Part shown: positions 1-64,000 of the stretch, piece by piece
Numbering within the stretch: position 1 is the stretch's first letter
How the letters are laid out: the number at the start of each line of letters is the position of its first letter
DNA from: an alpha proteobacterium SCGC AAA536-K22
GTDB lineage: Bacteria > Pseudomonadota > Alphaproteobacteria > Puniceispirillales > Marisalimonadaceae
DNA: 64,000 bases
Direction: 5' to 3'
Assembly (NCBI GenBank): GCA_000421325.1
Contig: ATWQ01000011.1
Coordinates: 1-64,000 of the forward strand
Translations under genes and position numbers: made by a program
The notes under the pieces: generated by a model
What the model was told of the DNA's origin: nothing
Databases searched by the model: none
The model's input: the letters and a program-made list of their open reading frames with translations, nothing else

Positions 1-1
1 A

Positions 2-1660
2 TTATTGCCAAGAGGTGGAGGTACTTCACAATGTGGACAAACGGTTAATAAAGCCATTGTTGTCGATAATTCAAAATTTTTAAACAAAGTCATTGATTTT
101 AACAAAGAAGATATGACTTGTATTGTTGAGCCTGGGATAATTCTGGATGAATTAAATCGTTTTTTAAAACCCTTTGGACTTTGGTTTCCAGTAGATGTTT
201 CAACATCAAGCAGAGCTACAATAGGCGGGATGGCTGGGAATAATAGTTGTGGAGGTAGATCAATAAGATATGGAATGATGCGAGATAATGTCCTAGAAAT
301 AGAGGCAATACTATTTGATGGTTCAACATATAATTTTGGAAAAATAGAAAATAATCATGTTAATTTAAGTAATGGTGTTGCCCCTAAAATTATTTCAGAC
401 CTTTTGAAATTAGCCAAGGATAATCAAAAAGAAATACTTTCTAAATTTCCAAAAGTTCTTCGCAGAGTAGGTGGATACAATATCGATGCCCTACTTCCTG
501 ATGCAATGGCAAACAGACCAAATGGTAAAGTTGGAGATGGTATAAATTTATCACATTTATTAGTGGGGTCAGAGGGAACACTTGCTTATTCGTCTTCAAT
601 AACATTAAAATTATCATCTCTTCCGTCAAAAAAAATTATGGGTATTTGTCACTTTCCTTCATTTTATGAAGCGATGGATGCTGCACAACATATAGTTCCA
701 CTTGATCCCGTAGCAGTTGAACTTGTAGATGACACAATGCTTCAGCTTGCAAGAAAAATTGATATGTTTAAGCCTACAGTTGAAGCTGTCGTAAAAGGAA
801 ATCCAAAATCTTTACTTTTAGTTGAATTTGCAGAAGAAGATATGTCAGAAAATCTAGTACGACTTAAAAAACTTCACCAATTAATAAATGATCTTGGATA
901 CTCATGGAAAAATAGAATTAAGCCTGGAGGAGTTATAGATGTAATAGATAACACCCTACAATCTAAAGTAAGTGAAATGAGAAAGTCTGGTTTAAACATT
1001 ATGATGTCAATGAAGCAAGATGCAAAACCAGTTTCATTTATTGAAGATTGTGCTGTTGAGCTTAAAGATCTAGCTGAATATACTGATGGTCTAAATAAAA
1101 TATTTGAAAAATATAACACTAAAGGAACTTGGTATGCTCACGCATCCGTGGGATGTCTTCATGTAAGACCTGTTCTTAACATGAAACTTCAAGAAGATGT
1201 TTCAAAAATGAGAAACATTGCAAATGAGACTACTACTTTAGTAAAAAAATTTAATGGCTCCTATTCTGGTGAACATGGTGATGGAATCATTCGGTCTGAA
1301 TTCAACGAAGTAATGTTTGGCAAAAACATGAACAATCTTTTTAGAACTATTAAAAAATCTTTTGATCCTGAAAATATATTTAATCCTGGAAAAATTGTTG
1401 ATGCCCCTAAAATGGATAGTAGAGATCTTTTTAGATACGCACCATCTTATAATGCTGAAAATATTAAAACACTTCTAGACTGGTCGTCGTGGACTGGAAA
1501 AGCAGGTGGTTTTCAAGGTGCAATTGAAATGTGTAATAATAACGGAACATGTAGAAAATTAGATGGAGGTGTAATGTGTCCATCTTTCAGGGTTACGAAA
1601 GATGAAAGAGATTCGACTAGAGGAAGAGCAAATTCTCTTAGATTAGCTCTTTCTGGATAA
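2..1660 (+). CDS. FAD-linked 2-hydroxyacid dehydrogenase (GlcD/YdiJ type), N-terminal flavin part; 5' end outside window
   Basis: The reading frame is open to the window edge, so the true start lies upstream. The visible part has the FAD-binding PP-loop features of the VAO/GlcD family: LPRGGGTSQCGQ at the very start, then GGMAGNNSCGG, GSEGTLA, HASVGCLHVRP and GEHGDGIIRSEF. The last 45 residues hold the start of an iron-sulfur segment (CNNNGTC and MCPSFRVT) followed by the conserved DSTRGRAN. This is the arrangement of large YdiJ-like flavin/Fe-S fusion enzymes that oxidise D-2-hydroxyacids such as lactate or 2-hydroxyglutarate. The frame ends at an in-frame TAA directly after LALSG, where related proteins as I recall them continue with Gln-Leu-Gly. 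The coding frame goes on unchanged after the stop, so this is half of an interrupted gene. The substrate cannot be read from the sequence. Confidence 0.8.
   Translation, partial: LLPRGGGTSQCGQTVNKAIVVDNSKFLNKVIDFNKEDMTCIVEPGIILDELNRFLKPFGLWFPVDVSTSSRATIGGMAGNNSCGGRSIRYGMMRDNVLEIEAILFDGSTYNFGKIENNHVNLSNGVAPKIISDLLKLAKDNQKEILSKFPKVLRRVGGYNIDALLPDAMANRPNGKVGDGINLSHLLVGSEGTLAYSSSITLKLSSLPSKKIMGICHFPSFYEAMDAAQHIVPLDPVAVELVDDTMLQLARKIDMFKPTVEAVVKGNPKSLLLVEFAEEDMSENLVRLKKLHQLINDLGYSWKNRIKPGGVIDVIDNTLQSKVSEMRKSGLNIMMSMKQDAKPVSFIEDCAVELKDLAEYTDGLNKIFEKYNTKGTWYAHASVGCLHVRPVLNMKLQEDVSKMRNIANETTTLVKKFNGSYSGEHGDGIIRSEFNEVMFGKNMNNLFRTIKKSFDPENIFNPGKIVDAPKMDSRDLFRYAPSYNAENIKTLLDWSSWTGKAGGFQGAIEMCNNNGTCRKLDGGVMCPSFRVTKDERDSTRGRANSLRLALSG
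1658..1660 (+). other. In-frame TAA interrupting the flavin/Fe-S dehydrogenase gene
   Basis: The codon TAA sits between GGA and CTT GGA AAA. Reading through it gives LALSG-stop-LGKDALISDEM and then, in the same frame, the CVSCKACKRECPTG cluster of the second half. A single C-to-T change of CAA (Gln) explains it. It may be a real mutation, a population variant or a sequencing or assembly error. It is not a UGA, so selenocysteine recoding does not apply. Confidence 0.8.
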
Positions 1661-1690
1661 CTTGGAAAAGACGCTTTAATTAGTGATGAA

Positions 1691-2755
1691 ATGACGGATA
1701 CAATGAAATTATGTGTGTCTTGTAAAGCTTGCAAAAGAGAATGTCCAACAGGTGTAGATATGTCAAAAATGAAAATTGAATTATCATATCTTAAAGCTAA
1801 AAAATATGGCTTAGATATTAATAGTAAACTTGTTGCTTATCTTCCAAAATATGCGCCATTTGCCTCAAAATTATCTAATCTTATGAACCTTAGGGATAAA
1901 GTTCCAGGTTTAGCTAAAATAAGTGAAATATTATTTGGTTTCACAGCTAAAAGACCTCTTCCTAAATGGAGAAGTGATTACTTCAAAGATAATGAATTAC
2001 CAAATACAGTAGATAATACACTAGACAAAATACCTGTTATTTTATTTGTAGACACGTTTAATCGTTACCATGAACCAGAAAATGTAAGATCTGCAATAAA
2101 AGTTTTAAATGCCGCAGGGTTCTTTCCATTTATTCCAAAATCAAAAAATATTAAAAAAGTAATGTGTTGTGGAAGAACATATCTAAGTAATGGTCTAATT
2201 GATAATGCAAAAATTGAAGCAAATAATGTTATTGATACTCTATTACCTTATTTATCACAGGGTATAAATGTAGTTGGATTGGAACCCTCATGTATCTTAT
2301 CATTTAGAGATGAATTACCTACTTTATTAAAGAATAAAAATACTGAACTATTAAAAAATAATTCCTTTACCTTTGAAGAATTATTAGCTACCCAACATGA
2401 AAATATTACTTTTAAAAAGTTAAATGAAAAAGTTTTGCTTCATGGACACTGCCATCAAAAAGCATTTGACGCAGTTAAGCCAATACAAAAAGTTTTAAAT
2501 TATATTGAAGGCTTAGAAGTTGAAACAATTGAAACTAGTTGTTGTGGTATGGCTGGAGCATTTGGCTACGGCAAAGATACCTACGATATTTCTATGAAAA
2601 TGGCTGGAGAAAGACTTTTCCCCGCAATTAAAAAAAATCCAAATGATATTAAAATCATTGCTGATGGTACGTCATGTCGATGTCAAATTAAAGATGGTAT
2701 AAATAGGCAAGCTATCCACGTAGCGAGATTTCTAGATGAGAATATAATTTACTAA
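1691..2755 (+). CDS. Fe-S/CCG-domain C-terminal half of the interrupted dehydrogenase (GlcF-like)
   Basis: This is in the same frame as the preceding flavin half, only 30 bases after its stop. It begins with a [4Fe-4S] ligand set, CVSCKACKRECP, and later carries two cysteine-rich CCG-type segments: CCGRTYLSNG near residue 157 and SCCGMAGAFGYG near residue 282, with a HGHCHQKA motif between them. These match the GlcF/HdrD-like electron-transfer part of YdiJ-type enzymes. The ATG given is the first one after the stop and has no convincing Shine-Dalgarno sequence, so independent translation is doubtful. If the stop is real, this half may not be made, or two separate subunits may assemble as in GlcD plus GlcF. 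It lies directly upstream of the molybdoenzyme gene on the same strand. Confidence 0.75.
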   Translation: MTDTMKLCVSCKACKRECPTGVDMSKMKIELSYLKAKKYGLDINSKLVAYLPKYAPFASKLSNLMNLRDKVPGLAKISEILFGFTAKRPLPKWRSDYFKDNELPNTVDNTLDKIPVILFVDTFNRYHEPENVRSAIKVLNAAGFFPFIPKSKNIKKVMCCGRTYLSNGLIDNAKIEANNVIDTLLPYLSQGINVVGLEPSCILSFRDELPTLLKNKNTELLKNNSFTFEELLATQHENITFKKLNEKVLLHGHCHQKAFDAVKPIQKVLNYIEGLEVETIETSCCGMAGAFGYGKDTYDISMKMAGERLFPAIKKNPNDIKIIADGTSCRCQIKDGINRQAIHVARFLDENIIY

Positions 2756-2794
2756 AATTCAATTTAGAATTAATATAAAAAAAAGAAGGTAAGA

Positions 2795-5140
2795 ATGCCA
2801 AGTAAAATTAGAAAACCTACTTCTTTTCATTGGGGAAGTTATTACGCTGAAACTGAGAATGAAAAACTTGTTGGCATGCGTCCTTATGAAAATGATAAAA
2901 ATCCATCGAGTATTGCTAATGGAATAATTGATAGTATTGATGATGATTTAAGAATTAAGGTTCCACATATTAGAAAAGGTTATCTTCGAGAAATTAGAAA
3001 AGAACAAGCTAATAGCAAAATGTCTTTGACAGGTAAACGTGCAAGAGAAAAACGTGGATCTGATAATTTTGTTGCTGTAAGTTGGGATGAAGCAATTGAT
3101 ATAGTGTCTTTTGAACTGAATAGAATTAAAAAAAAATATAAAAATAAAGCTTTCTTTGCTGGCTCCTATGGTTGGGGGTCTGCTGGTAGGTTTCATCATG
3201 CTCAAAGCCAACTTCATAGATTTTTTAATTGTTACGGTGGTTATACTAAATCTGTAAACACCTACTCTTATGCTGCAAGCGAAACAATCATGCCTCACGT
3301 TATAGGTCTTTCTTATAGAAAATTTCTTGATACACATACTGATTGGAACAATATCAGAGATAATTCAAAGTTGATTGTCATGTTTGGAGGATTACCTTTA
3401 AAAAATTCTCAGGTAACTTCTGGTGGAGTTGGTAGACATACTACTAAAGACTACATAAAACAATGTCAAAAAAAAGGAATAGAGTTTGTTAATATAAGCC
3501 CTATGGAAATGGAAGCTGATATAATCAGTAAAGCAGAATGGATAAAAATAAGGCCTGGTACTGATACGGCCTTAATGCTTGGAATTGCCTTTATTCTTGA
3601 AACCGAAAGTTTAGTAGACAGAGATTTTTTGAATAAATATTGTACTGGGTACGATAAATTTCTCAAATATTTAAAGGGGGTATCTGACGGTAAAGCTAAA
3701 ACCCCTTTTTGGGCTTCTAAAATTACTGGAATACCTAGTAACACAATATATAACCTAGCAAAAAAGATGTCTGCTAATAGGACCATGATTACTGGGGCAT
3801 GGGCTTTACAGAGACAACAATATGGAGAGCAACCTCATTGGATGATAGCAGTTCTAGCATGTATGCTTGGACAAATTGGTAAGCCTGGCGGAGGTTTTGG
3901 TCTAGGATACAGTGCCGAAAACGGTATAGGTAATCCAGTTCAATATCACAAATGGCCAGCATTAGACCAATTTAAAAATCCTGTTTCTGATTTCATACCG
4001 GTAGCAAGAATATCAGACATGCTTTTAGAACCAGGAGAAATATTTCCTTATAACGGTAACGAAATTAAATATCCGGATATTAAATTAGTATATTGGGCAG
4101 GTGGCAATCCTTTTCATCATCAGATGAATTTAAAAAAACTTGTAAAGGCATTTAAACAGCCAGATAGCATAATCGTAAATGAAATTTGGTGGAATAGTCT
4201 AGCAAGACATTCTGACATTATTTTACCTGCAAATACATCAATTGAAAAAAATGATATTGGGATTCGACATTGGGATCAAACTATATCACCTATGCAAAAA
4301 ATAATAGAGCCAATAGGGGAATCAAAATCAGACTATGAAATTTTTTCTGAAATTTCTGCAAAGCTTAACTTTAAAGATAAATTTACAGAAAACCGAAATG
4401 AAGACCAATGGCTAAGATATATGTGGGAAGAAGCGATAGAAGGTGCAAAAGAAGCAGGTTTTAATTTACCTGAGTTTGATAAGTTTTGGAAAAATGGATT
4501 TCAAGAAGTATTGTCTCCTAAAAAACAGACTATTTTATTAGAAGAATTTATAAAAGACCCTATTAAAAACTCTATTTCCACCCCATCTGGAAAAATTGAA
4601 ATATTTTCAGAAACCATAGAGAGCTTTGATTATAAGGACTGCCCTGGACATCCTATATGGTTAGAACAAGATGAGTGGCTAGGTTCACCTTTAACTAAGC
4701 AATACCCTCTTCAACTTATATCAGGCCAACCGTATAATAGATTACATAGTCAACTTGACAATGGATCTGAAAGTCAAAAAGACAAGATATCTGGAAGAGA
4801 AGCGGTAAAAATTCATCCACAAGATGCTCTTACAAGAAAATTGAATGATGGTGATATTGTTGAAATATTCAATAAAAGAGGGAGATGTCTTGCTGGAGTA
4901 GTTATTAGTAAAGAAGTTATGAAAGGTGTTGTTTTTCTTCCCGTGGGTGCTTGGTATGATCCTATTGAAGATGGTGGGTTTTGTGTGCATGGCAACCCGA
5001 ATGTATTAACTGCTGATATAGGAACTTCTTCTCTTTCACAAGGCCCATCTGCTCACTCAACATTGGTTGAAGTTAAAAAATTTATAAAAGAACTACCCCC
5101 AATAAATATTCTAGATAAACCTAATATAGTTAATAAGTAG
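2795..5140 (+). CDS. Molybdopterin oxidoreductase, DMSO reductase/BisC family
   Basis: The 781-residue protein matches single-subunit bis-MGD enzymes of the TMAO/DMSO/biotin-sulfoxide reductase group. Near residues 122-145 it has GSYGWGSAGRFHHAQSQLHR, and near 157 it has TYSYAASETIMPHVIG, in which Ser158 is the likely molybdenum ligand. LVYWAGGNPFHHQ and the C-terminal molydopterin-binding region (around residues 650-760) are also typical. There is no N-terminal cysteine cluster and no twin-arginine signal, so the enzyme should be cytoplasmic, as BisC is. GAAGGT precedes the ATG. The next gene, a racemase-like protein, starts 11 bases downstream, suggesting co-transcription. Probable reactions are reduction of an S- or N-oxide, but the purine-degradation setting leaves room for another substrate. 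Confidence 0.85.
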   Translation: MPSKIRKPTSFHWGSYYAETENEKLVGMRPYENDKNPSSIANGIIDSIDDDLRIKVPHIRKGYLREIRKEQANSKMSLTGKRAREKRGSDNFVAVSWDEAIDIVSFELNRIKKKYKNKAFFAGSYGWGSAGRFHHAQSQLHRFFNCYGGYTKSVNTYSYAASETIMPHVIGLSYRKFLDTHTDWNNIRDNSKLIVMFGGLPLKNSQVTSGGVGRHTTKDYIKQCQKKGIEFVNISPMEMEADIISKAEWIKIRPGTDTALMLGIAFILETESLVDRDFLNKYCTGYDKFLKYLKGVSDGKAKTPFWASKITGIPSNTIYNLAKKMSANRTMITGAWALQRQQYGEQPHWMIAVLACMLGQIGKPGGGFGLGYSAENGIGNPVQYHKWPALDQFKNPVSDFIPVARISDMLLEPGEIFPYNGNEIKYPDIKLVYWAGGNPFHHQMNLKKLVKAFKQPDSIIVNEIWWNSLARHSDIILPANTSIEKNDIGIRHWDQTISPMQKIIEPIGESKSDYEIFSEISAKLNFKDKFTENRNEDQWLRYMWEEAIEGAKEAGFNLPEFDKFWKNGFQEVLSPKKQTILLEEFIKDPIKNSISTPSGKIEIFSETIESFDYKDCPGHPIWLEQDEWLGSPLTKQYPLQLISGQPYNRLHSQLDNGSESQKDKISGREAVKIHPQDALTRKLNDGDIVEIFNKRGRCLAGVVISKEVMKGVVFLPVGAWYDPIEDGGFCVHGNPNVLTADIGTSSLSQGPSAHSTLVEVKKFIKELPPINILDKPNIVNK

Positions 5141-5151
5141 AGTAATTTAAT

Positions 5152-5856
5152 TTGAGTATTGAAATTTGTATTATTAATCCTCACGCAACAACCAAATCAA
5201 ATGAAAAACTTAAAAATTGTGCAATAAAAATCGTTGATACAAATTCAAATATTTTTATAAGTCAAGAAAACTTAGAAAATGATTATTTTAGTCATCATCT
5301 TGAGACAACTAATGTTTCAAGCTTAGTTAAACAAATAGAGGATAATAATTCATCCGATGCATTTATAATAGCATCTTATGAAGACATAGGCGTTGAAACA
5401 ATAAGAAAAGTAACTTCAAAACCAGTTATAGGTATTGGGGAAGCCTCATTTTATACTGCTAACATAATAGCTAATAAGTTTTCAGTAATTACAAATGTAT
5501 CTCAGTCACATGAAGCTCTTAAAAATAACTTAATAAAATATGACATGGATCATAAATGTGTTTCACTAAAATCTATAGAGGTACCAATTTTAGATATGGA
5601 AACAATGTCAAAATCTAATCTTAAAAAACTAGAAAATGAGATAGAGAGAACAATTTCAGAAGATGAACCAGAAGCAATTATTATTACTAGTGCAGGCATT
5701 TTAAAACTCTCAAAAGATTTAGGTGAAAAGTTTAATTTCCCTTTTATAGAAGGTATTACAGCGGCAACCGCTCTTATTGAAAATTTAACTAAACTTGAAT
5801 TAAATATAAAAAAATTTATTCCAAAACCTGCTAGAAATTTTGGAATTCCGATTTAA
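5152..5856 (+). CDS. Asp/Glu/hydantoin racemase-family protein lacking both catalytic cysteines
   Basis: The 234-residue protein has the fold signature of the HyuE family: ICIINPHAT at the N-terminus, KPVIGIGEASFY near residue 90, and IEVPILDME near 142. The family uses two cysteines as acid/base pair. Here both positions are serine: Ser75 in IIASYEDIG and Ser180 in IITSAGIL. The paralogue later in the window keeps both (IACFDD and LGCAGM). Cysteine-based racemisation is therefore unlikely. It may be a binding protein, a lyase-like derivative or a degenerate copy. The start is TTG; an ATG is not available nearby, and the N-terminus then aligns with the family. It follows the molybdoenzyme gene closely. 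Confidence 0.8.
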   Translation: MSIEICIINPHATTKSNEKLKNCAIKIVDTNSNIFISQENLENDYFSHHLETTNVSSLVKQIEDNNSSDAFIIASYEDIGVETIRKVTSKPVIGIGEASFYTANIIANKFSVITNVSQSHEALKNNLIKYDMDHKCVSLKSIEVPILDMETMSKSNLKKLENEIERTISEDEPEAIIITSAGILKLSKDLGEKFNFPFIEGITAATALIENLTKLELNIKKFIPKPARNFGIPI

Positions 5857-5912
5857 ATAATTAATTTCTTTTGGACAACAAAGATAGCATATATAAAAAG
5901 TAAATTAGTTGG

Positions 5913-6434
5913 TCAATAAATCAAATCATTAATACGAAGTTTAGCTATTTTATGAATTTCACTTATTGCAGTCTGAAATTCTTCTTCTTGCTTATTTTCA
6001 ACTCTTTTTTTCATATTCTCTATTATATAATTTTTTGATAAACCTTTAACTGCAATTATAAATGGAAATTCAAATTTAGATTTATATTCTTTATTGAGAT
6101 TTGTTAATATTTTAAATTCTTCTTCAGTACACTGATCTAAACCTACAGACTTTTGTTCTTCTTGAGAAAACTTTGTTAATTTTTTTGTTTTTTGAATTTT
6201 ATTACCTAATTCTGGATGAGCTCTGATTAGATTTAATTTTTCAATTTTAGATGCATCATCTACAATCTGTTTCATTTGTATTTGCAACTCTCTTTTAGTT
6301 TTAATTCCAATGCCTTGTTTAGATAAAAGTCTTTCCGGAACCCATGGGGAATGCTCATAGATACTTTCGAGTAGATTTATAAATTTCTTACTACTAATAT
6401 TCTTAGAAAGAAATGTAAAAGATTTGTCGGACAT
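5913..6434 (-). CDS. uraD: OHCU decarboxylase (2-oxo-4-hydroxy-4-carboxy-5-ureidoimidazoline decarboxylase)
   Basis: The 173-residue protein has the UraD hallmarks: YEHSPWVPERL near residue 26, the catalytic-histidine motif RAHPELG near residue 70, and FPFIIAVKG near residue 125. UraD decarboxylates OHCU stereospecifically to S-allantoin, the third step of urate breakdown. It is transcribed away from uraH, with about 70 bases between the two start codons that must hold both promoters. The preceding enzymes of the route, PuuD and UraH, are encoded just across this divergent gap, which supports the call. Confidence 0.9.
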   Translation of the reverse strand: MSDKSFTFLSKNISSKKFINLLESIYEHSPWVPERLLSKQGIGIKTKRELQIQMKQIVDDASKIEKLNLIRAHPELGNKIQKTKKLTKFSQEEQKSVGLDQCTEEEFKILTNLNKEYKSKFEFPFIIAVKGLSKNYIIENMKKRVENKQEEEFQTAISEIHKIAKLRINDLIY

Positions 6435-6504
6435 TGTTTTACCTGATATTATTATAATTATAAATATTTAAGCATATTTAATACAAACTTGGATAGAGAA
6501 ATGT

Positions 6505-6855
6505 ATGGCTGGTTTAACCACACACGTTTTAGATACTAGTAAGGGTAAACCTGCTGTAGATTTAAAGATTGAATTATATAAGATTAATAATGAGCAAAAA
6601 AAGTTAATAGGCACTTTTATTACCAACGACGACGGTAAAATTGATAAACCACTAATATCATCTGAAAATTTAGAACAAATAAATTATGAGCTTATTTTTT
6701 ATGCTGGTGATTATTTGAAAAATCAAAACATTAATTTAAAAAATATTTTTTTGGATCTTATCCCTATTAGATTTTATGTACATAATAGATATGAGCATTA
6801 CCATGTTCCTTTATTATTATCCCCCTTTGGTTACAGCACTTACAGGGGGAGTTAA
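6505..6855 (+). CDS. uraH: 5-hydroxyisourate hydrolase (transthyretin-like protein)
   Basis: The 116-residue protein is of normal family length. It begins with the TTHVLDTSKGKPA signature (His7 region) and ends with the diagnostic YRGS tetrapeptide; RFYVHNRYEHYHVPLLLSPFGYST lies before it. HIU hydrolase opens 5-hydroxyisourate to OHCU. There is no signal peptide, so it acts in the cytoplasm. It is the first gene of a plus-strand operon, uraH-puuD-hydantoinase-alc-allA, whose order follows the pathway. Confidence 0.95.
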   Translation: MAGLTTHVLDTSKGKPAVDLKIELYKINNEQKKLIGTFITNDDGKIDKPLISSENLEQINYELIFYAGDYLKNQNINLKNIFLDLIPIRFYVHNRYEHYHVPLLLSPFGYSTYRGS

Positions 6856-6859
6856 TTAG

Positions 6860-8086
6860 TTGATATTTCTTATTGAAGAGTGGATGGAGCTCATCTTAAG
6901 GTGGTTTCATGTAATAGCAGGAATAGCTTGGATAGGATCCAGTTTCTATTTTATAGCACTTGATCTAAGCCTTAGACAAAGTAAAAATCTTCCCGATAAA
7001 TCTCATGGAGAAGCATGGCAAGTGCATGGTGGTGGATTTTATCATTTAGTTAAATATTTAGTTGCTCCATCAAAACTTCCTTCTGAATTAACCTGGTTTA
7101 AATGGGAGGCCTATGCAACATGGGTGTCAGGGTTTGCTTTATTAGCACTAATATATTATGCAGGAGCAGAGTTATATATGATTGATATAATCAAATATGA
7201 TTTTGAAAAGTATGAAGCTGTAATCATATCTATCTTAGGGATTATATTTGGTTGGCTAATTTATGATCTTATATGCAGAATTTCCTTAAATTCAAACGTT
7301 TATACTCTTATTGGGTCTATATTTATTCTGATTACTGCTATGTCCTGGATTTACTCTGAACTATTTAGTTACAGGGGGGCTTTTATGCAGATAGGAACTG
7401 TTTTAGGGACAATTATGGTAGCTAATGTTCTTATGGTTATTATTCCTGGACAGAAAAAGGTTGTAGCTAGTTTAATCGCAAATGAAACCCCTAACCCTAA
7501 ACACGGCATGATAGCCAAGCAGAGATCTCTTCATAATAATTATTTAACACTTCCAGTAATTTTTATTATGATTTCTAATCATTATCCTTTGATCTATGCC
7601 ACTAAATATTCTTGGATTATTATTTCTATAATTTTAATAATAGGCGCGTTAATAAGACATTTTTTTAATATAAAACATACTGGATCTAAACCACCATATT
7701 GGGTAGCTGTACCAGTAACTATTTTAACGTTACTTACAATCTATATTTCTTATTCTGGAAAACCAAACCTTAATGATATGAAAAGTAATGCAACTATAAT
7801 TAGTCAGATACCAAAACCAATATTAGCTAATGCCCAAGATATAATAGTATCCAAGTGCGCAATGTGTCATGCAAGAGAGCCCCTATGGGAAAATATGGGA
7901 AATGCACCAAAATTAATCAGATTAGAAACAAAAAAAGATATAGTTGATAATATTGATAAAATTTATTCTCAGTCAGTATTATCATTTGCCATGCCACCAG
8001 GTAATGTATCATTTATTGAAAATCACGAAAGAGCAGAAATTCAAAAACTTTATATAATAATGAATAATTTAAAAGATGAGCTTTAG
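6860..8086 (+). CDS. puuD: Membrane urate hydroxylase with C-terminal cytochrome c domain
   Basis: This is the PuuD type of urate oxidase. The 408-residue protein opens with a membrane segment containing RWFHVIAGIAWIGSSFYF (about residues 14-31) and has roughly eight hydrophobic helices up to residue 298. The C-terminal part is a haem c domain with CAMCH at 333-337 and a likely axial methionine in FAMPPGN near 373. PuuD oxidises urate to 5-hydroxyisourate and passes electrons to the respiratory chain instead of making peroxide. The start is TTG, chosen because it restores the family N-terminus and is preceded by AGGGGGA ten bases upstream, inside the end of uraH. ATG at 6884 is the alternative. 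Confidence 0.92.
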   Translation: MIFLIEEWMELILRWFHVIAGIAWIGSSFYFIALDLSLRQSKNLPDKSHGEAWQVHGGGFYHLVKYLVAPSKLPSELTWFKWEAYATWVSGFALLALIYYAGAELYMIDIIKYDFEKYEAVIISILGIIFGWLIYDLICRISLNSNVYTLIGSIFILITAMSWIYSELFSYRGAFMQIGTVLGTIMVANVLMVIIPGQKKVVASLIANETPNPKHGMIAKQRSLHNNYLTLPVIFIMISNHYPLIYATKYSWIIISIILIIGALIRHFFNIKHTGSKPPYWVAVPVTILTLLTIYISYSGKPNLNDMKSNATIISQIPKPILANAQDIIVSKCAMCHAREPLWENMGNAPKLIRLETKKDIVDNIDKIYSQSVLSFAMPPGNVSFIENHERAEIQKLYIIMNNLKDEL

Positions 8087-8103
8087 TAGCTAGGGAAAGA
8101 CAA

Positions 8104-9510
8104 ATGGAAAAACTTGATCTAATTTTTAAAAATGGAAAAATAGTAACTGAAAATGGTGTCGAAAATTGTGACCTAGGAATTTTTGATGGAAGAATTTCTG
8201 CAATAGGTGAATTAAGTGATAATGCAGAAGTCATAGAAGATGCTAAAGATTTACTAGTTCTTCCAGGTGGTGTTGATGCCCACGTCCATATCGATCAACC
8301 ATCTGGACCTGATGTTGAAATGGCTGATAATTTTCAAACTGCAACAATGTCAGCAGCAGCAGGAGGTAATACAACAGTTTTACCTTTCGCTATGCAAGAA
8401 AAAGGACAATCTCTTCGAGAATGTGTAGAAAATTATCATAAAAAAGCCAAAGATAATTTGTATGTTGATACATCGTTTCATTTAATAATTAGTGACCCCT
8501 CTCCTCAAGTTTTAGGACAAGAACTCCCAGCTTTAGCTAGGGATGGTTATACATCATTTAAAGTTTTTATGACTTATGACGACTTAGTGTTAAATGATGA
8601 AGAATTATTGAAGGTTTTTGAAGTGGCTAAAAAAGAAAAAACTTTAGTCATGGTACATGCAGAAGGTTATGATGCAATTAGATATCTAACAAAGAAATTA
8701 GAAGCTGAAGGTAAATTAGCTCCCTATTACCACGGAATATCAAGGCCTCAAATCGTAGAAAGAGAAGCAACACATAGAGCCATTAGTCATGCACAAATAG
8801 TTGATATCCCAATCGTAATAGTTCATGTTTCAGGCAATGAAGCCCTCTCACAAATAAAATGGGCTAAAGAAAAGGGTATAAGAGTTTTTTCTGAAACATG
8901 TCCTCAATATATCTGTTTAACGGAAGATGACATGAAGGGCTTAAATATGGATTTTGAGGGTGCTAAATACGTTTGCTCCCCTCCTCCAAGAGACGTTGAA
9001 AGTCAAGAAGCAATCTGGGAAGGTATAATTGACGGTACCTTTGATATTTTTTCTTCTGATCACTGCCCATTCAAATTCAAAGATAAAAAAGGTAAAGACA
9101 GACCAGGTGCGAGAACATCTTTTAAATGGGTTCCTAATGGTATACCGGGAGTAGAAACCAGACTTCCAATATTATTTTCTGAGGGTGTCAGCAAAAAAAG
9201 AATTTCGCTTGAGAGATTTGTAGAGTTAACTTCTACAAACCCAGCAAAAATGTATGGGTTACATCCCCAAAAGGGTTCTATTAAGATTGGAGCAGATGCT
9301 GATTTAACAATTTGGGATCCAAACAAAATAAATACAATTAAACAATCTGATTTGCATCATGGCTCAGATTATACTCCCTTTGAGGGTATAGAGATTAAAG
9401 GATGGCCAATACAAACATGGCTAAGAGGTCAAAAAATATATGATAAAAATAAATTTTTAAAAAAAAATAATCTTGGTCAATATATATCAAGAGGATTTTC
9501 CTCTCTATAA
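8104..9510 (+). CDS. Dihydropyrimidinase/hydantoinase-family amidohydrolase, candidate allantoinase
   Basis: The 468-residue cyclic amidohydrolase has a complete binuclear metal site: His60 and His62 in DAHVHID, the carboxylated-lysine position Lys153 in SFKVFMTY, His185 in MVHAEG, His241 in VHVSG and Asp319 in SSDHCPF. The SSDHCPF and FKVFMTY motifs are closer to dihydropyrimidinase/D-hydantoinase than to classical AllB. Because it sits between puuD and alc, and no AllB or PuuE is seen in the window, it is the likely enzyme that opens allantoin to allantoate. Hydantoin or dihydrouracil as substrate remains possible, which would also fit the hydantoin racemase gene at 21.9 kb. AGGGAAAG precedes the ATG. 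Confidence 0.85.
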   Translation: MEKLDLIFKNGKIVTENGVENCDLGIFDGRISAIGELSDNAEVIEDAKDLLVLPGGVDAHVHIDQPSGPDVEMADNFQTATMSAAAGGNTTVLPFAMQEKGQSLRECVENYHKKAKDNLYVDTSFHLIISDPSPQVLGQELPALARDGYTSFKVFMTYDDLVLNDEELLKVFEVAKKEKTLVMVHAEGYDAIRYLTKKLEAEGKLAPYYHGISRPQIVEREATHRAISHAQIVDIPIVIVHVSGNEALSQIKWAKEKGIRVFSETCPQYICLTEDDMKGLNMDFEGAKYVCSPPPRDVESQEAIWEGIIDGTFDIFSSDHCPFKFKDKKGKDRPGARTSFKWVPNGIPGVETRLPILFSEGVSKKRISLERFVELTSTNPAKMYGLHPQKGSIKIGADADLTIWDPNKINTIKQSDLHHGSDYTPFEGIEIKGWPIQTWLRGQKIYDKNKFLKKNNLGQYISRGFSSL

Positions 9511-9531
9511 TATCACAAAGGAAAGAATGTT

Positions 9532-10527
9532 ATGACTGCAATTAATGAAACTCAAACCTTAGTAAATTTAGCATCTCCTAAAATGGGTACTAAAATAATA
9601 AGCGTTTCAGATGAATTTTTTGGTGAAGCCACCCGCATGCTTAGTGATCAGGAACCTGTGTTTATTGAAGATAAATATGATACCCATGGTAAATGGATGG
9701 ATGGATGGGAAAGTAAAAGACGAAGGGATGGCGGGAATGACTGGGCCATTGTAAAGCTTGGTTCCCCAGGTATTATTTCAACTATTGAAGTAGATACTAG
9801 TTTTTTTACTGGAAATTTTCCTCCATTTTTTTCTTTAGAAGGGACTGATAGTAAAGAAATTCCAAAGAATGATAATGAATGGGTTCCATTAATAACAAAA
9901 TCGTCTTTAATTGGCGATCAAAAAAATAATTTCAATATCGAATCTAATATAACTTTAACCTATGTAAGGTTGCAAATTTTTCCCGACGGAGGCGTTGCAA
10001 GACTAAGATTATTTGGTGAAGTAAAATATGATTGGAGTAATTTTAATAATAACGAATTAATTGAATTTTCGTCACTTAATCTAGGTGGCTACATAATTAC
10101 TTTCAATAATGCTCATTATGGTGATGTATCTGCTCTTCTCTCACTAGGAAGAGGTAAGACTATGGGAGATGGCTGGGAAACAAGACGAAGAAGAGAGCCA
10201 GGCAATGATTGGATTATTATTAAGTTAGCTAAAAAAGCTATAGTTAAAAATATTGAAATTGATACAGCTCATTTTAAAGGTAATTTTCCAGATCAAGCAT
10301 CAATACAAGCAGTATCAACTTCTAGTGAATTAAATATTAAAAATATAATTAAAGACTCAGAAAAATGGGATTTCATTTTAAACAAAACTAAATTAAAGGC
10401 TGATAACATCCATAAGTTTAATCTTGATTTAAATTCACAAAAAGAAGCAACACATATCAGACTAAATATTTATCCAGATGGAGGAGTTTCTCGATTAAGA
10501 ATATTTGGAATAAAATCAAATGATTGA
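9532..10527 (+). CDS. alc: Allantoicase
   Basis: The 331-residue protein is made of two similar jelly-roll repeats, as in known allantoicases. The N-terminal repeat has DGWESKRRRDGGNDWAIVKLG (read around residues 63-83) and FPDGGVARLRLFG. The second repeat has DGWETRRRREPGNDWIIIKL and YPDGGVSRLRIFG. Allantoicase hydrolyses allantoate to ureidoglycolate and urea. AAAGGAAAG is placed well ahead of the ATG. Its last codons overlap the start of the next gene by 8 bases, so the two are translationally coupled. Confidence 0.95.
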   Translation: MTAINETQTLVNLASPKMGTKIISVSDEFFGEATRMLSDQEPVFIEDKYDTHGKWMDGWESKRRRDGGNDWAIVKLGSPGIISTIEVDTSFFTGNFPPFFSLEGTDSKEIPKNDNEWVPLITKSSLIGDQKNNFNIESNITLTYVRLQIFPDGGVARLRLFGEVKYDWSNFNNNELIEFSSLNLGGYIITFNNAHYGDVSALLSLGRGKTMGDGWETRRRREPGNDWIIIKLAKKAIVKNIEIDTAHFKGNFPDQASIQAVSTSSELNIKNIIKDSEKWDFILNKTKLKADNIHKFNLDLNSQKEATHIRLNIYPDGGVSRLRIFGIKSND

Positions 10528-11035
10528 CAACCTCAAAATTGAAATTTTAAATGCAGATAATTTCTCACCGTTTGGTGATATAATAAATAAAAAATCTTCT
10601 TCAAAAGAATTATGTATAAACCAAGGAACAACTATCAGGCATCATAATATTTCAGAATTAAAATTGACTGATCAAAATGGAGCACCTGGAATATCGATTT
10701 TTTCAGGATCTCCAAGAAAAACTCCTACTGAAATAAAAATAATGGAAAAACATCCCATAGCTTCACAAAGTTTTTTACCAATTCAAAACCATGATTGGTT
10801 AGTGGTTGTCTCTAAAGAAAAAAATGAATTACCTGATTTAGATACTTTAAGATGTTTTCACGTAGATGGAAATGTTGGGATAACCTATAAAGCTAATATA
10901 TGGCACCATCCACTATTAGTTAAAAAAAAACAAGATTTTTGGATTATTGATAGAATTCAAGATAAAGAAATATCTTCAACTAATCTTAAAGAATATCATT
11001 TTAAACAGAATGAAATTAAATTCATAACAAATTAA
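10520..11035 (+). CDS. allA: Ureidoglycolate lyase
   Basis: The 171-residue protein has the cupin-like AllA motifs: PFGDII near residue 14, PGISIFSG, MEKHPIASQSFLPI near residue 75, and GITYKANIWHHPLLV near residue 117. AllA splits ureidoglycolate into glyoxylate and urea and closes the pathway encoded upstream. It overlaps alc by 8 bases. Its 3' end meets the end of the convergent 8-oxoguanine deaminase gene with a 4-base overlap. Confidence 0.93.
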   Translation: MIDNLKIEILNADNFSPFGDIINKKSSSKELCINQGTTIRHHNISELKLTDQNGAPGISIFSGSPRKTPTEIKIMEKHPIASQSFLPIQNHDWLVVVSKEKNELPDLDTLRCFHVDGNVGITYKANIWHHPLLVKKKQDFWIIDRIQDKEISSTNLKEYHFKQNEIKFITN

Positions 11036-12384
11036 ATTTCTAATAAATTTTTAGATGCTACCTTATGCTTTTCTAAAAACAAACCAATATCAATATTATT
11101 TAGATGTCCTTTTTCTGCAATTATTTTCCCATTACATATAGTATATGCTGTTTGCATGGGCGAACATAAAACCAGACCGGCTAAGGGATCACTCCACGTT
11201 CCAGAAAGTGATATATTATTCAAATCGTATATTGCAAAATCAGCTGCCTTGCCCACTGAAATTTGACCAATATCATTTCTATTCAAAATATTAGCACCAC
11301 CCCGGGTGGCAGTATACAAAGCTTCTCTTGGTGAAAATTTATTTGCACCTAAATTTACTCTTTGTAAAAGCATTGCTTGACGGGCTTCATTTAATAGATT
11401 TCCACTATCGTTTGAACTAGAACCATCAACACCTAGACCAACATTAACACCTGCATCAATCCATTGTCGTAAAGGTGCTATCCCACTAGCCAAACGCATA
11501 TTTGAACAAGGACAGTGAGCAATACCTGTACCTGTTTTTGAAAATAAATTTATTTCATTTTCATTTAATTGAACACAATGTGCATGCCAAACATCATTTC
11601 CAACCCAACCTAATTCTTCAATATATTGTCCCGGCCTCATTCCAAAATTTTCTTCTGTATAAATTATATCTTCAATATTTTCTGCTAAATGAGTATGCAT
11701 ACCCACTGAGTACTCTCTTGCTAGACTAGCTGTTTCTTTCATTAAATCTTGACTTACGCTGAATGGCGAACATGGAGCTAGAGCTATTTTTAACATTGCT
11801 AAATCAGAACTGTCGTGAAATTTTTCAATAACTCTCTGACAATCTTTCAAAATAAAGTCTTCATTTTCTGTAAGTGAGTCAGGTGGTAAACCTCCTTTAC
11901 TTTCTCCAATACTCATAGATCCTCTGGTTGCAAGAAATCTACAACCAACATCTATGGCTGCCTCAATTTGATCTTCAAGTTTTGATCCATTTGGAAACAG
12001 ATAAAGATGATCACTTGACGTGGTACAACCACTTAACACCATTTCTGACAGACCAATTAATGATGATATATATATATCTGATGGACCAATTTTATTCCAA
12101 ACAGGGTATAAACTAGTTAACCATCCAAACAAGGACTCGTTCTGGGCTTTAGGATAACACCTCGTTAAATTTTGAAATAGATGGTGATGGGTATTTATTA
12201 ACCCAGGTATTACAACCATTTCCGTTGCATTTATTGTTGTTCTTTTATCATAATTAGAATTTGTACAATCTCCAATTTCAACGATTTTCCCATTTTCACA
12301 ATATATAGATTGATTAACAATTTCTGTTTGATTGTCATCCATAGTTGCAATAACTTTTGCATTTTTTATAAAGATATTAGACAT
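11032..12384 (-). CDS. 8-oxoguanine deaminase/guanine-deaminase-like amidohydrolase
   Basis: The 450-residue member of the TrzN/AtzB-like amidohydrolase group has NTHHHLFQNLTRCYP at residues 64-78 (metal ligands His66 and His68), LFGWLTSLYPVW, MHTHLAEN near 230, HAHCVQL near 270 and GLGVDGSSSNDSG near 315. This pattern is that of 8-oxoguanine deaminases, which convert 8-oxoguanine to urate. That product enters the PuuD pathway directly, which suits the location. Plain guanine deaminase activity (to xanthine) is an alternative and would feed XdhAB. A strong terminator just upstream separates it from the permease and xdh genes on the same strand. Confidence 0.88.
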   Translation of the reverse strand: MSNIFIKNAKVIATMDDNQTEIVNQSIYCENGKIVEIGDCTNSNYDKRTTINATEMVVIPGLINTHHHLFQNLTRCYPKAQNESLFGWLTSLYPVWNKIGPSDIYISSLIGLSEMVLSGCTTSSDHLYLFPNGSKLEDQIEAAIDVGCRFLATRGSMSIGESKGGLPPDSLTENEDFILKDCQRVIEKFHDSSDLAMLKIALAPCSPFSVSQDLMKETASLAREYSVGMHTHLAENIEDIIYTEENFGMRPGQYIEELGWVGNDVWHAHCVQLNENEINLFSKTGTGIAHCPCSNMRLASGIAPLRQWIDAGVNVGLGVDGSSSNDSGNLLNEARQAMLLQRVNLGANKFSPREALYTATRGGANILNRNDIGQISVGKAADFAIYDLNNISLSGTWSDPLAGLVLCSPMQTAYTICNGKIIAEKGHLNNIDIGLFLEKHKVASKNLLEI

Positions 12385-12392
12385 ATGTTCTT

Positions 12393-12429
12393 AAAAAAAA
12401 ATTACACCGCTCATAATTAAGCGGTGTAA
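12393..12429 (-). terminator. Rho-independent terminator after the NCS2 permease gene
   Basis: The perfect 10-bp stem TTACACCGCT/AGCGGTGTAA (12402-12411 and 12420-12429) has an 8-base loop. Read on the minus strand, the stem is followed by an uninterrupted run of T. It ends transcripts coming through the permease gene before the deaminase gene. Confidence 0.9.
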
Positions 12430-12460
12430 CATAACAATATTTATATAAATTTTACAATTG

Positions 12461-13789
12461 TTATTTATCCTCTTCCGGTATTATTATATTTAATAATACA
12501 GCTAAAAAAGCAGCTGGTAATAAGCCAGATGTCATGAGCATTTGAAGATCTGTACCTAAGCCTTGAACAGAAGCAGGTACTTTTTGTAAACCAAAACCTA
12601 TAGATAAAGAAATAGCAAATATCATCATATTTCTTCTATTCCAATTTACACTACTCAGCATATTTATACCCGCAGATGCAACCATACCGAACATGACGAT
12701 AACTCCTCCTCCCAGAACGGCAATCGGCATTGAAGAAACTAATGCGCCTATTTTAGGAACTAAACCACAAAGTATTAGAAAAATAGCTGCTATAGTTACA
12801 ACAGACCTACTCATTACGCCAGTCATAGAAATAAGACCAACGTTTTGGCTAAAACTTGTATTTGGTAAACCACCAAAAATTCCTGCAACGGCAGTACCTA
12901 TTCCATCTGCATAAGTGCCACCTTGAAGTTCTTTATCTGTTGCTTCTCGGTTGGCTCCACCTTTTGCTATACCTGAGATGTCTCCGACCGTCTCAATAGC
13001 ACTTACAATAGACATAAGACACATGGCTATAATTACAGTCACGTTTATATCAAAACCATATTTGAATGGCTCCGGTAAAGCAAACCATGCCGCTTTGTCT
13101 ATTCCAGAGAAGTTTACGTCTCCCATGAAGATAGCGATAATATAAGCTGCAATCATTCCTAAAAGTACTGACGAGCTTGAAATAATCCCTTTTGTCCAAA
13201 ATTTTAATCCAAAAGAAACTAATATGACAATTATTGCAAGTGACCAATTTCCTAATCCACCCCAGGTTGGCTTTGACATATTAAATTCACCTGCACCTCC
13301 AGCAGCGTATTGAATACCAACAGGTATCAAATATATACCAATTGCTAAAATAATTATTCCAGATACTAGCGGAGGAAACCAATGTCGTATTTTACCAATG
13401 AACGATCCCATGAAAGCATGAAACAAACCTCCAATGACTATTCCTCCAAATAAGGTCCCCATACCCATTTTGGCTGCTCCAATCATCACTGGTACAAAAG
13501 CAAAACTAGTTCCTTGCATTACTGGAAGTCGAGCTCCTACTGGACCAAAACCAATTGTTTGCATTAAAGTTGCAATTCCAGCAAATAACATAGACATTTG
13601 TATTAAAAATACCGTATCAGCACTCCCAAATGCAAAACCAGCAACACCGGCAATAATTATTGAAGGTGTTACGTTACTAACAAACATTGCTAGAACATGT
13701 TGTAATCCAAGAACAAGTCCAACCTGTAAAGGTGGAACATAATCAGGATTTTTTAAGTCTTCTTGTGAAACGTTTTCTAAGGTACTCAT
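12461..13789 (-). CDS. NCS2-family purine (xanthine/uric acid) permease
   Basis: The 442-residue inner-membrane protein is of nucleobase:cation symporter-2 type, with about 12-14 hydrophobic segments. The family signature is present as NTSFSQNVGLISMTGVMSRS near residues 305-325, and QGTSFAFVPVM near residue 92 matches TM3 of UraA/UapA-like carriers. The Gln-Asn of the signature and the neighbouring xdh and urate genes point to xanthine or urate and not uracil. AGGTAT lies 5 bases before the ATG. It stands 81 bases downstream of xdhB on the same strand and ends at a strong terminator. Confidence 0.92.
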   Translation of the reverse strand: MSTLENVSQEDLKNPDYVPPLQVGLVLGLQHVLAMFVSNVTPSIIIAGVAGFAFGSADTVFLIQMSMLFAGIATLMQTIGFGPVGARLPVMQGTSFAFVPVMIGAAKMGMGTLFGGIVIGGLFHAFMGSFIGKIRHWFPPLVSGIIILAIGIYLIPVGIQYAAGGAGEFNMSKPTWGGLGNWSLAIIVILVSFGLKFWTKGIISSSSVLLGMIAAYIIAIFMGDVNFSGIDKAAWFALPEPFKYGFDINVTVIIAMCLMSIVSAIETVGDISGIAKGGANREATDKELQGGTYADGIGTAVAGIFGGLPNTSFSQNVGLISMTGVMSRSVVTIAAIFLILCGLVPKIGALVSSMPIAVLGGGVIVMFGMVASAGINMLSSVNWNRRNMMIFAISLSIGFGLQKVPASVQGLGTDLQMLMTSGLLPAAFLAVLLNIIIPEEDK

Positions 13790-13870
13790 TTATACCTCCC
13801 CTAAATGTTGTTAAACTTTAAGAGCAAATCACAACATATTGATTAATTCAAATAAAAGTTATTTATCTTG

Positions 13871-16150
13871 TTAAGCATAAATAGCTTTAAGAATTTCTGA
13901 CGGTGTTGCAGGAGAGTTTAAAAGTTCTGCCTTAGAAGATGGTAATGAAGCCTTAATAGCTTCTTTTAAAGCTAGGAAATGAGATATCGCAAGTAATAGT
14001 GGAGGTTCTCCAACAGCTTTGGATCTAAAAATAGTTTTTTCGTCATTATCTGCATTTTCTAATAATTTAACATTGAATATAGGAGGAACATCTCTACTTC
14101 CAGGTAATTTATATGTAGATGGCCCAGTGGTTAATAATTTACCTTCTTGAGAAAAACAAAGTTCCTCACAAGTAAGCCAACCTAATCCCTGTATGAAACC
14201 ACCTTCTATTTGTCCAATATCAATGTTTTCATTTAATGAATTTCCACAATCTTGAATAATGTCAGCCCTCAAGATTCGATTTTCACCAGTATTGATATCA
14301 ATTAATGCTTCTGAAACCGCTGCTCCCCACGTAAAATAAAAATAAGGATGACCTTTTAGCTTTCCTTGGTCCCAATGTATTTTTGGAGTTTTATAAAAAC
14401 CTGTAGAAGAAAGTGAAATTCTATTTTCCCAACATGAAAAAGCTAGCTCTGTAAATGATAAACTTTTGTTTCCTGCTAAAATTCTACCTTGTTCAAATAT
14501 AATTTCTGACTTAGATTTTTTAAATAATTGAGAAGCATGGTCAATCATTCTTTTTTTGATTGTAAAAGCTGCATTCCATGCAGCCATTCCATTTAAATCA
14601 GAACCTGAAGAAGCTGCCGTAGCTGATGTGTTAGGCACTTCTGCTGTATTGGTTGAAGTAATATGTATTTGGTCTAGGGAAACTTTAAAACATTCTGCAA
14701 CCACTTGAGCTACCTTAACGAATAAACCCTGCCCCATTTCTGTTCCCCCGTGATTTAATCTTATAGATCCATCAGAATAAATATGTATTAAAGCACCAGC
14801 TTGGTTGAAAGACGGCTTGTTGAATGAAATACCGAATTTTGCAGGCATTACGGCAAGACCTTTCCTAAAAGGTCGTTGTTTTTTGACTTGATCTAAATTA
14901 AAGGATTTTATTTGTTTAAGTCTTGTATGATAGTCACTTAATTTGTACGTCTCATTCAAAACCCAATTAATTCGGGGTTTTGAAACTATTTGCCCATAGG
15001 GAGTAGTAAGCCCATTTGATTGAGAATAATAATTAATCTGCCTAACATCATCTAAAGATTTATTTAAAAATTCAGATATACTAAAGAGTATATTTTCAAT
15101 TACAAGCATACCTTGTGGACCGCCAAAACCTCTGAATGCTGTATTTGATACTGTATTTGTTTTACAAATATATCCATAAGCTTTAATAGATTTTATAAAA
15201 TAACAATTATCCAAATGCGTTAAAGCTCTTGTCATAACTGGACCTGATAGATCCAGTACATTTCCTCCGTTGCTTAACAAAATAATATCAAGCGCATTTA
15301 TTTTTGCATTACTTGAAAAACCCACAGTAAAACGAACTTTAAAATTATGCCTCTTTCCTGAAGCAGTCATATCGTTATGCCTATTAAGACGTATTTTCAC
15401 AGGTTTATGTGTTATAAAAGCACATAATGCCGATATTCCAGCAAATATAGTTGCTTGACTTTCTTTTCCTCCAAATCCTCCACCTAGTCTTCTGACTTTA
15501 CTATCAATTTTGGCTGAAGGAATATTCAAAACTTTACTCACTCCGTGTTGAACTTCGGTAGGATGCTGTGTGCTTGACCAAACAGTGTATTCATTATTTT
15601 CACCTGGAAAAGTAATTGCCACATGAGTTTCTAAATAAAAGTGGTCTTGTCCGCCAATTTCAAACTCCCCAGATTTTTTAAACTTTGATTTTTTCATTTC
15701 TTTTTCAACTGAGCCTTTTTCCAATATAATAGGATCATCATGAAATGAATTTTTATTATATGCATTTTCCAAGGTAAGTATTGAGTCCAGGTGTTCTATT
15801 TCAATTTTTACCAAATCACTTGCATATTGAGCCTCTTGAAATGATTTTGCTAAAACAACTGCAACAGGCTGGCCAAAATACGTTATAATATCATCAGCAA
15901 GTATTGGTTCGCCCGTCTTAATTGGACCTATTTCATTTTCACCTGGAATATTTTCTGCTGTTACAATTGTAGTTTGAAAGGGTAAATTTTTTAATCTACT
16001 AAAATCAATTTTTTTTATTTTACCATGTGCGCATTTTGACAATACAAGCGCACCGTGAAGAAGATTTTCTTGGTCAGGAATATCATCAATATAAATTGCC
16101 TGACCAGTTGTATGCCTTATTGATGAATCATGTGTGGCAATTTTATTCAT
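13871..16150 (-). CDS. xdhB: Xanthine dehydrogenase, molybdenum subunit
   Basis: The 759-residue molybdopterin-binding subunit of the xanthine oxidase family has HDSSIRHTTGQAIYIDDIP at the N-terminus, RRLGGGFGGKESQ near residue 222, AFRGFGGPQGM near 345, GGTEMGQGLFVKVAQV near 477, and VGEPPLLLAISHF near 716, which holds the catalytic glutamate. It hydroxylates hypoxanthine and xanthine to urate. It follows xdhA with a 2-base gap, so the two are coupled. The XdhC chaperone that normally inserts the sulfurated cofactor is not encoded in this window. Confidence 0.95.
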   Translation of the reverse strand: MNKIATHDSSIRHTTGQAIYIDDIPDQENLLHGALVLSKCAHGKIKKIDFSRLKNLPFQTTIVTAENIPGENEIGPIKTGEPILADDIITYFGQPVAVVLAKSFQEAQYASDLVKIEIEHLDSILTLENAYNKNSFHDDPIILEKGSVEKEMKKSKFKKSGEFEIGGQDHFYLETHVAITFPGENNEYTVWSSTQHPTEVQHGVSKVLNIPSAKIDSKVRRLGGGFGGKESQATIFAGISALCAFITHKPVKIRLNRHNDMTASGKRHNFKVRFTVGFSSNAKINALDIILLSNGGNVLDLSGPVMTRALTHLDNCYFIKSIKAYGYICKTNTVSNTAFRGFGGPQGMLVIENILFSISEFLNKSLDDVRQINYYSQSNGLTTPYGQIVSKPRINWVLNETYKLSDYHTRLKQIKSFNLDQVKKQRPFRKGLAVMPAKFGISFNKPSFNQAGALIHIYSDGSIRLNHGGTEMGQGLFVKVAQVVAECFKVSLDQIHITSTNTAEVPNTSATAASSGSDLNGMAAWNAAFTIKKRMIDHASQLFKKSKSEIIFEQGRILAGNKSLSFTELAFSCWENRISLSSTGFYKTPKIHWDQGKLKGHPYFYFTWGAAVSEALIDINTGENRILRADIIQDCGNSLNENIDIGQIEGGFIQGLGWLTCEELCFSQEGKLLTTGPSTYKLPGSRDVPPIFNVKLLENADNDEKTIFRSKAVGEPPLLLAISHFLALKEAIKASLPSSKAELLNSPATPSEILKAIYA

Positions 16151-16152
16151 GT

Positions 16153-17541
16153 TTAAAACTCCATAACTGACATAGTTTTAACATCATCTTTAAGGCACCG
16201 TTTTAGCCTTTTAAATAGTCCCTTAAAAGAATCCCTTCTATATAAGGATGTTCCTCTAAGGTCAGAAATTGGATTAATATATTTATCTATATCATCTATG
16301 GCTAGCTTGATTGCTTCATCAGTGTTTTTGTTAATCATTCTTCTAGATAAATTATCTAAATCTTTTGGAATTTCTGCAACACCTCCTGCTGCAATATATA
16401 TTTCTTTTATGATTTGATTTTGTGTCTTGATGTTTATTGCAAGTGAAATTGTTGAAATATCTTGATCAAATCTTTTAGATAATTTCCAAAAGAAAAGTTT
16501 ATTACTTTTATGAGGAATAGGTATTTCAATAGAAACTAAAATCTGATCTTTTTTAAGGATATTTTTTCTATAACCTTTAAAAAAATCTTTTATGGGTATA
16601 CTTTTTCGCCCATCTTTTCCAAATATATTTAAATTAGATTTCAAAACTAAAAGTACAGGAGCCAAATCTCCAATGGGGCTAGATGTACATAAATTTCCTC
16701 CAATAGTAGCTTGATTTCTAATTAGAGGAGAACCAAATCTTTTCAGGATTTCAACTATTTCAGGCATTTTATCTTCAATGAATTCAAGAAAAGTCTCTAT
16801 TGTAACAGAGCTACCTAATAAAATTTTATTATTAGACACTTTAATTTTTTTTAATTCTTCTATGGAACTCAATGAAATAATAGAGTTTTCCTTTTCGTTA
16901 ATTATAGGCCTTTGTAAATTCAAATCAGTTCCACCAGCTAAAAATTTAAAATTTTTATTTTTAGTAAGTTTTTTTAATTCATCTATTTTTACTGGATGAT
17001 GATAAGTGACATTACCTAATTTGATATCGTAAGTTTCTTCTTTAAAATGTTTTGGCTTTATTTGAACGTCGTATTTAGCAACTGTTTTGAGTGCTTTTAT
17101 AATTGGAGAATACCCTGTACATCTGCATAAATTTCCTGAAAATGCATCGTTTATTGTATTATCGTTTATTTCTTTATCAGAGTTAAGTAAGCTAACACCT
17201 GAAATAATAAACCCTGGTGTACAATATCCACATTGAGAAGCATTTTCTCTCGAAAAAGCCACTTGTAATGGATGGGGTTTTTTATCATTACCTAAACCTT
17301 CTATGGTAACTATATTTTTACCTACAACTTGACCTATTCTAACCAAACATGAATTCACAGGTTTTAAATTAGATTGATTTTCTTCATTAATGATAACAGA
17401 ACAAGCACCACAATCACCTTCAGCGCAACCTTCTTTTGTACCGGTCATTTTAAGGTTATTTCTTAACCAATCTAGCAGAGTGATATCGTGATCAACATTT
17501 CGTATAGCCTCTTTTTTACCATTTATAAAAATGTTATTCAT
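16153..17541 (-). CDS. xdhA: Xanthine dehydrogenase, Fe-S/FAD subunit
   Basis: With the chosen start the protein has 462 residues. The N-terminal plant-type ferredoxin cluster has Cys39, Cys44 and Cys47 (EGCAEGDCGAC) plus Cys65. A second [2Fe-2S] cluster has Cys104 and Cys107 (QCGYCTPGF) and Cys139 and Cys141 (CRCTGY). The CO dehydrogenase-type FAD domain follows from about residue 180, with FLAGGTDL and IGGNLCTSSPIGDLAP. It transfers electrons from XdhB to NAD. An ATG 42 bases upstream (17583) would add 14 residues; the internal ATG is preferred because it matches the usual family N-terminus. Neither start has a clear Shine-Dalgarno sequence. Confidence 0.93.
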   Translation of the reverse strand: MNNIFINGKKEAIRNVDHDITLLDWLRNNLKMTGTKEGCAEGDCGACSVIINEENQSNLKPVNSCLVRIGQVVGKNIVTIEGLGNDKKPHPLQVAFSRENASQCGYCTPGFIISGVSLLNSDKEINDNTINDAFSGNLCRCTGYSPIIKALKTVAKYDVQIKPKHFKEETYDIKLGNVTYHHPVKIDELKKLTKNKNFKFLAGGTDLNLQRPIINEKENSIISLSSIEELKKIKVSNNKILLGSSVTIETFLEFIEDKMPEIVEILKRFGSPLIRNQATIGGNLCTSSPIGDLAPVLLVLKSNLNIFGKDGRKSIPIKDFFKGYRKNILKKDQILVSIEIPIPHKSNKLFFWKLSKRFDQDISTISLAINIKTQNQIIKEIYIAAGGVAEIPKDLDNLSRRMINKNTDEAIKLAIDDIDKYINPISDLRGTSLYRRDSFKGLFKRLKRCLKDDVKTMSVMEF

Positions 17542-17640
17542 TTTTTCAGATGTCAAAAAAGATGCCCCACAACTAATTTTCATTGTAAGTTTGATTATAG
17601 CTTTTATATCTTATAAAAATCAATTAAAGAAGCTGAGATA

Positions 17641-18639
17641 CTATTCTAATAAACTTTCTCGTTTAAGATCCCAACTTACAAAAACTTCATCTTCAAGTTT
17701 AAATTTATTTTTAAGAAACATTTCATCTGATAATTGAACGCTTAACTCGCCATAATTTTTAGTTTCGCCACTAACTTTTACAATTTGTCCTTGGAACTCT
17801 ATTTCTTTAACTATAAAAGAATTTACATTATTATGTTTTAGATTATTTGTTTCTTTAAGATTTAAATTTATGTGGTCCATTCTTATCGAATAAGTTTTTT
17901 TGTTTTTGAAGATAACATTATGACCACCGACAAAGGTAGCTATAAACTGATTTTTGGGATTATTAAAAATCTCATAGGGACTTCCTACTTGTTCAATTAT
18001 CCCTTTATTCATTACAACAATCATGTCTGCTAAAGCCATGGCTTCATCTTGCGAGTGAGTGACATGTATGAAAGTAATACCAAGCTTTTTTTGTAAAACT
18101 TTTAATTCGCTTCTCATTTTAATTCTTAAAAAAGGATCTAAAGCAGATAACGGTTCGTCTAAAAGTAAAATAGATGGATTAGTTATAAGAGCTCTTGCTA
18201 AGGCAACTCTTTGTTGTTGACCACCTGATAATTGAGCAGGTAATCTATCGGAAAATTCTGACATTTGAACTAATACAAGCATTTTTTGAGCTTCAATATT
18301 TCTTTTATTTTTTTCTAAACCTCTCATTTTAAGGGCAAATCCGACGTTTTCCAGGCATGTCAAATGCGGAAATAATGCGTAGTTTTGAAACATCATTGCA
18401 GTACCACGTTTAGCAGGTGATAATTCATTGATAATATTATTACCTAACAAAATATCACCTCCTGAAATATCTTCGTGACCAGCTATCATTCTTAAAGTTG
18501 AAGTTTTACCACAACCGGAAGGGCCTAAAAGACAGCAATAAGTTCCCCCTGGTATCTTAAGATTAATGTTGTTAACAGCTACAGTTTCATTATATCTTTT
18601 TGTAAGAACAGCAAATTCTAAGTCTTCTGCAATATTCAA
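17641..18639 (-). CDS. ABC transporter ATPase, spermidine/putrescine (PotA) type
   Basis: The 332-residue ATPase has Walker A GPSGCGKT, Q-loop FQNYALFPHL, signature LSGGQQQR, Walker B LLLDEPLSALD and the H-loop VTHSQDEA, followed by a C-terminal TOBE-like regulatory domain of about 90 residues. TTG at 18639 is preferred because GAGGTGG lies 4 bases before it; an upstream ATG (18690) would add 17 residues unlike the family. It is divergent from the substrate-binding protein gene and should energise the two permeases encoded at 20.2-21.9 kb. Confidence 0.9.
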   Translation of the reverse strand: MNIAEDLEFAVLTKRYNETVAVNNINLKIPGGTYCCLLGPSGCGKTSTLRMIAGHEDISGGDILLGNNIINELSPAKRGTAMMFQNYALFPHLTCLENVGFALKMRGLEKNKRNIEAQKMLVLVQMSEFSDRLPAQLSGGQQQRVALARALITNPSILLLDEPLSALDPFLRIKMRSELKVLQKKLGITFIHVTHSQDEAMALADMIVVMNKGIIEQVGSPYEIFNNPKNQFIATFVGGHNVIFKNKKTYSIRMDHINLNLKETNNLKHNNVNSFIVKEIEFQGQIVKVSGETKNYGELSVQLSDEMFLKNKFKLEDEVFVSWDLKRESLLE

Positions 18640-18822
18640 ATTTCCACCTCTAGTATTGAAATAATTTAATATTATAAATCTGACTGACATTTAATCATTT
18701 TTTAAAATTTTAATAAAAACGATTAAAAATTAATCAATAACAAAGTTACATCAAGATTCTCTTTTCAATTGTAATATAATTATATTTAAATTTTTTTTTT
18801 ACAAACAATAATGGAGATTATA

Positions 18823-20094
18823 ATGAAAAAAAATATTACTAGGCGTAATATGCTAAAAACATCAACAGCCGCTGTTGGTGCAGTTGCTGGAGCAGGTTTG
18901 CTTAAAGGATTTCCAGCAATACATGCAGCAGATGCGCCTGTTATTCGCTATTTAGGTACTGCCGTTAATATGGGTGACGCTGTACAAAAGAGACTATTTG
19001 ATGACACCGGTATTAAAGTTAAATTCATTGTTAAGACAACTGATGAGGTTACTAAAACAATTTTTACCCAACCAAATAGTTTTGACATAGTTGATTCTGA
19101 GTATTTTAGTATGCCAAAGTTAGTTCCATCTGGAAATCTTTTAGGAATGGATACAAAAAGAATAAAAGAATGGGACAATGTTACGAGTGCATTTACAAAA
19201 GGTGAAGTTGCTGGAAAGAAAATAGGAGACCAAGGAACTGCACCCAAAAAAGTTATGTATCTAAAAGGATCCGGTTCAAAAGAATTTTCTTCAGAACCTA
19301 CACAACATGTAACATTAATCCCAACAGTTTATAATGCAGATACACTCGGTATTCGACCTGATCTAATTAAAAGACCTATCAGTACATGGGCTGAATTATT
19401 AAATCCTGAATTTAAAGGTAAAGCTTCTATCTTAAATATACCGTCTATTGGAATTATGGATGCTGCAATGGTAGTAGAATCTATGGGTGAATATAAATAT
19501 CCTGACAAAGGCAACATGACCAAAAAAGAAATTGATCTGACTATGAAAATTTTTACTGAGGCAAAAAAAGCTGGGCAATTTAGAGCTTTTTGGAGCGATT
19601 TCAATGAAAGCGTTAACCTAATGGCTTCAGGTGAAGTAGTAATTCAATCTATGTGGTCTCCAGCAATTACAGCAGTAAGAACAAAAGGTATTCCTTGTGT
19701 TTATCAACCACTTAAAGAAGGTTACAGAGCATGGGCAGCTGGTTTTGGACTACCTGCTACTACTAAAGGTAGACAAGCTGATATATGTTATGAATTTATA
19801 AATTGGTATTTGTCTGGATGGGTAGGAGCATACTTAAACAGACAAGGCTATTATTCAGCTGTTATTCCAACTGCTAAAAAATATATGGAATCATATGAAT
19901 GGGATTATTGGATGTTAGGCAAACCTGCTACAGCTGATATTATGAGTCCAGAAGGTAAAAAATTAGCCTCAAAAGGTGAGATAAGAGACGGCGGTTCATA
20001 CGAGGCTAGGATGGGAGCCGTTGAATGCTGGAACGCAACAATGGATGAAAATAAATACATGGTAAGAAAATGGAATGAAATGGTTGCTTCATAA
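18823..20094 (+). CDS. ABC transporter substrate-binding protein, PotD-like, Tat-exported
   Basis: The 423-residue periplasmic protein of the spermidine/putrescine-binding group has a twin-arginine signal, TRRNMLKTS, followed by an alanine-rich segment ending near HAADAP (residue 37). The start was set at the ATG preceded by ATGGAGATTATA; another ATG 12 bases upstream forms part of that ribosome-binding region. Context (hydantoin racemase and uracil phosphoribosyltransferase genes downstream, purine genes upstream) suggests a nitrogenous ring compound or its ureide as ligand and not a polyamine, but that is inference. A strong hairpin follows the gene. Confidence 0.88.
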   Translation: MKKNITRRNMLKTSTAAVGAVAGAGLLKGFPAIHAADAPVIRYLGTAVNMGDAVQKRLFDDTGIKVKFIVKTTDEVTKTIFTQPNSFDIVDSEYFSMPKLVPSGNLLGMDTKRIKEWDNVTSAFTKGEVAGKKIGDQGTAPKKVMYLKGSGSKEFSSEPTQHVTLIPTVYNADTLGIRPDLIKRPISTWAELLNPEFKGKASILNIPSIGIMDAAMVVESMGEYKYPDKGNMTKKEIDLTMKIFTEAKKAGQFRAFWSDFNESVNLMASGEVVIQSMWSPAITAVRTKGIPCVYQPLKEGYRAWAAGFGLPATTKGRQADICYEFINWYLSGWVGAYLNRQGYYSAVIPTAKKYMESYEWDYWMLGKPATADIMSPEGKKLASKGEIRDGGSYEARMGAVECWNATMDENKYMVRKWNEMVAS

Positions 20095-20103
20095 AATGTA
20101 TTT

Positions 20104-20135
20104 AAATATAGGGTAACTAATGTTACCCTATATTT
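20104..20135 (+). terminator. Intercistronic hairpin after the binding-protein gene
   Basis: The perfect 14-bp stem AAATATAGGGTAAC/GTTACCCTATATTT has a 4-base loop. It lies between the binding-protein gene and the first permease gene of the same operon. It probably lowers expression of the permeases and stabilises the upstream message, as is common for ABC operons. Confidence 0.8.
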
Positions 20136-20157
20136 CTAAATAGAATGATTAATCAAT

Positions 20158-21042
20158 ATGCCAAACCTCTTTAAAATCAAACCGTCAGTCGGTTTACTTT
20201 CGTTACCTTATAGCTTAGTTTTCATCTTCTTTTTTTTTATCCCTTTAGTTCTAACATTTGTTATCAGCTTCTGGGATTATAATGAATATTCAATAATACC
20301 TGATTTAATATTAGAAAATTATAGGTATGTTTTCGAAAACTGTTTTTCTTTTGAAAATGGTATGTGTGTTACATTCAAAACTTATCTATCTACATTTATG
20401 TTTTGTTTGATAACATGGTTTTTCACACTTATTATTGGATTTTTTGTAGCTTATTTTCTAGCTTTTTATGTTAATTCACTTACATGGCAAATAGCTTTAT
20501 TTCTTCTTTGTACTATTCCATTCTGGACTTCAAATGTTATAAGAATGATTTCATGGATACCATTGTTAGGTAGAAATGGACTAGTTAATGATTTTTTTCT
20601 ATCTACCGGATTAACGAGTACCCCACAAGAGTGGTTATTATATTCAGGATTTTCAGTAGTTTTAGCTTTTGTCCATTTGTACACATTATTTATGATAGTC
20701 CCTATTTTTAATTCTATGATGAGAATAGATAAATCAATAATTGAAGCAGCCTACGATAGCGGGGCAAATGGATTTCAAATTTTATGGAATATTATTATAC
20801 CATTATGCAAGCCAGGAATTGTTATTGGATCAATTTTTGTTATCACCGTAGTAATGGGTGACTTCATTACTATAGGAATCATGGGCGGACAACAAATACC
20901 ATCAATTGGAAAAATTATTTACGTTGAAATGAGTTATTTACAATTGCCTGCTGCTGCCGCTAATGCAGTAATTCTATTATTTTTAACCTTATTAATTATT
21001 TGGATAATGACAAAAATGATTGATATCCGAAAAGAACTTTAA
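20158..21042 (+). CDS. ABC transporter permease, PotB type
   Basis: The 294-residue inner-membrane protein has six predicted helices and the binding-protein-dependent permease (EAA) motif EAAYDSGANGFQILWNIIIPL near residues 197-217. The N-terminal extracytoplasmic stretch between helices 1 and 2 is typical of PotB. It is followed after 2 bases by its partner permease gene, so the two form a heterodimeric channel. Confidence 0.9.
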   Translation: MPNLFKIKPSVGLLSLPYSLVFIFFFFIPLVLTFVISFWDYNEYSIIPDLILENYRYVFENCFSFENGMCVTFKTYLSTFMFCLITWFFTLIIGFFVAYFLAFYVNSLTWQIALFLLCTIPFWTSNVIRMISWIPLLGRNGLVNDFFLSTGLTSTPQEWLLYSGFSVVLAFVHLYTLFMIVPIFNSMMRIDKSIIEAAYDSGANGFQILWNIIIPLCKPGIVIGSIFVITVVMGDFITIGIMGGQQIPSIGKIIYVEMSYLQLPAAAANAVILLFLTLLIIWIMTKMIDIRKEL

Positions 21043-21044
21043 AA

Positions 21045-21917
21045 ATGTTTAGTAAAAAAAATAATACTTATTATATATGCGTCTTCTTTTTTTCTTTATT
21101 TGTATTATTTCTTTACGGTCCTACGTTTACAATAATTCTACTAAGTTTTCAGGGACCAGATGGAGGATTAACTTTTCCTCTTAATGGCATATCAACTTAT
21201 TGGTTCGAAGAACTTTGGCGAGGTGGATCTGTGGTAGATATCGGCTCAGCTTTTAAAAGATCCATAATTTTGGGTATAATAGTTATGATTTTAACAGTAG
21301 TTTTATCCGTTGCAGCAGGATTAGCATTTAGAAAAAAATTTTGGGGATCTAATGTTCTTTTTTTTATAACAGTCGCAAGTCTTATAGTGCCTTCAATAGT
21401 ATTATCTTTAGGTATTGCTTTGCAATTTAGACTAATTGACGATCTAACAAAATGGATTGGTAATTCACTTGACATAAGTTGGATTAATGATTCTTTTCAA
21501 ACTTCTTTGGGTATGTATTCAAGTGGACTTGGAGCGCAATTAACTTGGACACTTCCTTTTGGTTTATTAATAATGTTTGCCGTTTTTAACAGATTTGATA
21601 AATCTTACGAAGAAGCTGCAAGAGATCTAGGAGCCACTCCATGGAAAACTTTTAAAGAAATTGTTTTGCCGCTTATTGCACCAAGTATTATTGGAATTGC
21701 TTTATTCGGATTTACATTGTCATATGATGAATTAGCAAGATCATCTCAAGTTATGGGATCTGGAAACACGCTTCCACTTGAATTACGTGGTTTAACAACT
21801 ACTGTTACTACACCTATTATATACGCTTTAGGTACAGTAACGACTTTTGTGTCATTTACTGTTATTGCTATTTCAGTTGGATTTTATTTATTTCTCAAAA
21901 GAAAAAAAGGAATATAA
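21045..21917 (+). CDS. ABC transporter permease, PotC type
   Basis: The 290-residue inner-membrane protein has six predicted helices and an EAA motif, YEEAARDLGATPWKTFKEIVLP, near residues 187-208. It pairs with the upstream PotB-type permease. The racemase gene begins 2 bases after its stop, so transport and racemase functions are tightly linked in one transcript. Confidence 0.9.
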   Translation: MFSKKNNTYYICVFFFSLFVLFLYGPTFTIILLSFQGPDGGLTFPLNGISTYWFEELWRGGSVVDIGSAFKRSIILGIIVMILTVVLSVAAGLAFRKKFWGSNVLFFITVASLIVPSIVLSLGIALQFRLIDDLTKWIGNSLDISWINDSFQTSLGMYSSGLGAQLTWTLPFGLLIMFAVFNRFDKSYEEAARDLGATPWKTFKEIVLPLIAPSIIGIALFGFTLSYDELARSSQVMGSGNTLPLELRGLTTTVTTPIIYALGTVTTFVSFTVIAISVGFYLFLKRKKGI

Positions 21918-21919
21918 GT

Positions 21920-22657
21920 TTGAAAAAAAAAATTTGTATAATTAATCCAAACACTACTATTTCCATGACAAAAGTAATAGACATTACTGCAAAAAAATAC
22001 GCTGGGGTTAATACAGAAATTATAACAACTCAACCTCAAACTGGTCCAGAAAGTATTGAGGGTTATTATGACGAAGCTTTTTGTATTCCTGGATTAATTG
22101 AAGAAATAAATAATAATATGGACGCTGATGGTTATGTAATTGCATGTTTTGACGACACTGGTCTTGATGCTGTAAGATCAATAACCGACAAGCCCGTTAT
22201 TGGAATTGGAGAAGCGGCTTATCATGTAGCCAGTTTAGTTTCTGGAAACTTTTCAGTTATAACAACCTTGTCGAGATCGATAAATCCTTTAAAACATAAT
22301 CTTAAAAAATATGGGTTGTTTGAAAAATGCGTTAGTGTAACAGCTATAGAAGTACCTGTATTAGATCTAGAAGAAATGTCAGATGATAATCTTGACAAAC
22401 TAAATGCGGGCATAGAAAAAACCATATTAGAAGATAATTCAGAAGCTATTATTCTTGGATGTGCTGGAATGTCTAACTTAGCAAAAGACCTTGAACTAAA
22501 TCACGGTCTGCCAGTAATAGAAGGAGTTTCTTCCGCAGTTGTATTAACAGAAGGTTTGATTAATCTTCAAATTAAAACAAGTAAAATTGGTTCTTATGCT
22601 TTACCTAGAGATAAGAATTATATCGGCTATTTAAGTAAATTTAGACCAAAAAGTTGA
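21920..22657 (+). CDS. hyuE: Hydantoin/allantoin racemase (Asp/Glu/hydantoin racemase family)
   Basis: The 245-residue protein has both family catalytic cysteines: Cys76 in VIACFDDTGLD and Cys181 in IILGCAGM. The N-terminus ICIINPNTT and KPVIGIGEAAYHVA are typical. It interconverts enantiomers of 5-substituted hydantoins or allantoin. The start is TTG, with AAAAGGA placed 9 bases upstream. It is coupled to the permease genes before it and to the uracil phosphoribosyltransferase gene after it. Together with the hydantoinase-like enzyme at 8.1 kb it could allow use of both allantoin enantiomers. Confidence 0.9.
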   Translation: MKKKICIINPNTTISMTKVIDITAKKYAGVNTEIITTQPQTGPESIEGYYDEAFCIPGLIEEINNNMDADGYVIACFDDTGLDAVRSITDKPVIGIGEAAYHVASLVSGNFSVITTLSRSINPLKHNLKKYGLFEKCVSVTAIEVPVLDLEEMSDDNLDKLNAGIEKTILEDNSEAIILGCAGMSNLAKDLELNHGLPVIEGVSSAVVLTEGLINLQIKTSKIGSYALPRDKNYIGYLSKFRPKS

Positions 22658-22661
22658 AATT

Positions 22662-23285
22662 ATGACAGTTAACGTTCTAAACCACCCATTAATAAATGTG
22701 CTCATGACAAACCTACGTTCTAAAGAGACAAGTAGTTTTGAATTTAGATATACAGCCAAAAAAATATCGTCATTAATGGCTTATGAAATATTTAAAGATC
22801 TTAAAATTGAACGAAAAAAAATAGATACTCCACTTGATAATTTCTTAGGTGCAAAAGTTCAAGATCCAAAACCTTGCGTTATATCAATTCTTAGAGCAGG
22901 TTTGATAATTTCTGAAGGTATTACTGATATATTTGACGATGTATCTATTGGACATATAGGCATGTATAGAGATGAAAAAACACTCAGCCCCGTAAATTAT
23001 TTAATAAAACTTCCTTCAAACCTTCAAAATAGACAATGTTTTCTTTGTGATCCAATGCTTGCAACTGGGGGGAGCGCAATTTCGTCGTTAGAAACTCTTA
23101 AACAAAATAATGCATCTGACATAACATTGATCTGCTTACTTGCATCTGAAGAAGGTATCAAAAATGTTAAAGAGAAATTTTCAGATGTTACTATAATATG
23201 TGCCCAAAAAGATAATGATCTCAATGAAAAAGGGTTTATTGTACCAGGCCTTGGAGACGCAGGAGACAGAATTTTTGATACATAA
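22662..23285 (+). CDS. upp: Uracil phosphoribosyltransferase
   Basis: The 207-residue type I phosphoribosyltransferase has ISILRAGLIISEG near residue 73, MYRDEKTLSPVNY near 106, the PRPP-binding loop CDPMLATGGSA near 128, and the C-terminal uracil-binding PGLGDAGDRIFDT. It converts uracil and PRPP to UMP. Its position as the last gene of the ABC transporter and racemase operon suggests that the imported compound is a pyrimidine or is handled together with pyrimidines. It meets the end of the convergent dehydrogenase gene within 3 bases. Confidence 0.93.
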   Translation: MTVNVLNHPLINVLMTNLRSKETSSFEFRYTAKKISSLMAYEIFKDLKIERKKIDTPLDNFLGAKVQDPKPCVISILRAGLIISEGITDIFDDVSIGHIGMYRDEKTLSPVNYLIKLPSNLQNRQCFLCDPMLATGGSAISSLETLKQNNASDITLICLLASEEGIKNVKEKFSDVTIICAQKDNDLNEKGFIVPGLGDAGDRIFDT

Positions 23286-23287
23286 AA

Positions 23288-24412
23288 TTAATTTATAGCT
23301 TCTTCAAATCTCTGTAGGTTTGAAACATTTAATTTTTCAGCAGTTTGCCTTATATTCTCCCAAACTAAACGAGCTACTGGCAAACCATTTTTCATTCTAT
23401 CATCATTAGTTAATATTTCTTTATCACCGGGTATCAAAACTTTATGATTCTTATCTGATGGAGTTGATGCCCTTACAAAATTAGCATATGACTGAACTTC
23501 TTTTTTAAAGTATTCCAAGTCAACCATCTTTTCCACAGATACGTATAGAGATAACATTCCATTAGCAAACTTTCTTTTTTCTTTGTCATCTATACCTGCT
23601 GACACTCCTGACCCTGTCAAAGCTCCTCCTAACATCTCCATCATAAAATTAATACCTGAACCTTTATGCAGCCCAAAAGCTGTTATAGCTCCTGTACCTT
23701 TTTCAGGATCTGGAACTTCATCATCTCTAATTTTACCATACATTGCTTCGGGATTTATTGTAAGATTTCCTGAACTATCTATCAAAGCACCATGAGGTAA
23801 TTTCTTTCCACCTTTTTGCGCAACCATAACCTTCCCTTCTGCAACGGTGGAAGTTGCCATATCTAGTATTATATGAGGATTATCTTTACTCGGAATACCA
23901 ATAGCTAGAGGAGACGTACTTCCCCTACGATCACTTCCACCAAAGGGAGCAACTAACAAACTTCCCCTTACATTTACAAAATGAAAAGAAACCAATCCTG
24001 CATCTGCCGCCCTTTCAGCCCAATCGCCAATTCGGCCAAGATGACCTGAATTTCTTAAACCCACCACAGATATTCCATGCATATGAGCACGGGTAATACC
24101 TTCGTCTACTGCATATTCTCCAGCCACTTGTCCAAAACCTTGTTTAGCATCTAAACACGCCATAGCTCCTGCATCAATAACAAGCTCTGGTTTCAAATTT
24201 GGATAGACCCAGCCTTTTTCCATCCATTCAACATATCTTGGCACTCTTGCAATACCATGGCTGTCATGTCCCTTAAGATTAGATCCACTTAACCTTTCAG
24301 CAATTGTTTTAGCTTCATAATCACTACATAATTTAGCTTGAAATATTTCTGTAATAAGTTCAATTGCGTAACTTACTTTTATGCGAATTTCTGAGCTATT
24401 ATTTTCAGACAC
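23288..24412 (-). CDS. Ldh2-family malate/L-lactate (or ureidoglycolate) dehydrogenase
   Basis: The 374-residue NAD(P)-dependent enzyme belongs to the LDH2/MDH2 family. Motifs include GHDSHGIARVPRY near residue 53, RNSGHLGRIGDWAERAA near 122 and ILDMATSTVAEGKV near 179, with GALTGSG later. Members act on malate, 2,3-diketogulonate, sulfolactate or ureidoglycolate (AllD). The latter would suit the nearby purine genes, but the adjacent genes on its other side are carboxylate-related, so the substrate is open. Confidence 0.85.
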   Translation of the reverse strand: MSENNSSEIRIKVSYAIELITEIFQAKLCSDYEAKTIAERLSGSNLKGHDSHGIARVPRYVEWMEKGWVYPNLKPELVIDAGAMACLDAKQGFGQVAGEYAVDEGITRAHMHGISVVGLRNSGHLGRIGDWAERAADAGLVSFHFVNVRGSLLVAPFGGSDRRGSTSPLAIGIPSKDNPHIILDMATSTVAEGKVMVAQKGGKKLPHGALIDSSGNLTINPEAMYGKIRDDEVPDPEKGTGAITAFGLHKGSGINFMMEMLGGALTGSGVSAGIDDKEKRKFANGMLSLYVSVEKMVDLEYFKKEVQSYANFVRASTPSDKNHKVLIPGDKEILTNDDRMKNGLPVARLVWENIRQTAEKLNVSNLQRFEEAIN

Positions 24413-24538
24413 GTTAATCCCCCTCAGTGAATGACAAAAATTTATATTTTATGGTATATTTATTTAATATATGAATTAAAGTCAAAATACCATTTATTTA
24501 ACTTGTTCATAACAGTTATTCTCTTAGATAGAAATCTA

Positions 24539-25594
24539 ATGAAAAATATCAAAATAATTTTAAGAACAATATTGATTGGCTCTTTTGGAGGTATAGCTTT
24601 TAATTTACTTTTGTTGCCTTTACCATGGGTACTTGGACCAGTTTTTTTTATTGCAATTTTTGCTTTATTTGGAAATGAAGTCCTTATTCCCCAACAACTT
24701 AGAAATCCTTTCATTGGTATTATTGGTGTATGGTTAGGCCAGTCATTTTCTTCTTCTGTATTTCTAGAAATGAATGAATGGATTATTTCAATAGCCTTAC
24801 TCTTTTTATATGTGCCTTTTTCTTATTTAATTACTTATTTATTTCTTCATAAAATTAGGAAAATTGGGAAAGCTGAGTCTTTTTTTATTTCATCCCCTGG
24901 AGGTTTGTTAGAGATGGTATTAGGTGCTGAAGAATGTGGTGCAAATTCTAAGTTAGTAGGATTAGTTCATATGATGAGAATTTTCTTAACTGTATTTACA
25001 ATACCAACATTAATTTTAATATTGTTTCCTGGGTCTTTTGAACGTGAAGCAACTTGGCCTAATTTTACAGGATCTATAATTGATTGTTTAATCATTCTGT
25101 TGATATTACCAGTAGGTCTAATTTTTGGAAAATTTTTTAAAATTCCAGGTCATCGATTATTTGGACCTCTAATAATTAGTGCAATTCTTCATGTCACGGA
25201 AATCGTTGATCTTAATGCTCCAGTTGTAATTTTTATAGTTGCCCAACTTATAACTGGAAGTTTTTTTGGTAGTAATATGAACGGATTAAATTGGAAAATA
25301 GCTAGAAATTATATTGGACATGCAATTGGTATAGTATTCTCATTGAGCATATGTATGATCCCTTTTATATTTGTTATTTCATATTTAATTAATTCTAGAC
25401 CCGAAGCAATTATTTTAGCCTATTCTCCAGGAGGAATAAATGAAATGGGTTTAGTAGCTGCTACACTTGGCATTAAACCAGCATTTGTAATTACTCACCA
25501 TTTGTTTAGATTATTTATTGTAGTTTTAATTTTAGGTTTTGCTCAAAAATTTATATATCCAAAACTAAAGTTAATCTTAAAGAATTCAAATTGA
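24539..25594 (+). CDS. AbrB-family integral membrane protein (first copy)
   Basis: The 351-residue protein has about ten hydrophobic helices and the internal duplication of the AbrB/GtcA-like membrane family. Two equivalent loops carry SSPGGLLEMVLGAEE near residue 118 and YSPGGINEMGLVAATLG near residue 300. The start is ATG 24539; an open frame extends 36 codons upstream but that part is unlike the family. Members are proposed regulators or carriers, and in many alphaproteobacteria they neighbour carboxylate genes. The DapA-family gene follows on the same strand. Confidence 0.82.
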   Translation: MKNIKIILRTILIGSFGGIAFNLLLLPLPWVLGPVFFIAIFALFGNEVLIPQQLRNPFIGIIGVWLGQSFSSSVFLEMNEWIISIALLFLYVPFSYLITYLFLHKIRKIGKAESFFISSPGGLLEMVLGAEECGANSKLVGLVHMMRIFLTVFTIPTLILILFPGSFEREATWPNFTGSIIDCLIILLILPVGLIFGKFFKIPGHRLFGPLIISAILHVTEIVDLNAPVVIFIVAQLITGSFFGSNMNGLNWKIARNYIGHAIGIVFSLSICMIPFIFVISYLINSRPEAIILAYSPGGINEMGLVAATLGIKPAFVITHHLFRLFIVVLILGFAQKFIYPKLKLILKNSN

Positions 25595-25655
25595 AATTTA
25601 TTTCTATTACAATTTAAAGTAAGATAAGTTCTAAGTTTAATGCAAGGAGATAAAA

Positions 25656-26555
25656 TTGATAAAAGGATTAATAGCACCAATCTTAACACCTTTTGATAAT
25701 CAACTAAAAGTTGATCAAAGAATGTATAATGACTTAGCACAAAATCTTATGGAAAATGGATGCTCTGGACTTGCTCCTTTTGGTACAACTGGAGAGGCTT
25801 TATCAGTTGGAAATAAAGAAAGGATGATAGCAATTGAAGGATTAGTTAAATCTGGGATTAACCCAAACACATTAATTCCTGGGACTGGTTTATGTAATTT
25901 ACCTGATACAATTGAAATCACTAAACATGCTATTGATTTAGGCTGCCTTGGTGCGATGACTTTACCACCATTTTACTTCAAAGGTATGAGCGATGATGGG
26001 CTGTATGAATATTTTGAAAAATTAATCGAAGGTGTAAATGACAGTAGACTTAAAATATATTTGTATCATATACCGCAGGTATGTGGTGTAGGTCTATCAA
26101 TCGATTTGGTTCAAAAACTAAAATCTTCATACCCTCAGTTTATAATAGGTATAAAAGATAGTTCAGGTGTTTGGGAAAATACAGAAGCGCTTCTGAAAAT
26201 AAAAGGGCTTGTCGTTTATCCAGGAGCAGAACTTCCCGTAATTGAGGCAATCAAACTAGGTGCACCTGGGTGTATATCAGCAACCGCTAATTTAAATAGT
26301 AAAGATATATCTAAGGTCATAGATCTTTGTCATGCTGGAGACTGGAAAGAGGCTGAGGAACTTCAAAAGAAAGTTAAATCAGTTAGACTATTATTTCAAG
26401 ATTATGCGCCTATACCAGCACAAAAATCACTATTAGCATTACAAACTAAAAATACTATGTGGAATAATTTAAGACCACCATTCGTATCTATTTCAGAAAA
26501 TAAGACTAATGAACTAGCCAATAAATTAAAAAGTGATTATGGGTTCGTATTTTAA
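25656..26555 (+). CDS. DapA/N-acetylneuraminate lyase-family aldolase
   Basis: The 299-residue class I aldolase has APFGTTGEALSV near residue 40, a catalytic tyrosine in YLYHIPQVCGV near residue 130, and the Schiff-base lysine in FIIGIKDSSG near residue 160. True DapA is normally a housekeeping gene elsewhere, and this one sits among carboxylate genes, so a catabolic 2-keto acid aldolase or dehydratase is more likely. The start is TTG with a strong AAGGAGA 6 bases upstream. Confidence 0.85.
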   Translation: MIKGLIAPILTPFDNQLKVDQRMYNDLAQNLMENGCSGLAPFGTTGEALSVGNKERMIAIEGLVKSGINPNTLIPGTGLCNLPDTIEITKHAIDLGCLGAMTLPPFYFKGMSDDGLYEYFEKLIEGVNDSRLKIYLYHIPQVCGVGLSIDLVQKLKSSYPQFIIGIKDSSGVWENTEALLKIKGLVVYPGAELPVIEAIKLGAPGCISATANLNSKDISKVIDLCHAGDWKEAEELQKKVKSVRLLFQDYAPIPAQKSLLALQTKNTMWNNLRPPFVSISENKTNELANKLKSDYGFVF

Positions 26556-26572
26556 TAAATATAAGAGTTAAT

Positions 26573-26971
26573 ATGAAAATTGACGATTTATCTTTACCCC
26601 TTAAAGGAAAATGTCATTGTGGTTCAGTTAGATTTGAAGTGAGCACAAACATAAAAAATTTACGTAGATGCAATTGTTCTATTTGTTCTAGAAAAGGTTT
26701 TGTTATGGGGACTGCTTTAATAGACGAATTAACAGTAACTGAAGGTAAAGATTTTTTAAAATCTTATAAATGGAATACAAAAGTAGCTGAGCATTATTTT
26801 TGTAAGATATGTGGTATAAACACTCATCACAAAAGACGTTCTGATCCTAATCAGTATGGATACAATATTGGTTGTATTGAAGGCTTTGAAATGTCTTGGA
26901 TAGATAATACACCTTTTGTTGATAACAGAGGTATGAGTTTGATTAATTCAAAAAATAATAAGCCTAAGTAA
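26573..26971 (+). CDS. GFA-family zinc protein (glutathione-dependent formaldehyde-activating enzyme-like)
   Basis: The 132-residue protein has the GFA zinc ligands: GKCHCGSVRFEV near residue 13, RCNCSICSRKG near residue 32 and YFCKICGINTHHKRR near residue 80. Family members bind a structural and a catalytic zinc and handle glutathione adducts; most have no known substrate. It follows the aldolase gene by 17 bases and probably shares its transcript. It converges on the second AbrB gene. Confidence 0.85.
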   Translation: MKIDDLSLPLKGKCHCGSVRFEVSTNIKNLRRCNCSICSRKGFVMGTALIDELTVTEGKDFLKSYKWNTKVAEHYFCKICGINTHHKRRSDPNQYGYNIGCIEGFEMSWIDNTPFVDNRGMSLINSKNNKPK

Positions 26972-26977
26972 AAGAAT

Positions 26978-28051
26978 TTAAATAATTCTCTTTATAAATT
27001 TATGTAAAATTCCTGCAAAAATAATCACAAGAAAGACCCTAAACATATGGTGAGGAGTTATGAAAGACATATCAGCGCCAACTGATAATGCTAAAATATT
27101 CATCTCTGATTGACCTCCTGGAGAAAATGCCAACAAAATTGATAAAGGATCATAGCCAATATTAGTTAAAAAATAATAAATTATGATTAGAGGTATTATG
27201 GCAATTAAAGTTGTTATTAACCCTGCTAATATAGGACCAGACATTTCTTTGAGAGTAATATTTTTAAACAGACATCCAAGTGCAGAACCTAATAAAATCT
27301 GAACCGAAATTACTACAATGTACATTGGCATTGCATCTACAAACTGAAAGATATGTCCAACTGCTGATAAAATCATTGGGCCAATAATTGTTGGTCCAGG
27401 TATTTTTAATTTAACTGCTAAAAACCATCCCAGTAAAGAAACCAAAATGACAACTGGTGTTTGTTCCCAATTATAAAACAAAGCTGGTTCAGGTAAATCT
27501 TCAACACCTAAATTAGGAACAAATAATAGTAATAGAGATGCTAAAAATACAACTACAACTATTCTTGTTGCATGTATTAAAACGAGTGTCCTTGGATCAG
27601 CTCCAATCTCTTGACCTAAAATAACCATCTCATTTAAACCGCCTGGAATTGAACTATAAATTGAAGTTGATCGATCCATTTTCATAATTTTTGATAAATA
27701 TAAAAAAGTTGAGAGACCCATAATTAAAACAAAACCAGGTATAAATAACAATGACACTCCGATTTCACTAAATCTGTCTAAAATCTCTGGCCCAAAGTTG
27801 GCTCCAATTGTACAACCTAAAAGTGCTCTGCAAATAGGTCTAGGCTTTTTACCAATTATTACTGGTTTACCAATTGCTGCAAAAAAGCCACAACCTATCA
27901 ATGGCCCTAACATCCAAGGTAAAGGCAACCCTAAATAATAGGCAATAAAACTACTAATTACAGCTAGTAATAAACTGAAAATGTATCTCCACTTTTGAGG
28001 CCACCAGTCAAAAAAGTCTTTAAAATATAAATTCAAATATTTAATCATCAT
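26978..28051 (-). CDS. AbrB-family integral membrane protein (second copy)
   Basis: The 357-residue protein has about ten helices and the same duplicated loops as the copy at 24.5 kb: YSSIPGGLNEMVILGQEIG near residue 133 and AFSPGGQSEMNILALSVG near residue 313. It is the last gene of the six-gene carboxylate operon, and its start overlaps the end of the PrpF gene. The two adjacent ATG codons at 28051 and 28048 cannot be told apart. It may export or sense a carboxylate intermediate. Confidence 0.83.
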   Translation of the reverse strand: MMIKYLNLYFKDFFDWWPQKWRYIFSLLLAVISSFIAYYLGLPLPWMLGPLIGCGFFAAIGKPVIIGKKPRPICRALLGCTIGANFGPEILDRFSEIGVSLLFIPGFVLIMGLSTFLYLSKIMKMDRSTSIYSSIPGGLNEMVILGQEIGADPRTLVLIHATRIVVVVFLASLLLLFVPNLGVEDLPEPALFYNWEQTPVVILVSLLGWFLAVKLKIPGPTIIGPMILSAVGHIFQFVDAMPMYIVVISVQILLGSALGCLFKNITLKEMSGPILAGLITTLIAIIPLIIIYYFLTNIGYDPLSILLAFSPGGQSEMNILALSVGADMSFITPHHMFRVFLVIIFAGILHKFIKRII

Positions 28052-29141
28052 CTATATTTTCTGGAATGTAGACATTGCCATCCATTATTTTTCTTGAAGT
28101 GCGGTATATACCACAAGATTTGATAAAATCTTTATCAAAACTACTTCCTGTAAGAGAGGTTTCAACTAAACAATCTATCAAACCTAATGGATGTTCTATT
28201 GTTATTTTATCATTCCCACTGGCTTTTATTTTGGTAATTTCTGATGCAACTGTATTTGGGATTAAGCATGCTGCCGCAATACAATTAGTACCTGTTGCAG
28301 CATGGGTCTCGTGACAGGTTTTGGGAGTAAAATACCTTGAGGTAATAGTACCCCCTTTTAGTGGTTTGGATAAGAGAGCAAACTTAGGAATTACTTTACC
28401 ACTTACATCCCCCATACCCATTTCTAAGGCGGCACTTAGTCTTACTTCTTCTATTTTTTTTAATAAGGTTTTATTTTGGTTTAGAAAGTTACTAGTTTCA
28501 TTTCCACTAATTCCAAAGTCCTTGGCATTAGCCATAACTATTGGCATTGAAACATCAAGACATGTGACTTCGATACCATCAATTATTGAAGTTGGATAAT
28601 CCGTTGGTAAAAGTTTGCCCGTCACACCTCCAACTAAGTTTTTAAACTTTAATAATATTGGAGAGCCTTCTCTAGGAACACCTGCAATTTTATAATCGCC
28701 AGAATATTTCACTTTCTTATTAGGAGTTTCAATAGTTGCTTCTATAATCGATCCAGTGTTTACTGATCTTATAACTATTGTGGTAATAGCCTCTTTAGCA
28801 TTTATTAATCCTTTTTCAATTGCAAAAGGGCCAACAGCTGAGAGCATATTACCACAAGTTGGGCTATAATCTACTCTAGCCTCATCAACTAAAACTTGAG
28901 CAAAAAAATAATCTATATCAATATTTTTCAACTCACTTTTTGAGATAATACAAACTTTACTAGTTACTGAAGTAGCTCCACCCATCCCATCTATCTGACG
29001 CGTATCAGGTGATCCCATTGCAGCAAGTAAATATTGAGTAAGTTTTTTTTCCTCCGTAGGTAAATCTCTTTTGTCGAAAAGTAATCCTTTGGATGTTCCT
29101 CCTCGCATAAAAACTGTAGGTATAGATATTTGATCAGTCAT
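28041..29141 (-). CDS. PrpF-family isomerase (methylaconitate/oxalomesaconate tautomerase type)
   Basis: The 366-residue protein of the diaminopimelate-epimerase-like PrpF family has VFMRGGTSKGLLF near residue 10, MGSPDTRQIDGMGG near residue 42 and YSPTCGNMLSAVGPFA near residue 92, which holds a family-conserved cysteine. PrpF enzymes shift double bonds in unsaturated tricarboxylates such as methylaconitate or oxalomesaconate. It sits between a LeuB-family dehydrogenase gene and an AbrB membrane gene in one operon, pointing to degradation of an unsaturated di- or tricarboxylic acid. Confidence 0.87.
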   Translation of the reverse strand: MTDQISIPTVFMRGGTSKGLLFDKRDLPTEEKKLTQYLLAAMGSPDTRQIDGMGGATSVTSKVCIISKSELKNIDIDYFFAQVLVDEARVDYSPTCGNMLSAVGPFAIEKGLINAKEAITTIVIRSVNTGSIIEATIETPNKKVKYSGDYKIAGVPREGSPILLKFKNLVGGVTGKLLPTDYPTSIIDGIEVTCLDVSMPIVMANAKDFGISGNETSNFLNQNKTLLKKIEEVRLSAALEMGMGDVSGKVIPKFALLSKPLKGGTITSRYFTPKTCHETHAATGTNCIAAACLIPNTVASEITKIKASGNDKITIEHPLGLIDCLVETSLTGSSFDKDFIKSCGIYRTSRKIMDGNVYIPENIDDD

Positions 29142-29147
29142 GATTTA

Positions 29148-30236
29148 TTAAATATAATGATTTAAAATATTAATTAGATTTTCGGTTGTTTTTTCTGTTG
29201 AAGCCGTTCCACCAAGATCTTTAGTTAAATTATTTTTGTTTTCAAAGAGTTTGGTAACAGATTTATCAATTAAACTCGATGCAAAAATTAAATCCTTTAT
29301 TTTTCTTCTTTCTCCAAGCCAATTAAGTAACATGCTAGTAGACAAAATTAGTGAGACTGGATTTGCTGTATTTTGACCCGCAATATCTGGAGCAGATCCA
29401 TGTTGAGCTTGAGCCATAGCATAATCTTCACCAGCATTAAGCGACCCTGCCAAACCTAAGGAACCTGAAAATTCAGTTGCTAAATCAGATAAAATATCTC
29501 CAAACATATTTGTGGTTACAATAATATCAAATTGACTCGGATCTCGTATAATGTGGGCAGCACAGGCATCTACAAGCATTTCTTCATAAATAATATCTTT
29601 GTATTTTTTTGACACTTGCCTGCAAGCATCTAGAAAAATACCATCCGTTAATTTCATTACATTTGCTTTATGAATTGCATGAACTACTGCTTTTTTAATC
29701 TGATTATTCTTCAACCTAGCTATTTCAAATGCGGTTTCAGCTATTCTGAGCGAGGCAGTTTTAGTAATTTTTCTTAAAGCCAATCCTATTCCAGGAGACG
29801 GGCTAAATTCACCACTTCCTTCAAACATGTTTCTATCAGCATAAAAACCTTCAGTATTTTCTCTTAAAATAATTAAATCCATATCCTTAGAAAGAGACTT
29901 AACATTTTTATAATTTTTTGCAGGTCTTATATTTGCATATAAATCTAATTCTATTCGAAGTGTTCCAGATGGGTTAATACCGCCCTCCCCCTTAGATGGA
30001 TAAGCATTGTGGTCAACTGGCCCTAAAATAATTCCATCAGCTTTTTTTGCATTTTTTAGTGCTTCGTCTGAAAAAGTTGTTCCTTTTTGTTCTAATAATT
30101 TAAAGCCAATAATTTCTTTTTTGATATCTATTTTTAACTCTAATTTCTCATTCAAAAACTCAACAATATCAAGAGTTGATTTCATTATCTCAGGACCAAT
30201 ACCATCACCATCAAAAGCTAAAATATTAATTGACAT
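29148..30236 (-). CDS. Isocitrate/isopropylmalate-family decarboxylating dehydrogenase
   Basis: The 362-residue protein has FDGDGIGPEIM at the N-terminus, the substrate-arginine region GTLRIELDLYANIRP near residue 90, RENTEGFYA near 127, and the metal-binding NMFGDILSDLATEFSGSLG near 240. These are features of the LeuB/ICDH/tartrate dehydrogenase family. As it lies in a catabolic operon with PrpF and CoA enzymes and not with leucine genes, it probably oxidises a malate- or isocitrate-like 2-hydroxyacid. Confidence 0.87.
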   Translation of the reverse strand: MSINILAFDGDGIGPEIMKSTLDIVEFLNEKLELKIDIKKEIIGFKLLEQKGTTFSDEALKNAKKADGIILGPVDHNAYPSKGEGGINPSGTLRIELDLYANIRPAKNYKNVKSLSKDMDLIILRENTEGFYADRNMFEGSGEFSPSPGIGLALRKITKTASLRIAETAFEIARLKNNQIKKAVVHAIHKANVMKLTDGIFLDACRQVSKKYKDIIYEEMLVDACAAHIIRDPSQFDIIVTTNMFGDILSDLATEFSGSLGLAGSLNAGEDYAMAQAQHGSAPDIAGQNTANPVSLILSTSMLLNWLGERRKIKDLIFASSLIDKSVTKLFENKNNLTKDLGGTASTEKTTENLINILNHYI

Positions 30237-30248
30237 AAAATGACTCTC

Positions 30249-31040
30249 TTACTCACCCTTAAATGTAACTGCTTTTTTATTTACGAACGCATCGATCCCA
30301 TTAGTGCCATCTTTAGTTTTTGCAGATTCAGCAATCATTCTTGACTCATACTCCATTTGTCCTTCAAGAGAGTCTAGAAAACTGTTGTGAACTAAATTTT
30401 TTAATTTACCAAATGCCAGAGAAGGACCAGCAGCTAATTTTTTAGCTAAATTATGTGCCTCATCTTTTAAATCTTTAAAATCAACAACTTTATTTATCAA
30501 TCCCCAATCAAGTGCTTCTTTTGCACTTAAAACTCTATTTGTTAATACTAGTTCCGTATATCTTCTTGTGCCAATAATTCTAGGAAGAAAGTATGTAGAG
30601 GATCCATCTGGGGTTAATCCTATTTTTGAATAAGCTGAAACAAAAGTCGCATTTGTTGATGCAATTGCAATATCTGCAAATCCAACAAAAGAAAAACCAG
30701 CACCAGCAGCTACACCGTTTACCGCAACAACAAGAGGAGCATTCATTCTTGAAAGTCTTGAAATAGCTCCATGAAGGATCGTTGTAACTTCCTTTAGATG
30801 ACTAGCGGTCTTATCACCATATTTATGAAAAGAATTTACATCACCACCTGCACAAAAGGCATCGTCTCCAACTCCACTCATCAAAACAGATCTAATATTA
30901 GGATTATCGTCGCATTCTAATGAAACTTGAAATAAGTCCTCTGCCATAGCTTGATTTAAAGAATTATATTGTTTTGGTCTATTCAATTCAATAAAAGCTA
31001 TTTCATTTTCAATTTTAAAATTTATTGTCTTTAAATCCAT
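30249..31040 (-). CDS. Enoyl-CoA hydratase/isomerase family protein
   Basis: The 263-residue crotonase-fold enzyme has the oxyanion-hole segments AFCAGGDVNSF near residue 61 and NGVAAGAGFSFVGFADI near residue 108, and a SKIGLTPDGSSTYFLPR stretch near 140 that carries the usual acid-residue position but with Asp-Gly. It would hydrate, or hydrolyse, an acyl-CoA formed by the CaiB-type transferase encoded upstream. It is fourth from the end of a tightly spaced operon. Confidence 0.88.
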   Translation of the reverse strand: MDLKTINFKIENEIAFIELNRPKQYNSLNQAMAEDLFQVSLECDDNPNIRSVLMSGVGDDAFCAGGDVNSFHKYGDKTASHLKEVTTILHGAISRLSRMNAPLVVAVNGVAAGAGFSFVGFADIAIASTNATFVSAYSKIGLTPDGSSTYFLPRIIGTRRYTELVLTNRVLSAKEALDWGLINKVVDFKDLKDEAHNLAKKLAAGPSLAFGKLKNLVHNSFLDSLEGQMEYESRMIAESAKTKDGTNGIDAFVNKKAVTFKGE

Positions 31041-31057
31041 TATAAATTCTCTCCTAG

Positions 31058-32215
31058 TTATTTTTTAATTGTTTTTAAAACTTCTTCGGTATGTTCACCA
31101 AGTAAAGGTGGAGACCTGTAAAGTTGAGATGGTGTTTCAGATAATTTAACTGGAAAACCTGTCATTTTTATTTTTCTACCCTCTGGACCGTTTGAGCTTA
31201 TAACCATCTCACTATCTTTTATTAATTGACTATTAAGAGCTTCTGGTAGTGAAACAATTTTGGCAGCCGGACAACCAGCATTATTTAGTTTTTTTATCCA
31301 ATAATCTGATGATTTTAATACCATTTTTTCATTTACAATTTTATTGAGACTATCTCTATTTTTCATCCTATTTGTGTTATTATTATATAAGTCATCTTCT
31401 AACAAATTTATTAAATTAATACTTTCAAGGAATATATTACAAAATTTGTCACTGGCTGGAGCCACTGCCACCTCGCCATCAGAGGTTTGAAAGATCCCAT
31501 AAGGAGCTAAGATAGGATGATTATTACCAGATTTTTTTGGGGCTTTTCCGGTCACAAAACTCTCAGATGACAAATAAGCCATCATTGATATTAGACCAGA
31601 TGTTAGAGAAGCCTCAACTTGTTGCCCTTTGCCCGTTTGAACTCTTGAATATAAAGCACTTACAATTCCAAAAGAACAGTATAATCCTGCAACTAAATCC
31701 GATATTGGCATAGCTGCTCTCATTGGACCGCTATCTTCTGTACCATTTAATGACATAAATCCGCTCAGTGCCTGAGCTATGAAGTCAAACGCCGGTCTTC
31801 CGCTCATTTCACCTATACTTCCAAATCCATTCACAGATGCGCTAATTAGTTTAGGGTTAATTAATTTCAATGTTTTATAATCAAAACCCATTTTATTAAA
31901 AACCCCTGCCTTAAAATTTTCTACTACGATGTCTGCATCACAAAGCAAAGATTTAAGTAACTCCTTATCACTTTCTTTATATAAATCTAAAATCACAGAT
32001 TTTTTATTTCTATTAAATTGTGCGAAGTAAGAACTATAACCGTTTACCATATCCCCCTGATTTCTTACGTTATCCCCTTTGGGTGGTTCAATTTTAATTA
32101 CTTCTGCTCCCATATCAGCTAAAAGCATTGTACAGAATGGACCTGAGAGCACTCTTGTTAAGTCAATGACCCTTACACCAGAAAGTGCTCCATTATTATG
32201 ATTTTCTGAAGTCAT
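31058..32215 (-). CDS. CaiB/BaiF family (family III) CoA-transferase
   Basis: The 385-residue protein has the family III signature: VLSGPFCTMLLADMGAEVIKIE (residues about 22-43), FNRNKKSVILDL near 68 and FDFIAQALSGFMSLNG near 143, with the expected catalytic aspartate region near residue 170. It activates a carboxylic acid by moving CoA from a donor. It starts directly after the HMG-CoA-lyase-like gene (no gap) and should work together with it and the hydratase. Confidence 0.9.
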   Translation of the reverse strand: MTSENHNNGALSGVRVIDLTRVLSGPFCTMLLADMGAEVIKIEPPKGDNVRNQGDMVNGYSSYFAQFNRNKKSVILDLYKESDKELLKSLLCDADIVVENFKAGVFNKMGFDYKTLKLINPKLISASVNGFGSIGEMSGRPAFDFIAQALSGFMSLNGTEDSGPMRAAMPISDLVAGLYCSFGIVSALYSRVQTGKGQQVEASLTSGLISMMAYLSSESFVTGKAPKKSGNNHPILAPYGIFQTSDGEVAVAPASDKFCNIFLESINLINLLEDDLYNNNTNRMKNRDSLNKIVNEKMVLKSSDYWIKKLNNAGCPAAKIVSLPEALNSQLIKDSEMVISSNGPEGRKIKMTGFPVKLSETPSQLYRSPPLLGEHTEEVLKTIKK

Positions 32216-33154
32216 TTAAGCTCCTACAGCAGTAGGTACTTCGTCCATAGAGTAAGATAATAATCTGTGTCCTGCTCTCATCACTTGACCTGGTAATTTA
32301 TGACCAACTAATTTTTCAACTTTTTTAGCAATTAAAATTATATGATCTAAGTCAATTCCAGTTTCTATTCCCATTTCATGAAGTAAATAAATAAGATCTT
32401 CGGAGCAAATATTACCCGTTGCATTTGGAGCAAAAGGACATCCACCCATTCCGCCAAAACAACTTTCGTAATCTGTTATTCCTTCATTCAAACCAGTCAT
32501 AACGTTTGCAAGGCCTACACCTCGTGTATTATGGAAGTGAAGAGTAATTTCTAAATCAGGAACTTTATCCCTTATTGCGTGAATAGCATCTATAACAACT
32601 GGAGGCGTTGCCATTCCAGTGGTGTCTCCTAAAGTAACACCTTTAAAACCCATTAGTTTATATTCTTTAGATATATCAGCTAGTTTCTTTGCCGAAACAT
32701 TACCTTCAAATGGGCACCCAAATGCAGTCGCAATATCTCCTTGAACAGGTATATTATTTTTTCCAGCAATGTCTGCAATTTCTCTAAATCCAGTTAAAGA
32801 ATCTTGTACACTTCTATTTACATTCTTTTTATTATGACTTTCAGAAGCGGAGAGAAAAACAACAATTTCGTCAAGTTTTGCGTCAACAGCCCTCAATGCT
32901 CCTTTAGCATTAGGAACTAATGCAGCTAAAGTAGTATTGGAATTTCTTTTAACGTTATCTAAAATTGTTGCCGCATCAGCTAATTGTGGAATTGCTTTTG
33001 GGGACACAAAAGAAGAAACTTCAATTCTTCTAAAACCTGCTTCTATCAAATGGTTTATTATATCAACTTTGTCTTCGGTTTTTAATACAGTTTTTTCAGA
33101 TTGGAAACCATCTCTTGGCCCTACCTCAGTAACCTTAACCTGTTTAACAGTCAT
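32216..33154 (-). CDS. HMG-CoA lyase family protein (possible citramalyl-CoA-type lyase)
   Basis: The 312-residue TIM-barrel protein of the HMGL-like family has TEVGPRDGFQSE near residue 9, SSFVSPKAIPQLADA near 47, LHFHNTRGVGLAN near 204, and the signature loop GGMGGCPFAPNATGN near 234, which includes the active-site cysteine. It cleaves a 3-hydroxyacyl-CoA retro-aldol style. With a CoA-transferase and hydratase in the same operon, substrates such as HMG-CoA, citramalyl-CoA or a homologue are plausible. It is the first gene of the operon and is divergent from the TRAP transporter genes. Confidence 0.88.
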   Translation of the reverse strand: MTVKQVKVTEVGPRDGFQSEKTVLKTEDKVDIINHLIEAGFRRIEVSSFVSPKAIPQLADAATILDNVKRNSNTTLAALVPNAKGALRAVDAKLDEIVVFLSASESHNKKNVNRSVQDSLTGFREIADIAGKNNIPVQGDIATAFGCPFEGNVSAKKLADISKEYKLMGFKGVTLGDTTGMATPPVVIDAIHAIRDKVPDLEITLHFHNTRGVGLANVMTGLNEGITDYESCFGGMGGCPFAPNATGNICSEDLIYLLHEMGIETGIDLDHIILIAKKVEKLVGHKLPGQVMRAGHRLLSYSMDEVPTAVGA

Positions 33155-33258
33155 AAAAAATTCCTCACTATGTATTTTAATTTAAAGATAACTAACAATA
33201 AGATTAAATTTAAAAAATACAACATTCACTTGACCTTTTTAGTAATAAGCAGTGATAC

Positions 33259-33287
33259 TTGACATTATATTATTCAACTTAATTATT
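33259..33287 (+). promoter_or_regulatory. Candidate sigma-70 promoter for the TAXI TRAP operon
   Basis: TTGACA (33259-33264) is followed after 17 bases by ATTATT (33282-33287), just before the Shine-Dalgarno GGGGG of the receptor gene. That leaves almost no leader, so an overlapping upstream pair, TTGACC at 33230 with GATACT at 33254, is the alternative. The assignment is from pattern only, in AT-rich DNA. Confidence 0.35.
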
Positions 33288-33298
33288 TGGGGGTTTTA

Positions 33299-34255
33299 AT
33301 GAAAAATATTTCAAGCGCATTATTAGTTGCTTCTTCACTAATAGTAACTGCGTCTATTGCAAACGCAGATCAATTTTTAAGAATGGTTTCTGGACCATCT
33401 GGTGGATCATGGTATCCCCTCGGTGCCAAAGTAATGCAAACAATGGAAAGCAAGATAAAGGGTGTTTCAACTTCTAACACTTCAGGTGGCGGTATTTCTA
33501 ATGTTATGTCTGTAGACGGGGGTGATGCTGAAATTGGCTGGACCTATGCGCACACAGTAGCCAATGGTTACTCTGGAAAAGGTAAATTTAAGAAAGCACA
33601 TAAAAACGTAAGATATTTTGCTACTTTATATCCTGCTGCATTCCAAGTTGCTGTTAGAGCAGATTCAAAAATTAAAAGTTTTGAAGATATGAAATCTGCA
33701 AACATCAGTCCAGGTAAACCAAAATGGACAGGAACAGCCTTTTGTGAATCTATCATAAAAGATTATGGTTACGATTTTAGTACTATTAAAAAAAATGGTG
33801 GCGTAGTTCATATGGTTAGCTATAAAGAATCTGTTGCCCTTATGAAAGATGGGCAAGCGGATGTATTTATGGCAGCCACTTCAGTTCCGCAAGCAAGTTT
33901 TATAGAGCTTGAAAATAGCCCTGGAATAAGATTCATTGGATTACCTAAAGATAGAATTGACAGAATTGTAAAGAATAATCCTGGATACATTTATGGTAAA
34001 ATTCCTGCAAGTGCATATAAGTCCCTTGATAAAGACATACCTACATTAGGGATTGTTACTTCTATGATAGTTCATAAAGATTTGTCTGATGATTTAGTCT
34101 ACAAAATGACTAAAGTTTTCTGGGATAATCATGCTGAATTTGTAAAAGTTAAAGGTGTTTGGAAAAAAGTACTAATGAAAGATGCTGTGAATGGTGCTGC
34201 AGTTCCTATTCATCCAGGTGCTGCCAAGTATTACAAAGAGCAAGGCGTAATGTAA
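33299..34255 (+). CDS. TRAP transporter TAXI-family substrate receptor
   Basis: The 318-residue periplasmic protein has a clear signal peptide (cleavage near IANA-DQF) and the TAXI hallmarks SGPSGGSWYPLGAKV near residue 30 and NTSGGGISNVMSVDGGDAEIGW near residue 58. ATG 33299 is chosen because TTGGGGG lies just before it; a TTG 12 bases upstream is less suitable. The protein captures the substrate for the fused permease encoded after it. The divergent carboxylate operon suggests an organic acid ligand, but this is inferred. Confidence 0.92.
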   Translation: MKNISSALLVASSLIVTASIANADQFLRMVSGPSGGSWYPLGAKVMQTMESKIKGVSTSNTSGGGISNVMSVDGGDAEIGWTYAHTVANGYSGKGKFKKAHKNVRYFATLYPAAFQVAVRADSKIKSFEDMKSANISPGKPKWTGTAFCESIIKDYGYDFSTIKKNGGVVHMVSYKESVALMKDGQADVFMAATSVPQASFIELENSPGIRFIGLPKDRIDRIVKNNPGYIYGKIPASAYKSLDKDIPTLGIVTSMIVHKDLSDDLVYKMTKVFWDNHAEFVKVKGVWKKVLMKDAVNGAAVPIHPGAAKYYKEQGVM

Positions 34256-34263
34256 TCAATATT

Positions 34264-34287
34264 GAAGGGCACGCATATGTGCCCTTC
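34264..34287 (+). terminator. Intercistronic hairpin between TRAP receptor and permease genes
   Basis: The perfect GC-rich 9-bp stem GAAGGGCAC/GTGCCCTTC has a 6-base loop and is followed by TTATTTACTTTTA. It probably causes partial termination so that receptor exceeds permease, as seen after the ABC binding-protein gene at 20.1 kb. Confidence 0.75.
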
Positions 34288-34310
34288 TTATTTACTTTTA
34301 TCTTAAATAC

Positions 34311-36326
34311 ATGGCTCAAAATACCAAAAAGTTAGAATATAACGAAGTTAAAGAAACTAGTTTTTTTGATGAACTTCTTGAGTGGAACAAAGATAAATCT
34401 ATTTATTATTGGATTATTATCGTTTGTTCTTGGTTATCAATTGGTTTAGCCTTTTATCACTTATTTGTTGCGGTTTATGGAACTCCTGAAGGCAGATCTT
34501 TTAGGTCTATTCATCTTTCTGCAATGATGATTTTAGCGGTTTTTATATACCCCTTATTTCGGAATAGTATAAAAGATCCAATAATATTGGAAAATGATAA
34601 AAACGGAAATCTCCTAAGATTTCTTGGATTCTCTTATGATCTATTAATTATACTTTCAATTATATTTGTTCAATTATGGACCACTTGGGACGTTGAAACA
34701 TTTATGATGAGATATGGTGACAAATATATTGGTGATATAATAGTTGGATCAATCCTTATTTTTATTGTGTTAGATGCTACCAGACGTGCAGTTGGTTGGG
34801 CTATGGTTTTTGTCGCTGGTTTTTTTATGTTGCATGCATTATACGCTCATAAGTTTTTTGGTTTTTTTTATGGCCCTCCAACAAGATTAGCTAAATATAT
34901 AGATACGTTATTTATGACCTCAGACGGAATATACGGTATTCCCTTATATGTAGCTTCCACTTACATAGTTCTATTCATAATATTTGGAGGTATTTTAATA
35001 AGATCCGGGGTTGGAAGATTTTTTGTTGATTTAGCCGTTGCACTTACTGGACATAGAACAGGAGGACCTGCAAAAGCAGCTGTTGTAGCCTCAGGAATGA
35101 CAGGAACTGTATATGGATCTGCTGTAGCGAATGTGGTAACTACTGGTTCTTTTACAATACCTCTAATGAAAAATTATGGTTATAGAGCCAAATTTGCAGC
35201 TGCAGTTGAAGCGTGCGCATCTTCTGGAGGTCAAATAACTCCTCCAATTATGGGTGCTGCTGCTTTTATAATGGCTGAATTTTTAGAAGCACCTTATTCG
35301 TATGTAATTCTTGCTGCTATCATTCCTGCTTTCCTATACTTTACCACAATTTACTTCATGGTTCATATAGAGGCTGAAAAACATGGAATAGAAAAAATTG
35401 ATAAGTCAATGCTACCTAATGTCATAGAGGTGTTAAAAGGTGGAGGACACATGTTGCTTTCACTGGTTGTATTAATAGGGCTGTTGATTTATGGGAAAAC
35501 AGCAATGACTGCTGGTTTTTGGAGTATTGTGTCTGTCATAATCCTAAGCTTTATTAAAAAAAATACTAGAATGTCAGTTGTAGATATCCTTGGAGCATTT
35601 GAAAGTGGTATCAAATCAACAGTCCCTGTTACTATAGCATGTGCTTGTGCTGGAATTATTATTGGTTCCGTATTTGTTTCAGGTCTTGGCCTAAAATTCA
35701 CACAATCAGTCATAGACTTATCTGGAGGTGTTCTATTTATTTTACTTTGCCTTACAGCTATTTCTGCAATAATTCTAGGAATGGGTATGACAACTACGGC
35801 AGTTTACATAACTGTAGCTGCATTAATTGTTCCGTCTTTAATTGAATCTGGAATTTTACCAATAGCAGCACATATGTTTGCTTTTTATTTTGGGGTCGTA
35901 TCAACTATAACTCCCCCCGTAGCATTAGCCTCATTTGCAGGGGCCGCTATTGCAAAGTCGCCACCAATGGCAACAGCAGTTGAATCCAGCAAAGTAGGGA
36001 TTGCTAAATATATCGTGCCTTTTGCTTTTGTTTATAACCCCTCCCTATTAATGGAAGGGCCAATAATTTGGAGTTTTTATAGTCTTATTACTGTTCTACT
36101 AGCTTATTGGTTGATGACGCTTGGTCTTGAAGGATGGTTTAATGGTAAACTAAACGGTTACAAAAGAACCTTCGTGTTATTAGGTTCAGTCACCTTACTA
36201 ATACCACCATTAGAAATAATTTACGGTCTAAATGGTTTTTACTATAATTTAATTGGAATTTTAGTTTTATTAATGATTTATTTTTTACAAGGAAAATTAA
36301 ATTTTAAATCAAAGGTTACGACATGA
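34311..36326 (+). CDS. TRAP transporter fused permease (4TM/12TM, TAXI type)
   Basis: The 671-residue inner-membrane protein combines the small DctQ-like part (first four helices, to about residue 175) with the large DctM-like part. Typical motifs are GRFFVDLAVALTGHRTGGPAKAAVVASGMTGTVYGSAVANV (start near residue 238) and SSGGQITPPIMGAAAFIMAEF near 304. ITPPVALASFAGAAIAKS near 533 is the second-half equivalent. It uses an ion gradient and the TAXI receptor encoded upstream. Its stop overlaps the start of a small membrane protein gene. Confidence 0.93.
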   Translation: MAQNTKKLEYNEVKETSFFDELLEWNKDKSIYYWIIIVCSWLSIGLAFYHLFVAVYGTPEGRSFRSIHLSAMMILAVFIYPLFRNSIKDPIILENDKNGNLLRFLGFSYDLLIILSIIFVQLWTTWDVETFMMRYGDKYIGDIIVGSILIFIVLDATRRAVGWAMVFVAGFFMLHALYAHKFFGFFYGPPTRLAKYIDTLFMTSDGIYGIPLYVASTYIVLFIIFGGILIRSGVGRFFVDLAVALTGHRTGGPAKAAVVASGMTGTVYGSAVANVVTTGSFTIPLMKNYGYRAKFAAAVEACASSGGQITPPIMGAAAFIMAEFLEAPYSYVILAAIIPAFLYFTTIYFMVHIEAEKHGIEKIDKSMLPNVIEVLKGGGHMLLSLVVLIGLLIYGKTAMTAGFWSIVSVIILSFIKKNTRMSVVDILGAFESGIKSTVPVTIACACAGIIIGSVFVSGLGLKFTQSVIDLSGGVLFILLCLTAISAIILGMGMTTTAVYITVAALIVPSLIESGILPIAAHMFAFYFGVVSTITPPVALASFAGAAIAKSPPMATAVESSKVGIAKYIVPFAFVYNPSLLMEGPIIWSFYSLITVLLAYWLMTLGLEGWFNGKLNGYKRTFVLLGSVTLLIPPLEIIYGLNGFYYNLIGILVLLMIYFLQGKLNFKSKVTT

Positions 36327-36508
36327 AAAAAATTTTTATGGGAAAACCAATCCATTGGCTGATGATTATAATTGCTACTGCAATAATATTTTCTTGTGGT
36401 TTAAATAAAATGCATGTCAGTAACTTTAATTTATTTGTTTCTATTATTTTTGTTTCAATAGCAATATTAATTTATTCCATACTTAAATCTTCCAAACAAA
36501 AAAATTGA
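36323..36508 (+). CDS. Small two-helix membrane protein following the TRAP permease gene
   Basis: The 61-residue protein has two hydrophobic segments (about 10-27 and 36-54) and a lysine-rich C-terminus. Its ATG overlaps the permease stop as ATGA, strong evidence that it is a translated and coupled gene. I do not recognise a named family. It may be an accessory subunit of the TAXI permease. Confidence 0.7.
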   Translation: MKKIFMGKPIHWLMIIIATAIIFSCGLNKMHVSNFNLFVSIIFVSIAILIYSILKSSKQKN

Positions 36509-36570
36509 ATACTCTAAATTTATCGTTATGGTCATATTAATTTAATCAATTAATATTTGTAAGTTGAGCT

Positions 36571-38133
36571 ATGGAAAAAGAAAAGGGATCAGAGCTTCTA
36601 TTAAAAGCCACCAAAATAAATAAATCATTTGGTGATTTCAGTGCCAACAAAGATATAGATATAGATGTAGCTAAAGGAGAAATTCACGCTCTCTTAGGTG
36701 AAAATGGTGCGGGTAAATCAACACTCGTAAAAATTTTTTACGGCGTTCTTAAACCAGATACTGGTTCTATTGAAATAAATAATAAAGAAGTTTCAATATC
36801 TTCTCCTAATTCTGCTCGAAAAAATGGTATTGGAATGGTATTTCAACATTTTTCTTTATTTCCTGCGCTTACAGTTGCTGAAAATATATTAATAGCCTTA
36901 GATGAAAAAATTAAATTTAAAGATTTAATTTCTGAAATTTCAAAACTTTCTAAAGAATGGGAGTTATTTGTGGATCCTTTAAAACGGGTCAGTGAGCTCT
37001 CAGTTGGAGAACAACAAAGAGTTGAGATAATAAGATGTTTGATGCAAAACCCTAAATTATTAATTATGGATGAACCAACATCTGTTCTAACACCTCAAGA
37101 AATTTCAAATCTATTCAAAATTTTAAAGCGTTTAGCTTCTTCAGGTTGTTCTATTTTATATATAAGCCACAAATTAGAAGAAATTATAGAAATAGCAGAT
37201 CAAGTAACTATTTTAAAATCTGGCAAATCAATAGCTACAATTGATGCAAAAAAAACAACTACAAAATTTCTTGCTGAAACTATGGTTGGTAAAGAAATAA
37301 CTGCATTAAAAAAGGTAAATACTAAAACTTTTTCTAAAGATATTGCATTAGAGCTTAAAAATTTAAACAAACCAAATGAAACCAATTTTGGAATATCTCT
37401 AAAAAACATTAATTTACAGGTCAATTATGGAGAAATTTTAGGTATTGCAGGTATAGCAGGTAATGGCCAAGTCGAATTAATGGAAGTATTAAGTGGGGAA
37501 ACAATAACTGATAATGAAAATGAAATTTTATTAGAGAGTATACCTATAGGCTCCAAAGATATTACTGAAAGAAGACAGCTTGGTATAGAGACAATACCAG
37601 AGGAACGTACATTACATGCTACTGTTCCGAATTTAACAATCAGTGAAAATACCTTTCTAACATATTTTTCTAAATATAATAAAACCGACAATATTATTTC
37701 TAATTTATTAAATAATCACCAAAACAGTCTTATTGAAAGTGAAAGGATATTAAAGGATAATGATGTTAGGTGCCCAGAAGTAAATCCTTTAGCCAATCAA
37801 TTATCTGGTGGAAATCTTCAAAAATTTATTTTAGGGAGATCATTAGCCAACAATCCTAAAGTAGCAATCTTTTCTCAACCAACTTGGGGCGTGGATATAG
37901 GTGCCGCAACATCTATAAGACAAAAATTATTAAACCTATCCCAAAGCGAAAAGGCAGTTATTTTAATCAGCCAAGATTTAGAAGAAATTTTTGAATTATC
38001 CGATCAAATTTGTGTAATAAATGGTGGAACTTTAAGCAAGATTATGCCTGTAGATAAAGTTACTGCAGCAGATGTGGGCTTATTGATGGGGGGTAAATTA
38101 GACACTGCTAGCGAATTGGAAATTATCAAATGA
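36571..38133 (+). CDS. ABC transporter ATPase with two nucleotide-binding domains, nucleoside (YufO) type
   Basis: In this 520-residue tandem ATPase the first domain is complete: Walker A GENGAGKST near residue 43, signature LSVGEQQR, Walker B LLIMDEPTSVLTPQE, and ISHKLEEI. In the second domain the P-loop region reads AGIAGNGQVELM and the signature LSGGNLQKFILGRSL, with degenerate catalytic residues, as is normal for this family. It drives import with the two permeases and the BMP binding protein downstream. It overlaps the first permease gene by 4 bases. Confidence 0.92.
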   Translation: MEKEKGSELLLKATKINKSFGDFSANKDIDIDVAKGEIHALLGENGAGKSTLVKIFYGVLKPDTGSIEINNKEVSISSPNSARKNGIGMVFQHFSLFPALTVAENILIALDEKIKFKDLISEISKLSKEWELFVDPLKRVSELSVGEQQRVEIIRCLMQNPKLLIMDEPTSVLTPQEISNLFKILKRLASSGCSILYISHKLEEIIEIADQVTILKSGKSIATIDAKKTTTKFLAETMVGKEITALKKVNTKTFSKDIALELKNLNKPNETNFGISLKNINLQVNYGEILGIAGIAGNGQVELMEVLSGETITDNENEILLESIPIGSKDITERRQLGIETIPEERTLHATVPNLTISENTFLTYFSKYNKTDNIISNLLNNHQNSLIESERILKDNDVRCPEVNPLANQLSGGNLQKFILGRSLANNPKVAIFSQPTWGVDIGAATSIRQKLLNLSQSEKAVILISQDLEEIFELSDQICVINGGTLSKIMPVDKVTAADVGLLMGGKLDTASELEIIK

Positions 38134-39209
38134 TTACATTTACACCAAGAGATAAAGTTTCCAAAAACTGGACAATTATGGGACCTGCTTTATCAATTTT
38201 TTTTACTGTTTTTTTTGGTTTATTAATTTTTGCATTACTTGGGTATGACCCTTTAGAGACACTATATCAAATTTTTATCTCTCCCTTTTCAAGAATAGAT
38301 AGAATTAGTGACGTCTTTGTTAAAGCATGCCCTCTAATTATTATTGGAATTGGCTTGATGTTATGTTTCAGAGCTAATGTTTGGAATATTGGTGCTGAAG
38401 GTCAATTTATAATGGGCACTCTACTAGCTGGTTCATTTGCATTACTTTTCCCAAATGTAGAAAATAAATTATTAATATTTATCATGATATTTATTGGTTT
38501 TGTTGGTGGAGCTTTGTGGGCGTTTATACCTGCAATTTTAAAAACAAAGTTAAACGTTAATGAAATTTTAGTCAGTCTAATGCTAGTTTATGTAGCAATG
38601 CTATTTATTGATTTTATTGTTAGAGGGCCTTTAAGAGATCCTATGAGTTTTGGTTTTCCATTATCAAAACCTTATTCTGATGGAGCTCTAATAAATAAGA
38701 TCACATTTCCAGGAATAGGTTATCTTGGACAGCTTCATTATGGAGTTTTATTTATAGTATTATTAATTCCATTTTCATGGCTCTTTGTAAATAAAACATT
38801 AAGTGGTTTTAAAATAAATGTTTTAGGAGCTGCTCCAAAAGCTGCCAGGTTTGCAGGTTTTAAACAAAATGCAATAACTATAACTGTATTATTAATATCT
38901 GGAGGTCTAGCCGGCGTTGCGGGTGTAATTGAGGTTTCTGCAAATATTGGCCAACTGCAACCCGAAGTTTCTTTTGGATATGGATTTACAGCTATTATTG
39001 TTGCATTTCTTGGGAGATTAAACCCAGTTGGAATTTTGTTCGCTGGAATTATTATAGCGACTGTCAAGTTAGGAGCTGATAACGCTCAGATGTCTATGGG
39101 GATTCCAAAAGTAGTAACTGGATTGTTTGAAGGTATTCTTTTGTTTTTTTTATTAACCGGAGAAACTCTCCAAAAATATAAGATCAAATGGTCAAAGGTT
39201 AAAAAATAA
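38130..39209 (+). CDS. ABC transporter permease, BMP/nucleoside (YufP) type
   Basis: The 359-residue inner-membrane permease of the BPD_transp_2 family has about ten helices and typical NIGAEGQFIMG near residue 89, KLNVNEILVSLMLVYVA near 149, and GGLAGVAGVIEVSANIGQLQP near 262. It works with the permease encoded next, whose start overlaps its stop by one base. Confidence 0.92.
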   Translation: MITFTPRDKVSKNWTIMGPALSIFFTVFFGLLIFALLGYDPLETLYQIFISPFSRIDRISDVFVKACPLIIIGIGLMLCFRANVWNIGAEGQFIMGTLLAGSFALLFPNVENKLLIFIMIFIGFVGGALWAFIPAILKTKLNVNEILVSLMLVYVAMLFIDFIVRGPLRDPMSFGFPLSKPYSDGALINKITFPGIGYLGQLHYGVLFIVLLIPFSWLFVNKTLSGFKINVLGAAPKAARFAGFKQNAITITVLLISGGLAGVAGVIEVSANIGQLQPEVSFGYGFTAIIVAFLGRLNPVGILFAGIIIATVKLGADNAQMSMGIPKVVTGLFEGILLFFLLTGETLQKYKIKWSKVKK

Positions 39210-40120
39210 TGGAAGCATTGATATTAACAATAATTGCAACATCTATACCTCTATTATTAGCAGCAACAGGCGAACTTATTACTGAAAAAAGTGGAGTATT
39301 AAACCTTGGTGTAGAAGGTATGATGTTAAGCGGTGCTGTGGGTGCTTTAGGAGCAGTGTTATGGCTAGAAAATCCGTATTTTGGAATAATTGCTGGAGCA
39401 TTATCAGGGATTCTTATGGCCTCTATATTTTCAATTTTTACAATTAATTTTATGACTAACCAAGTGGCAACAGGTCTTGGCTTAACCATTTTCGCAACTG
39501 GGCTAACTGGTTTAGCAGGTGCTCCCTTAGTAGGAAAAACAATACCCTCATTGCCAAAAATAGAAATATTTTTGTTATCTGATATACCAATAATTGGTAA
39601 TATATTATTTAAACAAGATTTTATAGCCTACCTATCTATAGCTATAATTATAATAATTACTTATTTCTTAAAATATTCAAAACCTGGGGTGATTTTACGT
39701 GCGGTTGGCGATGATCATCAAAGTGCTCACTCAGTAGGATACCCAGTCAAAAAGATTCGCTGGTACGCTACTTGTTTTGGTGGAATGTGTGCAGGTATTG
39801 GAGGAGCTTATATTCCTTTAGTATTAACACCACATTGGTCAGAAGGAATGACGGCTGGTAGAGGTTGGATAGCTCTCGCTTTGGTTGTTTTTGCTTCTTG
39901 GATACCATGGCGAATTATAGTTGGTGCGCTAATTTTTGGAGGAATCACAATTGCTCAATTAGTTGGACAAGCACGAGGTTGGCCTATTCCTTCACAAATA
40001 CTTTCTATGATGCCATATTTAGCTACAATCATAGCTTTAACTATAATCTCAGGAAGAATTTCTAAAAATAATAGTGTAGTACCAGCTTCGCTCGGAAAAC
40101 CATTTTTTGATACTCAATAA
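39209..40120 (+). CDS. ABC transporter permease, BMP/nucleoside (YufQ) type
   Basis: The 303-residue inner-membrane permease has ATGELITEKSGVLNLGVEGMMLSGAVGA-type motifs near residues 20-46, NQVATGLGLTIFATGLTGL near 89 and RAVGDDHQSAHSVGYPV near 162. These define the second permease of BMP-dependent nucleoside-like ABC importers. Nearby genes do not indicate a particular nucleoside, though the upstream purine genes make a purine source attractive. Confidence 0.92.
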   Translation: MEALILTIIATSIPLLLAATGELITEKSGVLNLGVEGMMLSGAVGALGAVLWLENPYFGIIAGALSGILMASIFSIFTINFMTNQVATGLGLTIFATGLTGLAGAPLVGKTIPSLPKIEIFLLSDIPIIGNILFKQDFIAYLSIAIIIIITYFLKYSKPGVILRAVGDDHQSAHSVGYPVKKIRWYATCFGGMCAGIGGAYIPLVLTPHWSEGMTAGRGWIALALVVFASWIPWRIIVGALIFGGITIAQLVGQARGWPIPSQILSMMPYLATIIALTIISGRISKNNSVVPASLGKPFFDTQ

Positions 40121-40229
40121 AATTGAGTTAAATATTTGCATTTTAAATATTTAATTTAAGAATTAATCTTTTTTTATTGTCATTTTAAAGATTCACTCTA
40201 AGGTTTTATTATTAAATTAGGAGTTTAAA

Positions 40230-41339
40230 ATGATAAAATTTTGTATGCGTATTTTTTCACTGGTTGCATTAAGTGCATCAGTTTTATTTTTATTAATTAA
40301 TAGTACTTTTGCTGGTAATCAAACAAAAGTGGGTTTTGTTTATTTGACTACACCTGGAGATCATGGATGGACCTATGCCCATGAACTAGGTAAGCAAATG
40401 GTTGAAAAACGTTTTGGAGATGATGTTAAGATTTCTGTAGTTGAAAATGTTCCAGAAGGTCCCGATGCCACCAGAGTTATAAGAGAACTAGCAAAACAAG
40501 GAAATGAAATCATCTTTACAACTTCATTTGGTTATATGGAGCCAACTTTGAAAGTTGCTAAAGAATTTCCCAATGTAAAATTTGAACATATCACAGGTTA
40601 TAAAAGGTCTAAAAATGTTGCTACTGGAAATATTCGATTTTATGAAGGTCGATATATTCAAGGTGTAGTAGCAGGATTAATGACTAAAACAAATAAAATT
40701 GGATATATTGGTGCCTATCCAATTGCTGAAGTCATTATGGGCATAAATGCGTTTGCTCAAGGATTAAGGTCTGTTAATAAGGATGCTTCAATATCAGTAA
40801 TATGGGCCAATACTTGGTACGACCCAGTTAAAGAAGCTGATGCTGCTAAAGTGCATATAGCTGAAGGTGCTGATATACTTGCACAACACACTGATTCACC
40901 AGCTATGCTTCAAATAGCTGAAAAAAAAGGTGCTTTAGGTTTTGGTCAATCTACTGATATGTCTGCGTTTGCGCCGAAAGCCCAACTCTTTGCCTCAATT
41001 AATAATTGGGGACCGTATTACATAAGAAAAATTGAAGAATTAAAAAGTGGTAAATGGAATACTGGTGATGGTCCCGACCATTGGGCAGGAAATGATTGGG
41101 GTGGATTAAAAGCAGATATGTTAATCATTTCTAAGTTTCAAAACATGCCAAGTGGTGTTGCTCAAAAAGCTCAAGAGGCTTTAGATAGTCTTAAAAGTGG
41201 TAAGATTAATATATTTGCTGGTCCTTTAGTAGATAACACAGGCAAAGAAATAATCCCTTCTGGAAAAAGCCTAGATGATGGCGCCTTATGGGGTATGAAC
41301 TATTATCTAAAGGGTGTAAACGGGAAAATACCTGGATAA
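40230..41339 (+). CDS. BMP-family ABC transporter substrate-binding protein
   Basis: The 369-residue protein of the basic-membrane-protein/PnrA family has VGFVYLTTPGDHGWTYAHELG near residues 33-53 and NEIIFTTSFGYMEP near 92, with IGYIGAYPIAEVIMGINAF near 160. The N-terminus is a cleavable signal (to about STFAG, residue 29) without a clear lipobox cysteine at the cleavage site, so it is probably a free periplasmic protein. TAGGAG precedes the ATG. It is separated from the permease genes by about 110 bases and ends at a terminator. Confidence 0.92.
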   Translation: MIKFCMRIFSLVALSASVLFLLINSTFAGNQTKVGFVYLTTPGDHGWTYAHELGKQMVEKRFGDDVKISVVENVPEGPDATRVIRELAKQGNEIIFTTSFGYMEPTLKVAKEFPNVKFEHITGYKRSKNVATGNIRFYEGRYIQGVVAGLMTKTNKIGYIGAYPIAEVIMGINAFAQGLRSVNKDASISVIWANTWYDPVKEADAAKVHIAEGADILAQHTDSPAMLQIAEKKGALGFGQSTDMSAFAPKAQLFASINNWGPYYIRKIEELKSGKWNTGDGPDHWAGNDWGGLKADMLIISKFQNMPSGVAQKAQEALDSLKSGKINIFAGPLVDNTGKEIIPSGKSLDDGALWGMNYYLKGVNGKIPG

Positions 41340-41356
41340 CATATATTTAAAAATAT

Positions 41357-41390
41357 CGTAGCCATATTTAAAAATATGGCTACGTTTATA
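41357..41390 (+). terminator. Rho-independent terminator after the BMP transporter operon
   Basis: The near-perfect inverted repeat CGTAGCCATATTT/AAATATGGCTACG (41357-41369 and 41372-41384) is followed by TTTATA. The outer 12 pairs leave a small loop. It directly follows the binding-protein gene and precedes the next ORF by only a few bases. Confidence 0.8.
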
Positions 41391-41395
41391 AAATT

Positions 41396-42106
41396 ATGAT
41401 TTTTAAAAAAATAAAGTTTATAAACACACTCACTTTTTCACTAATATTTATTTTTTTATCGCCTTCTTTTAGTTTTTCAAAAATAAAAATTAATGATCTC
41501 AGTAATAAAATCCATGTTTTAGACGTCTATGGTAAAAGATATACCCTTGATAATTCTAAAATTATTAAAACAGGTGATTATTTACAGACAAGAAAAAATC
41601 CAGCAATTTTAATTTTTAACAATAAAACTAAAGTATGTTTCTCAACTAATTCATCTTTAAAAATTGAAAATATTAAATTTGTTAAAAGTAAATTTGAAAT
41701 AAATTTAAGCCTTAAAAAAGGGCATATTCTTTTATCAATTCCTAAAAATTCTAAAGATAAACATAATGTGATTTTTTCTAATTATAGAATAAATAATTTT
41801 AAAGATGAAATTATCATATCAAAACAAAATAAACTAGAATTCCTAAACTTTAATAATAATTTAAAACTTATATTTAAAGATAAGAAAAACTACAACATAC
41901 CGCCTTATTCTTATTCGAAACTGTCTGAAAAAGAAAATATTGTAGAAATTAATAACGCAACTGATGTTAGTCAATATACAAGTAAATTTTTAAAAGGATG
42001 TGTTAACCAAATCCAAAATTTAAAAGAAAAAAGAAAAGATTGGAAACATCAATATGGTTGTATCACACAGGATGGACGGTTAGTCTGTGGTAATAGATAT
42101 AAGTAA
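41396..42106 (+). CDS. Secreted FecR-domain-like protein of unknown function
   Basis: The 236-residue lysine-rich protein has a hydrophobic signal sequence (residues about 10-28). The middle resembles a FecR-type beta domain: it has a GDYLQTRKNPAILIFNN stretch near residue 61 and LKKGHILLSIPKNS near 104. The C-terminus has a small cysteine-containing tail (CVNQ, YGCITQDGRLVCGN). There is no FecI-type sigma factor gene nearby, so a surface or periplasmic structural role is more likely than iron signalling. It begins right after a terminator and has no clear Shine-Dalgarno sequence. Confidence 0.6.
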   Translation: MIFKKIKFINTLTFSLIFIFLSPSFSFSKIKINDLSNKIHVLDVYGKRYTLDNSKIIKTGDYLQTRKNPAILIFNNKTKVCFSTNSSLKIENIKFVKSKFEINLSLKKGHILLSIPKNSKDKHNVIFSNYRINNFKDEIIISKQNKLEFLNFNNNLKLIFKDKKNYNIPPYSYSKLSEKENIVEINNATDVSQYTSKFLKGCVNQIQNLKEKRKDWKHQYGCITQDGRLVCGNRYK

Positions 42107-42109
42107 ATA

Positions 42110-42853
42110 TCATAAATTTAAATAAAATATTCTTAATGCAATAAACCCTAGAAGAATTAAGGTCACTTTATCAAAAGTTTCTTTAGATATACTTTTAGCT
42201 AACCATGAACCAAGTGGCATAAAGGACATAAGTACAACCGTAGATATAATACTAACAATAATAATCTCTGTATTTAAAAAATTATAGTAGTACAATGTAG
42301 GCATTTGGAAGATGGACATCACACCAAAATATACAGAAATAGTTGGTATAAATTGATTTCGTTCTAATTTCATAGAATTTAAAAAAGTTATTGATATTGG
42401 TGCTGACAAGCCCGCTGAGCCTTGAAGAATACCTCCCCCCGCTCCCATAATAAATACTAGTTTTTTTGCTTTTTCGTAGACTAATTTCCATGAGGGTACT
42501 GCAAGTTTGAGTAATATATATATTATTACTATAACGGCTACAGATAGAGTTAAAATTTTAATTGGTAAACTTACTAATAAGATTGTACCAAGAAAAGCTC
42601 CTACTCCACCACCTAACGCAAACGAGACAGTAAAAAAAGGTGGAAGAATAGTTTTTCTAAATTGGTAAAGTTGGCCAATATTTGTTAATAAATTAGGAAT
42701 TACCATAATAATTACTGCAATTCTTACGTCATAAAATGCTGCTATTACAGGTATAGTAATGATTGGAGCCCCTGCTCCTGTTGCACCTTTAAGTATTCCC
42801 CCTAAAGCAAAAGCAGTGAAGATAGCTATTATTGTTATGGGATCAAAATTCAA
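42110..42853 (-). CDS. TauE/SafE-family membrane exporter
   Basis: The 247-residue membrane protein has about eight helices and the duplicated family motifs GILKGATGAGAPIITIPVI near residue 19 and GAGGGILQGSAGLSAPIS near residue 136. The family exports small anions such as sulfite or organosulfonates. It is the last of four minus-strand genes, which are spaced by 11-27 bases, and converges on the FecR-like gene. Confidence 0.87.
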   Translation of the reverse strand: MNFDPITIIAIFTAFALGGILKGATGAGAPIITIPVIAAFYDVRIAVIIMVIPNLLTNIGQLYQFRKTILPPFFTVSFALGGGVGAFLGTILLVSLPIKILTLSVAVIVIIYILLKLAVPSWKLVYEKAKKLVFIMGAGGGILQGSAGLSAPISITFLNSMKLERNQFIPTISVYFGVMSIFQMPTLYYYNFLNTEIIIVSIISTVVLMSFMPLGSWLAKSISKETFDKVTLILLGFIALRIFYLNL

Positions 42854-42866
42854 TTGAATAAAAGCT

Positions 42867-43838
42867 TTATAATTTTAAAATTAATTTTCCAAAGTGTTCA
42901 TTATCTCTCATAGAAGATAGAGCTTGTGCCACATCATTAAAATCAAAAACTTTTTCAATTGGTAAAGATAATTTTCCAGTTGTTACTAAATCTCCAAGAT
43001 TCTTCCACATATCTAAATAGACGTTTCTTATTTCTTCAACTGATCTAGTTCTGAAAGTCACTCCTTGATAATTTATTCTTCTCAATGCATGGAGATCACA
43101 ATTAAAGTCTGTCGTTCCACCTGCTAGTCTTCCAACATTAACTATTTTACCTTTTATTTTAGTAGCTTGCATATTCTGATTAACTGTGTAGCCCGATAAT
43201 TGATCTATAATAAGATCTACACCATCATTATTAGTTGCAGCTAAAACTTGATCAACCCAGTCATTATCTTTTGAATTTACTACTATGTTAGCACCTAGTG
43301 ATTTTAATTTATTAAATTTTTCAGGTTTTGTAGAAGTCCCAATAACTATTTGAGCACCTAAATGTTTTGCTATCTGCAGTCCCATAAGCCCAACACCTGA
43401 GCTTGCTCCTTGTATCAGCACCGTTTGTCCTTCTACAAATTCTCCAATTGTAACAATTGCATTATACATTGTTGCAAGGGCTACAGGTAATGTACTTGCT
43501 GTTGTAAAATCCATATTATTATCAGGTATCTTAATTACTCTTCCATAGTCAGCAATAGCAAATTCAGCCCAAGTTGATGATCCTGAGCACATTACTCTGT
43601 CACCGATTGAAAAATTTTTAACATTATCACCACATTCCACTACTTCACCTGAGAACTCCATACCAACTATAGTTCCAGCGCCACCAGCTGCACCGTGCGC
43701 CCCTCCGTCAGCAACAACTAAATCTGCTCTGTTAAGTCCACATGCATGAACCTTAACTAGAACATCATTAATTTTTGGTTTAGGCATATCTACATCTAGA
43801 ATTTGAACACCAGTATCAGCTACTGTGACTGCTCTCAT
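42867..43838 (-). CDS. Zinc-independent alcohol dehydrogenase/quinone oxidoreductase family
   Basis: The 323-residue medium-chain reductase has an N-terminal GroES-like part with KVHACGLNRADLVVADG near residue 29 and GMEFSGEVVECGD near 62, and a Rossmann part with QGASSGVGLMGLQIAK near 142. The catalytic-zinc cysteine of true alcohol dehydrogenases is not conserved in the usual form. It probably reduces a quinone, enone or aldehyde with NADPH. Operon partners suggest hydroxyacid metabolism. Confidence 0.88.
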   Translation of the reverse strand: MRAVTVADTGVQILDVDMPKPKINDVLVKVHACGLNRADLVVADGGAHGAAGGAGTIVGMEFSGEVVECGDNVKNFSIGDRVMCSGSSTWAEFAIADYGRVIKIPDNNMDFTTASTLPVALATMYNAIVTIGEFVEGQTVLIQGASSGVGLMGLQIAKHLGAQIVIGTSTKPEKFNKLKSLGANIVVNSKDNDWVDQVLAATNNDGVDLIIDQLSGYTVNQNMQATKIKGKIVNVGRLAGGTTDFNCDLHALRRINYQGVTFRTRSVEEIRNVYLDMWKNLGDLVTTGKLSLPIEKVFDFNDVAQALSSMRDNEHFGKLILKL

Positions 43839-43865
43839 TTTCTTTCCTTTCTTTTATACAAAAGT

Positions 43866-44624
43866 CTATGATCTTGCTTCTTTCATTTTATTGCTTATTC
43901 CTTCTGCATAAATTCTGACATCACTTGCTAAAGTTGCTAAATCATAGCCATTAGATAATTTATCTTTGAGATAAGAAGGTGAAAGACAATGTATTCCTAC
44001 TTTTATATTGTTGTCTTTACATGCACTTTCAATTTTTTTAATTGCATCAATCATTTCTGGTTCAACTCTGTCTAAACCTGGTTTAAATCCCATAGAAATA
44101 CTTAAGTCAGATGGCCCTATATATATACCAGTTAAGCCATCCGTAGCTGCAATTTTTTCTACATTTTCTAAAGCTTCAACAGTCTCAATCATTGCAAATG
44201 AAATAATTTTTTCATTTGCTTCATCATGATATGCTGGACCATGAATCATTAGAGCTCTTGTAGGACCTGAACTCCGGTAACCAACAGGAGCATATCTAGT
44301 AGCTCCAACAAAGTTAATAGCATCTTCAGGCGTATTAATCATAGGGCAAATAATACCCAATGCGCCAGCATCTAAGGATTTCATTATAATCCCAGGTTCG
44401 TTCCACGGAACTCTAACCATCGGAGTTTTACCTGAACCTGATATAACTTGCAGCATGTTGAGAGCTATTTGATAATCAACTAGACCGTGTTGCATATCAA
44501 TTGTGATTGAATCAAAATCACTCATTGACATCATTTCAGCTGTCACTGCATTAGGAATTGAACACCACGCGTTAATTGCCCCTTTTCCTTTTGACCAGCA
44601 ATTTCTTAAAGTTTGTTGTTCCAT
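43866..44624 (-). CDS. HpcH/HpaI-family 2-keto acid aldolase
   Basis: The 252-residue class II aldolase has the metal- and substrate-binding motifs DSITIDMQHGLVDY near residue 38, VRVPWNEPGIIMKSLDAGALGIICPMI near residues 71-97, FAMIETVEA near 144 and GIYIGPSDLSISMG near 166. It splits 4-hydroxy-2-keto acids into pyruvate (or a homologue) and an aldehyde. It is adjacent to a 2-hydroxyacid dehydrogenase gene in one operon, which fits oxidation of a hydroxyacid followed by aldol cleavage. Confidence 0.9.
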   Translation of the reverse strand: MEQQTLRNCWSKGKGAINAWCSIPNAVTAEMMSMSDFDSITIDMQHGLVDYQIALNMLQVISGSGKTPMVRVPWNEPGIIMKSLDAGALGIICPMINTPEDAINFVGATRYAPVGYRSSGPTRALMIHGPAYHDEANEKIISFAMIETVEALENVEKIAATDGLTGIYIGPSDLSISMGFKPGLDRVEPEMIDAIKKIESACKDNNIKVGIHCLSPSYLKDKLSNGYDLATLASDVRIYAEGISNKMKEARS

Positions 44625-44635
44625 TTGATTATCTC

Positions 44636-45622
44636 CTACAAAACGTTTTTATTTATAATAACTTCAGGGTTTACTTTATTATCAAAGACATCAAGTATGT
44701 TTTGTACTGCTTGTTTTGACATTCTAATGGTAGCTTCTTGGGTTACACCTGCGATGTGAGGTGAGAGTAAAATATTGTCTAAACTAAAAAGTGGGTTTGA
44801 AGATGTCGATGGTTCATCGTCATAAACATCCAAACCGGCTCCTCTTATAATTTTGGATTTTAATGCATTTAATAAAGCCTTTTCATTTACAATCCCTCCC
44901 CTAGCACAATTAATTAGAAATGAACTTTCTTTCATAATTTTAAATTCATTATCTGAAAACATGTTTGTTGTTTCATTGTTTTTGGGACAATGTAATGATA
45001 CAGCATCCATTTGGGATAAAATATCTAAAAAATTATCTACAAGAACTGCGCCAGATTTTTTTATTTCTTCTGCATTAACATAAGGGTCATAAACATAAAC
45101 ATTCATATCAAAAGCAAGTGCCCTTTTAACTAACCTTGAGCCTATTCTGCCAAAACCGATAACGAGCAGATTTTTTTCAGCAACATCCCATGCTCGTATA
45201 TCCCAACGAGTAGTCCAATCTGCTTTGCGCGCGAAACTGTCATAATAAAAAACATTTTTGGATAGGGCTAACAGCATAAACATAGCGTGTTCTGCAACTG
45301 AAATCATATTTGAATGTGCAGCTATAGCTAGAGGTATATTACTATCATTCAATGCATCGACATCAATTGAGTCATATCCAACACCATGCCTGGAAACTAT
45401 TAATAAATTTTTAGAGTTTTCAATTATTTTTCTTGAAATATTGGCCGTCCTAACAGTGATACCATGAACTTCCTTTGCAGCCTCCATAATCTCATTTTCA
45501 TTAGCCGACATTATAGTAATTGGCTCAATATCATCTCTTTCCAACAATAATTTTTTACCTTCTTCGTGAAGACCTTGAACCATCAAAACTTTCTTTTTAT
45601 TAGTTGGATTGTTATTGACCAT
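44636..45622 (-). CDS. D-isomer-specific 2-hydroxyacid dehydrogenase
   Basis: The 328-residue NAD-dependent enzyme is of the SerA/hydroxypyruvate reductase group. It has a Rossmann motif NLLVIGFGRIGSRLVKRA near residue 157, the catalytic arginine in INCARGGIVNE near 233, the glutamate in DVYDDEPS near 263 and the histidine in LSPHIAGVT near 280. At this length it lacks the C-terminal regulatory domain of long SerA. It is the first gene of the operon with the HpaI aldolase, reductase and TauE exporter genes. Confidence 0.9.
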   Translation of the reverse strand: MVNNNPTNKKKVLMVQGLHEEGKKLLLERDDIEPITIMSANENEIMEAAKEVHGITVRTANISRKIIENSKNLLIVSRHGVGYDSIDVDALNDSNIPLAIAAHSNMISVAEHAMFMLLALSKNVFYYDSFARKADWTTRWDIRAWDVAEKNLLVIGFGRIGSRLVKRALAFDMNVYVYDPYVNAEEIKKSGAVLVDNFLDILSQMDAVSLHCPKNNETTNMFSDNEFKIMKESSFLINCARGGIVNEKALLNALKSKIIRGAGLDVYDDEPSTSSNPLFSLDNILLSPHIAGVTQEATIRMSKQAVQNILDVFDNKVNPEVIINKNVL

Positions 45623-45768
45623 TTTAGTTCCTTTAAATATAAAATTTAACTTATTAACAGTAATCTAAACCCAAAATTATTCAAATAAATTATATACAAG
45701 ATTTATATTGTCTAAAAAAAAAAATTATGTTTGGATTATTTAAAATTTTTTTAGGAAATCTGTAAGAA

Positions 45769-47235
45769 ATGAAAACTAAAGCATTTATTCGCCGCGTTGG
45801 TTTTGGCCTTAAGCCTGACGAACAAGTCCCTAAAAATGCACTGGATTGGGCAAAAGAACAAATGCTAGTTGTGCCAAAATTAATTTGGCCGGGTAGAATT
45901 TACTCGGAAAAAGAAATGTTAGATATTAGAGTAGATTTCACCACTTCTGAAGATAAACTTCAAAAGACCGAAAAAGATCCATCAAAAGCTAAAGCAAAGA
46001 AAAGAAAATTATATCGTAGGACTGGACGAAAATTTTTTGAACGATATGAATTAGCTATTAGGCATCATCAAGCAGTGTATGGAAATCAACCAGTATTTGA
46101 ACGTTTTTGGCACTTTTGGGGAAATCATTTTGCCATTGTTGATAAAAATAAATTACCAGTTTTTAATACGGGCCCAATGCAAAGAGAACAATTACGCCCA
46201 TTAATGACAGGAAGATTTGCAGATATGGTCTATGACATGACTTTAACATGGCCAATGATAAAAAGTTTAGATAATTTTAAATCAAGAGGTCCCAATTCAG
46301 CATTTAATGTAAATAGAAGACGTAAAAACAAACCTGAAAAAGGATTAAACGAAAACCATGGCAGAGAATTATTAGAACTTCATACTATTTCTCCTCAAGC
46401 AGGATATACTCAAGTAGATGTCATTAATGCCGCTTATATTATGACAGGATGGGGTTTTATTGGTGGTAAAAAAGGTGTTGAAGCAAAAAAAATAGGTTAT
46501 CTAGGCAGTCTTCATGAGCCAGGCACACACACAGTTCTTGGAAAAAAATATAAAACAGAAGGCTTTAGTTCTAAGACAAAAGGTAAAAAACAATTACGTA
46601 ATCTTATTGAAAATCTCTGCGAGAGTGAAGACTGTATAAATTTTATAGCCTGGAAATTATGTAGACACTTTATTTGTGATGACCCAAAAACAGAAATGAT
46701 GAAAATTATAATTGATGCTTGGAAAAAATCCAAAGGAATGCTTCCAGATATTCACAAGGCTGTCCTTGAAGCTACATGGAAATACGGTGAACCTGAACAG
46801 AAATTCCTTTCACCAGAAACTTGGCTTATACAAATTGCAAGAATGACTGGAGCTGATTGGCCTGGGAACCCCAAAATTTTTGAATATGATTTCGAATCTA
46901 GGCTTAATTATAAACAAAAGAAAATTAGTTGGATACTTGGTGAATTAGGGCACCTGCCTTTCAGAGCTAAACAACCAAACGGATTTCCAGATACTGAAGC
47001 AGAGTGGCTTTCACAAGAATATCTAGTTAGACGAATTGCATTAGTGAATAACCCTACTCAAATCGGATTATATAAAAATTCATTACCATTAATTGATATT
47101 TCAAAAAAAATGGTAAATAAAAATTTTGATGATCCTAGAAAATTGTTGGGTATTTTAAGAAAATTAGAAAATAAGAATAGTAATTCAAATTCTTTAATTG
47201 CCGTATTATGTAGTAGAAAGGTTTTAAAAGTATGA
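45769..47235 (+). CDS. DUF1800 family protein
   Basis: The 488-residue protein is of the DUF1800 family. It has HFWGNHFAI near residue 122, the NENHGRELLELHTI motif near residue 198 and YTQVDVINAAYIMTGWG near 218, followed by FIAWKLCRHFICDDP near 295. Unlike many relatives it shows no signal peptide. Genes of this family nearly always precede a DUF1501 gene, as here, where the two overlap as ATGA. The function is unknown; the pair is thought to act at the cell surface or periplasm. Confidence 0.85.
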   Translation: MKTKAFIRRVGFGLKPDEQVPKNALDWAKEQMLVVPKLIWPGRIYSEKEMLDIRVDFTTSEDKLQKTEKDPSKAKAKKRKLYRRTGRKFFERYELAIRHHQAVYGNQPVFERFWHFWGNHFAIVDKNKLPVFNTGPMQREQLRPLMTGRFADMVYDMTLTWPMIKSLDNFKSRGPNSAFNVNRRRKNKPEKGLNENHGRELLELHTISPQAGYTQVDVINAAYIMTGWGFIGGKKGVEAKKIGYLGSLHEPGTHTVLGKKYKTEGFSSKTKGKKQLRNLIENLCESEDCINFIAWKLCRHFICDDPKTEMMKIIIDAWKKSKGMLPDIHKAVLEATWKYGEPEQKFLSPETWLIQIARMTGADWPGNPKIFEYDFESRLNYKQKKISWILGELGHLPFRAKQPNGFPDTEAEWLSQEYLVRRIALVNNPTQIGLYKNSLPLIDISKKMVNKNFDDPRKLLGILRKLENKNSNSNSLIAVLCSRKVLKV

Positions 47236-48377
47236 ATGTTTCACGACGTATTTTTTTATCCGGCTCAGCTTCATTAATAGTTTCCGCTCCAATAATATCA
47301 AGAGCCTTTGGTTCAACTTCAACAAAGAAAAATCTTGTTGTTATAATGTTACGTGGTGGAATGGACGGCCTTACGGCAGTACCTTTTATCGGTAATAATA
47401 TTCTTAGAAAAGCTAGGCCAGATATTGGAGTAGATAAACCTATAAAAATTACTGCTGATTTTGCACTCCATCCACAGCTTAAAAAATTCAAAAAATTATG
47501 GGACAAAAATAAGGCATCTATCTTTCACGCGACCTCTATACCATATACAGGTAGATCACACTTTGAAGGACAATACCTAATGGAAAGTGGTGGAACTGTA
47601 CCTTATTATGATAAGACCGGATGGCTTGGAAGAGCTCTCGACACAGCAAATAAAAAAAGTTTGTCTATCTCACTTCCAATGCCTCTTATCCTAAGAGGCG
47701 GAAAAGATCTTGATAATTTTATGCCTTCAGCTAATAGATTGCCTAGTGATGAAACATTAAAAATTTTAGCAGCTGACTATCATGAAGATGAAGTGTTAAG
47801 CAATGTTTTACGTACCATACGAAAGAGGCCAATAGCAATGATGCAAACTAGTAAGAATTCAAGCCAAGACGTAAAAAGATTAGCTAAGATTGCAGGTCAG
47901 CAACTGGTCCAACCTAACGGACCAAGTATTGCAGTGTTTGATATAGCAGGATTTGACACTCATGCTGATCAAGGAGGTGACTATGGAGAGCATGCAAAAA
48001 AATTAAAACAATTTGACGAAATAATTGGTACATTAGAGGATGAATTAGGTTCTGCTTTTGAAAATACAATAATTGTTTCACTTACAGAATTTGGAAGAAC
48101 AGTTGACCAAAATGGAGGGTCTGGAACAGAACATGGTTATGGTTCTGCCATTCTTATGGCTGGCGGTCTATTACCTAAATCAAAAATAATAGGTGACTGG
48201 CCTGGTCTAGAAAAAAAGAATTTATTTGAAGGTCGTGATTTAGATTCTTCGATTGATGCTAGAGCTGTTTATGCATCAATTCTTGCTCGAGTTTTAGATA
48301 GAGATCATAGAGAGATAATTAAAAACGCTTTTTTTAATGCTAATCTTCCAGACATGTCCCAGAGGATTTTTGGATAA
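47232..48377 (+). CDS. DUF1501 family protein, Tat-exported
   Basis: The 381-residue protein has a twin-arginine signal (VSRRIFLSG, then a hydrophobic stretch to about residue 25). Family motifs are MLRGGMDGLTAVP near residue 38, FHATSIPYTGRSHFEGQYLME near 98 and TEFGRTVDQNGGSGTEHGYGSA near 296. The DUF1501 fold is related to alkaline-phosphatase-like/sulfatase enzymes, but no activity is established. Its stop lies 28 bases before the outermost tRNA-Phe fragment, so it marks the chromosomal side of the integrated region. Confidence 0.88.
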   Translation: MNVSRRIFLSGSASLIVSAPIISRAFGSTSTKKNLVVIMLRGGMDGLTAVPFIGNNILRKARPDIGVDKPIKITADFALHPQLKKFKKLWDKNKASIFHATSIPYTGRSHFEGQYLMESGGTVPYYDKTGWLGRALDTANKKSLSISLPMPLILRGGKDLDNFMPSANRLPSDETLKILAADYHEDEVLSNVLRTIRKRPIAMMQTSKNSSQDVKRLAKIAGQQLVQPNGPSIAVFDIAGFDTHADQGGDYGEHAKKLKQFDEIIGTLEDELGSAFENTIIVSLTEFGRTVDQNGGSGTEHGYGSAILMAGGLLPKSKIIGDWPGLEKKNLFEGRDLDSSIDARAVYASILARVLDRDHREIIKNAFFNANLPDMSQRIFG

Positions 48378-48405
48378 TATAACAAACTAGATCATTTTAT
48401 TTTTG

Positions 48406-48461
48406 TGGTACCCGGTGGCGGATTCGAATCACCGACACGAGGATTTTCAGTCCTCTGCTCT
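48406..48461 (-). repeat. Truncated tRNA-Phe 3' fragment (outer att-like repeat)
   Basis: This 56-bp copy covers the D-stem 3' strand to CCA and differs from the intact tRNA-Phe at 3 positions. It keeps the GAA anticodon loop but lacks the 5' acceptor strand and most of the D arm, so it cannot make a tRNA. One difference breaks a T-stem pair. It probably corresponds to the attR end of the oldest insertion. Confidence 0.9.
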
Positions 48462-48542
48462 TCTACAAATCTACTTAGGCATATCTAAGACATAACAAAA
48501 TAATATTACCATAGTCACATCTCCGTCACACGGAGGATGTAA
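48462..48542. repeat. Conserved right-end sequence, cassette A
   Basis: These 81 bp align without gaps to the sequence after the second tRNA fragment (52975-53055) with about 9 mismatches. They contain the 17-bp motif GTCACATCTCCGTCACA at 48514-48530, starting 108 bp from the CCA end of the fragment, the same spacing as in cassette B. An imperfect hairpin surrounds it (CTCCG tcaca CGGAG). Confidence 0.85.
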
Positions 48543-48914
48543 AATGGCGTAATTTAGAAAAATACTGGTGCAAAGATACAGCCAAGTAAAATGCAATACA
48601 AGCTGTAGAAGTGTGAATTAATTTTTTAAAAATTTGTCAAGTTATTAAGTCTGATAGCATTTTTTAACATAAAGTGTACACTTCTTTTCAAATTACTTGT
48701 ATCTAATATCATTAGATTTTTTCTCTTTACAAATTTCAATTTTTACATCATCTCCATTAGTTGTCTCACTTTTTAAAAAATCTATTTCTAGTTAAAACAT
48801 CTTGTTCTCATATTATTTCACTTATATATATTTTTTAAATTTTAAATATACTTCTAAAATACTACCCCTTTTGGCACATACATTGCAATTTTGGATTATC
48901 AAAAAAGGAAAAAT
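48543..48914. other. Noncoding leader inside cassette A
   Basis: This AT-rich stretch lies between the right-end repeat and the methyltransferase gene. I see no ORF with coding character, no RNA gene and no strong inverted repeat. It presumably carries the promoter of the TPR-methyltransferase gene, but no convincing -35/-10 pair stands out. Confidence 0.5.
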
Positions 48915-51035
48915 ATGAATAGTATTTCTATTGATCAATCTTTATTGAAGGCAAAAGCGTATTCTCGTAAGGGAGAAAATGAACAAGCTATAAATATTTG
49001 TAAGGATATATTGATTAAATTTCCAAATAACAATAGGGTAAAAAATCAAATATTTTTGCTAACTCAATCAGTGATTAGACCACATAAAGAAAAACTAATT
49101 GATTTACTTAATAATAATAGATTTAAAGAAATGGAATTTTATGCTCAAACTTGTTTTGAGCGTTTTCCATATTCTTATGAAATTAAAAATCTTCTTGGTA
49201 TAGCACAAATAAATCAAAATCAATTTGAGAAAGGAGAATTTACTTTTAAAAAAGCATATCAACTTGAACCTAAAAATCCCTACATAACATATAACTTAGG
49301 TAACGCATTACAACATCAAAATAAATTAAATGAAGCTTTAGCAATCTATGACAAAGCTATCTCACTAAAACCTAATTTTTATGAAGCAATATGCAGTGCC
49401 AGTGAAGCTCTAATAAAACTTGAAAGATCAGATGAAGCTGTCATTTCAATAATGAAGGCTATTAAATTAAAAAAAGATGCTACGCAAGCCTATATAATTT
49501 TAGGTAATGCATTTAAAAATCTCGAATTTAAAAAACCAAATCTAGAACTCCAAAGTAACATAATAAAACTTTTAGATAAAAAAAGTTTATTCCAACCAGT
49601 TGAAATAACTTTATCTATGATAAGTCTTTTAAAAACTGATAAAAACCTTATGAGCGTAATTAACGCAGCACTTCAGTCAGATTTAAGTTTAACTTTATCA
49701 AAAATAATTAACACATTTTCAAATAATAAACTTTTTTTAAAATTTTTAGGTGTTTCTCTAATCCCTGATATCGATTTTGAGAAAGTTTTACAAATTATCA
49801 GAACTTCTATATTGCAAAATATTTATACATTACCAAATAATTTCAAAATACAAAATTTCCAATCATATCTAGCCATTCAGTGTTTCATGAATGACTTCAT
49901 ATACGAAGAATTAAAAAAAGAAAAAGAATTACTATTTAAATTAGAAGCAAAGATAGAGAATTATTTAAATAATGGAAGACAACCCCCATTATCTTATATT
50001 TTGTGTTTAGCTAGTTATAGAAAGATAGGATCTTATAAATGGAGTAAATTAATATTATTTCCAGATAACTTTATACAAACAAGTAAAATCCTAATAAACA
50101 ATGAAATTGAAGAAAAAATAATTTCATCAGAAATACCTATTCTTAATAAAATTTTAGACAGCACTTCTTTGAAGGTTAAAACACAATATGAAGAAAACCC
50201 TTACCCTACGTGGGATTGTATCAGATTACCTTGGAAGCCTCTCACTATAGCAGAAATTGTAAATAATAGAAAAATGAAACTTCATGATAACGAAATCAAA
50301 CGAAATTCATTCCCTGAAATTCTTATAGCAGGATGTGGAACTGGACAGCAATCTATAAGTACAGCTTTACTTTTTAAAAATTCTCAAGTGTTAGCAATTG
50401 ATTTAAGTATGAAAAGTTTAAGTTTTGCAAAAAGAAAAAGTCAAGAGATTGGGCTTAAAAATATAAAATATATTCAAGCAGATATTTTAGATTTGAAAAA
50501 TTTAAACAAAAGTTTCGACGTTATCGAAAGTGTAGGAGTACTTCATCACATGAAAGACCCAATGATTGGTTGGAAAATACTCCTAGATTTACTAAAAACT
50601 GGAGGCTTAATGAAAATTGGTCTTTACAGTAAAGCAGCAAGGCTGGACGTAGAGTTAACAAGAAGTGAGATTAATAATTTAAAAATTGCAACAAGCTTAG
50701 AAAATTTGAAATCCTTTAGAAAAGTAATTATAAATTCTAATAAATTACACCATGTAAGCCTAAGAAAATCCTATGATTTTTATAATACAAGTATGTTCCG
50801 TGATCTTATTTTTCATTCAACTGAACATTGTTTTACAATTTCACAAATAAAAGAAGCTTTAGATTCGTTAGATTTAAAATTTTGTGGGTTTGAAGACGAA
50901 ATGATTAACAAGAATTTCGAAAAAACTTATAGTAAGTTTAACGATAGATATGATCTTGACAAATGGGATGTATATGAAAAAAACTTCCCGCAAACTTTCG
51001 AACATATGTATCAGTTTTGGTGTCAAAAAAATTAA
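48915..51035 (+). CDS. TPR protein with C-terminal SAM-dependent methyltransferase domain
   Basis: The protein has about 706 residues. The N-terminal 200 residues are tetratricopeptide repeats (for example NPYITYNLGNALQHQNKLNEA and the following NFYEAICSASEAL). A less conserved helical middle follows, then QYEENPYPTW near residue 430 and a class I methyltransferase with the SAM motif ILIAGCGTGQQS near 470, an acidic residue in VLAIDLS, and VLHHMKDP. The ATG with AAAGGAAAA upstream was chosen over a TTG 24 bases earlier. Targets of such TPR-methyltransferases are unknown; modification of glycans or glycoproteins is a guess. It converges on the next gene with a 19-base gap. Confidence 0.83.
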   Translation: MNSISIDQSLLKAKAYSRKGENEQAINICKDILIKFPNNNRVKNQIFLLTQSVIRPHKEKLIDLLNNNRFKEMEFYAQTCFERFPYSYEIKNLLGIAQINQNQFEKGEFTFKKAYQLEPKNPYITYNLGNALQHQNKLNEALAIYDKAISLKPNFYEAICSASEALIKLERSDEAVISIMKAIKLKKDATQAYIILGNAFKNLEFKKPNLELQSNIIKLLDKKSLFQPVEITLSMISLLKTDKNLMSVINAALQSDLSLTLSKIINTFSNNKLFLKFLGVSLIPDIDFEKVLQIIRTSILQNIYTLPNNFKIQNFQSYLAIQCFMNDFIYEELKKEKELLFKLEAKIENYLNNGRQPPLSYILCLASYRKIGSYKWSKLILFPDNFIQTSKILINNEIEEKIISSEIPILNKILDSTSLKVKTQYEENPYPTWDCIRLPWKPLTIAEIVNNRKMKLHDNEIKRNSFPEILIAGCGTGQQSISTALLFKNSQVLAIDLSMKSLSFAKRKSQEIGLKNIKYIQADILDLKNLNKSFDVIESVGVLHHMKDPMIGWKILLDLLKTGGLMKIGLYSKAARLDVELTRSEINNLKIATSLENLKSFRKVIINSNKLHHVSLRKSYDFYNTSMFRDLIFHSTEHCFTISQIKEALDSLDLKFCGFEDEMINKNFEKTYSKFNDRYDLDKWDVYEKNFPQTFEHMYQFWCQKN

Positions 51036-51054
51036 TATTGTTTAATTTAAATAT

Positions 51055-52752
51055 TTATATTAATTCAATATCAAATGAAATACTAACTCTATTACTGTTT
51101 CCTAAATACGGAATAGTCCCATGCCATACATAAGAGGGAAACAGTATTAACATTCCTAATTCTGGTTTAATAACTTGAACTTCTCTATCCCCACCAAAAT
51201 GCGGCAAATCATAACCTGATCTATTAAATTCAATCCAACTAGCATTTTTTTTTCTTTCTAAGGATAAATCTGGAAGATCAACATAATAAACACCACTCAT
51301 CCACCCTTGATCGTGTATATGGTTAGTTTGATAATCACCAGAACCAAGTAAATTTACCCAGCAATCGATATTATACTTTTTTGGCTTACCTATTAAAAAG
51401 GGATGGTGTACATTTTGCGGTAGTTTGTTAATTCTGTTATCAATAGCTCTTGTAAGCAAAGTTTGAAATTTTCTAATAGTGGTGTCAGAATTTTTAAACA
51501 ATTTTCTTATTACTGTTCCACCTCGAATAGCCCACCCTATATTATTCTCTTCAACTCGTCGTGGATGATTTTTTAAAACCGACAATAGTTCTAAGTTAAA
51601 TAAATTAATATTTTCATTTGTATAATTTTGAATGTTATCAACATGAACCAAATTAGGAAAATCAACTAATTGATTTGCTTCATTAAATCTTTCTAATCCT
51701 CTTAGTGCAATGTATTTGTAAGCAAGTGCTCTAGTGTCCATTGGTCTATCAACAAGGGCATCTTCCAAAAATTTTAATCCATTCTCACAATCCATTTTTT
51801 CTTTAAGATAAAATTCAGCTAAAAGCATTTTTTGATCAAAATTGGGATTAAGCAAATAACTTTTTATATAACTTTTTAACGCTTGATCTTTCTTTCCATG
51901 TTCAATTAACAGTTTACCTAAATTGTTATGATAAAATATATTGTAAGGGTTTATACTAATTGCATTAGTATAATTTTGAAATGATTGGTCAAAACACCCT
52001 AATTTATAGTATGTAAATCCAATACAATTATAAGCTTCAGCAAACTTAGGGAACGTTTTTAAAGATTTATTGTAATAAAAAAGAGCCTGATCAAAATTTT
52101 TCATTTCACTATATGTATTTCCAATATTAATGTAAATCTCTGGACTATTTGGTTGAAAAGTTAGTACTTTATTAAAGTGTACTAAAGAATCTTTATATCT
52201 TTTCATTTTATGATATATTATGCCTAAATAATTATGTAGCTTTAGAGATTCAGGGAACTTACAAATCAATTCGTTTGTAAGATTTAAAGCAATTTGATTT
52301 TTCTCGAGAGCTAGAAGATCATCAATAGATTTTAATTTTTCTATTCCTGGATCTCCCTTTTTTATACTTTTTTCACCTATGGCTTTGTTTTTAGCAATAC
52401 TTTCCAATGTTGAATTTAAATCTTCAAAAGATTTTCCAGACACTCCAAATTCTTTTGCTTTTAAACATGTTTTTGTGGCCTCAGCAATATTATTAGAGCT
52501 TATTAATGCATTTATATAGCTAACCCAAAATTGATATTCATTGGGATTAGCTTTTAAAGCATTTCTAAAATAAAATATAGAATTTTTAAAATCTCCCTTA
52601 TTTGAAATCAAATCACCCTTATTATGATTGGCAATCGGATGCTTTGGATCCATTTGTAAAACATTGTTATAAAGATTGGATGCATCATTAAACATTTCAG
52701 CTTTATGAAATTCTATAGCTTTTGTAAGAGCTTGTTCTATCGTTAATCGCAA
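51055..52752 (-). CDS. TPR protein with C-terminal 2OG-Fe(II) oxygenase-like domain
   Basis: The protein has 565 residues. Roughly residues 1-330 are TPR repeats, such as NSPEIYINIGNTYSEMKNFDQA. The C-terminal 190 residues have NHIHDQGWMSGVYYVDLP near 477 and GMLILFPSYVWHGTIPY near 533, followed by RVSISFDI; this resembles the putative 2OG-Fe(II) oxygenases with HIH and distal His iron ligands. The start is TTG, preceded by AAAAGGT. This leader and start are homologous to those of the TPR gene in cassette B, which supports the start. The role could be hydroxylation of a sugar or protein. Confidence 0.8.
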   Translation of the reverse strand: MRLTIEQALTKAIEFHKAEMFNDASNLYNNVLQMDPKHPIANHNKGDLISNKGDFKNSIFYFRNALKANPNEYQFWVSYINALISSNNIAEATKTCLKAKEFGVSGKSFEDLNSTLESIAKNKAIGEKSIKKGDPGIEKLKSIDDLLALEKNQIALNLTNELICKFPESLKLHNYLGIIYHKMKRYKDSLVHFNKVLTFQPNSPEIYINIGNTYSEMKNFDQALFYYNKSLKTFPKFAEAYNCIGFTYYKLGCFDQSFQNYTNAISINPYNIFYHNNLGKLLIEHGKKDQALKSYIKSYLLNPNFDQKMLLAEFYLKEKMDCENGLKFLEDALVDRPMDTRALAYKYIALRGLERFNEANQLVDFPNLVHVDNIQNYTNENINLFNLELLSVLKNHPRRVEENNIGWAIRGGTVIRKLFKNSDTTIRKFQTLLTRAIDNRINKLPQNVHHPFLIGKPKKYNIDCWVNLLGSGDYQTNHIHDQGWMSGVYYVDLPDLSLERKKNASWIEFNRSGYDLPHFGGDREVQVIKPELGMLILFPSYVWHGTIPYLGNSNRVSISFDIELI

Positions 52753-52918
52753 AATAATTACCTTTTATTAAATATTTGCAAAAATCAGACCATAATTCAT
52801 AATCTCGGTCACACCTCAGTCACAGTTGTTTAATAGATTAGCTATAAATTAAAATTCTTTAGATATTAACTAGTGAGGTGTTGTCAACAGTTTAGTTAAG
52901 TCTGATATAGAAGAAACG
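52753..52918. repeat. Conserved left-end sequence, cassette A
   Basis: The last 141 bp (52778-52918) align without any gap to 55727-55867 with about 12 mismatches, and weaker similarity continues to the TTG start codon of the TPR gene. It holds the 17-bp motif GTCACACCTCAGTCACA at 52808-52824, which starts 111 bp before the adjoining tRNA fragment, exactly as in cassette B. It doubles as the 5' leader of the minus-strand TPR gene. Confidence 0.88.
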
Positions 52919-52974
52919 TGGTGACCGGGGGCGGATTCAAACCACCGACACGAGAATTTTCAGTCCTCTGCTCT
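52919..52974 (-). repeat. Truncated tRNA-Phe 3' fragment (inner att-like repeat)
   Basis: This 56-bp copy differs from the intact gene at 3 positions, different from the changes in the outer copy. It lacks the 5' acceptor strand and most of the D arm. It separates the two cassettes and serves as the boundary of both. Confidence 0.9.
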
Positions 52975-53055
52975 TGTATAAATCTACGCAGGCATATCTA
53001 AGACTTAACAAAATAATATTACCATAGTCACACCTCCATCACATAGAGGATGTAA
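52975..53055. repeat. Conserved right-end sequence, cassette B
   Basis: These 81 bp match the right end of cassette A without gaps. The 17-bp motif appears as GTCACACCTCCATCACA at 53027-53043, again 108 bp from the CCA end of the adjoining tRNA fragment. The kdsB homologue ends about 50 bp inside this boundary. Confidence 0.85.
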
Positions 53056-53105
53056 TTTAGTATTATTATTAATAATCCTAATAAATAAGTTTCGAATTAG
53101 CTTGA

Positions 53106-53948
53106 CTATGGTGTTTTATCTTTTTTTAATTGCTCTCTGATTTTTTCTAAGTCTTCGGGGGTATCAATAGCAAAAGAACTTCCACTTAATGCTATCATAC
53201 GAACATCATAACTCATTTCCAAAAATCTTAGAATTTCTATATCTTCAATTTGTTCTAAAGGAGTTTTATTTTTTTGCTGGGCAAATGATTTTAAACAGTC
53301 GACAGGAAATGCATAAATACAAATTTGCTTCCATGCCATCTCAAACTTTAAACTTTTTGTTGTTGGTATAGCTGCTCTGGTCATATAAAGTAATTTTCCA
53401 TCTGGTCTGGTAACGACTTTAGGTATATTTGGATTAAAAAATTGATCTTCAGTTTCTATGGTTGCCATACCGTTAATTATTTGACCAGGATATTTTATAG
53501 CAGCATCTATAACTTTTCTGATATCTTCTGGGTTAATAATAGGTTCATCTCCTTGTACATTTATAATAACGTCACATTTAATGTAATTACATGCTTCAGC
53601 AATTCTGTCAGTACCTGTCAAACAAGAACTAGACGTCATAAGAACATTTGCGTCAAAATCTTGACAATGTTTTTGTATAATTAAACTATCAGTAGCTACA
53701 TATACGTCTTGCTTGGGAAGTACTTCAATACATTTTTTATAAGTACGATTTAGCATACTTTTACCTTCAATGTCCTTCAAAGGTTTCCCTGGTAAACGAG
53801 AAGAATGATAACGAGCTGGGATAATAATAACAGGCCTCTTTTTTTGGATGAAATTACTTTGTTTTTTGCTTACGAAATTTTTTCTAATCAAGGGAGTCCT
53901 ATGCTTAGTATTTTCTAACGAGAAAAAGTTATTTATGTGTTTATTCAT
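53106..53948 (-). CDS. kdsB: CMP-KDO synthetase homologue (3-deoxy-manno-octulosonate cytidylyltransferase)
   Basis: The 280-residue nucleotidyltransferase has the KdsB motifs VIIIPARYHSSRLPGKPL near residue 40, LTGTDRIAEA near 109, INVQGDEPIINPEDI near 149 and TPLEQIEDIEILRFLE near 229. It would activate KDO (or a related acid sugar) with CTP for LPS or capsule. About 38 residues precede the usual N-terminus, an unusual basic extension. It follows the TPR-glycosyltransferase gene by 23 bases. Since KdsB is normally a core gene, this cassette copy may be a second one for a variable surface glycan. Confidence 0.85.
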   Translation of the reverse strand: MNKHINNFFSLENTKHRTPLIRKNFVSKKQSNFIQKKRPVIIIPARYHSSRLPGKPLKDIEGKSMLNRTYKKCIEVLPKQDVYVATDSLIIQKHCQDFDANVLMTSSSCLTGTDRIAEACNYIKCDVIINVQGDEPIINPEDIRKVIDAAIKYPGQIINGMATIETEDQFFNPNIPKVVTRPDGKLLYMTRAAIPTTKSLKFEMAWKQICIYAFPVDCLKSFAQQKNKTPLEQIEDIEILRFLEMSYDVRMIALSGSSFAIDTPEDLEKIREQLKKDKTP

Positions 53949-53971
53949 TTTTTTAATTTGCTCTTTAGTTA

Positions 53972-55702
53972 TTATTTTTTATTTTTGTATTTAAGAATAT
54001 CTTCTGCTATTAAGTGATAAATATTTTCCCAAGAATCTTCTGTGTTTCGTTCAAAAATCTTCACTAGAGGACCCGAAGGGTTAAATAATAAATTATTCCA
54101 TGAACTTTGCCGCCAATTAGCAAGTTTAGTTATGGTTCCTACTCCTGCTGCGATGAAAGCTACTGTAGTTTTAATGGATATAACAACATCTAGCGCAGAA
54201 CAAAGTGAGGCCACATCATCAAGGTCATCATATTGATTCAAGTCATCAAAATTGTGAATCTTAATTCCTATTTCGCTATAAGTTTTTGTCAAGTCATCTT
54301 TAAATTCACTATTTTGTAAATTTATGAATGTAACATTAGGAAGTTTAAGTACTGGATATAAATCAGATATTTTAGCGTAATTTGGTTGACGCGTTGATGT
54401 TATATTTGAACTCTTCCAACAAATACCAATGAATGGACCATGTCCTAAAGATTTGAGTCGTTGTTTCCAAAAATTTACTCTTAATTGATCAGGAAAAAGA
54501 AAAGGCTTTGGTCTAACGTTTTGACTAATCTCATAAAAAAATTGCTTATACAGACTTCCCAATGGTAAGTGAAAATCAAAATCCTCTCTTTTCAAGTCTA
54601 AGTCTCTATTTTCTTTTTTGATCTTTATGTTTGGAAATGAACGCTTAAATAAAGGCACTAATTTCTCCTGACATTCCAAAATAAAATGTTCATCCTTGGA
54701 GTTAATAAATGATAGATATGAAGACCAATTAATTGTTTCTGCAATACCTTGTTCACTCCACAATAAAATCCTTTTACCATGCATATATTTTTTTTTATCC
54801 CACAAAGATTGTAAAAAATATCTTTGTTGCTTAATTAAATTAGAAGTTTTCCATCGCCATTCAAACTCATTAAGACCTTCTTTCAATATTCCACTGTTAA
54901 GAAGTACATAACTTAAGCAAAGGTGTGCCTCAGCATAGTTTGGGTTAAGAGATATTGTTTTTCTAAAAGCGATTATTGCATCGCTATATTTTCCCAGATC
55001 ATGTAAAGAAACACCTATGTTACATAGGGCTTCAGCGAAATCAGGTTTAATTGAAATCGCCTTATAGTACATCTTTATTGAATCTTTTAGCTTAAATTTA
55101 TCTCGAAGAACATTACCCAAATTACAATAGACTTCAGCATAATCAGGTTTTATAGATAGTGCTTTTATATAAACCTCAATTGCTTTGTCTAGTTTACCTT
55201 GCTCATGGAGAATAACTCCCATATTACAATAGGCATCAACGTAATCAGGTTTGATAGAAAGTGAATCATTAAAGGCCTTAATGGAATCATTAAACCTCCC
55301 TATTTGTTTAAAAGCTCTTCCCATATTATAATGTGCATTAGCATAGTCTGGTTTAATGGAAATTGCTTTCTTGTAAGAATTAATTGCTTCTTGTAACATT
55401 CCAAGATTATAAAGAGCAACTCCAAGATTACTATATGCTTCAACAAAATCTGGTTTGAGTAAAATAACATTTTTGAATGCGTCTATTGCTTTTTTCGAAT
55501 CACCTATTTGTGTTGCAGCTGCTCCAAGTATATTCCAAATTGAATACTCTTTTGAATAATTTTCTAACAGGATCTGTGCTTGTTCAATAACAAACAAATA
55601 ATTTTTTTTATTATAAAAAAAAACTAATTGGTCTAATACTTCTCTAGGTGGTTTATGGAAACTACTAGATTTTAAATGAACTTCTTTAAATTTATGTCTC
55701 AA
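53972..55702 (-). CDS. TPR protein with C-terminal glycosyltransferase-like domain
   Basis: The protein has 576 residues. From about residue 45 to 285 there are some seven highly regular TPR units containing repeated SIKPDYA-type ends. The C-terminal 270 residues start with GLNEFEWRWKT and contain GKRILLWSEQGIAETI near 310 and FIGICWKSSNIT near 405. VVISIKTTVAFIAAGVG near 515 resembles the GT-B (GT9/heptosyltransferase- or OGT-like) fold. The usual active-site residues are not certain. The start is TTG, in a leader homologous to that of the cassette A TPR gene. Together with kdsB it suggests surface polysaccharide assembly. Confidence 0.8.
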   Translation of the reverse strand: MRHKFKEVHLKSSSFHKPPREVLDQLVFFYNKKNYLFVIEQAQILLENYSKEYSIWNILGAAATQIGDSKKAIDAFKNVILLKPDFVEAYSNLGVALYNLGMLQEAINSYKKAISIKPDYANAHYNMGRAFKQIGRFNDSIKAFNDSLSIKPDYVDAYCNMGVILHEQGKLDKAIEVYIKALSIKPDYAEVYCNLGNVLRDKFKLKDSIKMYYKAISIKPDFAEALCNIGVSLHDLGKYSDAIIAFRKTISLNPNYAEAHLCLSYVLLNSGILKEGLNEFEWRWKTSNLIKQQRYFLQSLWDKKKYMHGKRILLWSEQGIAETINWSSYLSFINSKDEHFILECQEKLVPLFKRSFPNIKIKKENRDLDLKREDFDFHLPLGSLYKQFFYEISQNVRPKPFLFPDQLRVNFWKQRLKSLGHGPFIGICWKSSNITSTRQPNYAKISDLYPVLKLPNVTFINLQNSEFKDDLTKTYSEIGIKIHNFDDLNQYDDLDDVASLCSALDVVISIKTTVAFIAAGVGTITKLANWRQSSWNNLLFNPSGPLVKIFERNTEDSWENIYHLIAEDILKYKNKK

Positions 55703-55867
55703 AATATTACTCTTTTTTATTAATGAGCAAAAATCATACCAAAATGTATTTTCTCGGTCACACCTCAGTCACAATTGTTTAATAGATTGGCTATAAATTA
55801 AGATTCTTTAGATATTAACTAGTAAGGTGTTATCAACAGTTTAGTTAAGTCTGATATAGAAGAAAAG
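55703..55867. repeat. Conserved left-end sequence, cassette B
   Basis: The last 141 bp (55727-55867) pair with 52778-52918 of cassette A, ungapped. The motif GTCACACCTCAGTCACA is at 55757-55773, 111 bp from the CCA end of tRNA-Phe. It lies directly downstream of the tRNA on the minus strand and forms the leader of the TPR-glycosyltransferase gene. Confidence 0.88.
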
Positions 55868-55943
55868 TGGTGCCCGGGGGCGGATTCGAACCACCGACAC
55901 GAGGATTTTCAGTCCTCTGCTCTACCTACTGAGCTACCCGGGC
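55868..55943 (-). tRNA. tRNA-Phe (GAA), intact
   Basis: This is a 76-nt cloverleaf with encoded CCA: acceptor GCCCGGG/CCCGGGC, D arm GCUC/GAGC, anticodon stem GAGGA/UCCUC with loop CUGAAAA (anticodon GAA at 55908-55910), variable loop GUGUC and T arm with UUCGAAU. Its 3' 56 bases recur twice downstream as truncated copies, marking it as the integration target. Confidence 0.98.
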
Positions 55944-55956
55944 TTTTGATAAATAA

Positions 55957-55985
55957 TCTATAGCGTGTACATCAGATTATGTCTA
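55957..55985 (-). promoter_or_regulatory. Promoter of tRNA-Phe
   Basis: On the minus strand, TAGACA (55980-55985) and TATAGA (55957-55962) are separated by exactly 17 bases, ending 13 bases before the tRNA 5' end. No terminator is visible between the tRNA and cassette B, so this promoter may also reach the cassette genes. Confidence 0.65.
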
Positions 55986-56003
55986 CCTAACAACTACAAA
56001 AAA

Positions 56004-56180
56004 TCAAATATCTTTATCGTAATCAATCTCATTAGCTTGAATGGCGTATCTTTCGCCTAACCAATTATTTAAATCTACATTACTACAACGCTTAGAACAA
56101 AATGGCTTTGTTTTTAAAGTGATATCAAACTCTTTATTACAAGTAAGACATTTAACTTTTTTAAATTTTGATATAGTCAT
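56004..56180 (-). CDS. yacG: YacG-family zinc-binding DNA gyrase inhibitor
   Basis: The 58-residue protein has the four zinc cysteines CLTC (11-14) and FCSKRC (28-32), then VDLNNWLGERYAI. This is the standard YacG pattern. In E. coli YacG binds GyrB and blocks DNA binding. Its ATG overlaps the stop of the RNase gene as ATGA, so it is translationally coupled. The maf-RNase-yacG order is typical for alphaproteobacteria. Confidence 0.92.
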   Translation of the reverse strand: MTISKFKKVKCLTCNKEFDITLKTKPFCSKRCSNVDLNNWLGERYAIQANEIDYDKDI

Positions 56181-57199
56181 ACATTTATTTCCATTAACTC
56201 ACCATAATCCTTGGGAAGATCTGATCTTTCAACAATATTTATAAAAGACGGCACTTTTCTACTTTTTAAATTCTTAAACAAATTTGTTCCACATAAAAAT
56301 TGGACATTAGTTTTTGATTTTAGTTCTTTGGATTTTCTCCATAATGACCTTAAATGATTTTGAAAACTATATGTATGGCTATCCACATAAAAACTTTCTA
56401 ACGAAGGAAAGTTTCTGGGTACATACATTTCGTATAGAACTAATCTTGAAAAACCAAGAAAATTACCCTCAAAAAAATATTGTTTTCCTATTTTAGTAAT
56501 ATTTTCATGTAGATATTTTTTTCTATTATGTGACATCCTTGGAAAATCTATAAAAATCATACCTCCAATATTTCTAAGTTTAATTTCTTGAACACATCTA
56601 ACAAATGCTTTTATACAAAATTGCAGTATTTCTTCTTCAGAATTAAGTAATAATTTATGAGTGTCTATATCAATAAGTGTGGCTGCCCTAGTTTTTTCAA
56701 TCCAAATACGTCCACCCTCACTTAATTCTATTTTTGGTTGTAAAGCTCCAATAAATTCTTTCTCTAGGTCTAAAATATCCCAATAAATGGCGTACATGTC
56801 TTCTATAATAGGAATATTTTTTGTAAAAAAAAGATCTATTATCCTTTGGACATCATCTAAATTTTCATATTTTTTTGAGTTTGAAAGTAATATTCTTGCT
56901 TGAATAGGCTTGTCCTCAAATTCTTCGCTTATAATTATTATTTTTATTTTATTATTTACATTTAAAGATTTTGGGACACCTCTTACAGATAAAATCCTTT
57001 TATCTTTAATTTTTGCACGTACCACGCCACCATTCAATTTTTTGATAATAACAGCGTCATATACACTTCCAATTATTGGAGGGGTCGTGTCAAACCAAGC
57101 TATAAATTTTACAATCTTTTGATTTAGAATTTCTACTATTCTTGTTTGTTCTGCGCATTTATCTATTAAAATAAAATGATCATTAATTTTATCAATCAT
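56177..57199 (-). CDS. Short ribonuclease E/G family protein
   Basis: The 340-residue protein is related to the catalytic part of RNase E/G: GGRIWIEKTRAATLIDIDTH near residue 183 and IGGMIFIDFPRMSHNRKKYL near 235 match the DNase I-like metal-binding region. It lacks the C-terminal zinc-link and small domain of full RNase G (about 490 residues), as do the short forms encoded beside maf and yacG in alphaproteobacteria. The ATG at 57199 overlaps the maf stop; a TTG six codons upstream is the alternative. It probably takes part in rRNA or mRNA processing. Confidence 0.85.
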   Translation of the reverse strand: MIDKINDHFILIDKCAEQTRIVEILNQKIVKFIAWFDTTPPIIGSVYDAVIIKKLNGGVVRAKIKDKRILSVRGVPKSLNVNNKIKIIIISEEFEDKPIQARILLSNSKKYENLDDVQRIIDLFFTKNIPIIEDMYAIYWDILDLEKEFIGALQPKIELSEGGRIWIEKTRAATLIDIDTHKLLLNSEEEILQFCIKAFVRCVQEIKLRNIGGMIFIDFPRMSHNRKKYLHENITKIGKQYFFEGNFLGFSRLVLYEMYVPRNFPSLESFYVDSHTYSFQNHLRSLWRKSKELKSKTNVQFLCGTNLFKNLKSRKVPSFINIVERSDLPKDYGELMEINV

Positions 57200-57791
57200 T
57201 GTTAAATTTATATCCAATAGATAAAAGAGCTCTGTATATTTCTGCTAAGGGTAAACCTACAACATTGCTGTAAGAACCTGACAAAAAATTAATATAAGAT
57301 GCTGCAAGTCCCTGTATTGCATACCCCCCAGCTTTGCCTTCCCATTCCTTAGATTTAAGGTAATAGTCTAACTCTACAGAGTGAAGTCTTTTAAATTTTA
57401 CAGTAGACTGAATTGTTTTAACTTTAAGAGGAAAATCTGGCGAGTACAAAGTAAAACTTGTTAATACGTTATGTCTTCTGCCTGAAATCAACTTGAGGCA
57501 TTCTTCTGCCATTTTTAAGTCTATGGTTTTAGGCAATATCCTTCTTCCTAACGAAACTACAGTATCAGCAGTCAGAATTATAGAGTTGAAATATTTGGAT
57601 TGAAAAACCTTATTTTTTTCAATAGACATTCTTCTTACATAATCCAAAGGTAACTCCTTATAATGATTAGTTTCATTTATGTCTGGAGTTAATACTAAAT
57701 CAGGTTTTACGGATATTTGGTTTAAAAGATCAAGCCGCCTTGCAGAACCAGAAGCTAGTATAAACTGTTTGTTCAATTTAGTTTTGTTCAT
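57192..57791 (-). CDS. maf: Maf-like nucleoside triphosphate pyrophosphatase
   Basis: The 199-residue protein has the Maf motifs LASGSARRLDLL near residue 12, TADTVVSLGRRIL near 74 and WEGKAGGYAIQGLAASYI near 149. Maf proteins hydrolyse dTTP, UTP or modified nucleotides. It follows infA by 24 bases and overlaps the RNase gene. Confidence 0.92.
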   Translation of the reverse strand: MNKTKLNKQFILASGSARRLDLLNQISVKPDLVLTPDINETNHYKELPLDYVRRMSIEKNKVFQSKYFNSIILTADTVVSLGRRILPKTIDLKMAEECLKLISGRRHNVLTSFTLYSPDFPLKVKTIQSTVKFKRLHSVELDYYLKSKEWEGKAGGYAIQGLAASYINFLSGSYSNVVGLPLAEIYRALLSIGYKFNND

Positions 57792-57815
57792 AAAACAAAC
57801 TTTATCAATTATGAA

Positions 57816-58034
57816 TTATTTAAAGCGAAAGGTAATTCTTCCTTTGGTTAAATCATAAGGGGTCATTTCTACGTTAACCCTATCACCTAGTAAAACTCTG
57901 ATGCGGTTTTTTCTCATTTTACCACTTGTATGAGCAAGAACTTCGTGGTCATTATCAAGTTTAACCCTAAACATTGCATTAGGTAAAAGTTCTTCAACAA
58001 TACCCGAGAATTCAATTACACCTTCTTTAGCCAT
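57816..58034 (-). CDS. infA: Translation initiation factor IF-1
   Basis: The 72-residue protein begins [20 protein letters not shown] and has [22 protein letters not shown], the S1-type fold of IF-1. Its length is exactly typical. AAGAGGT precedes the ATG. It heads the infA-maf-RNase-yacG run. Confidence 0.98.
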
Positions 58035-58107
58035 TTAACCTCTTTTAAAATATCTAAGCTTAATCTCACTATTATGATTAATTAGTCAAGATTTTTATGA
58101 AAATAAA

Positions 58108-59415
58108 TTATTTAGTTAATCTTAGTGATACAGACATAGCATGGGCATCAAGACCTTCTGCTTTAGCTAAAGTAATTACATGTTTACCTAAGTCATTAAG
58201 ATTTTTCTCATTAAAGTTTACAATTGTAGTTCTTTTATAGAAATCTAAAACGCCTAGACCACTTGAAAACTTTGCTGTCCCATTAGTTGGAAGAACATGA
58301 TTAGGGCCCGCAATATAATCCCCTACAGCCTCAGGAGTAAAAGGTCCTAAGAAAATAGCTCCAGCATTTTTAATTTTATTTAAAAATTGTTTTGCATTTT
58401 TAAGCATTAATTGTAAATGTTCGGGGGCAATGAAGTTAACTAATTTAATTGCTTCGTTCATATCCTCTACAAGAATAATTGTACCAAAATTGTTCCATGA
58501 TGAGCTTGCAATTTTTGATCTTGGAAGTTTTGTAAGAAATTTTTTAACTGAATTTTCTACATTTAGCGCAAGTTCTTGATTATCCGTTATAAGAATTGCT
58601 TGAGCTAACTCGTCATGTTCTGCTTGAGATAAAAGATCAATCGCGACATGATTTGGATTAGCAGATTTATCACAAACTATTAAAACCTCTGAAGGTCCTG
58701 CAATTGAATCAATACCTACTTTGCCAAATACTTGTCTTTTAGCTTCTGCTACGTAAGCATTGCCAGGTCCAACAATTTTATCTACGGGATTTACTGTTTT
58801 TGTTCCATATGCGAGCGCTGCTATAGCATGAGCGCCTCCCATACAAATAAATTCAGTTACATCAGCCACATAAGCAGCTGCTAATACAATACATGATTTA
58901 TGTAAATCTGAAATTGGACTTACTACTACTCTTCTTTCGACCCCAGCTACAAGTGCTGGAATTGCATTCATCAATAATGAAGACGGGTAAATAGCTTTCC
59001 CTCCCGGAACATAAAATCCTGCTGAAACTATTGGAGAGTATTTAAGTCCTAAGTTAACATCGATATCATCCTTATATTTAATATCAATTGGTATTTGATG
59101 TTTATGGAACTTCTTAATTCTCTCAGCAGCAATATTTAATGCTTGCTTTTCTTCTTTTCTCAAACTGTTATAAGCATTTTTTAATACATCTTTAGATATA
59201 TATAATTCATCTATTTTATTTATATTGGCACAATCAAATTTATGAACAAAATCGATTAATGCATCATCACCTGATTCTTGAATTTTTTTTATTATATCAA
59301 AAACTGTATTATAAAGATTTAGCTGATTTTTCTGATCAACTTTTAAAATAATACCTAATTTTTTTTCAAAGTCTTCATCTTTACTATTTATAATTTTAGT
59401 TTGAGACTTAGGCAT
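58108..59415 (-). CDS. hisD: Histidinol dehydrogenase
   Basis: The 435-residue zinc enzyme has YVPGGKAIYPSSLLMNAIPA near residue 136, GGAHAIAALAYGT near 196, VDKIVGPGNAYVAEAKRQV near 213, AGPSEVLIV near 240 and AEHDELAQAILIT near 265, with VGDYIAGPNHVLPT near 372. It oxidises histidinol to histidine. It overlaps the end of hisG by 8 bases. Confidence 0.97.
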   Translation of the reverse strand: MPKSQTKIINSKDEDFEKKLGIILKVDQKNQLNLYNTVFDIIKKIQESGDDALIDFVHKFDCANINKIDELYISKDVLKNAYNSLRKEEKQALNIAAERIKKFHKHQIPIDIKYKDDIDVNLGLKYSPIVSAGFYVPGGKAIYPSSLLMNAIPALVAGVERRVVVSPISDLHKSCIVLAAAYVADVTEFICMGGAHAIAALAYGTKTVNPVDKIVGPGNAYVAEAKRQVFGKVGIDSIAGPSEVLIVCDKSANPNHVAIDLLSQAEHDELAQAILITDNQELALNVENSVKKFLTKLPRSKIASSSWNNFGTIILVEDMNEAIKLVNFIAPEHLQLMLKNAKQFLNKIKNAGAIFLGPFTPEAVGDYIAGPNHVLPTNGTAKFSSGLGVLDFYKRTTIVNFNEKNLNDLGKHVITLAKAEGLDAHAMSVSLRLTK

Positions 59416-60070
59416 TTATTAAATCTCCAACTTTATCAATCCATGGCTGTATAGTCTGTGAATTAGTTTTTAAAAAACTTCTATTAACCGCTAATCGGGT
59501 AGAAACTTCACAAATTTCTTCTACCTCAACCAAACCATTCGCTATTAAGGTTGAACCTGATTCTACCAAATCCACTATTCTTTTACATAAGCCCATTGAT
59601 GGCGCTAATTCCATTGCACCATTCAATTTTATACATTCTGCGTGAACACCTCTTGCTTCAAAATAATTCCTCGTAATATTAGGGTATTTCGTCGCTACTC
59701 TAACATGGCTCCAAGTCCTTGGATCTTCGTTATCAAGAGTTTCTTTTTGAGCTGCGACAACCATTCTACATTGTCCAACATTTAGATCGAATGGTGAATA
59801 CACTTCAGTATGATTAAATTCAGTTAAAACATCACTTCCAACAAAAGCCATTTGTGCTGCACCATAAGCTAAGAAAGTCACTACATCAAATGATCTAACT
59901 CTAATTATATCAATATCTCTAATATTTGTGTTAAATCTTAATCTACGATCTTTATCATCAAAAAAAGTTACTTCTGGTTCAATTCCAATTTTTGATAAAA
60001 TAGGAACAACTAAGTCTAAAATTCTACCTTTTGGTAAAGCTATAGTAAATTTTTTTTTATTTAAATACAT
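59408..60070 (-). CDS. hisG: ATP phosphoribosyltransferase, short form
   Basis: The 220-residue protein is the short HisG type: it has TIALPKGRILD at the N-terminus, MAFVGSDVLTEF near 90 and the PRPP-binding LVESGSTLIANGLVEVEEI near 166, but no C-terminal regulatory domain. Such forms need HisZ, which is not encoded here. ATG 60070 is chosen because AGGTG lies 8 bases upstream; a GTG three codons earlier would make 223 residues. Confidence 0.93.
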   Translation of the reverse strand: MYLNKKKFTIALPKGRILDLVVPILSKIGIEPEVTFFDDKDRRLRFNTNIRDIDIIRVRSFDVVTFLAYGAAQMAFVGSDVLTEFNHTEVYSPFDLNVGQCRMVVAAQKETLDNEDPRTWSHVRVATKYPNITRNYFEARGVHAECIKLNGAMELAPSMGLCKRIVDLVESGSTLIANGLVEVEEICEVSTRLAVNRSFLKTNSQTIQPWIDKVGDLINA

Positions 60071-60087
60071 ATTATACACCTAATAAA

Positions 60088-60510
60088 TTATTTATGCTCA
60101 GGTTTAAGCTTTGTTGGCCAGGGAATATCAATATCCTCCAGTACGACATCTAATTTTTCACAACACAAAATTACTTCAACAGACATAGAAAAATTTAATG
60201 TGATTTTATTTTTATTATATGAAACAGCTAGTAAGTTTAAGAAAGGTATATTTGATTTAAAATTTTTATAAGTAATCTTTTCAACGTTTTTAATTTGTAT
60301 ACCGGAGACTACCCTGTAATTTAAATTTTTATTATGTGCTGTTTCTTCTTTTTCCCAACAATATCTTGAAAAAGTAGCTATAAACAAATTTAATTTGTTA
60401 TCAAAAAAATATTCCTCACTTGAAAGAATAGCATCCTGACACAAAAAAGATAATATTTTAAGCTCTTCATCGGAAGATGCGGTTAAACGAAGTTTTTTTT
60501 CAATAGACAT
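60088..60510 (-). CDS. DUF2948 family protein
   Basis: The 140-residue protein has LRLTASSDEELKILSFLCQDAI near the start and CEKLDVVLEDIDIPWPT at the end. It fits the DUF2948 family of alphaproteobacteria, whose genes lie between murA and hisG/hisD as here. The function is unknown. It is 31 bases after murA and 17 bases before hisG, so it is part of the same transcript. Confidence 0.75.
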   Translation of the reverse strand: MSIEKKLRLTASSDEELKILSFLCQDAILSSEEYFFDNKLNLFIATFSRYCWEKEETAHNKNLNYRVVSGIQIKNVEKITYKNFKSNIPFLNLLAVSYNKNKITLNFSMSVEVILCCEKLDVVLEDIDIPWPTKLKPEHK

Positions 60511-60541
60511 ATCTTTTTTTATTCTTAAATAATCTTAAATT

Positions 60542-61819
60542 TCACATTGATCTTTTGATGTTTGCTCCAAGGTTTGATAATTTATCCTCTAAATTTTCAT
60601 ACCCTCTATCTAAGTGAAAAACACCATCTATCTCACTTGTACCAGAAGCTACAAGAGCACCTAGAATTAAGCACATTGATGCTCTTAAATCCGAGGCCAT
60701 AACTTTCGCCCCTTTTAATTTTCTAACTCCAGTGATAATAGCTTCTTGATTATTTACATAAATTTTAGCACCCATTCTCATTAGTTCTGGCACATGCATA
60801 AATCGGTTTTCAAATATAGTTTCTTTTATAAATGCTTTTCCATTCGCTATAGACATAAGTGCCATATATTGTGCTTGAAGATCAGTTGGAAATCCAGGGT
60901 GTGGCTCTGTAACTATATCAATAGGGCTTGGTCTCTGTGAAGAAGAGACATTTATTGAATTTTTTGTCACTTCGATTTCACTTCCTGTTAATTCAAGTAC
61001 TTTCAGAAACTTATCTAAATTATTGGGGTTAACATTATCTATTTCAACATTACCCTTAGTTAAGCTAGAGGCAATAGCAAAAGATCCTGCTTCTATTCTG
61101 TCAGAGACTACCTCATAATCAACTTTATTCAGTTCATTAACACCATTGATTATAATTATATTACTTCCCATACCACTAATATCTGCTCCTGCAAGATTTA
61201 AACAATTTGCTAAATCAGTAATTTCAGGTTCTTGTGCTGCATTTGTAATTTTTGTTTGTCCTTTTGCTAATACAGCAGTCATGATAGCACTTTCAGTAGC
61301 TCCAACTGATACCTTAGGAAAATTTATTGTTCCCCCTCTCAAACCATCATAACCTATTGAGGCAACTATAAATCCTGTGTCAAAAGAAATTTTAGCCCCA
61401 AGGGCTTCCATAACCATTACATGTAAATCTATTGGTCTGGTACCAATGGCACAGCCACCAGGTAGAGGGACTTTAGCGGAACCTCTTGAAACTAATAATG
61501 GGCCTAGAACAAGAATTGAAGCTCTCATTTTTCTTACAAGATCATAAGAAGCTTCTTCTTTTTTTGGGGAGCCATTAAAATCAATTTTTCCATTCTGCCA
61601 TTTCATAGTTATACCTAAATCAATTAACAAACTAGACATTAACCTTGTGTCAGCTAGATCAGGTACATTAAACAGAGTAAAACCGTTGTTAATTATTAAG
61701 GACACCGCCATCAAAGGCAAAGCAGCATTTTTGGCTCCACTAATTTTAACTTTACCATTAAGACTATTTTCGCCAGTGATAAAAATTTTTTCAGAATTAT
61801 AGCTAGGAAAATCACGCAT
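60542..61819 (-). CDS. murA: UDP-N-acetylglucosamine 1-carboxyvinyltransferase
   Basis: The 425-residue protein has GKVKISGAKNAALPLMA near residue 22, the active-site cysteine in PLPGGCAIGTRPIDLH near 116, and PGFPTDLQAQYMALMSI near 306. MurA adds enolpyruvyl to UDP-GlcNAc at the start of peptidoglycan synthesis. The catalytic cysteine is the fosfomycin-target residue, so no Cys-to-Asp replacement is present. A small basic ORF lies 12 bases upstream. Confidence 0.97.
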   Translation of the reverse strand: MRDFPSYNSEKIFITGENSLNGKVKISGAKNAALPLMAVSLIINNGFTLFNVPDLADTRLMSSLLIDLGITMKWQNGKIDFNGSPKKEEASYDLVRKMRASILVLGPLLVSRGSAKVPLPGGCAIGTRPIDLHVMVMEALGAKISFDTGFIVASIGYDGLRGGTINFPKVSVGATESAIMTAVLAKGQTKITNAAQEPEITDLANCLNLAGADISGMGSNIIIINGVNELNKVDYEVVSDRIEAGSFAIASSLTKGNVEIDNVNPNNLDKFLKVLELTGSEIEVTKNSINVSSSQRPSPIDIVTEPHPGFPTDLQAQYMALMSIANGKAFIKETIFENRFMHVPELMRMGAKIYVNNQEAIITGVRKLKGAKVMASDLRASMCLILGALVASGTSEIDGVFHLDRGYENLEDKLSNLGANIKRSM

Positions 61820-61831
61820 ATTATATCTAAG

Positions 61832-61996
61832 TTATTTATTATTAGTATCTAAACTTAACCTAGAAAAACCAATTTTGTTAGTTCTTTTTCCAATAATATT
61901 TTTCTTATCTCGCTCAGAAACTTGTTTTTTTCGTAATTGTAAATTTTTTTTCAAAGAATGCGATAAATTATCATTTTTCTTTTCTTTTTTTTTCAT
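61832..61996 (-). CDS. Small basic protein upstream of murA
   Basis: The 54-residue ORF begins MKKKEKKNDNLSHSLKKNLQ, continues LRKKQVSERDKKN and ends LSLDTNNK. It is rich in lysine and has a helical basic core resembling the small LRxNLxRRKxQ-type conserved proteins found near murA in other alphaproteobacteria; that comparison is from memory. It precedes murA by 12 bases on the same strand. There is no known function. Confidence 0.5.
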   Translation of the reverse strand: MKKKEKKNDNLSHSLKKNLQLRKKQVSERDKKNIIGKRTNKIGFSRLSLDTNNK

Positions 61997-62069
61997 AAAT
62001 ATTTGATCACATCTATTTTTATTGTCTAAAAAAATCTAATTTAATAGTATTATATGTTAATAATAAAAC

Positions 62070-62098
62070 TTGTCATTAATGAAAACATAACTTAATTA
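62070..62098 (+). promoter_or_regulatory. Promoter of tRNA-Thr
   Basis: TTGTCA (62070-62075) and TAATTA (62093-62098) are separated by 17 bases and end 13 bases before the tRNA 5' end. Confidence 0.5.
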
Positions 62099-62111
62099 AT
62101 AACTTAAATGT

Positions 62112-62187
62112 GCCGTCATAGCTCCAGCGGTAGAGCGCGTCATTGGTAATGACGAGGTCACTGGTTCAAATCCAGTTGACGGCACCA
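62112..62187 (+). tRNA. tRNA-Thr (GGT)
   Basis: This is a 76-nt cloverleaf with encoded CCA: acceptor GCCGUCA/UGACGGC, D arm GCUC/GAGC, anticodon stem with loop UUGGUAA (anticodon GGU), and T arm CUGG/CCAG with UUCAAAU. It is in a non-operonic position between murA and the TRAP receptor gene. Confidence 0.97.
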
Positions 62188-62436
62188 TTTTCTGACTAAA
62201 TAAAATCATATATATTCTCTAATAATTTTTACAGTTTATAATTTCTTATTAATTATTTATCCTTCTTTATAAATTTATGTGTGTCAAATTTGTGTCACAT
62301 AAAGAAATAAATAGAATTTAAATACGCATATAATAATTTTATGTGAAATAAGTTTGTTAGATAATTTTAAGGAAAATAAACAAAATTCAGAAACATTTTG
62401 AAATAGTTTATTATATGTATGAAATGAATTTGATGC
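62188..62436. other. Intergenic stretch after tRNA-Thr
   Basis: This AT-rich DNA has no coding-like ORF. A short direct repeat, GTGTCAAATTTGTGTCAC, lies near 62281-62298. No tRNA fragment or other attachment-type repeat of tRNA-Thr is seen within the window. Confidence 0.4.
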
Positions 62437-62466
62437 GTAAAAGCACACCTATTTTGCAATAGGTGT
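62437..62466 (-). terminator. Terminator of the DctP-type receptor gene
   Basis: The 9-bp stem ACACCTATT/AATAGGTGT (62445-62453 and 62458-62466) has a 4-base loop. On the minus strand it is followed by GCTTTT. It is placed 17 bases after the receptor stop codon. Confidence 0.7.
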
Positions 62467-62482
62467 ACTCAATATTTAAATA

Positions 62483-63532
62483 TTAGTAAGTTTTAGACTT
62501 TAAGTAAGCCCTTGAAGACCAAATACTATAGTCTTTTCTGAAAGCGTCATAGCTTGCAGTGATTTCTTTAAATAAAGGATCAGTTGCTGACTTCTCTTTC
62601 ACAACTTCTTCCCAAGCTCTCTTGAACTTAGAAATCTCTGAATCAGGCCATGTTACAAATGTTACGCCTTTCTTCTCAAGCTCACGCATTGCAGGAACCT
62701 GTTTTGCATCAGATCTAACAAGTGCCCACCACATAGTGTCACGACACGCTGTGTTGATTATTGCTTGTTGTGTCTTTGTTAGACCGTTCCAAGCCTTTTT
62801 ATTCATTAACAACTCACTAATTGAAGTTTGCTGATGCCAGCCTGGAAAGTAGTTAAACTTAGCTAACTGATAAAAACCATAACTTAAGTCATGTGTAGGC
62901 ATAGAAAATTCTGTTGCATCAATAACACCTTTTTCTAGTGCTGGATAAATATCTCCACCTGCTAGTAACTGTGTTGACACACCAAGTTTACTCATAACCA
63001 TCGCACCAAGTCCAAAGAAACGCATCTTCATTCCTTTTAACTCTTCAACATTATTAATTTTCTTTCTAAACCAACCTGAAGTCTCTGGAGCGTGCGTTAA
63101 ACAATTTACAGAATAAAGACCATACTCGCCATAAATTCTGTCTTTTAACTGCTGACCTCCGCCATATTCCATCCAACCATGGTACTCACTAGCACCTGGA
63201 CCAAAAGGAACAGCTGTGAAGTATGAAACTGCAGGAATTTTTCCAGCGTGATAACCAGGTGTTGTATAACCTGCATCTACTGAACCGTTCTTAACAGCAT
63301 CCCAAACTTCTAATGAAGGTACAAGTGCGTTTGGCTCGTGGAACCTTAACTGAACGTCACCACCTGAGATTTCCTTAACTTTGTTAGAAAAATAAACAGC
63401 TGATTCACCATTAATGGCAACCTGACTTCCCCAAGTACTTTGCATCTTCCAACGTAACTTGTCTCCAGCTTGTGCTGAGATAGCAACTAAACTAGTCGCA
63501 GCGATTACAGCTGCACCTATAAATAATTTCAT
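62483..63532 (-). CDS. TRAP transporter DctP-family substrate-binding protein
   Basis: The 349-residue periplasmic receptor has a signal peptide (to about AQAGDK, residue 22). Family features include RWKMQSTWGSQVAINGES near residue 27, GSVDAGYTTPGYHAGKIPAVSYF near 83, GMKMRFFGLGAMVMSKLG near 168 and DATEFSMPTHD near 210. The pattern resembles receptors of 2-keto or aromatic acids and taurine-like compounds, but the ligand cannot be set. GGGGAGAT precedes the ATG. No DctQ or DctM gene is adjacent; the gene ends at its own terminator. Confidence 0.9.
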   Translation of the reverse strand: MKLFIGAAVIAATSLVAISAQAGDKLRWKMQSTWGSQVAINGESAVYFSNKVKEISGGDVQLRFHEPNALVPSLEVWDAVKNGSVDAGYTTPGYHAGKIPAVSYFTAVPFGPGASEYHGWMEYGGGQQLKDRIYGEYGLYSVNCLTHAPETSGWFRKKINNVEELKGMKMRFFGLGAMVMSKLGVSTQLLAGGDIYPALEKGVIDATEFSMPTHDLSYGFYQLAKFNYFPGWHQQTSISELLMNKKAWNGLTKTQQAIINTACRDTMWWALVRSDAKQVPAMRELEKKGVTFVTWPDSEISKFKRAWEEVVKEKSATDPLFKEITASYDAFRKDYSIWSSRAYLKSKTY

Positions 63533-63813
63533 ATTGATCTCCCCAAAATGATTAATAAAAAAATTTGAATAATTTCAAATTCACTCTGTGATTCTGCATA
63601 ATTTTACAAAATCAATTAGTATAAGATTATTTTAAGATTTGTTGTGAAACAATGTATTACAGCTTTACATAGTTGATAGGAGAACTGTAAAAGAATTTTA
63701 CATTGATATAAAAGATAAGGGAGGAATTCCAAGAAATAAATCTCGAAATTCCATTAATAAACTTAAATAATGATTAAAAATTTAACAATACCTAACAGAT
63801 TTACATTCATTAG

Positions 63814-64000
63814 CTATTCTCTTGTAACTGATTGTAAGGGTGACATTTTCAACATAGGCCTAGAAACTTTAACTTTTTTTGGCATACGCAATCCCTTCTC
63901 TGACAACTCATTTGACATTATGTTTTTTATTTTAAGTAATTCTAAACTATTAAAATAATCCTTAGAAATTTCTTTACTAAACATCATATAATCTTTAAAA
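63814..64000 (-). CDS. Unidentified ORF running off the window edge (C-terminal part visible)
   Basis: At least 57 codons are open on the minus strand from an ATG near 63987 or from beyond the edge. The visible part reads MFSKEISKDYFNSLELLKIKN and ends LRMPKKVKVSRPMLKMSPLQSVTRE. It is basic, without a membrane segment. I do not recognise it. The 281 bases between it and the TRAP receptor gene show no other gene. Its reality rests only on a plausible amino-acid composition. Confidence 0.35.
   Translation of the reverse strand, partial: FKDYMMFSKEISKDYFNSLELLKIKNIMSNELSEKGLRMPKKVKVSRPMLKMSPLQSVTRE

Follow-up and report, generated by a model that had tools for sequence, protein, structure and literature searches.

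The feature at positions 48,406–55,943 is very probably an array of two integrase-deleted relics of one tRNA-targeting element family, accreted serially at tRNA-Phe. It lies in the 64,000-nucleotide window analyzed here (positions 1–64,000 of contig ATWQ01000011.1, assembly GCA_000421325.1, SCGC AAA536-K22), from a marine SAR116-group bacterium whose named congeners are SAR116; the host genome (G000) is assembled to about 80% completeness, and the comparison set comprised 40 genomes of the genus. The two units, U2 (adjoining the intact tRNA gene) and U1 (beyond it), are CIME-like, integrase-deleted, accreted elements and not duplications, an assignment drawn from their shared ends, a 17-bp motif, a residual integrase leader, parent elements at tRNA-Met, and an empty site in a relative.

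The intact tRNA-Phe gene and two displaced pieces, each a truncated same-strand copy of its 3′ 56 bp, delimit the array (Table 1), and these are the only three matches to the 56 bp in the assembled host genome. By inference, the 3′ part of the intact gene (55868–55923) is the copy brought by the last-integrated element. Start-to-start spacing of the tRNA pieces is 2,949 bp for U2 and 4,513 bp for U1, which bears out an earlier sequence-only reading of one intact and two truncated copies bounding units of 2.9 and 4.5 kb. That reading was also right that the units lack a recombinase, as neither the ORF listing nor domain scans revealed a recombinase ORF in U1 or U2. The DUF1800/DUF1501 pair beyond U1 was considered as the conserved far flank and dropped, as it varies in several relatives.

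Table 1. Features of the tRNA-Phe array and its flanks (window coordinates).
Feature	Position	Strand	Remarks
2-Hydroxyacid dehydrogenase, first conserved gene on the island's far side	44636..45622	-	
DUF1800 + DUF1501 genes	45769..48377	+	belong to the variable portion of this island; relatives lack them or have them inverted or within a unit
Displaced 3′ tRNA-Phe piece, far end of U1	48406..48461	-	53/56 identical; changes at tRNA positions 53, 66, 72
Left end (LE) of U1: integrase leader plus initial codons (gene deleted)	48462..48566	+	57 bp, 93% to G031:C30:1-57, E 5.7e-19
Putative arm-type site, LE of U1	48514..48530	-	1 mismatch
Integrase stub in U1	48544..48561	+	ATG GCG TAA TTT AGA AAA vs intact G031 ATG GCG TCA TTT AGG AAA; stop at codon 3
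U1 cargo: TPR + class I methyltransferase	48891..51035	+	714 aa
U1 cargo: TPR + 2OG-Fe(II) oxygenase (PF13759)	51055..52752	-	565 aa
Right end (RE) of U1	52753..52918	-	alignment to U2 RE
Putative arm-type site, RE of U1	52808..52824	-	exact
Displaced 3′ tRNA-Phe piece between U2 and U1	52919..52974	-	53/56 identical; changes at tRNA positions 40, 56, 71
LE of U2: integrase leader without a start codon (gene deleted)	52975..53059	+	37 bp, 89% to G031:C30, E 4.1e-8
Putative arm-type site, LE of U2	53027..53043	-	1 mismatch
U2 cargo: KdsB-like cytidylyltransferase	53106..53948	-	NF009905, 293.5 bits, cut-off 255
U2 cargo: TPR protein	53972..55702	-	576 aa; no C-terminal domain assignment
RE of U2, adjoining intact tRNA	55702..55867	-	like U1 RE; RE-like sequence beside tRNA-Phe in relatives
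Putative integrase arm-type site, RE of U2	55757..55773	-	TGTGACTGAGGTGTGAC, exact; 95 nt from tRNA end
tRNA-Phe(gaa), intact, attachment gene	55868..55943	-	
RNase E/G family gene, conserved near-side flank	56177..57217	-	

The two units align without gaps at both ends. Identity between the right ends is 94% over 81 bp and 87% over 166 bp before falling to 35%, and between the left ends 87% over 141 bp (tRNA piece included) before falling to 32%. The gapless sharing of right ends proposed earlier therefore stands, with a true length of about 145–166 bp in place of 81 bp; the 141-bp left end also stands, and is now recognized as an integrase leader, plus six codons in U1. Alignment to relative G031 identified the left ends as the leader of a tyrosine recombinase gene (PF00589, 318 aa when intact), the frame of which is open in 5 of 40 genomes at 84–100% identity. 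Because U2 has the leader and no start codon, it is the leader by itself that points to descent of this unit from an integrase-bearing element. At 10 of the 11 tRNA-Phe left ends available in the genus, U1 and U2 included, the integrase is deleted or a stub while the arm site is kept, and deletion breakpoints vary between lineages (in G033, codon ∼14 is fused to codon ∼282). At the same chromosomal locus, SAR116 AG-895-J18 (L170) carries an intact integrase (81%), an exact arm site, and a tRNA-Phe piece matching at 57 of 58 positions. A search of the assembled 80% of the host genome for a close intact integrase found none.

All four unit ends contain the 17-bp motif TGTGACNGAGGTGTGAC, at 69 nt (LE) and 95 nt (RE) from the tRNA, four matches in the window as compared to none in 100 shuffles. 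With at most one mismatch, the motif has 28 matches in 18 of 40 genomes, located at tRNA-Phe and tRNA-Met islands (reversed control, 0). With up to three mismatches, 13 of 14 right ends have it at 92–96 nt from the tRNA end (in G038 the distance is 73 nt; the count leaves out a relict in G006, 1.4 kb away), and all 8 left ends that could be measured have it at 67–71 nt from the tRNA piece. Its conservation and spacing, together with a resemblance to lambda-type arms, mark it as a putative integrase arm site. In the proposed mechanism, the recombinase would bind the tRNA gene at core sites within its 3′ half, together with arm sites at a fixed distance on both sides. Each incoming copy would restore the tRNA gene and push the old 3′ piece and any older units outward, so that U1 would have entered before U2. 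Deletion of the integrase gene, or its reduction to a stub, with the arm site remaining, would leave units immobile by themselves; such stripped units could still pass between cells through an integrase acting in trans, through homologous recombination within the ends they share, or through both.

The tRNA-Phe gene and the far flank are on one contig in 20 of 40 genomes, separated by 243–11,430 bp, with arm sites in nine and none in 11. Relative G013 has a precise empty site, and the far piece of U1 runs into the flank as in G013 (182 of 203 positions). Among the 29 congeners with a match to the tRNA-Phe locus, none has the two-unit array within contig reach. Empty and alternative sites in relatives support the serial site-specific integration at tRNA-Phe that the sequence-only reading had proposed, and its likeness to tRNA-targeted satellite islands is supported as well. 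Cassette number and content vary at this one tRNA locus, empty sites included, as in an additive flexible island. Tandem duplication or unequal crossing-over at the tRNA gene, with no site-specific element involved, would account for three tRNA pieces in a row on one strand, but is very improbable given the arm sites, the integrase stubs and intact integrases at the same ends, the precise empty site, and the unrelated cargo. An assembly or single-cell amplification artefact might be suspected since contig G001:C6 has inverted ends resembling an amplification chimera, and since the named congeners are, as we presume from their sample names, single-cell genomes. These ends, with their spacings, recur in 16 of the 30 genomes that have a match to the tRNA-Phe locus, and the repeats differ enough (84–89% identical) to assemble, which makes this the least credible of the alternatives.

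Whole elements of 14–27 kb were found at tRNA-Met in four relatives (G022, G018, G002, and G019), extending from an intact tRNA to a displaced 3′ copy. Their order is an AlpA-like gene, a P4-family primase, and an HGG_STG protein on the tRNA side, then cargo, and a tyrosine recombinase on the far side, the leader of which forms the left end of the element. Integrase, AlpA, and primase genes occur together in G022 and G002, and with a frameshifted integrase in G018 and G019; the primase and AlpA domains were scored on the G031 copies, to which the tRNA-Met copies are 83–97% alike. Of the tRNA-Phe parent, only far halves were seen (G031:C30, L170, and L172), none end to end. No conjugation gene was recognized among the parent-element ORFs scanned, a part of the total. 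All 931 phage records matching the primase are below 60% identity and none extends over 80% of its length; viral contigs in IMG/VR yielded one 25% relative of the integrase and no relative of the primase.

Two other candidates were set aside. Scraps of the integrase C terminus in the host genome (C4:15304, C4:25608, and C2:40068) were considered as further arrays and are not assignable to units. Located close to tRNA-Ser and to tRNA-fMet pieces whose strand is opposite to that of the gene, they showed no arm motif. A DUF6538 tyrosine recombinase at tRNA-Phe in G006 (L049) was considered as a helper and rejected, as its relatives sit at tRNA-Leu, -Gly, and -Arg. The 1.5-kb surroundings of these relatives hold no arm motif other than one three-mismatch match (L083), and the G006 enzyme is taken for a second, unrelated visitor with an old right end behind it.

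Evidence for movement after integrase loss came from another unit, an integrase-less cassette encoding ATP-grasp and proteasome-like proteins. It occurs in G037, G024, and G034, each time in a different array context but with the same integrase deletion junction, and its 4-fold degenerate sites are 0.88–0.91 identical as compared to 0.575–0.66 for the neighboring core. The cassette was not specific to tRNA-Phe, the ATP-grasp gene being present in 19 of 40 genomes and, for the most part, at other places. For this reason, transfer was re-evaluated from the 4-fold identities of that gene, compared site by site in 12 of those 19 genomes, and the claim survived. The gene groups by site, the tRNA-Phe copies being 0.88–0.90 identical mutually and 0.81–0.85 identical to the five nearest copies elsewhere. 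This cassette crossed species after integrase loss, moved either by an integrase in trans or by homologous recombination in the shared ends, or by both.

One possible explanation is an active system in which integrase-less cassettes, as nonautonomous satellites, are still regularly excised and inserted by a co-resident or incoming parental integrase. Consistent with this, integrase-less units keep both att ends and arm sites, the ATP-grasp cassette is far more alike across three array contexts than the neighboring core and its gene groups by site, and G016 and G034 pair integrase-less tRNA-Phe units with an intact family integrase at tRNA-Met. Displaced 47-nt pieces with zero edits occur at three integrase-less tRNA-Met boundaries (G002, and G006 twice), though the units there, which are small (ORFs of 109 and 153 aa), are without the family arm motif. 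We regard this explanation as doubtful, as the 14 other integrase-less boundaries show 2–13 changes in the displaced piece (10 in G038), and as the ends of the moved cassette are less alike (first 100 nt of the right end, 81–85%; integrase stub, 76–90%) than its interior (means 95.6–96.0%), with the G024 stub only 0.74 like other copies, which points to crossovers inside the ends. A second possible explanation is ordinary homologous recombination: once the integrase is gone, cargo would move with the shared ends and the tRNA gene serving as homology arms, and the array would be a recombination hot spot instead of a set of mobile units. Identity steps located inside the right and left ends rather than at the att core, the odd G024 stub, and core-like divergence of both chromosomal flanks make this quite possible, if short of probable, since the arms are just 100–200 bp long at about 80% identity and the cassette retains its att anatomy on both sides in G037 and G024 (G034 has lost the far tRNA piece). 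Comparably uncertain is a broader proposal for SAR116, in which autonomous AlpA/P4-primase/integrase elements (satellite-like, with metabolic cargo, at tRNA-Met and tRNA-Phe) coexist with substrate-only cassettes of about 3–7 kb that keep just att ends with arm sites and spread between species via the autonomous integrase. If true, such a system would be a tRNA-site counterpart of MITEs or integrase-less integron arrays. The unedited integrase-less boundaries at tRNA-Met in G002 and G006 make this proposal slightly more likely.

The favored reading, accretion of integrase-deleted relics, was also examined with respect to age. Integrase-bearing boundaries (n = 10) have 0–3 edits in the 47-nt piece (L170, 1; L172, 2; L169, 3), fewer than the 17 integrase-less boundaries (one-sided Mann–Whitney p = 0.001; tRNA-Met alone, p = 0.16). 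The three perfect tRNA pieces in G002 and G006 show that fresh integrase-less units exist at tRNA-Met; lack of an integrase is not a general mark of age, and the age claim is kept for U1 and U2 alone. With three changes in each displaced piece, both look like old residents. They are probably fixed now, since, with the pieces decayed in this way, excision would yield a mutant, apparently single, tRNA-Phe. The earlier proposal that such units must be moved in trans thus holds in part: the ends are integrase-deleted att ends and another integrase-less cassette has moved between species, whereas homologous recombination in shared ends explains part of the pattern and U1 and U2 appear long resident.

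Several described systems resemble the array. Streptococcus CIMEs derive from ICEs or IMEs, and their movement is reported (Pavlovic 2004 and Bellanger 2011, as cited in PMC5704250). As described there, CIMEs have lost integration and transfer genes, keep attL and attR, and form tandem arrays by later integrations at the same gene end; correspondingly, U1 and U2 keep attL and attR and have neither an integration gene (stub or leader left) nor transfer genes, domain scans of the four window cargo ORFs having matched no transfer family. Unlike CIMEs as described in PMC5704250, the parents here are built on an AlpA/P4-primase/integrase core, with no conjugation gene recognized in the ORFs scanned. 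In the account of PMC3146451, Dehalococcoides ssrA islands, 15 of them lacking an integration module, are likewise tandem, downstream of one RNA gene, and bounded by its 3′ repeats, but involve a serine recombinase, a tmRNA gene, and other cargo. By their description in PMC10872708, tycheposons are similarly marine and tRNA-bordered (tRNA-Met among the tRNAs), with a parental tyrosine recombinase and cargo; their size is quoted there as 4–200 kb, so U1 (4.5 kb) fits while U2 (2.9 kb) falls below, and both lack a recombinase. Like PICMI Vibrio phage satellites (as described in PMC10803314), the parents carry integrase (PF00589), AlpA (PF05930), and DUF5906 primase (G031 copies), but they are 14–27 kb with metabolic cargo, use tRNA-Met/Phe rather than fis, have no known helper phage, and belong to another bacterial class. 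U1 and U2 themselves lack int, alpA, and primase and are not integrated at fis, and the parents are not of the minimal PICMI size. Alteromonas fGI1 (PMC4119200) and Methylophilaceae fGI-2 (PMC10872708) share, as outlined in these sources, a tRNA as repeated target, strain-variable cassette number, and tRNA-end repeats; the recombinase family, probable arm sites, and deletion events are identified here in addition. Titles and abstract openings of the papers listed for SAR116 or Puniceispirillum in connection with genomic islands and integrases describe no islands of this kind.

Tandem integrase-less islands are usually classed as degenerate; here, the deleted integrase is readable in the ends, intact relatives and probable binding sites can be assigned to it, and empty and filled sites can be compared over 20 genomes. 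How uncultured streamlined marine bacteria exchange cargo without visible mobility genes thereby becomes a question that can be tested using a single recombinase, an AlpA protein, and two DNA ends of 250 bp.

The cargo carried at tRNA-Phe and at its sister sites is a mixture: an ATP-grasp/Alpha-E/transglutaminase/proteasome-like operon, a periplasmic binding protein, an ArsP permease, a polysaccharide lyase, CobW, and TPR proteins with methyltransferase, oxygenase, or glycosyltransferase-41 parts. This mixture does not support the idea, from the sequence-only reading, of an array varying the cell surface under phage pressure, and PADLOC was likewise unsupportive. A phage-defense reading was dropped: PADLOC matches for the four cargo proteins of the window were limited to TPR-type ones, a weak one to a PrimPol model (the 576-aa TPR protein, 18.4 bits), and a generic methyltransferase one (the methyltransferase domain, to mad2). 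The 576-aa protein had been called a TPR-glycosyltransferase, yet beyond the TPRs it has no Pfam or PDB match; a single-sequence structure model of its C-terminal domain was discarded (mean pLDDT 34). The KdsB-like assignment of its neighbor was correct, and this gene is a second copy in the host genome, 38% identical to the other at G000:C15.

The host assembly (2.0 Mb in 92 contigs, 80% complete; the window is from contig 11) carries two integrase-less units, U1 and U2, stacked at tRNA-Phe with U2 nearer the intact gene, and we classify this array as serially accreted, CIME-like (cis-mobilizable element) relics of a satellite-like SAR116 element family. The units measure 2,949 bp (U2) and 4,513 bp (U1) between tRNA-Phe pieces. 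Their right, tRNA-proximal ends are 94% identical over 81 bp and 87% over 166 bp, their left ends (tRNA piece included) are 87% identical over 141 bp, and outside these common ends identity is about one third. U2 carries a KdsB-like gene and a gene for a TPR protein whose C-terminal part is unknown; of the two U1 proteins, one combines TPRs with a 2OG-Fe(II) oxygenase and the other with a methyltransferase. No second full tRNA-Phe copy was found in the 80% complete assembly.

Coordinates of features at and beyond the array
Feature	Location	Strand	Remarks
tRNA-Phe	window 55868-55943	minus	ARAGORN
Displaced copies of tRNA-Phe 3′ 56 bp	window 52919 and 48406	same as gene	53/56 identical each
DUF1800/DUF1501 pair	window 45769-48377		
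Host tRNA-Val(gac) element	L158 (G000:C8:6000-25999), 3911-10397		6.4 kb; intact integrase ORF adjoins tRNA; 67-bp perfect displaced copy
Small integrase-less tRNA-Met units	L181 (G006:C13) 2560-6343; L154 (G002:C3) 12240-15221		109- and 153-aa ORFs in both genomes
KdsB scrap	L156 (G019:C6) 4510-4764		
HGG gene piece	L043 (G034) 9561-9671		residues 2-38, 73%, E 5e-15
Host ATP-grasp gene	G000:C2:139511-140933		two overlapping pieces, second with two stops
Host DUF6538 integrase	L085 (G000:C15:6716-7777)		

Five relatives without the array were aligned to its boundaries. In G013, where the tRNA-Phe gene continues directly into a DUF1501 gene, the alignment at the far boundary spans the tRNA end and 203 aligned bases past it (182 identical), with no match on the near, right-end side (80/182); by this empty site, insertion at tRNA-Phe is precise. 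G012 was second best (146/192 far, 84/194 near), and G023 (86/138, 104/185), G009 (93/182, 97/190) and G022 (91/184, 105/184) are too diverged to be informative. The DUF1800/DUF1501 pair is itself variable at this island, being missing, in either orientation, or unit cargo (G016).

Each unit end in the window contains one match to TGTGACNGAGGTGTGAC (≤1 mismatch), all four on the same strand and the only ones in the host; 100 shuffles of the window gave none. Across the 40 genus genomes, 28 matches with ≤1 mismatch occur in 18, all at tRNA-Phe or tRNA-Met islands, and the reversed control had no match; family-wide, the motif occurs in 26/58 genomes and 3/4 genera (control zero). By reading of the locus data, 24/28 directly adjoin a tRNA-Phe or tRNA-Met gene or piece with the family spacing. 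Off-pattern matches lie 1.4 kb behind tRNA-Phe beyond another integrase (G006:C5), at a contig edge adjoining the integrase gene (G031:C30), and where the tRNA piece is gone (G034:C2:70590); that in G006:C13 is 3.9 kb behind a tRNA-Met gene but 81 nt behind a tRNA-Met piece. At tRNA-Phe, the motif lies 92–96 nt from the tRNA end in 13/14 right ends and 67–71 nt from the tRNA piece in 8/8 left ends. Since this fixed spacing on both sides persists where the integrase is gone, we infer a putative arm-type integrase site, by likeness to the arm sites of lambda integrase.

The left end corresponds to the leader preceding a tyrosine recombinase gene, which is preserved in G031 (318 aa counted from the stub-aligned ATG; PF00589, E 1.6e-24). 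The U1 left end is 93% identical to the first 57 bp of G031:C30 (E 5.7e-19), reaching into the coding region, where codon 3 of the stub is TAA; U2 retains the leader alone. About 30 integrase codons precede common cargo in G037, G017, G034 and G024, and in G033 codon ∼14 is fused to codon ∼282. Close copies with an open frame occur in 5/40 genomes (G031, G022, G016, G034, G002) and frameshifted copies in G018 and G019. The host assembly lacks a close intact copy; its best relative (36–37%) belongs to the complete tRNA-Val element, which has arm-like motifs with 2 mismatches close to both ends. Of 12 named loci with an integrase-family relative, 11 are from the SAR116 cluster and one from Alpha proteobacterium SCGC AAA536-G10. 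SAR116 AG-895-J18 (L170) retains an intact integrase (81%) along with an exact arm site, and its tRNA-Phe piece there matches at 57/58; judged from far-flank genes, this is the chromosomal locus of the window array.

Whole elements reside at elongator tRNA-Met on four contigs (G022, ∼20 kb; G018, 16 kb; G002, 14 kb; G019, 27 kb), ordered from the intact tRNA as right arm site, AlpA-like gene, P4-family primase, HGG_STG protein, cargo, integrase, left arm site and tRNA-Met piece. In G031, whose copies were used for scoring, the primase reached 126.4 bits against TIGR01613 (cut-off 108.7), the HGG protein meets NF041373 and the AlpA-like protein is PF05930. A PHROGs scan of twenty proteins, three being integrases and together part of the parent ORFs, gave no convincing match to capsid or packaging genes; weak matches of the AlpA-like protein to small terminase (E 2e-4, 2e-3) and a tail protein (E 0.008) are read as probable HTH likeness. 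Scanned cargo was metabolic (polysaccharide lyase, CobW, GTP cyclohydrolase, MMPL transporter, periplasmic binding protein, Na/H exchanger). Because an initiator tRNA-Met piece sits inside three of the four, those three may be composites. Such pieces, of 40–57 bp, recur in elongator tRNA-Met family elements (L151, L154, L156) and on host contig C4 (L145/L146), there opposite in strand to the contig's tRNA-fMet gene. In G034, an HGG gene piece replaces the tRNA piece behind a left arm site.

Occupancy of tRNA-Phe was surveyed in the 40 genus genomes including the host; 30 had a tRNA-Phe-end match, from which 32 loci were fetched, and 16/30 had arm sites at the locus. In 20 genomes a conserved 2-hydroxyacid dehydrogenase gene marked the far flank on the same contig, at 243 bp (G015) to 11,430 bp (G034). 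Arm sites (≤3 mismatches) were present in 9 of these 20 (left only in G033, relict only in G006) and missing in 11, one of which (G030) has weak traces of both ends. A tandem of two complete units is seen in the host and in G037, and neither U1 nor U2 was found in relatives in the census. The best relative of the U2 KdsB is 44% identical, setting aside a 72% scrap in G019, and those nearest the U1 methyltransferase part reach 46–51%. Because the G019 scrap directly adjoins a tRNA-Met piece from outside, KdsB-type cargo may once have been present in a tRNA-Met array too.

As a measure of age, edits were counted in displaced 47-nt tRNA ends. A first count gave 2–13 edits at 13 integrase-less boundaries (3 each for U1 and U2) versus 0–1 at 7 integrase-bearing ones, two with frameshifted integrases and one the tRNA-Val element. 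A recount added G038 (10 edits) and three perfect tRNA-Met pieces (G002, G006 twice) to the former and L170 (1), L172 (2) and L169 (3) to the latter (17 versus 10 boundaries; one-sided Mann-Whitney p 0.001; tRNA-Met alone p 0.16). The perfect pieces begin at tRNA position 30 (others ∼20), and searches of their units found neither an arm motif (≤4 mismatches) nor a relative of the three integrases tried, so they look like a second, apparently recent kind of integrase-less unit. Excision of U2 would yield a tRNA-Phe altered at 40, 56 and 71, including a broken 2–71 pair, and excision of both units one altered at 53, 66 and 72; predicted energies are −24.8 and −25.8 kcal/mol, respectively, up from −34.3, though ARAGORN still calls both tRNA-Phe.

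A four-gene cassette (ATP-grasp, Alpha-E, transglutaminase and a proteasome-like gene, presumably of Anbu type) occupies tRNA-Phe in G037 (second unit), G024 and G034 (first units) with an identical integrase breakpoint. Identity at 4-fold sites is 334/373, 340/375 and 331/376 between cassette pairs versus 423/736, 558/846 and 428/734 in neighbouring core. The ATP-grasp gene occurs in 19/40 genomes, also away from tRNA-Phe; tRNA-Phe copies are 0.88–0.90 identical mutually at 4-fold sites versus 0.81–0.85 to the five nearest copies elsewhere. G032 is nearest to G024 in core among those compared (0.70), yet its ATP-grasp-type gene is at 0.41. The common breakpoint, the excess of cassette over core identity and the mutual closeness of tRNA-Phe copies indicate transfer after integrase loss. 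Per-100-nt identity averages 95.6–96.0% (range 87–100%) in the interior, but the right end drops to 81–85% over its first 100 nt and the integrase stub to 76–90%, the G024 stub being only 0.74 like the others; this pattern favours crossovers within the ends for at least part of the transfers. The host's own ATP-grasp gene is probably broken. Elements of this kind are already known (PMC5704250, PMC3146451, PMC4119200, PMC10872708, PMC10803314, PMC11389934), and in the literature covered no description of such islands was found for SAR116; new here are the element family with its ends and integrase stubs, and the case of a transfer that followed the deletion.

A second tyrosine recombinase family (DUF6538; PF20172 + PF00589; L066–L085) was also observed, its genes beginning ∼33–95 bp behind tRNA-Phe, -Leu(gag), -Gly or -Arg genes. 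In 15/18 loci tested (30 fetched), an inverted copy of 17–102 bp, ≥97% identical in 12/15, lies downstream of the integrase gene and derives from part of the stretch running from tRNA 3′ end through leader to integrase 5′ end, the longest taking in the last 13–18 nt of the tRNA. Such an arrangement would make the unit symmetric and perhaps invertible.
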